DNA of 40,987 nt from Chloroflexota bacterium (lineage in GTDB: Bacteria; Chloroflexota; Limnocylindria; Limnocylindrales; CSP1-4): assembly GCA_021786385.1 (NCBI GenBank), contig JAJYNJ010000036.1, positions 1 through 40,987 on the forward strand, read 5' to 3'. Of the stretch, positions 1-40,987 are shown one piece after another; position 1 is the first letter of the stretch, and every line of letters begins with the position of its first letter. The position numbers and the translations under genes are program-made. A model generated the notes under the pieces. It was given only the letters and a program-made list of their open reading frames with translations, searched no databases and was not told the origin of the DNA.

Positions 1-206
1 CCGGGCCGGTGCGCCGCAAGCGCCTGGCGGAGCTCGGCGACGATCGCCTCGCGCGCCACATACTCGCGCCGCTCGTTGGTGAGGGGCACGCTGCGCCCGA
101 GCTGGCAATAGACGCAGTTCCAGTTACAGGTCTTGAGCGGGATCGGGTCGATCCCGAGCGATTGTCCGAGGCGGCGCGAGGGCACGGGGCCGAAGACGGC
201 ACGCAT
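1..206 (-). CDS. Radical SAM protein, COG0731-like (partial, N-terminal 68 residues)
   Basis: The 5' part of a gene that runs off the left edge of the window. The 68 visible residues include a radical SAM cluster motif, C27-x3-C31-x2-C34, in the context [13 protein letters not shown], preceded by the [12 protein letters not shown] segment. That combination is typical of stand-alone radical SAM proteins related to the TYW1/wyosine family (COG0731), whose reaction in most bacteria is not known. The start ATG at 206 has an AAGGAG ribosome binding site (217-222) with a 10-base spacer. It lies 78 bases downstream of gltA on the same strand and may be cotranscribed with it. The radical SAM assignment is secure; the substrate cannot be told because the rest of the gene is missing. 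Confidence 0.85.
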
Positions 207-284
207 AGCAGATCCGCTCCTTGCCGGGCGCGGGACGACTGCGCCGATGGCGCGCGAGCACGCCGCACACAGCCCCCGAGCGCG

Positions 285-1613
<1,329 letters not shown>

Positions 1614-1700
1614 CTGTGGTCTCCTCTTCATCGACGGGACGCATCCCGCGTCGCCCGTCGCGCTTGTGTCAACGACACCGATCGATGCTGTCTCCGGCGG

Positions 1701-2645
1701 TCACGCGCCCGGCGCCGACAGCGTATCCAGGCGCCCGACGAGCTCGCGCACGGCTGCCGCGGACGCCTTCAGGGCGGCCCGCTCGGCGTCGCTGAGCGCG
1801 ATCTCGACGATCTGCTCGACTCCCCGCCGGCCCAGGCGCACCGGCACGCCGACGAAGAGCCCGTCGATGCCGTACTCGCCATGCAGGAACGCGGCGCAAG
1901 GCAGGATCTCCTGGCGATCTTGGAGGATCGCCTGGACCATGCGGAAGACGGAGGCGGCGGGCGCGTAGTAGGCGCTGCCGGTCTTGAGCAGGGCGACGAT
2001 CTCGCCGCCGCCGTTGCGGGTGCGCGTCACGAGGCGGTCGATCTGCTCGGCCGTCAGCAGCTCGGTGATCGGCACGCCGCCCACGGTCGCGCGGCGCGGC
2101 AGTGGCACCATCGAGTCGCCGTGGCCGCCCAGGACGAGCGCGGCGGTACTCGACACGTCGACGCCGAGCTCCATCGCAATGAAGGTACGGAAGCGCGCCG
2201 TGTCCAGGACCCCGGCCATCCCGACCACCCGCTCCCGCGGGAAGCCGCTGGTGCGAAGGGCCACATGGCACATCGCGTCGAGCGGGTTGCTCACGACGAC
2301 GAGGATGGCGTCGGGCGAGCGCTCGACGGCCTGTTCCACGACCGAGCGGACGATCCCCGCGTTCTTGGCGAGCAGATCGTCCCGGCTCATCCCCGGCTGA
2401 CGTGCCAGCCCGGAGGTGATCACGACGACGTCGGAGCCGGCGGTCTCGCGGTAATCGTTGGTGCCGAGGATGTGCGCGCCGTGGTCCACGATCGGTGCGG
2501 CTTCGGCCAGGTCGAGCGCCTTGCCCTGTGGCAGGCCCTCGATGATGTCGACCAGCACGACGTCGGCCAAGCCGGCCTCGAGAATGCGTTGAGCCGTCGC
2601 GGCTCCGACGTTGCCGGCGCCAACGACGGTGACTTTGTTGCGCAT
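1701..2645 (-). CDS. mdh: Malate dehydrogenase (LDH-like, NAD-dependent)
   Basis: Oxidises malate to oxaloacetate with NAD+. The 314-residue protein has the Rossmann GAGNVG motif at 9-14, D33 for NAD preference, substrate arginines R82 and R88 in [15 protein letters not shown]151 next to D148, and catalytic H175 in GGHGDSMV. Arginine at position 82, where lactate dehydrogenases have glutamine, marks it as a malate dehydrogenase of the LDH-like type. The ATG at 2645 has a GGAGGAA site (2651-2657) about 6 bases upstream. It is the first gene of a likely mdh-gltA transcript starting in the 0.8 kb divergent region to its right. Confidence 0.96.
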
Positions 2646-3063
2646 ACGTGTTCCTCCGCCGCCCTCGGGCCGGTGAGGTGCACCGCGGGGCGGCCTGTGC
2701 GGTCCAAGCTCGAGACGAGCCCGTCACGCGCACGGTCGACGCGGCCGCGCGCGACTGGTCACGGAAGCGGCGGGGCTCGGGTGGGCGTGGCACCGGCGCG
2801 CCCTCCGCCGGCCGGCCGCCCGCACGCCGACCGGCCGCAGGTCACGGGATCTCGAGCGGCGCGGAGGCCTCCGCCCGAGGGGTGACCTAGTGCGCAAGCG
2901 GGCGCCTCTCCGGCAACCCGTGTGTCATCGCCCACGTGGCGGCCTCTCCCCCGGCACCTTCGCACGCTCGGCGCCCCCTGCCGACGGCCAGACCCGCCAG
3001 GCACTCAGCGCAACAGCGGCCGTCGCAGATCGCTGCACCTCATCACCAATGTCTGACGGCTGT

Positions 3064-3103
3064 CACAATGGGCCCTTCGTGCGAAAGCGTCAGGGCCATT
3101 GTG
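3064..3103. repeat. Inverted repeat CACAATGGGCCC / GGGCCATTGTG
   Basis: Arms at 3064-3075 and 3093-3103 are complementary over 11 pairs with one extra base in the left arm. The 17-base spacer itself holds a small TTCG-TG-CGAA dyad. The position, about 420 bases from mdh and 370 from the ACT gene, would suit a stem-loop in a leader or an operator for divergent promoters. It has no T-run, so a terminator is less likely. Confidence 0.45.
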
Positions 3104-3421
3104 GCCCATACCGCAAGGCCGGAGCGCCCAAAGGCCGGGTGCGCACGGTGTGCCTCCGACCGGGCCACGGCCTGCAGGGTCGACCTCCGGCGCTCGACTG
3201 AGCTCTGGCTCGGGCTGGTGGCCGACCTGCTGGGGTAGGGCGCGCCGGGCGGTTGCCCGAGCGGTGGCGTTGCAGCTGCGCTGCGCCGGCCGTCGGGCCA
3301 TGCGGCAGGGCCGGACCTATCCTCCGATCCTCGCACGACGTGGCGAAGGACCCTTCTGCCCGCTCCCCAGATCTCGCCACGCTTCGGGTCTCACCCCCTG
3401 GACGATCGCTGGCGGCTGTCG

Positions 3422-3452
3422 TCACCCGCCGACCGGGTGCCCCGGTGGGTGA
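3422..3452 (+). promoter_or_regulatory. Leader hairpin before the ACT gene
   Basis: TCACCC (3422-3427) pairs with GGGTGA (3447-3452), and ACCGGG (3432-3437) pairs with CCCGGT (3441-3446). This makes a 12-pair stem with a 4-base bulge (GCCG) and a TGC loop. The hairpin ends 8 bases before the AGGAGG site at 3461-3466. A structure this close to the ribosome binding site could limit translation or act as an attenuator; the sequence alone does not decide. Confidence 0.45.
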
Positions 3453-3471
3453 GCAGCGGAAGGAGGCAGCG

Positions 3472-3894
3472 GTGGGTCGACCGTTCGTGATCCAGCTCGA
3501 GAACCGTGTGGGCGAGCTCGCGCACCTGACGCGCGCGTTGGCCATCCGTGGCGTCAACATCGAGCACGTCGTCGGCACGAGCGCCGGTGACAAGATGTGC
3601 GCGCGGATCACGACCGACGACGACGCGCTGACACGCGAGGTGCTCCGCAGCCTGGACCTCCCGTTCGTGGAAGGCGACGCCCTGCACGTGGAAGTCGAAG
3701 ATCGCCCGGGCGGCATCGCGGCGCTGACCGAACGGCTGGCCGCGGCCGGTGTCAACGTCACGGGGATCTTGACCGTGGGGCGTCGCAACGGCATGACCCA
3801 CCTGGCGTTCACGGTCGACGACGAGGCGCGCGCCCGCGAAGCCTTGGGCCTGCCTTCGGTGGTGGTGCCGGCTGGGACCCGGTCAGGGGCCTGA
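3472..3894 (+). CDS. Tandem ACT-domain protein
   Basis: A 140-residue protein that consists almost entirely of two ACT domains, roughly residues 3-68 and 70-130. Each shows the beta-alpha-beta opening with a glycine after the first strand (ENRVGELAHL and EDRPGGIAAL) followed by the alpha helix and GVN turn. ACT domains generally bind amino acids and regulate metabolic enzymes; stand-alone double-ACT proteins have no assigned reaction. An upstream ATG (3253) keeps the frame open, but the GTG at 3472 has AGGAGG (3461-3466) with a 5-base spacer and starts exactly at the domain, so it is chosen. It ends 22 bases before the ETF gene, suggesting an amino-acid-sensing partner for an oxidation pathway. 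The stop codon lies inside a 14-base perfect palindrome, GGCCTGATCAGGCC (3888-3901). Confidence 0.85.
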   Translation: MGRPFVIQLENRVGELAHLTRALAIRGVNIEHVVGTSAGDKMCARITTDDDALTREVLRSLDLPFVEGDALHVEVEDRPGGIAALTERLAAAGVNVTGILTVGRRNGMTHLAFTVDDEARAREALGLPSVVVPAGTRSGA

Positions 3895-3916
3895 TCAGGC
3901 CGCCCGCCAGACACCC

Positions 3917-5821
3917 ATGCACTGCATCGTCCTGGTCAAGCAAGTCCCCGACGTCTCGAACATCCCGGAAGCTGCGTGGGACACCGACAAGGGCACCCTC
4001 AGGCGCGGCATGCTCGAGAGCATCCTCAATCCGCTGGACCTCCACGCGGTCACGTTCGCCAGCCGTATCACCGCGGCTGATCCAGGGTCTCGCACGGTCT
4101 ACCTGACGATGGGGCCGCCTCAGGCACGCGAGGTGCTGATCGACTGCATCGCGCGCGCGCCAGGGGAGGGGGTGCTCCTGACGGATCGTGGGTTCGCGGG
4201 AGCCGACACGGTGGCCACGGCCTACTCGCTGGCCTGCGCCATCCGGCGCATCGAGCGCGAGTTCTTCGACGGCAGCCGTGCGTACGTGATCGTCGCCGGG
4301 ATGCAGTCCGTGGACGGCGACACGGCGCAAGTTCCGCCGCAGATCGCCGAGGAACTGGGGATCGAGCAGATCGCCTACGTCGCCGGCCCCGAGGTCGGGC
4401 CCGCGTTCGAGGTCCGGCGCATCGGCCCCGAGGCCACGGAGACGGTGCGGCCGCGGCGCTTCCCGGTGCTCGTGACACTGACCGCCTGCACGGAACCGCT
4501 GTATCGGTCGTTCCACCGGGCCCGCGCTGCGCGCGGCGCGTCGATCCACGAATGGAGCGCCGCGTCCGTGGAGGCACGACCCGAGCGGATCGGGCTGCGC
4601 GGTTCGCGCACCCAGGTCTACCAGCTCTTCTCGCCCAATGAGGGCAAGGCGCGCAGCTGTCTCTTCGCGCACTCGATCGAGGAACTCGTGGCGCTGATCG
4701 ATGCGCGCTACCGCAGCGGCCCCCGCCGCGCGCCCACCGATGCGGATCCCCCCTATGACCTCGCCGGCCGGACCCCCAGCTACGGGGGCGAGTTCTGGGT
4801 CTACGCCGAGCGCGAGGGAGACGGGATCCGCTCGGTCTCCTTGGCCTTGTTGGGCAAGGCGCGGCAGCTCGCCGCGCCGCTGGGAGCGCCGGTCGGGGCC
4901 GTGCTGGCCGGTGCCGAGCTCGGTGCGCTTGCCGGCGAGCTGGTCGCGTACGGCGCGGACCGGGTCTACGTGCTCGAGCACCCCCTGTTGCGGCATGCCA
5001 TCGCGAGTGCCCACGCCCAGGCCGTGGCGAGCGCGGTGCGCACGCACCGGCCCCAGGTGATGCTCTTCGGCGCGACGCCGTGGGGACGCGAGTTGGCACC
5101 CCGCGTGGCGTACGCCTCGGACTGCGGGCTCACCGCCGATTGCACGAAGCTTGAGATCGGCGACTATGCGAAAGGGAGCGTCTCGTTGGTGGCGATCCTC
5201 AAGCAGACCCGGCCGGCGCTCGGCGGCAACGTCATGGCCACCATCATGACGCGCGCGTCGCCGACCCAGATGGCCACGGTGCGCCCGGGTGTCTTCAGCG
5301 TGCCCCAGCCGGACCCGGCGAGGACGGGGGAGGTCATCCGCGTCGCGCCGGAGGTGCGTGAGGATTCGATCGGGCTCGAGATCGTCGCCCTCGAGCCGGC
5401 GGCCGCGGCGTCGTCGATCCGCGACGCCCAGGTCATCGTTGCCGGCGGCCGGGGCCTGCGCTCGCGGGCCGAGTTCGAGGCCCTGCTGGAGCCGCTAGCA
5501 CGCAACCTTGGGGCGCGCTTGGGCGCCCGTAGCGAGATCGGTGCGTCGCGCATGGCAGTGGAGGACGGCTACGCGAGTCGGGATCGCCAGGTGGGGCAGA
5601 CGGGCCAGACCGTGACGCCGCGCCTCTACGTCGCCATCGGCATCTCGGGTGCGGTGCAGCACATCTCGGGCATGCAGCATGCCGACCTCGTGGTGGCCAT
5701 CAATCGCGACCCACGGGCGCGCATCTTCGACTACGCGGACATCGGCATGGTCGGCGACCTCGCCCAGGTGGTGCCCGCGCTCATTCGCGCGACGGAGGTC
5801 CTGACCCATGCCGCCCATTGA
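3917..5821 (+). CDS. Fused electron transfer flavoprotein, beta-alpha order
   Basis: ETF collects electrons from acyl-CoA and other dehydrogenases and passes them to a quinone oxidoreductase. It is normally two proteins; here both are in one 634-residue chain. Residues 1 to about 265 are the beta subunit, beginning with the hallmark IVLVKQVPD and containing AGMQSVDGDTAQVPPQ. Residues from about 288 are the alpha subunit, and its FAD domain shows VAGGRGLRSR (from 506), QVGQTGQTV (from 558), GISGAVQH and the terminal AINRD...IFDYADIGMVGDL. The linker (about 266-287) is proline- and aspartate-rich. The ATG at 3917 fits the family start, although no strong ribosome binding site precedes it, so coupling to the ACT gene is possible. 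Its 3' end overlaps the next gene by 14 bases. Fusion is real rather than a missed stop because the frame is continuous. Confidence 0.95.
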   Translation: MHCIVLVKQVPDVSNIPEAAWDTDKGTLRRGMLESILNPLDLHAVTFASRITAADPGSRTVYLTMGPPQAREVLIDCIARAPGEGVLLTDRGFAGADTVATAYSLACAIRRIEREFFDGSRAYVIVAGMQSVDGDTAQVPPQIAEELGIEQIAYVAGPEVGPAFEVRRIGPEATETVRPRRFPVLVTLTACTEPLYRSFHRARAARGASIHEWSAASVEARPERIGLRGSRTQVYQLFSPNEGKARSCLFAHSIEELVALIDARYRSGPRRAPTDADPPYDLAGRTPSYGGEFWVYAEREGDGIRSVSLALLGKARQLAAPLGAPVGAVLAGAELGALAGELVAYGADRVYVLEHPLLRHAIASAHAQAVASAVRTHRPQVMLFGATPWGRELAPRVAYASDCGLTADCTKLEIGDYAKGSVSLVAILKQTRPALGGNVMATIMTRASPTQMATVRPGVFSVPQPDPARTGEVIRVAPEVREDSIGLEIVALEPAAAASSIRDAQVIVAGGRGLRSRAEFEALLEPLARNLGARLGARSEIGASRMAVEDGYASRDRQVGQTGQTVTPRLYVAIGISGAVQHISGMQHADLVVAINRDPRARIFDYADIGMVGDLAQVVPALIRATEVLTHAAH

Positions 5822-7490
5822 CGTGCTGATCGTGGGGGCCGGTCCGGCGGGGCTCGCGACGGCGATCCGGCTGCGCCAACGCCTGGCAGCGGCCCGACGC
5901 GAGGCGTCGGTGGTGGTGCTCGACAAGGCAGCGGCGCCGGGTTTCCACAACCTCTCCGGGGCGATCGTGGAACCGGCTGCGCTGGATGAGCTGCTGCCCG
6001 ACTGGAAGAGCGACCACAGCCGCTTCGCGGACCACGTGACGCCGGTCGAGCGCGACGAGCTGTACCTCCTGACCGCGCGCCGCGCGGTGCGCCTGCCGGC
6101 GCCGCTGGTCCCGCAGCCGATGCGCCACCCGGGCGACGTCACGCTCCCGGTGTCGAGCCTGGCGGCGTTCCTGAGCGCGCAGGCGGCGCGCCTCGGGGCC
6201 GAGGTGTACCACGGTTTCGCCGCGCGCGAGCTCTTGCTCGACGCTGGGAGCGTGCGGGGGGTCCGTCTGGTCGACGTGGGCCTCGACGAGGCCGGTCGCC
6301 CCAAGGCGAACTACCTGCCGGGGGAAGAGGTACACGCGACGATCACGGTGCTCGCCGACGGCTCGCACGGCGTGCTCTCCTCGCAGCTCGCCGACCTGGG
6401 CCGCAGGGGCAACGGCGCCAGCGACGGACGCAAGGGGCACGACGTCGGCGCGGGACATGACCCGGGAATGGCGAGTGGCCGGGGAGTGGCGGGTGACCCG
6501 GCCGGGCGACGCGACCCGCAGGTCTATGGGCTTGGGGTCAAGGCCCTGGTCCAGTTCGCCGGTGCCAACCCCTTCGGCACCAACCGGGTCGTGCACACCG
6601 TTGGGTATCCCGCGTGGCGGGGCATCTTCGGGGGCGGCTTCATCTACAGCATGGGGCCGAAGACTGCGGCAGTGGGGCTCATCCTGGGGCTCGATTGGCG
6701 CTACGGCGATCTCGATCCGCGGGTCGAGTTCGAGCGCTTCCGAGCCCATCCCTTCGTGGCGCGTCTGCTCGAGGGGTCGACCACGATCGCGGCCGGGGCC
6801 AAGACGATCCCCGAGGGCGGCTACTACGCGTTGGGGCCGCTCCATGCCGCCGGTGCGTTGGCGGTCGGCGACGCCGCGGGGTTCGTCAACGAAGCGAAGC
6901 TCAAGGGGGTGCACTACGCGCTGCGCAGTGGCATGTGCGCGGCGGACGCGATCGCCGACGTCCTGCTGGCGGGCGAGCCGCCCGAGGCCGCGGGGGCTCG
7001 CTATCTGGGGCGGCTGGAGCAACGCGGCATCCTTGCCGAGCTCTACCGTGCCCGCAACTACCGCCAGGGCTTCCAGTGGGGGCTGCTGCCTGGGGCATTC
7101 CTGTCTGTGGTGGGGGATCGCCTGCCCGTGCATCTGCGGATGCCGCCCGATCGGCAGGGCACGCGCCCGGGTGCCCGCCTGGCGCGTCGGCTGCCCGAGG
7201 GGGTCGACGGGGCCGGGTTCCTGAGCTTGACCGGCACGTCGCACCGCGAGGACGAGCCCGCGCACGTGGCGCTCGTGGACCCGGCGCGCTGCGTCGCGTG
7301 TGGGACGGCGGACGAGGCCGCCTGCACGCACTTCTGTCCCGGCGAGGTCTACCGCTGGAGCGGCGAGCGGATCGTGCTCAGCCCGTCGAACTGTCTGCAC
7401 TGCATGACGTGCACCGTAAAGTGTCCGCAGGACAATATCCGTTGGACGCCGCCGGAGGGCGGGGAGGGGCCGCGCTACCGGCAGCTCTGA
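5808..7490 (+). CDS. ETF:quinone oxidoreductase / FixC-FixX-like flavoprotein
   Basis: A 560-residue membrane-associated flavoprotein expected to take electrons from ETF to quinone. The FAD-binding VGAGPAG is at residues 8-14. The remaining body (GFHNLSGAIVEP, GPLHAAGALAVGDAAGFVN, KLKGVHYALRSG) follows the ETF-QO/FixC family. The C-terminus has eight cysteines: C495, C498, C506, C510 and C529, C532, C535, C539, ending PPEGGEGPRY. Classic ETF-QO has four cysteines for one [4Fe-4S] cluster; eight resemble the separate FixX ferredoxin, implying two clusters. Residues about 198-236 are a glycine-rich insertion encoded partly by an 18-base tandem repeat. GGAGG precedes the ATG with a 9-base spacer, and the start overlaps the ETF gene by 14 bases. 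ETF-QO and a fused FixCX are both plausible names. Confidence 0.93.
   Translation: MPPIDVLIVGAGPAGLATAIRLRQRLAAARREASVVVLDKAAAPGFHNLSGAIVEPAALDELLPDWKSDHSRFADHVTPVERDELYLLTARRAVRLPAPLVPQPMRHPGDVTLPVSSLAAFLSAQAARLGAEVYHGFAARELLLDAGSVRGVRLVDVGLDEAGRPKANYLPGEEVHATITVLADGSHGVLSSQLADLGRRGNGASDGRKGHDVGAGHDPGMASGRGVAGDPAGRRDPQVYGLGVKALVQFAGANPFGTNRVVHTVGYPAWRGIFGGGFIYSMGPKTAAVGLILGLDWRYGDLDPRVEFERFRAHPFVARLLEGSTTIAAGAKTIPEGGYYALGPLHAAGALAVGDAAGFVNEAKLKGVHYALRSGMCAADAIADVLLAGEPPEAAGARYLGRLEQRGILAELYRARNYRQGFQWGLLPGAFLSVVGDRLPVHLRMPPDRQGTRPGARLARRLPEGVDGAGFLSLTGTSHREDEPAHVALVDPARCVACGTADEAACTHFCPGEVYRWSGERIVLSPSNCLHCMTCTVKCPQDNIRWTPPEGGEGPRYRQL
6458..6511 (+). repeat. Degenerate 18-base tandem repeat inside the ETF-QO insertion
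   Basis: Three adjacent 18-base units (6458-6475, 6476-6493, 6494-6511) share the pattern TGRCCSGGG...TGGCGRG, with the third the most diverged. Eighteen is a multiple of three, so the expansion adds six residues per unit without breaking the gene. The units lie in a segment of the protein that has no counterpart in the conserved ETF-QO core. Confidence 0.6.
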
Positions 7491-7493
7491 GTC

Positions 7494-7512
7494 GCCGGCC
7501 GACGGGGCCGGC
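7494..7512 (+). terminator. Possible terminator hairpin after the ETF operon
   Basis: GCCGGCC (7494-7500) pairs perfectly with GGCCGGC (7506-7512) around a 5-base loop, starting 4 bases after the stop of the ETF-QO gene. There is no T-run behind it, so termination is inferred from position and stem strength only. Confidence 0.4.
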
Positions 7513-7845
7513 CTCCAGCCACCTGTTGCACGATGTCTCGATCGGCGAGCTCGCTCGGTCGACGTCCGGCGCCGCCGACGCCGCGTTCCACCTTCGACTA
7601 TCCGGCACGCGTGGGGGAGGGGACCACGGGTAGCGTACGCATCATGGACCGCGAGGCCATCCACGCCCGAAGCGCGCATCTGCGCCCCGGCGGCGTCCGT
7701 CTCGTCGACGAGAAGCGGAGCGGGGACGTGCGCAGGGTGCCCGGGGGCATGTGGCCCGTACGGAGCAGCGGGTCGGAATGCCGCGCCGGCTGCTTCTTGC
7801 GCCGCTTGCATCCCCAGCAACGTATCCACGAATCCGCGCTGTTTC

Positions 7846-7855
7846 GTTGCGTAAC
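7846..7855. promoter_or_regulatory. Dyad site 1, GTTGCGTAAC
   Basis: First of three near-palindromes fitting GTTRCRYAAC in the region upstream of the S53 peptidase gene. It is the exact reverse complement of site 2. A role as a regulator binding site is inferred. Confidence 0.3.
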
Positions 7856-8058
7856 TTTCACCCGGGGAACCGTATGCACGACCTGGAGCCTCTGGCGCGG
7901 CGCCCTGGGTTCGGCGCCGCCCGCGCGCCGCTCCCGCCGGCCGCCTCCACGCACGCCTGGCGGGCCCAACGCCACTCCCGGCACTCGCGACGTGCCCGCC
8001 CGGGATGGGGCCGCCTCATCCGTCGCGCAACATCGCGCATACGTTTCCCCCGATGATC

Positions 8059-8068
8059 GTTACGCAAC
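8059..8068. promoter_or_regulatory. Dyad site 2, GTTACGCAAC
   Basis: Second of the three sites, the exact reverse complement of site 1 and 203 bases from it. The start of the S53 peptidase gene is 324 bases downstream. Confidence 0.3.
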
Positions 8069-8130
8069 AACTGGGGCGACCCGCACGGCGGCGCGACCGT
8101 ATAGGCGGCTGGGGGCGGCAGGGCCAACCT

Positions 8131-8140
8131 GTTACATAAC
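8131..8140. promoter_or_regulatory. Dyad site 3, GTTACATAAC
   Basis: Third of the three sites, with a perfect GTTA/TAAC dyad. It is flanked by GCCAA (8123-8127) and TTGGC (8141-8145), which add an outer inverted repeat. Confidence 0.3.
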
Positions 8141-8391
8141 TTGGCTTATCGGAAGTGCATGACTCGTGCCAGGCCGGCTCGCCACGAGCCGAATCCGGTG
8201 CGCCGGCGCACCGCCCCGGCCATGATCGGGTCCTGCGGACCTTGCGGGTCAACTTACAATGGACCTCTCCGCGGAGCGCGATCCGCTGCGGTTCGTTCTT
8301 TCGGCCGCCCCGACCACGACGCGCTACTGGCAGGACCGACCCGCGAACTCAGGCGAGCCACGGACGGGCTCGCACCCCGGAGGAGGTGCGC

Positions 8392-9930
8392 ATGCGATCA
8401 CTCCTGAGCCTGCTGGCAGCCACGGGGCTGCTGGCGGGACTGGTCACACCGGCGGCGCCGGCCACCCTCGCGGCTGCTGGGCCTTCCCTGGTGCCGCTCG
8501 CGATCGAGGCGCCCGGCGCGCAGGCAGGACTGGCCGGTGGCACCGCCCCGGCCTGTACGACACCCGGGCCGGTGGTCGTCCACTATACCTGGTACCACTG
8601 CTACAGGCCGTCCGACATCGTGGCGGCCTACGACCTCGCCGACGTCCAAACCGCTAGTGACTACGGCGCAGGCCAGACCATCGTCCTCGTGGACGCCTAC
8701 GGTAGCCCGACGGCCGCCGCGGACCTGCAGCAGTTCCATGACATGTTCTACCCGACCCTAGCGAACCCGAGCTTCGAGCAGGTGTTCCCGCAGGGCAACC
8801 CGCAGTACCAGAACACCGCGCACGGCGTCGGGTTGTCGGGACCGAGCGCCGCGGCCGGCTGGGCCGGCGAGGCGACGCTCGACATCGAGTGGGCCTACGC
8901 CATCGCACCCCTGGCCCACATCGTGCTCCTGGCGGTGCCGCCCGCCGAGACCGAGGGCGTGCAGGGCTTCCCCAACCTCTTCGACGCCATCTCGTGGGCG
9001 ATCGACCACTACCCGGCCGGGACGATCTTCTCGCAGAGTTTCGGGGTCACCGAGCAAACCTTCGAGGGCGCCGCAGCTGTGCAGACAGCCCGGTTCGACG
9101 CGGTCTACCGGGCCGGCAACGCCAAGGGCGACACGTTCCTCGCCTCGTCCGGGGATGACGGCACCACCGGCGTGGCGAAGCAGCAGATGGAGAGCCGCAC
9201 CTACCCGCATCCGACCGTTGGCTGGCCCGCCTCGAGCCCGGACGTAACCGCCGTCGGCGGCACGCAGCTGCAGTACGGCTGGACCTGGGCTCCGACGAGC
9301 GACACGCCGTTCCTGTCGAGCGGACCGAACCCGGCCTACTTCGCGTACACGACCAGCGGCACCAGCGAGGTCGTGTGGAACGAGAGCTGGCTGCCCGCGG
9401 CGAGCGGCGGTGGCCCCAGCGCCATCTACCCGCGGCCCGCCTGGCAGTCGAGCGTGGCGCCGGTGATCGGCGCCAACGCCCGCGGCGTCCCCGACCTCGC
9501 CTGGAACGCCGCGGTCAACGGCGGCGTCCTTGTCTACACCTCGTTCTACCCGAACGTGAACCGGGTGGGCTGGCACATCTACGGCGGGACCAGCGCCGCC
9601 TCGCCGCAGGTGGCGGGGCTCATCGCCCTGGCGAACGCGCAGCAGGCCACGGCGCACGAGCCGCCTATCGGCGACGTGGCGCCGCTCCTGTACTCGGCTA
9701 CCTGGACGGGGGCCTTCACCGACATCGTCCCGGTCACCGAGGGGACGGCGGCCTCCGGCAACCTCGCCGACAACACCCTCTGGCAGTACAACGCCGACGG
9801 CTCGGTCTCGGCAGGTCCGGTGCCCGGGCATGCGGTCCTGGCGGGCTGGGACATGGGGACCGGCTTCGGCTCGCCGATCGGCGGCCCGTTCGTCGCGGAC
9901 CTGAGGGCTGCCCGGAACGCGCTGCCCTGA
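8392..9930 (+). CDS. Secreted S53 family (sedolisin) serine-carboxyl peptidase
   Basis: An exported acid endopeptidase, 512 residues. A signal peptide is visible at residues 1 to about 25 (MRSLLSLLAATGLLAG then an alanine-rich region). The catalytic residues of the family are all present: E160 and D164 in GEATLDIEW, oxyanion D255 in SSGDDG, and nucleophile S401 in GGTSAASP. The C-terminal FTDIVPVTEG...AGWDMGTGFGSP resembles the calcium-binding loop. Only about 45 residues separate the signal peptide from the catalytic domain, so the roughly 180-residue prodomain usual in kumamolisins is absent or nearly so. The frame is open further upstream, but the ATG at 8392 has a strong GGAGGAGG site with a 5-base spacer and opens the signal peptide. 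It is a single-gene unit closed by a strong hairpin. Confidence 0.94.
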   Translation: MRSLLSLLAATGLLAGLVTPAAPATLAAAGPSLVPLAIEAPGAQAGLAGGTAPACTTPGPVVVHYTWYHCYRPSDIVAAYDLADVQTASDYGAGQTIVLVDAYGSPTAAADLQQFHDMFYPTLANPSFEQVFPQGNPQYQNTAHGVGLSGPSAAAGWAGEATLDIEWAYAIAPLAHIVLLAVPPAETEGVQGFPNLFDAISWAIDHYPAGTIFSQSFGVTEQTFEGAAAVQTARFDAVYRAGNAKGDTFLASSGDDGTTGVAKQQMESRTYPHPTVGWPASSPDVTAVGGTQLQYGWTWAPTSDTPFLSSGPNPAYFAYTTSGTSEVVWNESWLPAASGGGPSAIYPRPAWQSSVAPVIGANARGVPDLAWNAAVNGGVLVYTSFYPNVNRVGWHIYGGTSAASPQVAGLIALANAQQATAHEPPIGDVAPLLYSATWTGAFTDIVPVTEGTAASGNLADNTLWQYNADGSVSAGPVPGHAVLAGWDMGTGFGSPIGGPFVADLRAARNALP

Positions 9931-10266
9931 CGGCCCAGCGACTCCGGTGAGTCGCCGCCGTCCGCGCGATCCCGCAGGCCCGTCCATCACGGACGGGCCT
10001 GCGCTCAAACGCTCGAGGCGTATGCCGCCGCGCGCGGCAACCGCCGCCGTCTTCGTCCTCGTCCGCGTGTGAGAGGAAGGCGGGCGCGGGGACTGCCACG
10101 CTCGCCGAGTATCGCCGCACGCCCACCCGGACGATGGTCGGGTCGCCGCACCGGGCGCGCCGCGAGCGCTCCAATCTCGCGCACGTCGCTTCCGCCCGCG
10201 CGCTCCAGCCGTTCCACGGCGAGGAGCTTCCGGACCGTGCGGGACGGGTCGTCGTTCCTGCCACGA
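9931..10266. other. Convergent intergenic region
   Basis: The 336 bases between the convergent S53 peptidase gene and the EAL gene hold the hairpin at 9973-10003 and otherwise nothing recognisable. A minus-strand frame ending inside the peptidase gene starts just before the EAL stop codon, but its product has no recognisable features and it would be read through the hairpin. Confidence 0.6.
9973..10003. terminator. Strong hairpin terminator between convergent genes
   Basis: CGCAGGCCCGTCC (9973-9985) pairs perfectly with GGACGGGCCTGCG (9991-10003) around a 5-base loop. The 13-pair stem begins 43 bases after the S53 stop codon. No T-run follows on either strand, which is common in GC-rich genomes. 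It could serve both converging transcripts. Confidence 0.7.
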
Positions 10267-12510
10267 TCAGCCCTCCGTGCCGTCCGCCCCCTGCCCGAGG
10301 GGTGCGGGCCGACCGAGCAAGTACCCCTGTCCGAACTGGACCCCCAGGGCTCGTAACGCGGCCAGCTCCGCGTCGGTCTCGATCCCCTCGGCCACGAGGG
10401 TGCAGCTGACGGCGTCGGCGAAGTGGCGTAAGCCCGCCAGGAGCGCCTGGCGGATCGGGTCGCTATCGATCGCCGCCACGAGCGTCCGGTCCACCTTGAC
10501 CAGCGCGGGGCGCAGCTCCGAGATGTGGCGCAGGCTGGCGAACCCAGCCCCCGCGTCGTCCACCGCGAGCCGCAGATCGGGTCCGAGAGCTGCCATCGCG
10601 GCACGGACGGCCGGGTAGTCGGCGATGGCTTCCTCCTCGGTCACTTCGAGCACGAGCGGGCGCGGTGCCTCGCGCAGGATCGTGCGCAACGGCTCGCCGG
10701 CCAGTACGAATGCCGCTGAGACGTTGACGGAGAGCCAGGCTGCGTCCGGCAGGCCATGGGCCGCCTCGAGCGCCACACGGAGTGTGGCGGCCTCGAGATC
10801 TGGGCGCAGGCCGGCGGCCGCCGCGGCCCGGAACTGCTGGTCCGGCGGGGTCCCGTCGGTGAAGCGGGTGAGTGCCTCGTACCCGATGGCGACGCCGCGC
10901 TCGAGGTCCACGATGGGCTGGAAGACGGGTCGGAACGCCCGACGCGCGAGGAGGTCGCTGATCCGCGCGCGAGCCTCTGTCGACTCCGCCCGCGCGAGGA
11001 GCGACGGACCGAGGACGGCGGCGGCGATGCCGGCAAACTGCACGAGCGCCGGGAGGCGCTCCGTCAGTTGTTCCGTGGCGTCGGGGTCCGCCGAAGCCGC
11101 CACCAGGAGCCCGCGGACGGCGCCTTCGACGATCAACGGCGCGTGGGCCAGCGCGCGGATCCCGAGCTCGCGAAACGACTCTCCAAACGGGGAGCCGAGA
11201 GGGTTCGTCCAAGCTTCGATCCAGGGTCCGTCGAGGGCACGGGTCCGTAGGTATCGGCTCCGTGCCGCCCCCGGTCGCCGTCTGGGCAGGCGTATCCCTG
11301 CGGCCGTCACTGCGCCGAGGATCGTGCCGCGACCGTCGGGGTCGAAGCTCGAGAGGACCGCCGCTGCGGTGCCCGGGAGGCGCGCGATCTGGATGCAGAG
11401 TGCGTGCGCGGTCTCTTCGGGGGCGGCGCCCGGGCGGATCCCGGCGAGCGCGGCGGCCACGAGCGTCCGTTCGCGTGCCTCGGCGGCGGCGCGCGCCTCC
11501 GCAGCACGCTGGGCAGTCACGTCGCGCAGCACGGCAACGTATCCGGTGTGGCTCCCCACTGGGTCGCGGATCGGGGAGATGGTTTCGGCAACCGTGACGA
11601 GGGTGCCGTCCTTGCGCCGGTTGACGATGTCGGCGCGGAAGGTCCGCCCGGCGCTCAGCGCCTCCCACATGGCCGCGTAGAAGGAAGCGTCGTGGACGCC
11701 GCCCCTCAGGATGGAGGGGCTCTGGCCGATCACGTCGGCAGGCGCATAGCCGGTGATCCGCTCGAACGCCGGGTTGACGTACTCGATCGTGGGCGATACA
11801 TCGGTGATCATGATCGCGTCGTCCGACTGCTCGACGGCGGTGGCCAATCGACGACGCTCGGTCTCGGTCCGTGCCGCCACGGCGCGCGCTCGGAGGGTCG
11901 TGATCCCGTAGGCGAGATCGGCCGCCAGCTCTTCGAGGAGCGCGAGCTCTTGCGGTCCGAACGCATCCGCCTCCGCGGCGTACAGGCTGAGCGCGCCGAT
12001 GACGGCGTCGCCGCTTCGGAGCGGCACGGCCGCCGACGATGCGTACCCGAGGGCGCCCGCGCGGGCGCGCCATGGAGCCATCGCAGGGTCGGTCGCGACG
12101 TTGCGGCTCACGACCGTCCGGTGTTCGCGCACCGCCGTACCGGTCGGTCCCCGCCCCTGCGGCTCGTCGCGCGAGGTCAGCGACAGCGTCTCGAGATAGT
12201 CCTCCAGGGGACCGGCCCAGGCGAGTGGGCGGATGGAGCCACGCGGGTCGTCCTCGGCGTACCCCACCCAGGCGCCGAGAAACGCGCCTTCACGGACGAT
12301 CGCATCACAGAACGATTGCAGCAGCGCTTGCTCGTCGGGGGCGCGCACCAGGGCCTGGTTGGCCAGACTGAGCGTGCGCAGCACCCGGTTGAGGCGGGCC
12401 AACCGCTGCTGGGCCGCCTGCATCCGATCGCGGAAGGCGATCCAGGCCCCCGCGACCAGGACGTAGGCGAGGACGATGCCACGAGAGGAGATGCGGGGGC
12501 GCCGGTTCAT
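10267..12510 (-). CDS. Membrane-anchored GAF-PAS-GAF-EAL c-di-GMP phosphodiesterase
   Basis: A 747-residue signalling protein predicted to hydrolyse cyclic di-GMP. In order: one membrane helix at about 11-26, a GAF domain at about 50-205, a PAS domain at about 220-340 (ITGYAPADVIGQSP, VNRRKDGT), a second GAF-like domain at about 345-505, and an EAL domain from about 520. The EAL active-site residues look complete: E545-A-L, N596, E622, D651/D652 in DDAGAG, K672, E708 and Q728. There is no GGDEF domain, so it should only degrade the messenger. The short helix faces no extracellular domain, so the sensors are cytoplasmic. The ATG at 12510 has no clear ribosome binding site, but it is kept because it is needed for the membrane helix. 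What it senses cannot be told. Confidence 0.92.
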   Translation of the reverse strand: MNRRPRISSRGIVLAYVLVAGAWIAFRDRMQAAQQRLARLNRVLRTLSLANQALVRAPDEQALLQSFCDAIVREGAFLGAWVGYAEDDPRGSIRPLAWAGPLEDYLETLSLTSRDEPQGRGPTGTAVREHRTVVSRNVATDPAMAPWRARAGALGYASSAAVPLRSGDAVIGALSLYAAEADAFGPQELALLEELAADLAYGITTLRARAVAARTETERRRLATAVEQSDDAIMITDVSPTIEYVNPAFERITGYAPADVIGQSPSILRGGVHDASFYAAMWEALSAGRTFRADIVNRRKDGTLVTVAETISPIRDPVGSHTGYVAVLRDVTAQRAAEARAAAEARERTLVAAALAGIRPGAAPEETAHALCIQIARLPGTAAAVLSSFDPDGRGTILGAVTAAGIRLPRRRPGAARSRYLRTRALDGPWIEAWTNPLGSPFGESFRELGIRALAHAPLIVEGAVRGLLVAASADPDATEQLTERLPALVQFAGIAAAVLGPSLLARAESTEARARISDLLARRAFRPVFQPIVDLERGVAIGYEALTRFTDGTPPDQQFRAAAAAGLRPDLEAATLRVALEAAHGLPDAAWLSVNVSAAFVLAGEPLRTILREAPRPLVLEVTEEEAIADYPAVRAAMAALGPDLRLAVDDAGAGFASLRHISELRPALVKVDRTLVAAIDSDPIRQALLAGLRHFADAVSCTLVAEGIETDAELAALRALGVQFGQGYLLGRPAPLGQGADGTEG

Positions 12511-12631
12511 GCGGGGGACGCCGCGGCGAGAGCCTGCACCGGCCGCTTACGTCGCATTGGCTCGTTCACAGTTACTGATAGCGTCCGACGAGGGGGGTGG
12601 ACGGGGACTGCGGCGGCCCCAACGCGCATCC

Positions 12632-12644
12632 GACATACGATGTC
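12632..12644. promoter_or_regulatory. Small dyad GACAT-ACG-ATGTC upstream of the EAL gene
   Basis: A 5-base inverted repeat with a 3-base centre in the 217-base gap between the MutS-like pair and the EAL gene, 122 bases before the EAL start. An operator role is a guess from symmetry and place alone. Confidence 0.2.
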
Positions 12645-12727
12645 CCGGCATCGTGCGCGTCGACGCGACGACTCGCTATCCCCTGAACGTACCTGATCGG
12701 CGGCATGACGCCCGCGCCGGTCGAAGA

Positions 12728-14263
12728 TCACCCCGCGGGCAGTTGCCGCGCGCCGGCCGCGAGCACCCCATCCGGCGCCACGCCGAAGACGCGCCGATAG
12801 ATGTCGGCACCGTGGCTCGTGGGGAGCGGTTCACCCTCGACGAGCCGGAACGTTCGCCGCCCGTCGGGCAGCCGCTCGGCCCGCAGGAACAAGGCGTCGG
12901 CCGAACGCTCGCGCAGGAGGCTCGCTGCGAGGTCGAACATGTGCGTCACGTAGCCGACCTTGATGCCCGCCTCCAAGAGGGCCCGCAGGATCTGCCGCGC
13001 GATTTCCGAGCCCTCTCGCTCGTTCGTGGAGGCGAATGATTCGTTGAAGAGGACGAGACTTCGCGGCGTGACGTGGTCGACGATCCAGCTCATGCGTCGC
13101 AACTCTTCGTCGAGCTTGCCACTCTGGAGCTCGGAATCTTCCTCGCGCTTGAAGTGCGTGAAGATCCCATCCCGCACGTCGGCTCGGAAGGCTTCCGCCG
13201 CCACGAAGAGGCCAGACTGCATCATCAGGTGGGCAAGGCCGACGCTGCGCAAGAACGTCGATTTTCCCCCGCGATTGGCGCCCGTGATCACGATCAGCCG
13301 CTTGCTGTCGGCCGTCACGTGGTTGCCGGTCACGCGCTCCGGCGTGCTCAGGCTGAGCGAGGGGTCGTACAGGGACCGAGCCGACAGCATCGGCGTTGCG
13401 CCCGACACGGGTTCCGGCAGACAGGTCGGCTCGCCCTTGCGGATCAGTTGCTCGTGCAGGTTGAGGCAGCCGACGTAAAAACCGAGCTCGACCCGGAGCT
13501 GGCCGAAGAAGCTCAGGATGTGGTCGGCTGATTGGGCCAGCGCGTTGGCCGCGAGCGCGATGCCACGACCCCGCAGCTCCCCCAGTGCCCGCGCGCCCGC
13601 CTCGTCGCGATCTGCGATCTGATACGTATAGCTGCCCGGGTCGGCAAGGCCGATTCGCTCCCGCCAGCTCGGCCTGCGGACGCGCCGCCGCAACACGTAG
13701 TTCGTCCCTCGATTGGCGGCGCCGAGCTCCGCGCTCAGGAGGACGCCATCGCGGAACTGCAGGCGCCGGAGGTGCTCCTCGACCGTCTGCAGGTAGCCAT
13801 CCTCCAGCTCGCGGAGCATTTCGGCGAAGAGTCGCGCGAATCCTGCGGATCGGAAGGCTGCCGCGTGGCGTTCGGCGACGGCGCGCACCCGCTTGAGCAT
13901 CTCGACGAAGAGATGCATGACGTCGACAGACCGGTGGAGCAGCGAGCTGGGGTCCGATTGACCGAAGATCCAGTAGCGCCGCTCGCGTTCGATCGCTTCC
14001 ACGGCGAGCGCGTAGAGCTCGCGCACGACCGCGGGCTGTGCCAGGCAGTCGATGAGGACGGCCTGTCGGTAGCGGATGGCGTCCGGGTCGGTCAGGCTCG
14101 TCAGCACGGCCCTTCTCGCCACATCGAGCAAGAATCGATCACCCGCCGCCATCGCGCCAACGAGCACGTCCAAGCCGAGATCCTGGCTGAGCGCGTCGGC
14201 GTTCGGCGGCAGGTCGGCGGCCGGATCGAAATCGCGGTCTTGGTACATCAAGCAGACGTGCAT
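12728..14263 (-). CDS. MutS-related ATPase, second gene of a pair
   Basis: A 511-residue protein with the helical lever/clamp-like region and C-terminal ABC-type ATPase of MutS, but no N-terminal mismatch-recognition domain. Walker A is GANRGGKST (328-336). The Walker B region reads LVLFNES (403-409), with Asn where mismatch-repair MutS has Asp before the catalytic Glu. A motif FTHFKREE followed by GKLDEELRRM (about 368-391) is shared with the neighbouring gene. Family members are annotated as MutS-like proteins of unknown role; canonical mismatch repair is not implied. It overlaps the upstream paralogue by 16 bases, so the two are very probably translated together and may form a heterodimer. 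Exact function unknown. Confidence 0.88.
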   Translation of the reverse strand: MHVCLMYQDRDFDPAADLPPNADALSQDLGLDVLVGAMAAGDRFLLDVARRAVLTSLTDPDAIRYRQAVLIDCLAQPAVVRELYALAVEAIERERRYWIFGQSDPSSLLHRSVDVMHLFVEMLKRVRAVAERHAAAFRSAGFARLFAEMLRELEDGYLQTVEEHLRRLQFRDGVLLSAELGAANRGTNYVLRRRVRRPSWRERIGLADPGSYTYQIADRDEAGARALGELRGRGIALAANALAQSADHILSFFGQLRVELGFYVGCLNLHEQLIRKGEPTCLPEPVSGATPMLSARSLYDPSLSLSTPERVTGNHVTADSKRLIVITGANRGGKSTFLRSVGLAHLMMQSGLFVAAEAFRADVRDGIFTHFKREEDSELQSGKLDEELRRMSWIVDHVTPRSLVLFNESFASTNEREGSEIARQILRALLEAGIKVGYVTHMFDLAASLLRERSADALFLRAERLPDGRRTFRLVEGEPLPTSHGADIYRRVFGVAPDGVLAAGARQLPAG

Positions 14264-15837
14264 GGCCCAATGCGCGCTCTCACGCCTTCGTAGGTCAACC
14301 GGTGCTTCTCTGCGAGCGCCGCGGCGTACGCCAGCCCGTCTGCGGGCCGGCGGACGATCTTGAAGGTCCGGCGTGCCGGTTCCTCGGGATCGACGGTGCT
14401 GACCATGCTCACGGTGGATGGGTGGAGCGACGCCAGCTCGTCGAGGAATGTGACGACGACGCCGAGCATCCCGCGCGCGATGGCCGCCTGCAGCACCTCC
14501 TGGCTGATGATGAGTTGGTCGGTCACGGTCGTCGAGCTGAAACTCTCGTTCATCAGCAAGAGGCTGTCAGACGTGGCCTGCTCCAAGATCTGTCGCATCC
14601 GATGGAGATCGTGTTCCAATTTCCCGGTCAGATCCTCGACGACCTCTTCTCGTTCGAAATGGGTGAAGATCTGGTCGACGAGGTAGAGGCGCGCCTCGAC
14701 GCCGGGCACGGGAACGCCGATCCTCGCGAGGTGATGGAGCTGTCCGATCGTGCGGGCGAACGTCGTCTTCCCCCCTTGATTCGGCCCGGAAACGACGAGG
14801 ATCCGTTCGGCCCCTTCAAGGTAGAAGTCGTTGGTGACGACGGTCGCGTGCGCGTCGACGAGCCGTTTGGCGAGAGCCAGATCGAACATGCCTCGGCCGT
14901 AGATCGCCTTGGAGTGGTCGCTGACCTCGGGATAACAGAACGGCAACCCGGCTTGCCTGAGCCGGTCGACGTGCTCGAGGTACGCGATGTAGAACTGGAC
15001 CTCGCGATCGAAACGGCGGATCTTCGGGTCCGGGAACTCACGATGGCGCGCGCAGTACGCGTCGAGCGATCGGAAGAGATCGGGAAACAGCCGCGCGACC
15101 CGCTCGACGATCGCCGCTTCGACGTGGTTCATCTCCGACCCTGCGGAGAACTGGAAGCGGTACTCCTTGCCGGCACCCCGCTTGAATTTCGCGAACGACT
15201 GCAGCACTTCTGCGCCGTAGTCGGGCTCCCCGTCGTAGCGGCTGACGGTGACTCGGGTCCCGTCGATGCGGAGCTGGTACCGGACGGCGGCGAGGTCGGC
15301 GTTGAGCTGCCGGGTGTCGTCCCGCAACGCTGTGAACTCTGGCGACCCGGTGTACCGCTCCAGGTAGTCACGCAACGCGAGCAGGCCGCGCGAGTGGATC
15401 TCGGCGCCTGCCAGCTCGCGGGTCAGCACAGCGACCGCGTCGCAATAGATGGCCGCAGCGTCGACGACCCAGCGCTCCTGCTCGTAGCGGTAGTGCGCCT
15501 TGTTGGCCCGGGCGAGGTGTGCGCGCATCGCCTGCATGCTGCGGGCGAACGATTCGACGATGCTGCGCGCTGCCGTGCCCTCGAGGTCGCGAAAGACGTC
15601 GTGACGGTAGCGGATCGTGCCGACGTCGCGTAGCGGCGCGTAGAAGATGGGAGCCAGGTTGTACGCCTCGCGCCCGGACGTGATCGACGCGACGGTCTCG
15701 TGGAGGTGCAGGTCGCCGAAGTACTCGGGCGGTGGGAGCGTCTCGGCCGCTGCCTCTGGGTCAGGCCGGTCGAAGAGGATGCTCTCGAACGACGGATCAG
15801 GCGGTCGCTCGACCTCGCCCGTGGGTCCCTGGTCCAT
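14248..15837 (-). CDS. MutS-related ATPase, first gene of a pair
   Basis: A 529-residue paralogue of the following gene. It has a mostly helical N-terminal region, Walker A GPNQGGKTT (351-359), and Walker B region LLLMNES (426-432), again with Asn-Glu. The motif FTHFEREE followed by GKLEHDLHRM (about 391-414) is shared with its partner and corresponds in place to the MutS segment between Walker A and Walker B. No mismatch-recognition domain, no endonuclease Smr domain. The frame is open to 16005; the ATG at 15837 is chosen because conserved-looking sequence begins there, but its ribosome binding site is weak (AAGAGA), so the start is uncertain. It overlaps the downstream gene by 16 bases. Confidence 0.87.
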   Translation of the reverse strand: MDQGPTGEVERPPDPSFESILFDRPDPEAAAETLPPPEYFGDLHLHETVASITSGREAYNLAPIFYAPLRDVGTIRYRHDVFRDLEGTAARSIVESFARSMQAMRAHLARANKAHYRYEQERWVVDAAAIYCDAVAVLTRELAGAEIHSRGLLALRDYLERYTGSPEFTALRDDTRQLNADLAAVRYQLRIDGTRVTVSRYDGEPDYGAEVLQSFAKFKRGAGKEYRFQFSAGSEMNHVEAAIVERVARLFPDLFRSLDAYCARHREFPDPKIRRFDREVQFYIAYLEHVDRLRQAGLPFCYPEVSDHSKAIYGRGMFDLALAKRLVDAHATVVTNDFYLEGAERILVVSGPNQGGKTTFARTIGQLHHLARIGVPVPGVEARLYLVDQIFTHFEREEVVEDLTGKLEHDLHRMRQILEQATSDSLLLMNESFSSTTVTDQLIISQEVLQAAIARGMLGVVVTFLDELASLHPSTVSMVSTVDPEEPARRTFKIVRRPADGLAYAAALAEKHRLTYEGVRARIGPCTSA

Positions 15838-16154
15838 GATGGACCGTCTCTTGCGGACGCCCTGGACGGACGCAGACGGCGTACGGAGCCGGGGGTCCGA
15901 GGCGACCCCGGTCGCGGTGGGGAGAGGTGCTGGGACCTCCATTCGACAACCGGCCTCCGCGTGCATCCACGTAGAGACCGTCAGCGGGCGTCTGCCGCAG
16001 ATCACCGGACCGCTGGGTCCGATCGGCGAGCCTCATCGCCGACTGCATTCTATCCAATGCGTGCGTGCGGGGGGATCGCGCGCACATCTCCCCGCGAGAG
16101 CCGAGCCTGACGCGTTACCGGTTCATGCGCAGACGCCCGTGCAGGGGGGTTGGA
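15838..16154. other. Intergenic region upstream of the MutS-like pair
   Basis: These 317 bases follow the lipoprotein stop codon and precede the MutS-like operon on the same strand. No gene is evident. A TAGAAT on the minus strand near 16053 could be a -10 element for the operon, but no -35 match sits at the right distance. A small GGCGA/TCGCC hairpin lies at about 16024-16040. Confidence 0.5.
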
Positions 16155-17045
16155 CTACGTGGGGGGTTGGACGACGTTGGACGGGTCGTTGATGTTCGTG
16201 ATGTCCATCGTCACCTGATAGCCGCCGGTGGACCCGCTCGCGCTCACCGTCGCGCCGTAGACCGCGCTCACGAGGTACCCACCGTCCTTGGCGACCCAGA
16301 GGTCCATCTTCCAGCTGGCCGCGTCGACACCGTAGAGCTTGGCAGCCGCCGCGCGGGCGGCATCGTCGCCTTGGTAGTGGATCGTTTCCACGCCGTTCTT
16401 CGACTCGATCCCCACCTGCTGCATGCCGCCGAGGTAGCCCACGTAGGTATCGCCGAAGAGCGTGGTGGGTGCGAACTCGTCGAAGGCCTTCTGCGCGTCG
16501 CCGGTCTGACTCTGCGGTAGGGCCATCGCGTGCCCGGCGACATCGAGCCAGACGTTGTTGCCGATGACGACGTAGCTCATCGTGTTGTCAGGCCCGCCCG
16601 CGGTACCGCCGCTTGCATGATCTGCGCCCGTGATGCTGAACTTGAGGGCCTTCGTGGGCTTGAAGACGACGGTCCCCTCCATGGTGGCGCCACCGCTCTG
16701 GGCTTGGCCTCCGCCGGTACCCGATCCTTCGACCTGGATACGGAACCGGTAGGAGGTGAGGCTGGCCAGCCTGGTGGCGGCGTCCGAGATGGCGGACCCG
16801 GTGCCCAGCGACGCCGCGGGTCCCGACGCGGACGCGGACGCCGTGGCGCCCAGCGCCGGCACCGCCGTCGACCCCGCCCCGCCTGCGGGGGCGCCAGTGG
16901 CGCCGGTGGGTGCGCCGGATCCGGCCGTCGCAGGGTGGGTGGCGGAGGTTCCGGATCCGCTACATGCGGCCAGGGAGGCGAGGATGAGGACGGGGACGAC
17001 CGAGCGCGCGAAGCGGGTCGACCGTCCAAAGAAGCGAGCTGACAT
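16155..17045 (-). CDS. Lipoprotein, LppX/LprAFG-like
   Basis: A 296-residue exported lipoprotein. The signal peptide has a basic start, a hydrophobic core and a lipobox LAAC with the lipidated cysteine at residue 28. A serine/glycine/alanine/proline-rich spacer of about 60 residues follows. The folded domain begins near SDAATRLASLTSYRFRIQVEG and contains MEGTVVFKPTKALKFSITG, NVWLDVAGH and YQVTMDITNIN, which resembles the antiparallel-sheet lipid-binding lipoproteins LppX/LprG. The ATG at 17045 has AAAGGGA upstream. An alternative ATG at 17081 overlaps the upstream stop codon as ATGA and would add 12 residues. It is the third gene of a trio with a small protein and a four-helix membrane protein; carrying a hydrophobic ligand at the cell surface is inferred only. 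Confidence 0.82.
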   Translation of the reverse strand: MSARFFGRSTRFARSVVPVLILASLAACSGSGTSATHPATAGSGAPTGATGAPAGGAGSTAVPALGATASASASGPAASLGTGSAISDAATRLASLTSYRFRIQVEGSGTGGGQAQSGGATMEGTVVFKPTKALKFSITGADHASGGTAGGPDNTMSYVVIGNNVWLDVAGHAMALPQSQTGDAQKAFDEFAPTTLFGDTYVGYLGGMQQVGIESKNGVETIHYQGDDAARAAAAKLYGVDAASWKMDLWVAKDGGYLVSAVYGATVSASGSTGGYQVTMDITNINDPSNVVQPPT

Positions 17046-17077
17046 GGGCGTCCCTTTCGTCGTATGGGTCGTGATCG

Positions 17078-17479
17078 TCATGCGGCGCGGGCGGCAGCCC
17101 AGCCGCGGTACGCGCCGGCCGCCATCGAGACGGCACCGGCGACGGAGAGGAGCGCCGGGAGCAGGTAGGCGCCGAAGTAGGCGATGAACGGAAGCCACCA
17201 GAGGAGCTCGAGGAGGGTGACGAGGGCGACGATGGCCGCGTCGACCAAGAGGATCACCTCGGGCTGCGCTGGCCAGGTCACGTGCGCGTTTGGCGCGTAG
17301 CGGGCCACGAGGACGCCCAGCGCAACCAGCGCTCCCAGCAAACCGATCGTGTCGGTCGCCCCTGCGGCTATTCCGCCGCCCAGGACGATCCCGATCACCC
17401 ACGCTGCGAGGATCAGCCCGGACCCAATCGCGATCAAGCGCTCGCCTGGCTGTAGACGGTTCCAGATCTGCGTCGCCAT
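17078..17479 (-). CDS. Small integral membrane protein, four predicted helices
   Basis: A 133-residue protein that I do not recognise. It opens MATQIWNRLQPGERLIAIGS, and then four hydrophobic stretches follow at about 13-33, 43-60, 72-96 and 98-124, separated by short loops, with a basic C-terminus. A GAAGGGGG stretch precedes the ATG at 17479. The stop codon overlaps a possible alternative start of the lipoprotein gene, and the 75-aa gene lies 25 bases upstream, so all three probably form one transcript. Confidence 0.75.
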   Translation of the reverse strand: MATQIWNRLQPGERLIAIGSGLILAAWVIGIVLGGGIAAGATDTIGLLGALVALGVLVARYAPNAHVTWPAQPEVILLVDAAIVALVTLLELLWWLPFIAYFGAYLLPALLSVAGAVSMAAGAYRGWAAARAA

Positions 17480-17504
17480 CGTTCCCCCTTCCTCCGTTGC
17501 ACTG

Positions 17505-17732
17505 TCACGCTGTGCCGTCGGACTCGTCCGTGTCCGGAGCACCGTCCGGCATCTCCGGGCGCGCACGCCCCAGGTGCTGCTCGATGAACGGCACGATCCC
17601 CGCGGTCCCCTCGAGCATCTGATGTTCGTCGCTTCCGACCAGCTCGATCCGGCCCCGCCACCGCGGATCGTCGACGTCCCCCTCCGGGTGCAGGCGAACG
17701 ACAAAGACCCGGTAGGATGGATACGCGTTCAT
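17505..17732 (-). CDS. Small hypothetical protein, 75 residues
   Basis: Not recognised. The 75-residue product has a beta-rich first half (YRVFVVRLHPEG, WRGRIELVGSDE), a helix FIEQHLGRA near residue 50, and an acidic tail. AGGTGG precedes the ATG at 17732 by 3 bases, a tight spacing. It is first in the likely trio with the membrane protein and lipoprotein and is divergent from the BTAD regulator, whose best start lies 65 bases away. The frame is open further upstream, but that would run through the regulator gene. Confidence 0.6.
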   Translation of the reverse strand: MNAYPSYRVFVVRLHPEGDVDDPRWRGRIELVGSDEHQMLEGTAGIVPFIEQHLGRARPEMPDGAPDTDESDGTA

Positions 17733-17797
17733 GGCCCACCTGTGGCACGTGTCGTGCACGGTGTACCGCCCGGCCAGCGACCACGGATGAAACGCCG

Positions 17798-19888
17798 GTG
17801 AAACACGAGGGAGAGCGAGCGCTCGAGGGCCAGGGCCGTGACCCAGAGCCCGCGCAGATCGACGCGGCGTTCGCCGGCGGTGACCTGGATCGTGCCACCG
17901 AGCTCGTGGAGGCGGCTGGACAGGCGCTCTTCCTGGGTCGGCTACAGATCCCGCTCGACCGGCTCGAAGGCTGGCTCGACCGGCTGCGGCCGTGGGTCCA
18001 GGAACGGCCGTGGCTCCTCTATTACCAGGCATGGATCTGGTCCGGCCAGCGACGGCACGCACTGGCCAGCGTGGCGCTCCGGCGCGTCGAGGACCTCGTT
18101 CGTCGAGAGGCAGCCACCCCAGGCCGGGCACAGGCGCTCATTGCCGTCAAGCTCGCGCAAGGCGTCGTCGCTGAGCGTGACGCCAATCTCGTTGCAGCGC
18201 GGGAGGCGTTCGCCGCGGCGCGGCAACTCTTGGGCGAATCCCGCTACCCCGAGCCGTGGATCGATCCGGCGGACGCCGAACGGTGGCGCTCGTGCGATCC
18301 GTCGGGCGCCGCCGCGTTCTACCTGGAGGCGATTCCAGCCTTCGCGGGCGCCGGCGAGCCGCTCCCGTTGGCGCGCTGCATCCACAACTTGTCGATGGAG
18401 CTGCTGCGGCGGGGCGAGCCCGCCATGGCGCGCCGCGCCGCCCGAAGGGCAGTCGAGCTCAAGCGTGGCCTCGGTCCCGAGTCGGCGCTGGCGAATTCGT
18501 TGAACACGTTGGGGATTGCGGAGCGCTGGCTCGGGCTCTACTCGGAGGCGCGGGCGAGCCTCATGGAGGCCCGGCAGCTCGCTGCGGCGTCTGGCAATCG
18601 CCTGATCGCCGCATACGCCACGAACAACCTCGCCGAAGTGGAACGCGACGCCAGGGGCTGGGCAAAGGCGCAGGAGCTCTACGAGGAGTCCTTGGCGGCC
18701 AAGGAGGCACTCCATGACGAGTACGGGCTCGCCTACGGACTCCGGTCTCTGGCCACCCTCAAGCGTTGGACCGGCGATCTCGCATCCGCTCGCGAGCTGA
18801 TCGAGCGGGCTTGTCGGCTGCGCGAGCCCGCGGCCGACCCACTCGAGGCTGCCGAGCTGCGGCTCGAGACGGGCTTGGTGCTGGCGGGCCAAGGCGACCT
18901 CGAGGCCGCTAGGCCGGTCTTGCGTGAGGCGGCACTGCTGGCCGAGGGCGTCGATGCCAAGGGTGTCGCGACGCTCGCACACGTGGCCCTGGCGCTCCAG
19001 GACGGTGACGACGATGCGCTCCGGCTGGCACGCACGAGCGCTGAGCGGTTTCGCTTCGCGCCGCTCGTCGAGCGGGAGGTGGAGGCGCAGTCGCGCGCCG
19101 TCTCCGGGCCGAGTCCGGGGCCGCATCTCACGCTCCTGCCGGCTGCAGCAGCGGATCAACTGCGGGCTTGGGTGCTGGGCGAATTCCGCCTGGAGCTCGC
19201 AGGACGGCCGGTCGATCTCGACGCGTGGCGCAGCAAGCGGGCGGGCGAGCTCGTCCGCGTCTTGGTGGCGACGCGGGCACGGTGGGCCACGCGCGACGAG
19301 TTGATCGAGTGGCTCTGGCCGGATGCGGAGCGGCCGGAAGGCAGCCTCAACGCCGCCGTGAATGCCGCTCGGCGCGGATTGGAGCGCGTCGGCGGCCCCG
19401 GGCCCTGGATCCTGCGCCAGGGCGAGCGCTACCGGCTCGCAGGGGTCGCGTGGGTCGACGCCGACGTCTTGGCAGCGCGGTACGCGGCCGCGCGCGCTGC
19501 GCACGCCCGAGGGGACCGCGAGCAGGCGTGGGTAGCCCTAGCCCAGGCGCGCGAGCTCTACGTCGGTGAAGCGTATGCGGCCGACCGGTACGCGGAGTGG
19601 GCCGCGCCCGAACGCGCGCGTCTGGCCGAACTGGTGCAGCTCGTCCGCGAGGGGTCCGCCGCGCTGGCGCTCGAACTGGGGCGCCTGGAGGATACGATAT
19701 TGCTCGCTCTGGACGCGATTGACGCCGAGCCGACCCGCGAGACCGCCTACCAACTCCTGATCCGCGCCTACCTGGCCCGCGGCGACCGGGCGGCGGCTGT
19801 GCATGCCCTGGCCCGTTGTCGGAGTGCGCTGCAGGAAGAACTGGGCGTCGCGCCGAGCCCGGTCACCGAGGCGCTGCTGCGGGATTGA
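17798..19888 (+). CDS. TPR - winged helix - BTAD transcriptional regulator
   Basis: A 696-residue regulator. Residues 1 to about 440 are helical TPR-type repeats (examples: SLNTLGIAERWLGLYSEA, NNLAEVERDARGWAKAQELY). A winged-helix DNA-binding domain of the OmpR/SARP kind spans about 453-545 (VLGEFRLELAGRPVDL, DELIEWLWPDA, LNAAVNAARRGLERV). A BTAD domain follows to the end (about 551-696). This is SARP-type architecture, but with the TPR array first and the DNA-binding unit near the C-terminus; no AAA+/NB-ARC ATPase domain is present. The GTG at 17798 is chosen because an ATG at 17717 would overlap the divergent gene; neither has a strong ribosome binding site. The divergent envelope trio is the obvious candidate target. 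Confidence 0.88.
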   Translation: MKHEGERALEGQGRDPEPAQIDAAFAGGDLDRATELVEAAGQALFLGRLQIPLDRLEGWLDRLRPWVQERPWLLYYQAWIWSGQRRHALASVALRRVEDLVRREAATPGRAQALIAVKLAQGVVAERDANLVAAREAFAAARQLLGESRYPEPWIDPADAERWRSCDPSGAAAFYLEAIPAFAGAGEPLPLARCIHNLSMELLRRGEPAMARRAARRAVELKRGLGPESALANSLNTLGIAERWLGLYSEARASLMEARQLAAASGNRLIAAYATNNLAEVERDARGWAKAQELYEESLAAKEALHDEYGLAYGLRSLATLKRWTGDLASARELIERACRLREPAADPLEAAELRLETGLVLAGQGDLEAARPVLREAALLAEGVDAKGVATLAHVALALQDGDDDALRLARTSAERFRFAPLVEREVEAQSRAVSGPSPGPHLTLLPAAAADQLRAWVLGEFRLELAGRPVDLDAWRSKRAGELVRVLVATRARWATRDELIEWLWPDAERPEGSLNAAVNAARRGLERVGGPGPWILRQGERYRLAGVAWVDADVLAARYAAARAAHARGDREQAWVALAQARELYVGEAYAADRYAEWAAPERARLAELVQLVREGSAALALELGRLEDTILLALDAIDAEPTRETAYQLLIRAYLARGDRAAAVHALARCRSALQEELGVAPSPVTEALLRD

Positions 19889-19973
19889 TGGCACACCGCG
19901 CCGCAGGCCGGGCGAGGGCGCTGGCGGCGGTCCGCCTGCGTGGGTGGAGCGGCTCTGCGCTGCCCGCGGGGCG

Positions 19974-21560
19974 TCAGTGCACGCGCTTCTCGTAGCCGCG
20001 CCAGAACGGCTCCCGCAGCTCGCTCTTCAGGATCTTGCCGGTGCCACCCTTCGGCAGCTGGTCACGGAACTCGATGCGCTTGGGGATCTTGAAGCTCGCC
20101 AGCCGCTCCCGGCAGTGCGCGATCAATTCGTCAGCGGTGGCAGCGGCGCCGGGCTTCAGCACGGCCACGGCCACCGGCACCTCGCCCCAGGTGTCATCGG
20201 GCGCCGCAACCACCGCGCATTCGAAGACCGCGGGATGCGCGTAGAGGGCGTTCTCGATCTCCACCGACGAGATGTTCTCGCCGCCACTAATGATCACGTC
20301 CTTCGCGCGGTCCTTGATCGTGATGTAGCCCTCGTCGTCGATGGTCGCCATGTCCCCGGTATGGAACCAGCCGTCGCGAATGGCGGCCGCCGTCGCTTCG
20401 GGGTCGCGGTAGTACCCCTCCATCACGACGTTCGAGCGCACGATGATCTCCCCGAGCTGCTCGCCGTCGGGACGGACGTCTCTCCCCTCCCCCGTCACCA
20501 CGCGGACCCGGACGCCGGGGATGGCCCAGCCGGTCGTGGCCTGGCGTTCGAGGCGGCGCTCCGGCGGCTCGGTCGTGAGCAAGTGCTGACGCGGCAAGGC
20601 GATCGTGAGGACCGGCGAGGTCTCGCTGAGCCCGTACCCCACGACAGCCGTCACGTGCAGGCGCTCCTCCAAGGCGCGGATGAGCGCCGGCGAGGACGGG
20701 GCACCCCCCACGATCACGTAGCGCAGGCTCGAGAGATCGTGCTGTTCAAGCGCCGGGCTCGCCAGCACGGCGTTGAAGACGGTCGGAACCCCGAGCAGGT
20801 GGGTGATGCGATGGCGCTCGACCAACGCGAGGAGCGCCGCAGGGTCGAAGCGGCGCAGCATCACGTGCTGGCCGCCGACGAGCGTCATCCAGTGCGGCGC
20901 GCCCCACCCGTTGACATGGAAGAGCGGCACCACGTGCAAGATCGAGTCCGCGTCGGAGATGCGGAGCGCCAAGGCGGCTTGGAGCGCGTGTAGGTAGAGC
21001 GTCCGGTGGGTCAGCGCGACGCCCTTCGGGCGTCCGGTGGTCCCGCTCGTGTAGAAGAGCTCGGCAACCGCGTTCTCGTCGAGCTCGGCGGGCGGTTCGT
21101 CGGGCGACCCGGCGGCCAGGAGCCCCTCGTACTCGTGCGTCGCGGGTCCTTGGGGTTCGCCTTCCATGACCACGAAGGCGGGGTGAGCGGTCAGGCTGGG
21201 CGCGATCCGTTCCACGAGCGGGGCGAAGTCGGCGTGGTAGAAGACGGCCTTGGAACCCGAATGGTCGAGGATGTACCCGATGTCGTCGGGGGTGAGCCTG
21301 ATATTGATCGGGTTGAGGACGGCGCCGGCCTCCAGCACGCCGTAGTACGCCTCGAGCAGCTGGTGCGTGTTGTAGGTGATGAAGCTGACACGGTCGTGAG
21401 GCTGCACGCCGAGGCCACGGAGCGCGCTCGCCAAGCGATGCGTGCGCTCGGCGTACTCGCGGTAGGTGAGGCTACGCTCGCCGTCGATCACGCCGATGCG
21501 GCCGCCGAAGTAGGCTGCGGCTCGGTCGCGAAACTCCAGGACCGAGAGGGGCACGATCAT
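19974..21560 (-). CDS. Fatty acyl-CoA synthetase (AMP-forming, ANL family)
   Basis: Activates a fatty or related acid to its CoA thioester via an acyl-adenylate. The 528 residues show the phosphate loop YTSGTTGRPKGV, GYGLSETSP, GWFHTGDMATIDDEGY, the hinge region IKDRAKDVIISGGENIS, and the C-terminal catalytic lysine in GGTGKILK. The sequence pattern (VPLFHVNGWG) is that of medium- to long-chain acyl-CoA ligases rather than acetyl-CoA synthetase; the chain length preferred cannot be told. GGAGGAGG with an 8-base spacer supports the ATG at 21560. It follows feoC by 93 bases on the same strand and converges with the BTAD gene. Its product would feed acyl-CoA dehydrogenases that pass electrons to the ETF system encoded at 3917-7490. 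Confidence 0.94.
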   Translation of the reverse strand: MIVPLSVLEFRDRAAAYFGGRIGVIDGERSLTYREYAERTHRLASALRGLGVQPHDRVSFITYNTHQLLEAYYGVLEAGAVLNPINIRLTPDDIGYILDHSGSKAVFYHADFAPLVERIAPSLTAHPAFVVMEGEPQGPATHEYEGLLAAGSPDEPPAELDENAVAELFYTSGTTGRPKGVALTHRTLYLHALQAALALRISDADSILHVVPLFHVNGWGAPHWMTLVGGQHVMLRRFDPAALLALVERHRITHLLGVPTVFNAVLASPALEQHDLSSLRYVIVGGAPSSPALIRALEERLHVTAVVGYGLSETSPVLTIALPRQHLLTTEPPERRLERQATTGWAIPGVRVRVVTGEGRDVRPDGEQLGEIIVRSNVVMEGYYRDPEATAAAIRDGWFHTGDMATIDDEGYITIKDRAKDVIISGGENISSVEIENALYAHPAVFECAVVAAPDDTWGEVPVAVAVLKPGAAATADELIAHCRERLASFKIPKRIEFRDQLPKGGTGKILKSELREPFWRGYEKRVH

Positions 21561-21653
21561 CTCCAGGGCCTCCTCCAGCGTGTCCGGGCATCCTCCGGCG
21601 GGAGACCGGGCGGGTGCCGCGTGGTCGCGAGGATAGCCCGCGGCAGGCGCGTG

Positions 21654-22025
21654 TCAATCGGTCGACGCGGGTCGTGTGGACGCGGGGCGCGTCGTCGCCG
21701 CGCGGCGGCCGCGCGGCGTCAACACCCAGCCACGCCCCAGACCGCCGAGCACGCAGCTCGCGCGCAGCGGGCAACCGGAGCAGCCGGCGCTGCAGCTCGC
21801 CGCGACGGCCCGCAGATACCCGCGCCGCTCGAGGCCCGCGATGATGGCCCCGACCAGGGCTTCGCTGATGCCGAGCTGCCGGGCCAGGTCGGCCGGAGTC
21901 CGGAATCCGCCCACCTTCAGACGCTCGAGCAACGCACCGACGATGCCCTGTTCGCCGGCCGTGGTGATCGGATCACGCACGGCAGCCAGCGCACGGCGGT
22001 GGGCGCCCCGCGGCCTAGCCGGCAT
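21654..22025 (-). CDS. feoC: FeoC-like winged-helix regulator with four cysteines
   Basis: A 123-residue protein whose middle is a winged helix (GIVGALLERLKVGGFRTPADLARQLGIS...LVGAIIAGLERRGYL), followed by C78-x3-C82-x2-C85-x5-C91. FeoC proteins combine just such a winged helix with a cysteine-rich wing that can bind an iron-sulfur cluster, and are thought to regulate or stabilise FeoB. The longer C-terminal tail, rich in Arg, Ala and Thr, is not conserved-looking. The ATG at 22025 lies inside the end of feoB (11-base overlap), consistent with a coupled feoABC operon. DNA binding, protein binding or both remain possible. Confidence 0.8.
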   Translation of the reverse strand: MPARPRGAHRRALAAVRDPITTAGEQGIVGALLERLKVGGFRTPADLARQLGISEALVGAIIAGLERRGYLRAVAASCSAGCSGCPLRASCVLGGLGRGWVLTPRGRRAATTRPASTRPASTD

Positions 22026-24039
22026 GGAGCCACGTCCCGACGCGGTACACGATGGCGCCGGCTGAGAGCGAGATGACGAGCAGGAGCCCGAGATCCACAA
22101 GCGCCCACTTCCAGCCGCCGCTCTCCTGTCGGATGACGGCGACGGTCGCCACGCAGGGGATGAAGAGCATCTGGACGACGAGGAACGCCAGACCTGCCGC
22201 CGGCGTCACGGTGGGGGCCAAGTTGGCGGCCAAGTCGGTGCCGCCCCGACCGGATGTGAAGAGGATCCCGAGGGTGGCGATCGTGTTCTCCTTGGCCACG
22301 AAACTCGTCAGCAAGGCCACGATCATCTGCCAGTCGAGTCCCAGGTGGGCGCCGAGCGGGGCGAAGGACCGACCGATCGCCGCGAGGTAGCTGGTCTCCA
22401 TCTCTCTGGTCGGGAACGTCGCGAGCACCCAGACCAGCACGGAAAGGACCACGATGATGCCGCCTGCCTTCTTGAGGAACGCGACCGTCCGTTGCCACAC
22501 GGCAAGCGAGATGGTGCGGACGTTGGGCAGATGGTAGAGGGGCAGTTCCATGATGAACGCGGCGTGCTTGCCGCCGAAGGCGAACCGGTGCAGCAGGACG
22601 CCGGTGAGCGCGAGTGTCGCCAGGCTCAGGCCGACGAGCGCCCACATCACCCAAAAGGCCGCGGCGCCGAAGAAGATCGGCGCGAGGACCGTCACTACCG
22701 CCATGCGCGCCGTGCATGGCACGAGCGGCGCGACCAGGATGGTGAGGAGGCGTGCCTTGGGCGAATCGATGATGCGGGTGCCCAGGACCGCCGGGACGTT
22801 GCACCCGAAGCCCAGGAGCAGCGGGAAGAACGACTTGCCGTGCAGGCCCATGAGGTGCATGTAGCGGTCCATGACGTAGGCGATGCGCGCCATGTAGCCG
22901 ACGTCCTCCAGGAGCGCGAGGACGGCGAAGAAGATGAGCAGGATCGGCAGGAACGTGATGACCGTCCCGGCCCCCGCCAGCACCCCGTCCGCGAGCACGC
23001 CCGATAGCCACCAGGGCGCCCCGGCAAGGACCTGGTGCAGCCATGACGCGCCGCCCTCGACGAAATACGTGTCGAGGAGACCCTGCAGCGGCGCGCCGAT
23101 CGCGTACGCCAGCCAGAAGACGGCGCCCAGGATGGCCAGCACGAGGAGCAGCCCCCAGAACGGGTGCGTCGCGACCCGGTCGATCTCGTCGGTCAGGACG
23201 ACCTGTCCGACGCGCGGCCGGGAGACGGCGGCGCGCACCATCCGGGCGATCCATTCGTACCGGCTGCTGGCGATCTCGAGGATCGCGTCTTCGTGCCGCA
23301 GGAGGAGCGCATCGACCTGCTCCCACTCGCTCGGCGACAAGCGCTCGCGGATCATCTGTGAGATCTCGGTGTCGCCTTCGAGCAGCTTGAGTGCCACCCA
23401 GTCGTGCGGATAGGGCGCTGGCACGGCAGGCGCCACCAGCCGCTCGAGTTCTTGGGCCACACGTTGCTGCTCTGGGTCGATCTGCGGTCGCGAGGGGGCG
23501 TAGCCCGCTGGGTCGCGGGCCGTGCGCAGGATCACCTGGACCAGTTCCCGGACGCCCTGGTTCTTCACGGCGATCATCGGCACCACCGGCAGCTTGAGGG
23601 CGCTCTCCAGCACCGCGGGTTCGACGTGGATGCCACGTCGTTCGGCGACGTCCAGCATGTTGAGAGCGACGACGACGGGGGCCGGCAGCGCGAGCAACTC
23701 TGCCAGGAGGTACAGATTGCGCTCGAGGGCGGCGACATTGACGATCAGCACCACGAGGTCCGGGCGCTCCTTGATGACGAAATCCCGCGCAACCCGTTCC
23801 TCGGGCGAGTCCGCCGTCAGGCTGTACGTACCCGGGAGGTCGACCAGCTTGATCTCGACGCCTTCTTCACCGCGAGCGTAGTGCACACCCGTCTTCTGCT
23901 CGACCGTCTTGCCGGGCCAGTTGCCGACATGCTGGCTCAACCCGGTCAACATGTTGAAGACGGTGGACTTGCCGACGTTGGGCTGGCCGGCCAGGGCAAC
24001 CGTGATCTGGCGCGTTGCGGCGCCCTGTGTCACGGTCAT
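22015..24039 (-). CDS. feoB: Ferrous iron transporter FeoB
   Basis: Inner-membrane Fe(II) transporter, 674 residues. The cytoplasmic G domain has G1 GQPNVGKST (18-26), G2 around TVEQKTG, G3 DLPGTYSL and G4 NMLD, followed by the helical spacer domain. From about residue 275 come the membrane segments with two Gate regions, including the LLLGFGCNVPAVLGTR stretch whose cysteine is conserved in the family, and a C-terminal set of helices. Length is within the usual 650-780. The ATG overlaps the feoA stop codon as ATGA and the 3' end overlaps feoC, so the three are translationally coupled. Confidence 0.97.
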   Translation of the reverse strand: MTVTQGAATRQITVALAGQPNVGKSTVFNMLTGLSQHVGNWPGKTVEQKTGVHYARGEEGVEIKLVDLPGTYSLTADSPEERVARDFVIKERPDLVVLIVNVAALERNLYLLAELLALPAPVVVALNMLDVAERRGIHVEPAVLESALKLPVVPMIAVKNQGVRELVQVILRTARDPAGYAPSRPQIDPEQQRVAQELERLVAPAVPAPYPHDWVALKLLEGDTEISQMIRERLSPSEWEQVDALLLRHEDAILEIASSRYEWIARMVRAAVSRPRVGQVVLTDEIDRVATHPFWGLLLVLAILGAVFWLAYAIGAPLQGLLDTYFVEGGASWLHQVLAGAPWWLSGVLADGVLAGAGTVITFLPILLIFFAVLALLEDVGYMARIAYVMDRYMHLMGLHGKSFFPLLLGFGCNVPAVLGTRIIDSPKARLLTILVAPLVPCTARMAVVTVLAPIFFGAAAFWVMWALVGLSLATLALTGVLLHRFAFGGKHAAFIMELPLYHLPNVRTISLAVWQRTVAFLKKAGGIIVVLSVLVWVLATFPTREMETSYLAAIGRSFAPLGAHLGLDWQMIVALLTSFVAKENTIATLGILFTSGRGGTDLAANLAPTVTPAAGLAFLVVQMLFIPCVATVAVIRQESGGWKWALVDLGLLLVISLSAGAIVYRVGTWLHAG

Positions 24040-24356
24040 GCGGGGCGCTCACCCGCGGGCGCGGGCGCGGTCGCGGGCGCGGCGGGCGGCCCGACCTGCA
24101 CCAGCACGCGCCCGGCTTCGCGACGTCCCAGGGCGATCCGACTCTCGCGGACGAGCGCGATCAACGGTCCGCGGCCGTAGTTCTGCATGACCCGGATCGG
24201 GGCGCCGACGGTGAACCCCAAGGCCGTCATCCGGCTCAAGAAGCCGGTGCCGCCACGCAGCTCACAGACGACGCCATGAGCTCCGGCTGGCAGGTCACCC
24301 AACGGGGTGGGTGGCGCCCCGCGACCATTCGATCCCTGCATCTCGCAGCGGTCCAT
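24036..24356 (-). CDS. feoA: Ferrous iron transport protein FeoA
   Basis: A 106-residue cytoplasmic SH3-like protein that partners FeoB. The core, from LGDLPAG to RVLVQV (about 19-88), includes GFLSRMTALGFTVGAPIRVMQ and RESRIALGRREAGRVLV, the usual FeoA pattern. The last 15 or so residues are an Ala/Pro tail. GGGGAGGG precedes the ATG at 24356; an internal ATG five codons on is also possible. The gap of 165 bases to hflX may hold the feo promoter, but no Fur or DtxR/IdeR box was recognised in it. Confidence 0.92.
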   Translation of the reverse strand: MDRCEMQGSNGRGAPPTPLGDLPAGAHGVVCELRGGTGFLSRMTALGFTVGAPIRVMQNYGRGPLIALVRESRIALGRREAGRVLVQVGPPAAPATAPAPAGERPA

Positions 24357-24521
24357 CGCCCTCCCCTGAGCGGGGCTCCTCTCACCCCGGCCGAACGACG
24401 GGTCGGCCGACGCAATTCAGAGCCACACGGTCAGATTTGTGCTATCAGTACCGCCCACCGGTACGGTCGCTGCCTAGAGCGGAAGGTCCCGTTGCGTGGC
24501 GCCATAGGGCCCGCTGGTCCG

Positions 24522-25811
24522 TCACGGAGCAAGCCCTGGCGCAGCCACGGCGCGCAACTCCGCAGCCAGCTGTGGAGCGACTCGGCCGCGCACTCGCACG
24601 TCGGCGCCCCGGTACTCGATCTCGACCGTGCCGCGCTCGCGGACGCGGGCGATCAGCTCGCCCGCCGTGTACGGCACCACGGCGTCCACCTCCTCCCAGA
24701 GGTCCGCCAACAGCGCCGAGAGGCGCGCCCGCAGCGTGTCGAGTCCGTAGCCGGTGAGTGCCGAGATCAGCACGGCATCGCCGATGATCGGCGCCGGGTT
24801 CGTCTGGTCGCGTGCGCCCGACTCGAGCAGGTCGGCCTTGTTGTAGGCGACGAGACGCGGCTTCGTCCCCGCCCCGAGCTCGTCGAGGACCTGCTGGACG
24901 GTCATGCGGTGCTCGGCGAAGTGGGGATCGAAGGCGTCGACGACTTCGAGCAGCAGGTCGGCGCGCGTCACCTCCTCGAGCGTGGCGCGGAAGGCGTCGA
25001 CGAGCTGGTGCGGCAGCTTGTGGATGAAGCCGACGGTGTCGGTCAGGACCGCAGATTGCCCCTCGCCGAGTTTGACCGCGCGGCTGGTGGGGTCGAGCGT
25101 GGCGAAGAGCCGGTCCTCGGCGCGGGCGGCTTCCGCCCCCACCAGCGCGTTGAGGAGCGTCGACTTGCCCGCGTTGGTGTAACCGACGATGGCCACGGTA
25201 GGCACGAGCCGGCGGTCGCGCGAACGCGCAGCGACCTCGCGCTGGCGGCGCACGTCCCCCAGTCGGTCGCGCAGCCGGCGGATCCGCTCCCGGATCAGGC
25301 GCCGGTCCGTCTCGAGCTGGGACTCGCCCGGGCCGCGGGTACCGATCCCGCCGCCGGTGCGCGAGAGGTGTGTCCAGAGGCGGGTCAGCCGCGGCAGCTG
25401 GTACTCGAGCTGGGCCAGCTCGACCTGCAGGCGTCCCTCGTGGCTCCGGGCGTGCTGGGCGAAGATGTCGAGGATCAGGCCGCTCCGGTCGAGCACCTTG
25501 CAGCCCAACATCTCCTCGAGCGAGCGCTGCTGGTTGGGGGTCAGTTCGTCGTCGGCGATGAGCAGCGTGAACCCGGTCTCGGAGCGGGCCTGCACCAGTT
25601 CCTGTGCCTTGCCCTTGCCGACGTACCAGGTCGGGTCGGGTTGGCGACGGTGCTGCCACTCTGCGCCGACCACCTCGGCGCCGGCGGTGTCGGCGAGCGC
25701 GGCCAGTTCGTTGACGGACTCCTCAGCGGTCCAACCGGGCTCGGTCCCGGTATCGACGGCGATGAGAAAGGCGCGCTCCCGCGGCGGCTCGAGATCGATC
25801 AGTCGGGTCAT
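24522..25811 (-). CDS. hflX: Ribosome-associated GTPase HflX
   Basis: Splits stalled ribosomes during stress and binds the 50S subunit. The 429 residues comprise an N-terminal HflX domain (about 10-200), the family signature [15 protein letters not shown] (about 153-167), a G domain with G1 GYTNAGKST (210-218), G3 DTVGF and G4 NKAD, and a small C-terminal domain. GGAGGA sits just before the ATG at 25811. It lies 66 bases downstream of miaA, a hfl/mia association seen in many bacteria. Confidence 0.96.
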
Positions 25812-25877
25812 GGTCCTCCGTTGGTCAGGTTGCGCGGCAACTGTACCGCAGCGGCCGCCGCGGGCGTGGGCGGCGAC

Positions 25878-26873
25878 TCAACCGGCCCCAGCCGTCTCCA
25901 GGAACCGGCGCACTAGCTCCAGCGCCCTGGGGTATGGATCGTGCGCCGCGTCGATCCACTCGATCCCCGGTTCGGCGCGGAACCACGTGCGCTGCCGGCG
26001 GGCATACGCACGGGTCCGCACGATCGTCTCGGCGAGCGCCTCGGCGGTGGTGCGGCGTCCGTGCACGACCTCGATCGCCTCGCGGTAGCCGATCGCGCTG
26101 AGCGCCGGCAGGGTCGGGTCGTAGCGGGAGGCCAGCGTCGCCGCCTCGTGCAGCAGCCCGCCCGCGTACTGGCCCGCCGCGCGGTTCGCGATCCAGACCC
26201 GATGCGTGGCGTGCTCCACGCGCAATCCGATCCAGAGCACGGGAGCCGGGTATCCCTCGGGCTCGGGGGGCGGGCGATCCCCGACCAACGTCGCGCGCTC
26301 CAGGGCGCGCACGACGCGGCGGGGGTTGGCCAGGTCCGTGCGCGCAGCCAGGAGCGGCGCGATCTGCGCCAGTCGGGCGGCGAGGGCGGCGATCCCCTGG
26401 CGCGCCAGGTCCGCCTCGAGGCGTGCTCGCAGCTCGGGATCGTGTGGCGCCTCGGTGAGCGGCACGCCGCGGGCGACGGCGCGCAGGTAGAGCCCGGTGC
26501 CGCCGACGAGCAACGCGACCCGACCGCGGCGGGCGATCGCGGCGAGCGCGTCCAGCGCATGGCGCTGGTAGAGCGACACGCTGAACGGTTCGTCGGGGTT
26601 GACGAGATCCAGGCCGTGGTGCGGCACCAGCGCCCGTTCGGCCGGCGTCACCTTGGCCGTGCCGATGTCCATCCCGCGGTAGACCTGTCGCGAGTCGGCC
26701 GAGATGATCTCCGCGTTGCCGAGCGTCGTAGCCAGACGCAACGAGAGACGTGTCTTGCCGGTCGCGGTGGCGCCCGCGATGACGACCAGTGGGGGGAGGC
26801 GCGGAGGGAGACGGCGTGCGGCCTCGCCCTGCTCGCCCTGCTCGCCACGACCGCCGGACGACGGGGCGAGCAT
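25878..26873 (-). CDS. miaA: tRNA dimethylallyltransferase MiaA
   Basis: Transfers an isopentenyl group to A37 of tRNAs that read UNN codons; MiaB next door then methylthiolates the product. The 331 residues show the P-loop GATATGKT (34-41), the DSRQVYRGMDIGTAK segment, and VGGTGLYLRA. About 27 residues precede the core, including a low-complexity GEQGEQGE run. The ATG at 26873 is 4 bases after the miaB stop codon, so the pair is translationally coupled. Confidence 0.96.
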   Translation of the reverse strand: MLAPSSGGRGEQGEQGEAARRLPPRLPPLVVIAGATATGKTRLSLRLATTLGNAEIISADSRQVYRGMDIGTAKVTPAERALVPHHGLDLVNPDEPFSVSLYQRHALDALAAIARRGRVALLVGGTGLYLRAVARGVPLTEAPHDPELRARLEADLARQGIAALAARLAQIAPLLAARTDLANPRRVVRALERATLVGDRPPPEPEGYPAPVLWIGLRVEHATHRVWIANRAAGQYAGGLLHEAATLASRYDPTLPALSAIGYREAIEVVHGRRTTAEALAETIVRTRAYARRQRTWFRAEPGIEWIDAAHDPYPRALELVRRFLETAGAG

Positions 26874-26877
26874 CGGA

Positions 26878-28539
26878 CTATGCCGCGGGTCCGACGAGCG
26901 AGCCGGTCAGCGAGTATGGACCGGCGTGTTCGATGCGCACGCGGACCAGCTGTCCGACGAGGTCGGCCGGGCCGGCAAGGTGGACCAGCTTGTTCTCGCG
27001 GTTGCGGCCGCCGAGCCGCACTCCGTCCGCGGGCACGGCGCGGCCGGCAACCTCGCGGGGGTCGCCGCGGTCGTCCGCGCCGTGCTCGTGGCCGCGCGGA
27101 CGGTCGACCGTGTCGACCAGCACCTCGGTCGTACGGCCGACCCACGCTCGGTTGCGTTCCCAGCCGATCACTTCCTGCAACGCGAGCAGCTCGTTGAGCC
27201 GGCGGCGCTTCTCGTCGGCCGGTACGTCGTCGGGGAGCCGCGCCGCCGGGGTGCCCGGGCGCGGCGAGAAGGCGGCCGCAAAGACCGTGTCGAAGCGGAC
27301 CCGTTCGAGGAGGGCGAGCGTCTCCTGGAACTGCGCCTCGGTTTCGCCGCAAAACCCGACGATCACATCGGTGCTGAGGCCGATGCCGGGCACCGCCCGG
27401 CGCAAGCGCTCCACGAGGTCGAGATAGGAGGCCACCGTGTACTGGCGCCCCATCCGGTGCAGCACCGCGTCCGAACCGGACTGTACGGGGAGGTGCAGGT
27501 GCTCACAGACCGAAGGGCACTCCGCCATCGCGGCGATCAGACGCTCGCCCAGATCCCACGGGTGCGAGGTGATGAAGCGCAGGCGTGGGATAGCCGGAGC
27601 GCCATCGGCGGTGCGGATCGCATCGATCGCGCGGAGCAGCTCGGCGATGTCGGGGCGCCCGTCGAGCTCGATCCGGCGGCCGATCTCGCGACTGCGCCGA
27701 ACGTGTGCGAAGCGCGGCTCCGCAGGCAGGTCGTGGCCGTACGAGTTGACGTTCTGGCCGAGCAGGGTGACCTCCCGATAGCCTGCCGTGGCCAGGCGGC
27801 GCGCCTCGGCCACGACGTCGTCGAACGGCCGGCTCCGCTCGGGCCCACGGCTGAACGGCACGATGCAGTACGTGCAGGTCTTGTCGCAGCCGTAGATGAT
27901 CGGCAGCCAGGCCTGGATCGTGCTGCGACGCGCGACCTGCGCGCCAGCGACGGCCCGAGCACGCACAGCGGGCAGCGCGTCAGCGGCCGGGCGGGCCAGG
28001 GGCGTAGCCGCGTCGACCCCCTCGGCCGGCTCCGTGGCGCCGCGCGCCAGGAGGCCGGGCGCGGTCGGGCTCGCCAGCCCGAGGCGCGCCACCAGCTCGG
28101 GCTCTTCGTCGGGCCGTAGGAAGAGATCGACGGCGGGGTAGCGTCGGGCCAGCCGGTCGCGGTTCTCGGGGCGTACCGCGCACCCGGTCAGGACCACCCG
28201 CAGCCCCGGGCGTGCCGCCTTGAGACGGGCCAGATACCCCTGGCGGCCGATGATCTTCGCCTCGGCGGTCTCGCGGATCGCGCAGCTGTTGATCACGATG
28301 AGGTCTGCCTCGTCCATGGAGGGGGCCTCGGCGCAGCCCGCGGCGAGCAGCGCGCCCGCCATCTCCTCCGCATCGGACTGGTTCATCTGGCAGCCGAGCG
28401 TCCACACGTGGAAGCGCGGCAACGCCAGATCGTCGGTGGCGAACTCGCCGAGGCCATGGGCGGATGCCGCGGGACGCCGCGGCATCTCCGCGCGCCGGGG
28501 GGCCGGGATGTCGAGGACGGGGAGCGGACGGGCACTCAT
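26878..28539 (-). CDS. miaB: tRNA methylthiotransferase MiaB
   Basis: Adds the 2-methylthio group to isopentenyl-A37 of tRNA using two iron-sulfur clusters. Cluster cysteines C50, C86 and C120 lie in the N-terminal domain and the radical SAM C218-x3-C222-x2-C225 (CDKTCTYC) follows; a TRAM domain ends the protein. At 553 residues it is about 100 longer than usual. The extra length lies in an N-terminal extension of about 40 residues, an Ala/Pro-rich linker at about 155-205, a basic insert near PAEPRFAHVRRSREIG, and a charged insert in TRAM (RPRGHEHGADDRGD). The next ATG, at residue 19, could also be the start. It follows the PHP gene by 12 bases. Confidence 0.95.
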   Translation of the reverse strand: MSARPLPVLDIPAPRRAEMPRRPAASAHGLGEFATDDLALPRFHVWTLGCQMNQSDAEEMAGALLAAGCAEAPSMDEADLIVINSCAIRETAEAKIIGRQGYLARLKAARPGLRVVLTGCAVRPENRDRLARRYPAVDLFLRPDEEPELVARLGLASPTAPGLLARGATEPAEGVDAATPLARPAADALPAVRARAVAGAQVARRSTIQAWLPIIYGCDKTCTYCIVPFSRGPERSRPFDDVVAEARRLATAGYREVTLLGQNVNSYGHDLPAEPRFAHVRRSREIGRRIELDGRPDIAELLRAIDAIRTADGAPAIPRLRFITSHPWDLGERLIAAMAECPSVCEHLHLPVQSGSDAVLHRMGRQYTVASYLDLVERLRRAVPGIGLSTDVIVGFCGETEAQFQETLALLERVRFDTVFAAAFSPRPGTPAARLPDDVPADEKRRRLNELLALQEVIGWERNRAWVGRTTEVLVDTVDRPRGHEHGADDRGDPREVAGRAVPADGVRLGGRNRENKLVHLAGPADLVGQLVRVRIEHAGPYSLTGSLVGPAA

Positions 28540-28551
28540 ACGCGCCTCAGT

Positions 28552-29448
28552 CTAGCGGGCAGGTGCCACGGACCATACCAACGGTGGCTGGCCGAGCGCA
28601 GCGAGCAGCGCGTCGGCGACCGCGTCAGGGACATGACAGAGAACCTGCGCCTCGGCATAACTGCCCGTGTCGCCGTGGTAGTCGCTGCCCCCCGTGGCGA
28701 GCAGGCCGTAGCGGGTCGCGAGGGCCGCGATCCGCGCCCGGGTCGGCTCGTCGAACGTGACGTAGTACGCCTCCAGCCCGCCCAGCCCCCAATCGCGCAG
28801 CCGCTCGATCACCTCGAGCCGCTCGGGCGCCTCCCGAAAATGCGCCAGCGAGGCGATCCCGCCGGCGCTTCGGATCGCGTCGATCGCCTCGCGCGGCCCG
28901 AGCCCCTGGCGGGGCACGTAGCCCGGCGCACCGCGGGCGAGGATGCGGGTCATGGCGTCTTCGACGCTCTCGGCGTAACCCGCGGCCACGAGCGCGCGAG
29001 CGATGTGGGGGCGTCCGGGTGAGCTGACGTCCAGGCCCATCGTCGCGGCGAGCTCCTCTTCGACCGGCATGCCGAGCCCGCGCAGCCGCTCCACGATCAG
29101 CGCGGCGCGCTCGGCACGACGGCGCCGCTGGGTGGCAAGGGCGGCCTCGAACGCGGCATCATCTGGACCCATCCCGTAGCCCAAGATGTGCAGCTCGCCC
29201 TCCCAGAGATCCGGCAGGTCGTGGGCGATGCTGTTGATCTCGACGCCTGGCAGCAGGCGTGGGTACGGGGCCTCCTCGCCGGCATCGCGCAGCTCGCGGT
29301 AGCCCGCGAGCGTGTCGTGATCGGTGATCGCCGCCAGCGCGATCCCCCACTGGCGCATCGCCGCGAGCAGATCGCGGGGCGCCAGGACGCCGTCGGAACG
29401 GGCGGTGTGGCAGTGCAGGTCGACGCGATTGCGCGCGGGCGTCGTCAC
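28552..29448 (-). CDS. PHP domain phosphoesterase, RNase AM/YciV-like
   Basis: A 298-residue PHP-family metallohydrolase. Metal-ligand motifs are in place: DLHCHTARSDG (10-20), ITDHDT (41-46), PGVEINS, RPHIARAL, SLAHFRE and GGSDYHG. The family includes 5'-3' exonucleases acting on short RNAs and nucleoside 3',5'-bisphosphate phosphatases. Its place between ymdB and miaB, downstream of RNase Y, favours a nucleic-acid substrate, but this is inferred. The ATG overlaps the ymdB stop codon (ATGA). Confidence 0.9.
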   Translation of the reverse strand: MTTPARNRVDLHCHTARSDGVLAPRDLLAAMRQWGIALAAITDHDTLAGYRELRDAGEEAPYPRLLPGVEINSIAHDLPDLWEGELHILGYGMGPDDAAFEAALATQRRRRAERAALIVERLRGLGMPVEEELAATMGLDVSSPGRPHIARALVAAGYAESVEDAMTRILARGAPGYVPRQGLGPREAIDAIRSAGGIASLAHFREAPERLEVIERLRDWGLGGLEAYYVTFDEPTRARIAALATRYGLLATGGSDYHGDTGSYAEAQVLCHVPDAVADALLAALGQPPLVWSVAPAR

Positions 29449-30311
29449 GGATCGACCATCCGGCTCAGGCGCTCGATATGTAGCGCGCGGCCGCTGGTCG
29501 CGTCGATGTCGATCTGTACGGCGTTGAAGACGACCGGTCCGGACCCGACCTCGAAGCGGGTCGGCAAGCCGTTCAGGAAGCGCGGCAGGACCGTGCGTGG
29601 CTCGAAGCCGATCACGCTGTAGATGGGGCCCGTCATGCCGATGTCGGACAGGTAGGCGGTGCCGCGCGGCAGGATCCGTTCGTCGCCGGTGACCACGTGC
29701 GTGTGCGTGCCGCAGACGGCGCTCGCCAGCCCGTCGAGATAGAGCCCGAACGCGTTCTTCTCGCTCGTGACCTCGCAGTGGAAGTCGACGATGCGGACCG
29801 GGGGCAGCTCGTCGGCACCCTCTTCGAAGAGCTGGCGAACGCTCAGGAACGGGTTCTCGATCGGCTGCATATAGGTGCGGCCCTGCGCGTTGACGACCGC
29901 GATCTCGCTGCCGTCGGCCGCGTGGAAGATGCCCCAGCCGCGCCCTGGCACGCCGTCCTGACCGTAATTGATCGGCCGCAGGATGCGCTCCTCGCGTTCG
30001 AGCTCCGCGTAGATCTCGCGTTTGTCCCAGATGTGGTTCCCGCTCGTGATGACGTCGACACCGGCGGCGAAGAGCGCCTGCGCGGTGGGGGCGGTCAACC
30101 CCATCCCGCCAGCCAGGTTCTCGCCGTTCGCGGTGACGAAATCGAGGCCGCGTTCTTCGCGGAGTCCGGGAAGGAGCCGTTCGACGGCCACGCGCCCGGG
30201 CTTGCCGATCACGTCGCCGATCATCAGGACGCGGACCGTCCCGTTGCCCGGACGCTGTGGCGCGGGGTTCAGCCGGTCCGCGGCCTGGATCTCGGCGACT
30301 GCATGGCGCAT
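29445..30311 (-). CDS. ymdB: YmdB-family metallophosphoesterase
   Basis: A 288-residue member of the TIGR00282/YmdB calcineurin-like phosphoesterases, whose Bacillus member hydrolyses 2',3'-cAMP. Motifs: GDVIGKPGR, TANGENLAGG, TSGNHIWDK, DFHCEVTSEKNAF and GTHTHVVTGDERILP. About 25 residues precede the usual family start at VRVLMIGD. No usable ATG or GTG lies at that point (the Val codon is GTC), so the ATG at 30311 stands. It is 6 bases after the RNase Y stop codon; the rny-ymdB pairing is conserved in many bacteria. Confidence 0.94.
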   Translation of the reverse strand: MRHAVAEIQAADRLNPAPQRPGNGTVRVLMIGDVIGKPGRVAVERLLPGLREERGLDFVTANGENLAGGMGLTAPTAQALFAAGVDVITSGNHIWDKREIYAELEREERILRPINYGQDGVPGRGWGIFHAADGSEIAVVNAQGRTYMQPIENPFLSVRQLFEEGADELPPVRIVDFHCEVTSEKNAFGLYLDGLASAVCGTHTHVVTGDERILPRGTAYLSDIGMTGPIYSVIGFEPRTVLPRFLNGLPTRFEVGSGPVVFNAVQIDIDATSGRALHIERLSRMVDP

Positions 30312-30317
30312 CGGTGG

Positions 30318-31853
30318 CTACTTGGCGTATTCCACGGCGCGCGTCTCGCGGATGACCGTGACCTTGATCTGACCGGGATACGTCAGGGACTCCTCGATCT
30401 TCTTGACGATGTCGCGGGCAAGCCGCATCGAGGCGAGGTCGTCGATCTCGTCGGGTCGGACGAGGATGCGCACCTCGCGGCCGGCCTGCACCGCGAACGA
30501 GCGCTCGACGCCGGGGAAGCTCTCGGCGATCGCCTGCAGATCTTCCAGGCGCTTCACGTACGCCTCCATCGATTCGCCCCGGGCGCCCGGCCGGCTGGCG
30601 CTGATGGCGTCCGCGATCTGCACGATGGGCGCCTCGATGCAGCCGTACTCGATCTCCTGGTGGTGTGCGGCGATGGCGTTCACGACGCGCGGTGGAAGCC
30701 CGTTGCGCTGGGCGATCTGGCCACCGATCGCGGCGTGGGGGCCTTCGACCTCGTGGTCGACCGCCTTGCCGATGTCGTGGAGGAGCCCGCCCATGCGCGC
30801 GATCTGGATGTCGGCCCCGACCTCGGCCGCGATGATCGCGGCGAGCCGGCTCGTCTCGACCGCATGCTTGAGGACGTTCTGCCCGTAGCTCGTGCGGTAC
30901 TTGAGGCGGCCGAGCAAGCGGATGATCTCCGGGGGCAGGCCGGGCACGCCCGCGTCGTAGGCGGCCTGCTCGCCGGCCTGGCGCATGATCGCCTCGACCT
31001 CCGCGCGCGCCTTGGCCACGACCTCTTCGATCCGCCCCGGATGGATGCGCCCGTCCTGGATGAGCTTGGTGAGCGCCACGCGGGCCACCTCCCGCCGGAC
31101 CGGGTCGAAGCCGCTAATGAGCACCGACTCGGGCGTGTCGTCGATGATCAGATCGATCCCGGTCGCCTGCTCGAGGGCCCGAATGTTCCGTCCTTCGCGG
31201 CCGATGATGCGACCCTTCATCTCGTCGGAGGGGAGCGGCACGACCGAGACGGTCATCTCCGCCGTGTGGTCCGCGGCGATCCGCTGGATCGCAGTCACCA
31301 CGATCTCGCGGGCGCGCTCCTCGGCCTCCTCGCGGGCCTGCCGCTCGATGGCGCGCGCGATGCGCACGGCGTCGTGCTCCGCCTCCTCGCGGACCTGCTC
31401 GAGGAGCTGGGCCTTGGCCTGCTCCGCGGTCATCGCGCTGACGCGTTCCAGGGCGGCGATCTGCTCCTGGCGTGCGCGAGCCAGCGCTTCGCGCTGTTCC
31501 TGCAGCTCCCGCTCGCGCTCGAGGAGCTTGCGGTCGCGCTGCTCCAGCAGGTCGGCGCGTTGGTCGAGTTGCTCGTCGCGCTGCAGCAGCCTCCGCTCGA
31601 GAGTCAGCAGTTCCGCGCGTTTGGCGCGTTCTTCCTCGGCGGCCTCCCGCTGCAGGCGGACTTGCTCCTCCTTGGCCTGGAGGATCAAGTCCTTCTGTTG
31701 CGCGCGCGCCTCGGCGACGATGCGCCCGGCCTTCTCCTGGGCCGCCCGTACGGCCTGTGCGGCCCACAGGCCGCGGGCCAGGAATCCAAGCACAGCCCCG
31801 CCGGCGATGATGACGAGCGCCACCACCACCGGGACGAGGGCGGTATCCGGCAT
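30318..31853 (-). CDS. rny: Ribonuclease Y
   Basis: Membrane-bound endoribonuclease that starts mRNA decay. The 511 residues run: a membrane helix (about 5-26), a long coiled coil rich in Glu, Arg and Gln (about 31-190), a KH domain (about 203-265, with [15 protein letters not shown]), and an HD domain with the metal pair H359-D360 in [10 protein letters not shown]. The frame is open upstream to 31922, but the ATG at 31853 has GGGAGG with a 5-base spacer and opens directly into the membrane helix. The leader immediately before it can form two alternative hairpins. Confidence 0.97.
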
Positions 31854-31861
31854 GTGCGCCT

Positions 31862-31882
31862 CCCGTCCAGCCGACGGGCTGG
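31862..31882 (-). promoter_or_regulatory. Overlapping alternative hairpins at the rny ribosome binding site
   Basis: Read on the minus strand, CCAGCC (31882-31877) can pair with GGCTGG (31872-31867). Alternatively CCCGTC (31878-31873) can pair with GACGGG (31867-31862). The two cannot form together because they share bases. The second takes the GGG of the GGGAGG ribosome binding site into its stem. A translational switch for RNase Y is inferred from this geometry only. Confidence 0.4.
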
Positions 31883-32049
31883 AAGGTGGAAGTGTGTGAG
31901 CAGGGGTGCCGTGCGCTCCCACCTGGACGCACGGGTCGCCTGGGCCAGAAACGCGTCGCCGTGATCGCGGGCCGAGCGCCCCGGCCGTTGAGTCACGCGC
32001 GCCGCACTATCGATCCGGGGCGAAGCCTATACGCGGGTCGGAGGTGGCG

Positions 32050-32682
32050 TCAAACGTCGGGGTCGGCGTCGGTGACGGCCTCCGCGGCCTCGGACCAGGC
32101 GCCCACCGCGGTGCGGCAGGTCTCGGGATCAAAGCCCTGGCGCGCGAGCAAGGCGTACGCCTTCTGACGCCGCTTCCGGGGGTCGAGTTCCTGCAACAAG
32201 GCCCGGGTGCGACGTTGCAGGAGCCGTCGCGCGGCCGCCGCGTCGGCGTCGTCGCCGCGCGCTGCGGGCGACGTCATCCACGGGGGCGGGCGGAGCTGCT
32301 CGGGCCCGCCGCGCGGCGCAGTGCGCGCCGCAAGGACAGCCGCGATCAGTTCGTCGGAGACGCCCTTCCGGGCGAGCTCGCGCCGCAGCGCGGCCTCACC
32401 ACGGGGGTGCGCACGGTCGCGGCTCTCCACCCAGGCGCGTGCGAAGGCAGCATCGTCGAGGTACCCGAGATCCTGCAGGCGCGCCAGGGCTGTCTCCACC
32501 AGCGAGGTCGGGTACCCGGCGTCGAGCAGCCGGCGGCGGGTTTCGGCGACGCTCCGCGGGCGCGCCTCGAGGAAGCGCGCTGCGGCCTCCAGCACCGGAC
32601 TGGGGTCGGCGACCGCAGCGCGCTGCTGGCGCGCTGCGGATCGGCTCACATGCTTCGTGCGGCGTGCGTTCACGACGCGCAC
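32050..32682 (-). CDS. recX: Regulatory protein RecX
   Basis: Modulates RecA filaments. The 210 residues show the RecX three-helix repeats, beginning around VLEAAARFLEARPRSVAETRRRLLDAGY and LARLQDLGYLDDAAFARAWVESR. The region between the second and third repeats carries an insertion of about 25 residues. The start is uncertain: the GTG at 32682 has no ribosome binding site, and a later GTG at 32649 would also keep all conserved sequence. It lies 80 bases downstream of recA, the usual arrangement. Confidence 0.9.
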   Translation of the reverse strand: MRVVNARRTKHVSRSAARQQRAAVADPSPVLEAAARFLEARPRSVAETRRRLLDAGYPTSLVETALARLQDLGYLDDAAFARAWVESRDRAHPRGEAALRRELARKGVSDELIAAVLAARTAPRGGPEQLRPPPWMTSPAARGDDADAAAARRLLQRRTRALLQELDPRKRRQKAYALLARQGFDPETCRTAVGAWSEAAEAVTDADPDV

Positions 32683-32762
32683 CGACTACGCCCGCACACA
32701 GGCGGCGTCCGCCAGGCGCCGTGGCCGGACCGGCGCTGCGCCGCGGGGCTCTCCCCCGGCCG

Positions 32763-33848
<1,086 letters not shown>

Positions 33849-33884
33849 CCTGCTCTCCTCTTCCGTGCGGGGCCTAGGCCGGCG

Positions 33885-34046
33885 TCAGGCTTCCTCCGCA
33901 GCCTCCTCGTCACGCGGCTTGCGTCGTGGCTTGATGACCTCGACGTTCTGCGGCGGCGCGTCGAGCAGCGGCTGGATGCGGGCCTTCGACACCGTCTCCT
34001 TCGGCTTCTTCTTCGTTTCGCGGTGAGGGCGATTCTTGGATCCCAT
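33885..34046 (-). CDS. Small basic protein, 53 residues
   Basis: A small gene between tgt and recA. The product is strongly charged: a basic first half (GSKNRPHRETKKKPKETVSK), then IQPLLDAPPQNVEVIKPRRKP and an acidic end DEEAAEEA. The ATG at 34046 has GGAGG with a 7-base spacer, much better than an in-frame codon 7 residues upstream. I recall similar short KNRPHRETKKKPK-type proteins in other bacteria but cannot name a family or function. Nucleic acid binding would suit the charge. Its stop is 36 bases from recA, so the two are probably cotranscribed. Confidence 0.7.
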   Translation of the reverse strand: MGSKNRPHRETKKKPKETVSKARIQPLLDAPPQNVEVIKPRRKPRDEEAAEEA

Positions 34047-34121
34047 GTCTCCGCCTCCGCGGTGCACCGTCAGCCTAGGCGATGCACGTTGACTGCGACT
34101 TCACCCCTCGTTTGTGTCAGC

Positions 34122-35306
34122 TTATCTGTCACGCTCCGCGAGGGCGTCGAGATCGTCGGGGACGCGGCGCGCGGACTCGTCGCGCCTGAACTCCTGGAAC
34201 GTGCCGGCTTCGAGCGCCTGCCTGAGCCGCGCCATGAAGTCTAGGGTGAAGGTCAGGTTGTGACAAGTTGCGAGCCGGTAGGCAAGCAGCTCCTCGGCGC
34301 GGAACAGGTGGGCCAGGTAGGCGCGCGAGAAGGTCCGGCAGAGTCGGCAGCGACAGCCCTCGAGCACCGGCCGCGGGTCGTCGAGGAAGCGCGCGTTGCG
34401 GATGTTGAGCTTCCCGCCGGGCACCCAGAGCGTGCCGTTGCGGGCAACGCGCGCGGGGAGCACCGAGTCGAAGAGATCGATGCCGCGATCTACGGCATCG
34501 AGCATGTCGAGTGGCGAGCCGAGCCCCATCAGGTAGCGCGGCCGCGGGTCGTCGGCTAGCCGCGCCACGACCACGTCGAGCGCCGCCCGCCGCTGCGCAC
34601 GCGTCTCGTCGCCGGCCAGCCCGCCGATGCAGAGCCCGTCGAACGGCAGCGCCGCGATCGCCTCGCTCGATGCGGCCCGCAGATCGGGGTCCAGCCCGCC
34701 CTGGATGATGCCGAACAGGGCCTGGTCGTCGCGGTGGTGGGCCGCGAGCGAGCGCAGCGCCCAAGCGTGCGTCCGACCCATCGCGTCCACTACGGCGTCG
34801 CGGGGCGAGGCGTGCGGGGGCACCGGATGGTCGAGCACGACCGCCACGTCCGACCCGAGCGCCTCCTGCACCGCGATCGAACGCTCGGGGGTGAAGCGGT
34901 GGGTCGAGCCGTCGAGATGGGAACGGAACGTGACGCCGTCGTCGTCGATTTCGCGCAGATCGGCCAGGCTGACCACCTGGAAGCCGCCGCTGTCGGTGAG
35001 GATCGGGCCGTCCCAGGCCATGAACCGGTGCAGCCCTCCGAGCCGCGCGATCCGCTCGTGCCCGGGACGCAGGTAGAGGTGGTACGTGTTGGCGAGGATG
35101 ATGCGTGCGCCCACCTCGTGGAGGTCGTCGGGGTCGAGCGCCTTGACCGTCGCGTTGGTGCCGACCGGCATGAAGGTCGGCGTCTCGATGGTGCCGTGCG
35201 GCACCGCCAGACGGCCGCGCCGGGCGCGCGTGGATGGGTCGATCGGCGTCCCGAGGACCTCGAAGCGCAGGGGCCGTCCCGGCGGGGCCCAGGTGCTGGG
35301 CGACAC
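34122..35306 (-). CDS. tgt: tRNA-guanine transglycosylase (queuine family)
   Basis: Exchanges G34 for preQ1 in tRNAs on the way to queuosine. The 394 residues include TDSGGFQVVSL with D105, FGIIQGG, GLCIGGLAGDE, the nucleophile D280 in DLFDSVLPARVARNG, and zinc ligands C318, C320, C323 and H349. Substrate-binding D159 is kept, but the following Glu-Cys of typical bacterial enzymes is His-Pro (VVLDHPVP), and the MPTRNARNG segment reads LPARVARNG. It starts with GTG directly after the permease TGA, so translation is probably coupled. queA, often adjacent, is not in this window. Confidence 0.94.
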   Translation of the reverse strand: MSPSTWAPPGRPLRFEVLGTPIDPSTRARRGRLAVPHGTIETPTFMPVGTNATVKALDPDDLHEVGARIILANTYHLYLRPGHERIARLGGLHRFMAWDGPILTDSGGFQVVSLADLREIDDDGVTFRSHLDGSTHRFTPERSIAVQEALGSDVAVVLDHPVPPHASPRDAVVDAMGRTHAWALRSLAAHHRDDQALFGIIQGGLDPDLRAASSEAIAALPFDGLCIGGLAGDETRAQRRAALDVVVARLADDPRPRYLMGLGSPLDMLDAVDRGIDLFDSVLPARVARNGTLWVPGGKLNIRNARFLDDPRPVLEGCRCRLCRTFSRAYLAHLFRAEELLAYRLATCHNLTFTLDFMARLRQALEAGTFQEFRRDESARRVPDDLDALAERDR

Positions 35307-36143
35307 TCAGCCTGTGATCTCGGCGCGCTCGAGCACGAGCGCGGACAGCAGGGCGGAGGCCACGAGGTAGGCGAGGACCAGCAGCAGCGCGGTCCCCTGG
35401 TCGATCGTGTAGCGGCCGAGCTGCTCGCCCGAGGCCAGCGTCGCGCTCGAGTCGCGCAGCAGCGAGCTGACCACGCTGAACGGCAGATAGCGCACGTACT
35501 CGGGCCAGAAGCTGACCGCGAACGACTCCACAAAGTAGACGCCGATCCCCACCCCTAGCCCGGCCAGCTGGCTGCGCGCCAGCGTGGCGATGGCAAAGCC
35601 GATCGCCGCCTGTTCGGCCAGGCTGAGCCAGCCGCGTGCCAGTAGCCACGGTAGGGTGCCCAACGTGCCGGCGTCGGCGATCCCCGCCACCCCGAGCCCG
35701 GCGAGGGTCGCCGCAAGGGCGACCGCGACGACGCCGACCGCGAAGGCGAGGAGGGTGCCGGGCACCAACATGATCAGGACGGCGACGAGCTTCGTCAGGA
35801 TGTAGCGGCTGCGGCTCTCACCGCGGGCCACCGCGACCCGGATCATCCCCCATCCCCAGTCGGCGCCCGCCGCCGCTGCGCCGTACGCAATCGCGAAAAG
35901 CCCCCCGACGCTGGCGATGAAGCTGACCATGCCGGCATACGCGGCGGGGAACTGCAGGAGCGCCCGGATCGCCGCCTGCGCCTGTGGGCCGCCCCTCTGC
36001 TGTGCCGGGAGCGCGGCCATCGTCCGGTAGCTCGCCCCCACCGCGAGGAAGAGCAGCAGGAGCAGCGCCAGGAAGATGCCCAGTGTGATGAACGTCGCCG
36101 GCCGCTTGATCAGCTTGCGGAGCTCGCCCTCCAGCAGCCGCAT
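35307..36143 (-). CDS. ABC-2 type transporter permease
   Basis: A 278-residue integral membrane protein with an N-terminal LEGELRKLIKRP segment and about six hydrophobic helices (around 16-37, 68-95, 115-150, 165-190, 195-215 and 250-272). This is the layout of ABC-2 permeases that pair with a stand-alone ATPase for drug, lipid or peptide export. Its ATG overlaps the ATPase stop codon as TAATG. The substrate cannot be told. Confidence 0.88.
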   Translation of the reverse strand: MRLLEGELRKLIKRPATFITLGIFLALLLLLFLAVGASYRTMAALPAQQRGGPQAQAAIRALLQFPAAYAGMVSFIASVGGLFAIAYGAAAAGADWGWGMIRVAVARGESRSRYILTKLVAVLIMLVPGTLLAFAVGVVAVALAATLAGLGVAGIADAGTLGTLPWLLARGWLSLAEQAAIGFAIATLARSQLAGLGVGIGVYFVESFAVSFWPEYVRYLPFSVVSSLLRDSSATLASGEQLGRYTIDQGTALLLVLAYLVASALLSALVLERAEITG

Positions 36144-37096
36144 TAGGCGCGCCCCGCCGTGAGCGAGAGGAAGAGCGTCTCCAGGTCGTTGCCGGATTCG
36201 AGGCCGGTGGCGTAGATGCCCGCCTCGGCCAACACGCGGTTCACCTCGCCGGCCCGCGACGGGGCGACGCGGACCGTGATCCAGCCGTCGACGCGACCCG
36301 AACCGGCCTCCTCCCAGACGGCCTCCGGGCCCGCGAAACGCTCGAGCAGGCGCCGGGCGGCCGGCGCGTCGCCCGGCGTGACGCGCACCCGCACGTGGCC
36401 GGTTTCCTGCAGCAGGCGCTCGAGAGGCCCCTGGCGCAGGAGTCGGCCGTGGTCGATGATGCCGACCACGTCGGCCAGCTGTTCGATCTCGGGCAAGATG
36501 TGGCTCGAGACGAAGACGGTCCGGCCCCGCGCGGCCAGGTAGCGGAGGGTCCCGCGCATGGCGACGATGCCGGCAGGGTCGAGTCCGTTGGCCGGTTCGT
36601 CGAGCACCAGGAGCTGCGGGTCGGAGAGCAGCGCCGCCGCGATCCCCAGGCGCTGCCGCATCCCGGTGGAGTAGTTGCCGACGCGGTCGTGTGCACGGTC
36701 CCGCAGCCCGACCAGCTCGAGCACCTCGTCGACCCGTCCGCGGGCGGGCGGCGCGCCGGTTGCGCCGATGACGCGCAGGTTGTCCCTCCCCGAGAGGTAT
36801 GGGTAGAAGGCGGGCGACTCGATCAGCGCACCGACCCGCGCCAGGCGCCGGCGGTCGCGCCAGGTGAAGGGCTGGCCGAGCAGTTCGATCTGCCCGCTGT
36901 CGGGTCGGATCAACCCGACGAGGCAGCGGATCGTGGTGGTCTTGCCGGCGCCGTTGGGACCGAGGAAGCCGTAGACCGTGCCGCCCGGCACCGTCAGATC
37001 GAGCCCGACCAGCGCCGGCGTCGTCCCATACGACTTGGTCAGTCCGTGCGTGGCGAGTGCGACCTCCGGCGGAGTCGGCGCGGCAGCGTCGCTCAT
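36143..37096 (-). CDS. ABC transporter ATPase
   Basis: A 317-residue ATPase of the exporter (DrrA/CcmA-like) class. Walker A GPNGAGKTT, signature YSTGMRQRLGIA, Walker B LLVLDEPANGLDP and the switch histidine in FVSSHIL are all present. A C-terminal domain of about 90 residues follows, as in ATPases that pair with ABC-2 permeases. The open frame reaches 37264, but the ATG at 37096 has GGAGG with an 8-base spacer. It begins 16 bases after ruvB. The pair is inserted between ruvB and tgt. Confidence 0.94.
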   Translation of the reverse strand: MSDAAAPTPPEVALATHGLTKSYGTTPALVGLDLTVPGGTVYGFLGPNGAGKTTTIRCLVGLIRPDSGQIELLGQPFTWRDRRRLARVGALIESPAFYPYLSGRDNLRVIGATGAPPARGRVDEVLELVGLRDRAHDRVGNYSTGMRQRLGIAAALLSDPQLLVLDEPANGLDPAGIVAMRGTLRYLAARGRTVFVSSHILPEIEQLADVVGIIDHGRLLRQGPLERLLQETGHVRVRVTPGDAPAARRLLERFAGPEAVWEEAGSGRVDGWITVRVAPSRAGEVNRVLAEAGIYATGLESGNDLETLFLSLTAGRA

Positions 37097-37112
37097 TGGA
37101 GCACCCTCCCCC

Positions 37113-38258
37113 TCATGGCTGCGCCTCGGCGCCCGTATCCGACGCGGGCCGCTCGGCGTCCGGCGCCGCAGCCGCCTCGGTCCGGGCCCCCTCGCTGAGC
37201 AGCCCGTCCCAGAGTCCGACGTCCGTGCGGTCCGCGCGCCGCGGCGCGGGCACTTCGAAACCAAGCCGGCGCAGGTGTTCGCGCGCCCGCTCGGTGGCCA
37301 CGCGGCCCTGCGGGGTACGGTCGAGGAAGCCGAGCTGGAGGAGGTAGGGCTCGTAGACGTCCTCGACGGTCTCGACCTCCTCCCCGATCACGGCGGCCAG
37401 CGCCGCGCCCCCCACCGGGCCCGACGCGAACTTCTGCACGATCGCGAGCAGCAGGCGCCGGTCCGTCGCATCGAGCCCTTCGTCGTCGATCTCCATCTCC
37501 CGCATGGCCGCCTCGGCCTGGGAGGCGCTGATGCGCTCCTGGCCGCGAACCTCGGCGTGGTCGCGGACGCGCCGCAGCAGCCGGTTCACGACGCGCGGCG
37601 TGCCCCTCCCCCGCCGGGCGAGGACCTCGACGGCGTCGTCGTCGATCGCGACACCGAGGATCGCGGCCGAGCGGCGTACGATCGCAGCGAGCTCGGCGGC
37701 GGCGTAGTAATCGAGCCGGTAGATGGCGCCGAAGCGGTCGCGCAGCGGGCCGCCGACCCGGCCGGCCCGGGTGGTGGCCCCGACCACGGTGAACGGCCGC
37801 AGTGAGAGCCGCAAGCTGCGGGCGCTGGGACCGCGGCCGATCATCACGTCGATCACGAAGTCCTCCATGGCCGGATAGAGGATCTCCTCGACCGCGTGGT
37901 TCAGCCGGTGGATCTCGTCGATGAAGAGGACGTCGCGCTCCTCGAGGTTGGTGAGGATCGCCGCGAGATCGCCGGCGCGCTCGACCGCGGGGCCGCTCGT
38001 GGTGTGGATGTTCACGCCGAGCTCGCGGGCGACGATGTTCGCGAGCGTGGTCTTCCCCAGACCCGGCGGACCGTAGAGCAGCACATGGTCGGCGGCCTCA
38101 CCGCGGCGCCGGGCCGCTTCCAGGAGCGTCCCGAGGTTGCGCTTGACCTGTTCCTGCCCGATGTACTCGTCGAGGTGCCGCGGTCGCAGGCTCGTCTCGA
38201 CGACGGCCTCTTCGACGGCCAGCGCGGCAGGTCCCACGACCCGAGGGGCGGCATCCAT
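37113..38258 (-). CDS. ruvB: Holliday junction branch migration helicase RuvB
   Basis: AAA+ motor of the RuvAB complex. The 381 residues include Walker [10 protein letters not shown], Walker [12 protein letters not shown], sensor GATTRAGRV, the arginine finger in PLRDRFG and the C-terminal winged helix. It has a tail of about 45 Ala/Pro/Glu-rich residues beyond the usual end. The ATG at 38258 has a weak ribosome binding site. Unlike the common ruvCAB order, it is separated from ruvA by the plus-strand secreted repeat gene, so it needs its own promoter in 38259-38436, or further away, in a region where none was recognised. Confidence 0.97.
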
Positions 38259-38436
38259 CGGCGTCGAGTCTAGCAGGTGCCGGCCGGTCGGAACAGGGAT
38301 CTAGAACGTGCGTTCTGAACGACCGTTGGGCGCCGCAAAACCGGCGGGCGCGCGGCGACGTATGGGTTCCCGAGACGGCACGGGTCCGTCTCGTGAGCGG
38401 CCACCCCGCCGCCCCCACGCTCTGAGGAGATCGTCG

Positions 38437-39135
38437 ATGCGAACCCTGATGTCGAGGCGCCGTCTGTTTGGACGCGGCCTGGTCTCGGCCCTGCTGGTGG
38501 CGGCCACGTCGCTCGGCGGCGCCGGCCTCGTGGCGGCGCAGTCGTACTCGTCCTCGCCATCGCCCCAGCAGAGCGCGACGCCCGCCGCGCCCAGTAGCGT
38601 GCAGCTCGGCACTGCGACGAGCGCGACGTTCGGCCAGTACCTGACCGCCCCCGACGGCCACGCCCTCTACACGCTCTCGTCCGATACCGCGACGGGGAGC
38701 ACCTGCACCGGTCATTGTCTGACGGTTTGGCCGCCGCTCCTGATCGCGCCGGGCGGCTCGATCACGGGCCCGACGGGCGCCAGCGGCGCCTTCTCGACGG
38801 TGGTGCGCACCGACACGGGCGTGACGCAGGTGCGCTACAACGGCCACCCGCTCTACCGGTTCCAGGGTGACACCGCGCCTGGTCAGACGAACGGCGAAGG
38901 GATCCAGGCGCTCGGTGGCATCTGGCACCTCGCGACGCTGACGGCCGCCACGAACACGCCGGCAGCCTCGACGCCTACGACCACTGCCGCACCGTCCACG
39001 TTACCAGCGACCGACACGAGCGGTACGCCGAGTGGCCCGTCTGGCTCGCTCTTGCCCCTCATCCTGGTCGGTCTGCTGGCCCTCGCGGGCGGCCTGATCG
39101 TCGCGAGCCCGCTCCGCCACCGCGCGCGCCCGTAG
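38437..39135 (+). CDS. Secreted repeat protein (PF03640/COG4315-like) with C-terminal membrane anchor
   Basis: A 232-residue exported protein. A signal peptide (residues 1 to about 33) precedes a Ser/Pro/Ala-rich stretch. Two copies of the secreted repeat follow: YLTAPDGHALYTL...CTGHCLTVWPPL and VRYNGHPLYRFQGDTAPG...GGIWHL. These are the Yx(FWY)xxD-type repeats of unknown function often seen near quinone- or heme-associated genes. A Thr/Pro/Ser-rich linker containing LPATD leads to a hydrophobic helix (about 203-223) and a basic tail, as in wall- or membrane-anchored proteins. The frame is open upstream, but GAGGAG with a 7-base spacer supports the ATG at 38437. It is the only plus-strand gene in the right-hand 20 kb and is convergent to ruvA and divergent from ruvB. 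Confidence 0.88.
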   Translation: MRTLMSRRRLFGRGLVSALLVAATSLGGAGLVAAQSYSSSPSPQQSATPAAPSSVQLGTATSATFGQYLTAPDGHALYTLSSDTATGSTCTGHCLTVWPPLLIAPGGSITGPTGASGAFSTVVRTDTGVTQVRYNGHPLYRFQGDTAPGQTNGEGIQALGGIWHLATLTAATNTPAASTPTTTAAPSTLPATDTSGTPSGPSGSLLPLILVGLLALAGGLIVASPLRHRARP

Positions 39136-39142
39136 CGCCAGC

Positions 39143-39174
39143 GTCCCAACGCGCCCCGGACGCGGGGCCCGTTG
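39143..39174. terminator. Hairpin terminator between the secreted repeat gene and ruvA
   Basis: CCCAACGCGCCCCG (39143-39156) pairs with CGGGGCCCGTTGGG (39161-39174) with one mismatch and a 4-base loop. It begins 8 bases after the secreted repeat stop codon. No T-run follows. It probably ends the plus-strand transcript and may act on ruvA transcripts too. Confidence 0.6.
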
Positions 39175-39191
39175 GGCGGCGAGCGGCCAAG

Positions 39192-39222
39192 GACGGCGCC
39201 AGCGGTCTCTGTTGGCGCCGTC
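39192..39222. terminator. Second hairpin in the convergent gap, downstream of ruvA
   Basis: GACGGCGCCA (39192-39201) pairs perfectly with TGGCGCCGTC (39213-39222) around an 11-base loop. It begins 30 bases after the ruvA stop codon on the minus strand, so it is best placed as the ruvA-side terminator. Confidence 0.55.
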
Positions 39223-39251
39223 GCACGCTTCGGCGGCGCGGGGCTCGCAGG

Positions 39252-39854
39252 CTACTCGCGGCTCAGCCGCCGCAGGGCGGCCTTCACGCGCTCTTCGAGC
39301 GACGCCGCGGGCGGGGCATCGGCGAGCGCGCCCCGCGCCGCCTCACGCGCCTCGGCCTGCGAGTAGCCGAGGGCCTGCAGGGCCGCCACGACCTCCGACT
39401 CGGTGGCCCCGGCCAGCGGACCGCGCCCGGGGAGAGTCGCCGCGGCCATCCCCGCCGCGGCGACCTTCTCGCGCAGTTCCAGCACGATGCGCCCCGCCAG
39501 CCGCTTCCCGACGCCGGAGACGGCAGTGAGCACCGCCTCGTCGCCCTGCATCACGGCGAGCTGCAGTTCCGCCACGGGCCGCGACGAGACGATCGCGAGC
39601 GCGACCTTGGGGCCGACCCCGGCGACCGTGAGGAGGAGCGTGAAGAAGCCCAGCTCTTCGGTGCTGCGGAAGCCGTAGAGCGCCTGCGCGTCCTCGCGGA
39701 TCAGGTGGTGCGTGTGCAGCTTGAACCGTTCTCCCTGGCGCGCCGCTGCCAAGGTGGCGGGCCCGGCGAAGACGCGGTAGCCGACGCCACCCGCGTCGAT
39801 CACCAACGAATCCGCAAGGATCGCGTCGACCGTCCCGTTGAGCGAAGCGATCAT
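39252..39854 (-). CDS. ruvA: Holliday junction branch migration protein RuvA
   Basis: Binds four-way junctions and loads RuvB. The 200 residues show the N-terminal OB fold (MIASLNGTV...VGYRVF), helix-hairpin-helix motifs (TVAGVGPKVALAIV and AVSGVGKRLAGRIVLELREKV) and the C-terminal RuvB-binding domain (EVVAALQALGYSQAEA). Length is normal. It lies 58 bases downstream of ruvC. Confidence 0.97.
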   Translation of the reverse strand: MIASLNGTVDAILADSLVIDAGGVGYRVFAGPATLAAARQGERFKLHTHHLIREDAQALYGFRSTEELGFFTLLLTVAGVGPKVALAIVSSRPVAELQLAVMQGDEAVLTAVSGVGKRLAGRIVLELREKVAAAGMAAATLPGRGPLAGATESEVVAALQALGYSQAEAREAARGALADAPPAASLEERVKAALRRLSRE

Positions 39855-39912
39855 CGCGTGGGGCTGGCCGCGCCGATCACGGCGTCCCGCCGAAGGCCCC
39901 GGTCATGGTCAC

Positions 39913-40392
39913 TCAGGCCGCGACCGGCCGGCTGTGCGCCAGGCAGATCGCGATCGCGAGCGCGTCTGCGGCGTCGTCGGGGTGGGGCAGATCCGGGAGT
40001 CCGAGGACGATCTGCACCATGCGCTGCACCTGCTCTTTCGGGGCGCGCCCGTACCCCGTGACCGCCATCTTGACCTCGTTCGGGGTGAATTCGAAGACCG
40101 GCAGACCGTGCTCCGCCGCCGTCAGCAGGATCGCGCCGCGCGCCTGGCCGACCGCGAACGCCGTCTGCACATTGCGGTTGAAGAAGAGCCGCTCGACCGC
40201 CACGAGCGATGGCTCGTGGGTCGCGATCAGGTCCGAGATCGCGGCGCGGATCTCGAGGAGCCGCTCGGCGAGGGGCCGGTCCGCTGGCGTCCGAATGCAA
40301 CCGTAGTCGACGGCCCGGACCCGGGGGCCGATGCGCTCGACCACACCGTACCCGGTGAGCGCCGTGCCCGGGTCGATCCCGAGGACGATCAA
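39913..40392 (-). CDS. ruvC: Holliday junction resolvase RuvC
   Basis: Endonuclease that resolves Holliday junctions. The 159 residues keep the four acidic catalytic residues: D7 in GIDPGT, E67 in AVERLFF, and D140 and D143 in DDAADAL. The start codon is TTG at 40392, overlapping the upstream yebC stop codon as TTGA, with GAGGCGG about 6 bases before it. No other in-frame start would keep D7. Confidence 0.96.
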
Positions 40393-40987
40393 ACGGTGGC
40401 CGCCTCGGCCAGGACCTCATCGGGGATCTCGAAGTTCGCCGTGACGCGCTGCACGTCGTCGTGATCCTCGAGGTGCTCGATCAGTCGGAGGTTCGCGCGC
40501 GCCTTTGCTGCGTCGACCTCGATCATGTTCTTCGGCTGCATCGTCAGCTGCGCCGACTCGATCTTCACGCCGGCCGCCTCCAGCCGACGGCGCACCGCCT
40601 CGAGCTCGGTGGGCGCCGTGTAGACCTCCAACGGATCGGCATCGGTGTCGACGTCGTCGGCGCCCGCGTCGATCGCCAGCAACGCAACCTCATCGGCATC
40701 CTGCCCCTCGCGCGGGATCGTGATCAGGCCGCGCGTCTCGAACTGCCAGGCCACCGCGCCGCCGCCCGCGAGTTGTCCGCCGTGCTTGGTGAAGATGGCG
40801 CGGATGTCGGCGGCGGTGCGGTTGCGGTTGTCGGTGGCAGTTTCGACGAGGATCGCCACACCGCCCGGCCCGTAGCCCTCGTACGTGATCTCCTCGTACT
40901 GTTCCGCTTCGCCGCCGCCGGTGGCCCGCTCGATGGCGCGCTTGATGTTCTCCATCGGCATGTTGACGCCGCGCGCCTTGTCGATCG
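40389..40987 (-). CDS. yebC: YebC/PmpR-family protein (partial)
   Basis: About 199 residues of a protein usually near 245; the 5' end is beyond the window. The visible part starts in [19 protein letters not shown] and continues through [37 protein letters not shown] and the domain ending NFEIPDEVL. The family acts in transcription regulation and in helping ribosomes through polyproline stretches. The stop codon overlaps the ruvC start. yebC-ruvC-ruvA is a widespread gene order. Confidence 0.96.

Follow-up and report, generated by a model that had tools for sequence, protein, structure and literature searches.

What is the role of two overlapping genes encoding MutS-like ATPases that lack the mismatch-recognition domain of MutS? 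The genes lie on the reverse strand of a 40,987-nucleotide stretch of DNA from a Chloroflexota bacterium (contig JAJYNJ010000036.1; hereafter the window), with the following features.

12728-14263 (-): gene B, 511 aa, MutS-core ATPase with domains III-V only and a small basic clamp hairpin
12941-12943 (-): gene B switch histidine, H441 (H in 66/66 B sequences)
13040-13045 (-): gene B Walker B Asn-Glu, N407 E408 (N in 65/66 B sequences)
13256-13282 (-): gene B Walker A, GANRGGKST
14248-14263 (-): gene A/gene B overlap of 16 bases (a 4-base ATGA overlap in most relatives)
14248-15837 (-): gene A, the upstream gene, 529 aa, MutS-core ATPase with domains III-V only
14446-14448 (-): gene A F464, at the switch-histidine position of MutS and gene B (F in 57/57)
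14545-14550 (-): gene A Walker B Asn-Glu, N430 E431 (57/57 A sequences)
14761-14787 (-): gene A Walker A, GPNQGGKTT

The initial annotation had described the overlap, the sequence NES where MutS has an Asp-Glu Walker B, and the motif FTHFxREE...GKL...L.RM common to both proteins, all of which were confirmed. An alternative in-frame ATG from 14248 would leave gene B an overlap of 1 nt (TGATG); the start that gives 16 bases agrees with the conserved N-terminus of the family. The Walker B strings read LLLMNESFSST in gene A and LVLFNESFAST in gene B, and the common motif is FTHF(E/K)REE...GKL...L.RM. Judged from the aligned sequences, the Asn-Glu is not a chance feature, being present in 57/57 A and 65/66 B sequences. 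The switch histidine is absent from every A sequence and kept in every B sequence, and the ATPase motifs of the two proteins are thus consistently unequal.

Both proteins belong to the MutS superfamily, since each has a MutS_V domain above the cut-off and a MutS-core fold. MutS_V is the sole Pfam domain above the cut-off in each (73.1 and 57.6 bits against 30.2; E-values of 3.8e-20 and 2.2e-15). Neither MutS_I, the mismatch domain, nor Smr gave a Pfam match at E<=1 in either protein, and the connector domain is absent from both, so that the lack of a mismatch-recognition domain noted earlier stands. Equally, neither mutL nor a nuclease was found by Pfam among 20 other window proteins, a subset of the window's open reading frames, as had been claimed for the neighbourhood of the pair. 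MutS1, sought through MutS_I, is absent from the genome, the control search being positive in 11/14. Structure comparison, for which 65/80 named B and 56/80 named A sequences were aligned, gave Z-scores of about 28-32 to MutS, MSH2/3 and MutS2 over domains III-V. The top Foldseek match of both models was the MutS2 core 7vuf (4.4e-18 and 1.1e-17), and MutS2-collided disome structures (7qv3) were among the matches. Scores to the NCBIfam equivalogs were all below the cut-offs: 67.4 and 65.4 bits against 480 and 62.8 and 59.6 against 641.7 for MutS, 73.8 and 60.9 against 400 for MutS2, and 64.6 and 39.8 against 300 for KamC (NF052383). The remnant of the clamp region is basic in gene B (median net charge +5) and neutral in gene A (median 0). 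In a tree built from every fourth A row and every fifth B row, A and B each formed one group with 100/100 support and were placed with single-gene relatives that also carry Asn-Glu, apart from MutS2; four MutS loci (L149, L151, L152 and L160) are not in the tree, no reading frame in them having passed the motif filter.

The two genes are kept together in many bacteria, Chloroflexota among them, and in some archaea; gene B is found in about 33 of 301 genomes of the phylum. Counts for named loci refer throughout to 80 of at least 583 relatives. Gene A lies directly upstream of B on the same strand in 77/80 named loci, and in the other three contig ends interrupt the pair; a co-occurrence check had been proposed earlier, and the genes were not seen to occur apart as a rule. 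The ends of A and B overlap in 73 of the 77 paired loci, 66 of them by the 4-nt ATGA, and in the explanation we favour A and B are a translationally coupled pair. An A-B heterodimer is very likely, the contact itself being predicted from gene order, the separate, fully supported groups and the unequal ATPase motifs. Gene order gives good support to the obligate heterodimer of the initial annotation. Two single-gene A/B chimeras, which keep the first half of A and the second half of B, exist, and the pair is therefore not absolutely obligatory.

Upstream of gene A, on the same strand, lies an element resembling the aptamer of the fluoride riboswitch.

15838-15964 (-): leader from the aptamer to gene A, considered in its minimum-energy fold
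15965-16049 (-): fluoride riboswitch (crcB motif) aptamer-like element, Rfam RF01734, 24.5 bits, E=4.7e-4
15974-15978 (-): pseudoknot 3' strand GUCUC, predicted from sequence and alignment to pair with GAGGC at 16030-16034
16006-16021 (-): inserted 6-bp hairpin CGGACC-CAGC-GGUCCG between P1 and P3, read from the sequence

The element is 127 nt upstream of gene A, and its score is below the Rfam gathering cut-off of 34. An independent model built without the window element recovered it as the only match in the window (23.5 bits, E=2.2e-4); an earlier covariance model, R1, which included the window sequence and had one helix only, was not used. The pairings comprise P1 (GGCG/CGCC), P3 (GCGG/CCGC) and the pseudoknot GAGGC/GUCUC with one G-U, and the pseudoknot covaries in relatives, where 3/5 pairs change on both sides and 100% of cells are paired. 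The window element reads UGAC where UGAU is conserved, and because of this C and the sub-threshold score the aptamer may be decayed; on the whole we think that it probably still works. In the minimum-energy fold of the leader the pseudoknot 3' strand is taken up by a GGAGGCC downstream of it, which by inference from this model is a possible expression platform, the fold energy not being unusual against shuffled sequences (z=-1.23).

The relatives of A and B belong to the fluoride riboswitch regulon. A same-strand riboswitch was found within 800 nt upstream of A in 34/65 named loci with the start of A on the contig (from the 80 of at least 583 relatives), the other 31 having no aptamer within that distance, and in 17/26 loci of the phylum set. 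The two sets have contigs in common (e.g. L125/L041, L084/L037 and L128/L043), and one count in each (L125 and L041, on the same contig) rests on matches weaker than E=0.01. Riboswitches of gathering level lie directly upstream of A in, for example, G289, G255, G118, G072, G055, G206 and G028, and a genome of the same genus (L042) has a match of 20.1 bits before gene A. Control loci of MutS1, MutS2 and KamC gave 0 matches in 23 loci and 112,850 bases. Within the phylum, a riboswitch is present in 27/33 genomes having gene B versus 67/268 without it (Fisher p=2.6e-10, kinship ignored).

The neighbouring genes agree with this. A riboswitch or fluoride-regulon neighbours, counted as CrcB, enolase, DUF190, antiporter and formate-hydrogenlyase-type genes, occur in 65/80 named loci (80 of at least 583 relatives), and the conserved neighbours are CrcB, enolase, DUF190, a Na+/H+ exchanger, Usp and Hyf-type subunits. 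Genes in these high-GC loci were called with a home-made heuristic, the families resting on homology between loci, and small clusters resembling antisense or spurious frames (such as #3, #6, #11 and #16) were not counted. Fluoride islands that include the pair are found on plasmids of Klebsiella, Enterobacter, Rhodococcus and Burkholderia; in them antiporter-usp-A-B adjoins P-type ATPase-crcB-gpmA-eno or a similar set, and some of the Klebsiella plasmids are conjugative. In the present genome no CrcB was found, its only enolase lies on contig C80 among three riboswitch matches, and the window proteins scanned include no other recognized fluoride gene. Kept beside fluoride sensors and resistance genes, the pair probably aids survival in fluoride. 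A fluoride-response role is strongly supported and, on grounds of sequence and gene context, highly probable. The 'unknown substrate' of the initial annotation still applies at the molecular level, with the fluoride riboswitch regulon now as the context of the pair. Its refuting case, a grouping with a MutS subfamily of known role, is borne out by half, in the regulon and not in the role of the subfamily itself.

Several other leads were followed and set aside. The Asn-Glu Walker B might have been an adaptation that hardens the ATPase against fluoride, and in MutS Asp693 helps hold Mg2+. Six single-gene relatives, with no riboswitch match in 11-20 kb each, also carry Asn-Glu, which is therefore not itself a fluoride adaptation. 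A structure of E. coli MutS D693N exists (3k0s, by the title of a Foldseek match); a literature search for D693N found nothing. PADLOC matches to anti-phage defence systems were weak and nothing specific (best E 0.0014), and viral spread was reflected only in partial matches in two short unannotated phage-labelled records.

Fluoride resistance is for the most part ascribed to export and to additional copies of the enzymes that are inhibited. In the explanation we favour, entering fluoride would bind, with Mg2+, to the riboswitch aptamer in the leader and induce both genes. The two proteins retain the lever arms and ATPase of MutS, with the mismatch-recognition and connector domains gone and the clamp a remnant. 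Driven by ATP, their heterodimer would act as a clamp or remodeller and release components of the cell that metal-fluoride complexes have stalled, the likeliest targets being enzymes of phosphate chemistry (such as enolase, pyrophosphatase or nucleotide-driven motors), and its activity would not be mismatch repair. Heterodimer contact, ATP use, remodelling and target are what we infer. Taken as a fluoride role, a heterodimer and an activity other than mismatch repair, with remodelling as the leading mechanism only, this explanation is probable. Protein remodelling or reactivation as the actual activity is a tentative proposal; it draws on the similarly sized MutS-like protein KamC (508-position model), which NCBI names a reactivase ATPase, and on the island genes, most of which encode phosphate enzymes inhibited by fluoride (PMC11139923 and PMC5533749). 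The likeness to KamC is distant, and the basic clamp remnant of gene B speaks against remodelling, as it would suit nucleic acid. A bolder version, in which evolution has made a dedicated fluoride reactivase of the MutS fold and the heterodimer recognizes and pries open metal-fluoride-locked enzymes or nucleotide motors, is doubtful. The lever half of A would then bind the target and the ATPase of B drive the motion, and the single-gene chimeras would be the minimal form.

The same clamp remnant is one reason to consider that the pair, induced by fluoride, serves as a clamp on nucleic acid or in its repair, and that it would bind branched or damaged DNA and limit DNA damage under fluoride stress. 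Heterodimers of the MSH4-MSH5 type bind branched DNA, and the MutS fold with its lever arms and ATPase would be suited to such a task. Weinberg 2010 proposed that the genes associated with the crcB motif may be a response to potentially DNA-damaging stress. Mismatch and connector domains are nevertheless missing, the genome has no MutS1, the clamp region of A is neutral, and mutL and repair genes are absent from the 21 largest conserved neighbour clusters; we regard a repair factor as rather unlikely. The top match to the MutS2 core and the disome structures bring to mind ribosome rescue, whereby fluoride would trap translational GTPases and the induced pair would split stalled ribosomes. This is improbable, as Pfam finds no Smr domain, A and B group in the tree with the single-gene Asn-Glu relatives and not with MutS2, and no translation gene is among those 21 clusters.

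Public records label the plasmid copies 'DNA mismatch repair protein MutS', and PMC6317114 calls the plasmid mutS a mismatch repair gene. Ordinary mismatch repair is close to refuted by the missing mismatch domain, scores of 67.4 and 65.4 bits against the curated cut-off of 480, the Asn-Glu Walker B and the fluoride context. No more credible is a KamC-type reactivase specific to a B12 aminomutase, which rests on a weak KamC score far under the cut-off: KamC exceeds its cut-off in 1/301 phylum genomes versus about 33 with gene B, KamC has Asp-Glu, no association with the pair was found, and neither PF09043 nor PF16552 was found in the genome, although the control genomes likewise gave none. By its name, KamC still serves here as an earlier example of a MutS-like enzyme reactivase.

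A fluoride-response heterodimer would be a widespread, mobile third element of fluoride resistance beside export and extra enzyme copies. 'mutS' has been listed with the crcB-motif RNA in print since 2010, and the pair is probably what that entry is. What appears to be new is an obligate, asymmetric pair without a part in mismatch repair. With a corrected annotation, plasmids would no longer be credited with spurious 'mismatch repair' genes. If the pair does free fluoride-trapped enzymes, the MutS fold would have gained a new task, one also of use in engineering organofluorine-degrading bacteria.

Compared with MutS1/MSH, A and B have the same fold of domains III-V, the same Walker A GxNxGGK(S/T) and an expected dimer with unequal sites, but lack mismatch domain I and connector II, have the clamp reduced to one hairpin, carry Asn-Glu rather than Asp-Glu, lack the switch His in A and belong to a fluoride regulon. 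The MutS2 core (PDB 7vuf, 7vuk and 9kce) is equal in size and fold and the top Foldseek match, whereas MutS2 is one gene with Smr and Asp-Glu and forms a separate tree group. KamC, the lysine 5,6-aminomutase reactivase ATPase, is MutS-like, of about 510 aa and, by its NCBIfam name, acts on an enzyme; it differs in the low score, in the Asp-Glu of the single KamC examined and in the preceding gene of its cluster, by eye a different kind of P-loop protein. The E. cloacae FRM fluoride operon (ppaC-uspA-eno-gpmA-crcB-orf5249), proven by knockout, is made up of the same kinds of genes that neighbour A and B on plasmids of Klebsiella and Enterobacter, but the text of that paper does not mention MutS. 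The literature found on the crcB-motif RF01734 regulon gives no description of a two-gene, asymmetric mutS free of the mismatch domain, but that regulon shares with A and B both the RNA upstream and the neighbouring genes.

The two overlapping genes, A (upstream) and B, encode MutS-core proteins:

14248-15837, minus strand: gene A, MutS-core protein of 529 aa, Pfam MutS_V ATPase domain
12728-14263, minus strand: gene B, MutS-core protein of 511 aa, Pfam MutS_V ATPase domain

The coordinates give the 16-base overlap first noted, and MutS_V is the only Pfam domain above cut-off in either protein, bearing out the absence of a mismatch-recognition domain. As the initial annotation had described, both sequences read Asn-Glu at the MutS Asp-Glu position and share the stretch FTHFxREE...GKL...L.RM. 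Positions 25881-38258 of the window hold genes of tRNA modification and recombination (miaA, a miaB-like gene, RNase Y, recA, tgt and ruvB), and neither mutS1 nor mutL is among the genes scanned there. At 22018-24039 lies a gene for a ferrous iron transporter of the FeoB type, with no connection to the pair seen.

The Rfam fluoride riboswitch model RF01734 has no match in the window at gathering level; at an E-value setting it matches the minus strand at 15965-16049, 127 nt upstream of gene A, with 24.5 bits and E=4.7e-4. An independent model, built from 21 other riboswitches with the window sequence left out, found the same aptamer as its sole match in 41 kb (23.5 bits, E=2.2e-4). In the model alignment the pseudoknot covaries, both sides changing in three of five pairs with every cell paired. 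P1, the pseudoknot (one G-U) and P3 are all able to form in the window aptamer, which has an additional inserted hairpin and UGAC for the conserved UGAU. A same-genus genome (L042) has a comparably weak match at the equivalent place. Besides the pair, the window's own genome (2.68 Mb, 100 contigs, 95.8% complete) carries a MutS2-type gene; neither a MutS_I domain nor CrcB was found in it. Its sole enolase gene (L196:500-2068, contig C80) lies among three riboswitch matches of 24.8, 20.0 and 16.8 bits, the last being weak (E=0.029).

Gene B has orthologues, some full-length and some partial, in about 33 of 301 phylum genomes searched, and a scan of the named GTDB genome collection gave at least 583 relatives. 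Among the best 80 of these, titles span Chloroflexi, Acidobacteria, Proteobacteria, Actinobacteria, Firmicutes-type genera, Spirochaetes, Bacteroidetes, Bathyarchaeota, Nitrososphaerota and others. In the co-occurrence check, 77 of these 80 loci carried an A-type gene upstream in the same orientation, and in the remaining three the contig ends at the A position; A and B are nearly always a pair. Of the 77 junctions, 66 have a 4-base ATGA overlap, five a 1-base overlap, two a longer one and one a gap of 16 bases, while three are undefined, with the A frame ending early.

The fluoride link extends across these relatives. In 113 stretches (the window, 80 named ones and 32 of the phylum, of which seven hold single-gene relatives), ORFs up to 7 kb from the pair were clustered. 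The recurrent neighbours were recognised as the fluoride-response set, and Pfam confirmed one member per family: an MFS transporter (27 stretches), a dynamin-like GTPase (24), enolase (22), CrcB (18), DUF190 (11), a Na+/H+ exchanger (10), Usp (9), DUF190-CBS (8) and hydrogenase-4/formate-hydrogenlyase-type subunits (10-18, of which a single subunit was confirmed by Pfam). The GTPase recurs by the pair in fluoride islands, for example at L131:13828-15630 and L206:9488-11605. At gathering level RF01734 occurs 16 times in six loci of the pair, and it lies directly upstream of gene A in many phylum genomes. A same-strand riboswitch match within 800 nt upstream of A was present in 34 of the 65 named loci (of 80) with the A start on the contig, and in 17 of 26 phylum loci. 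Overall, 59 of the 80 named loci hold at least one match, and in 65 there is a match, a neighbour of the CrcB, enolase, DUF190, exchanger or Hyf kind, or both; of the 15 loci left, 11 lie on contigs below 13 kb. No match was found at 23 MutS1, MutS2 and KamC control loci (112,850 bases), nor at seven loci with single-gene relatives. Among the 301 genomes, the riboswitch occurs in 27 of the 33 that have gene B (two chimeras and one fragment counted among them) and in 67 of the 268 that lack it (Fisher p=2.6e-10, kinship ignored). In a same-genus genome (G139), riboswitch matches lie upstream of genes that resemble, by eye, those for hydrogenase-4/formate-hydrogenlyase subunits (L197, contig C72, 6208-8502); its MutS pair is on a different contig.

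The Walker B Asn-Glu is conserved in 57/57 A and 65/66 B sequences. At the position of the ATPase switch histidine, B has H (66/66) and A has F (57/57). Such unequal sites are expected if A and B form a heterodimer in which one site is degenerate, though they are no proof that the two proteins touch. AlphaFold2 models (pLDDT 87.2 for A, 84.9 for B) match MutS, MSH2/MSH3 and MutS2 across domains III-V in Foldseek (E about 1e-17), the best structure alignments having Z of about 28-32 and rmsd 3.4-9.6 across 356-454 residues. By sequence, solved relatives are these families only, plus one weak unrelated match. The clamp is predicted to be reduced relative to MutS, to a hairpin and a loop of ~50 residues, and its remnant has a median net charge of +5 in B (basic) and 0 in A (neutral).

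In a 53-row tree, A and B each form one group (100/100) and are joined by six single-gene relatives, likewise Asn-Glu (94/91), with MutS1, MutS2 and KamC on the opposite side and with long-branch warnings. These six (L054, L055, L056, L057, L060, L061; 551-630 aa, with Asn-Glu at Walker B) occur in unrelated settings that have no riboswitch match, and are an uncharacterised sister group. L058:8191-10110 encodes a MutS-like protein of 639 aa that has Asp-Glu and the motif GANNNGKT; in one genus of the phylum, several genomes contain similar frames of 652 aa. Two genomes carry a single-gene chimera:

L059, 8729-10252, minus strand: A-type first half, B-type second half
L201, about 3600-5150, minus strand: A-type first half, B-type second half

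Their junctions differ and a fluoride riboswitch adjoins both; they may be natural minimal versions, tandem-gene deletion products or assembly errors.

The pair is also mobile, occurring in 46-48 of 72,556 plasmid records, with hosts including Klebsiella (18), Rhodococcus (6), Citrobacter, Enterobacter, Burkholderia and Salmonella, and, among 5,426 E. coli genomes, in a single one, there plasmid-borne. A conjugative Klebsiella plasmid has the order antiporter, Usp, A, B, followed on the opposite strand by a P-type ATPase, crcB, gpmA, eno, usp and a DHHA2-domain protein, the last in the place that ppaC (manganese pyrophosphatase) holds in the published operon. Related gene sets accompany the pair on Enterobacter, Rhodococcus and Burkholderia plasmids, and on the two enterobacterial plasmids the riboswitch model matches upstream of the antiporter (27.3 bits). 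Record labels for the plasmid genes are 'DNA mismatch repair protein MutS', 'MutS-related protein' or hypothetical; L202 and L203, enterobacterial plasmids of which one is conjugative, carry a fluoride island with the pair annotated as mismatch repair.

The analysis shows a riboswitch-type leader, coupled genes, an ATPase core, lost mismatch parts and fluoride company. A and B would together form an ATP-driven clamp. We favour as its target enzymes that metal-fluoride has locked, since the islands consist of enzymes of this kind and since KamC, a MutS-like lysine 5,6-aminomutase reactivase ATPase, is a precedent, by name only. Action in DNA repair and ribosome rescue are both live alternatives.

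A mutS beside the crcB RNA was noted in print in 2010, and a 2020 review names DNA repair again and describes a fluoride super-regulon (PMC7266159). Another paper lists a plasmid mutS as backbone mismatch repair, with CrcB elsewhere on the same plasmid (PMC6317114). The literature searched for the function of the pair gave no account of a fluoride MutS made of two genes. The term 'MutS' is absent from the text of a 2024 fluoride-resistance review (PMC11139923) and of the E. cloacae FRM operon study, which gives knockout proof for the kinds of genes that neighbour the pair (PMC5533749). The fluoride link of the pair is partly in print already, and the nature of the pair as described here appears to be new.
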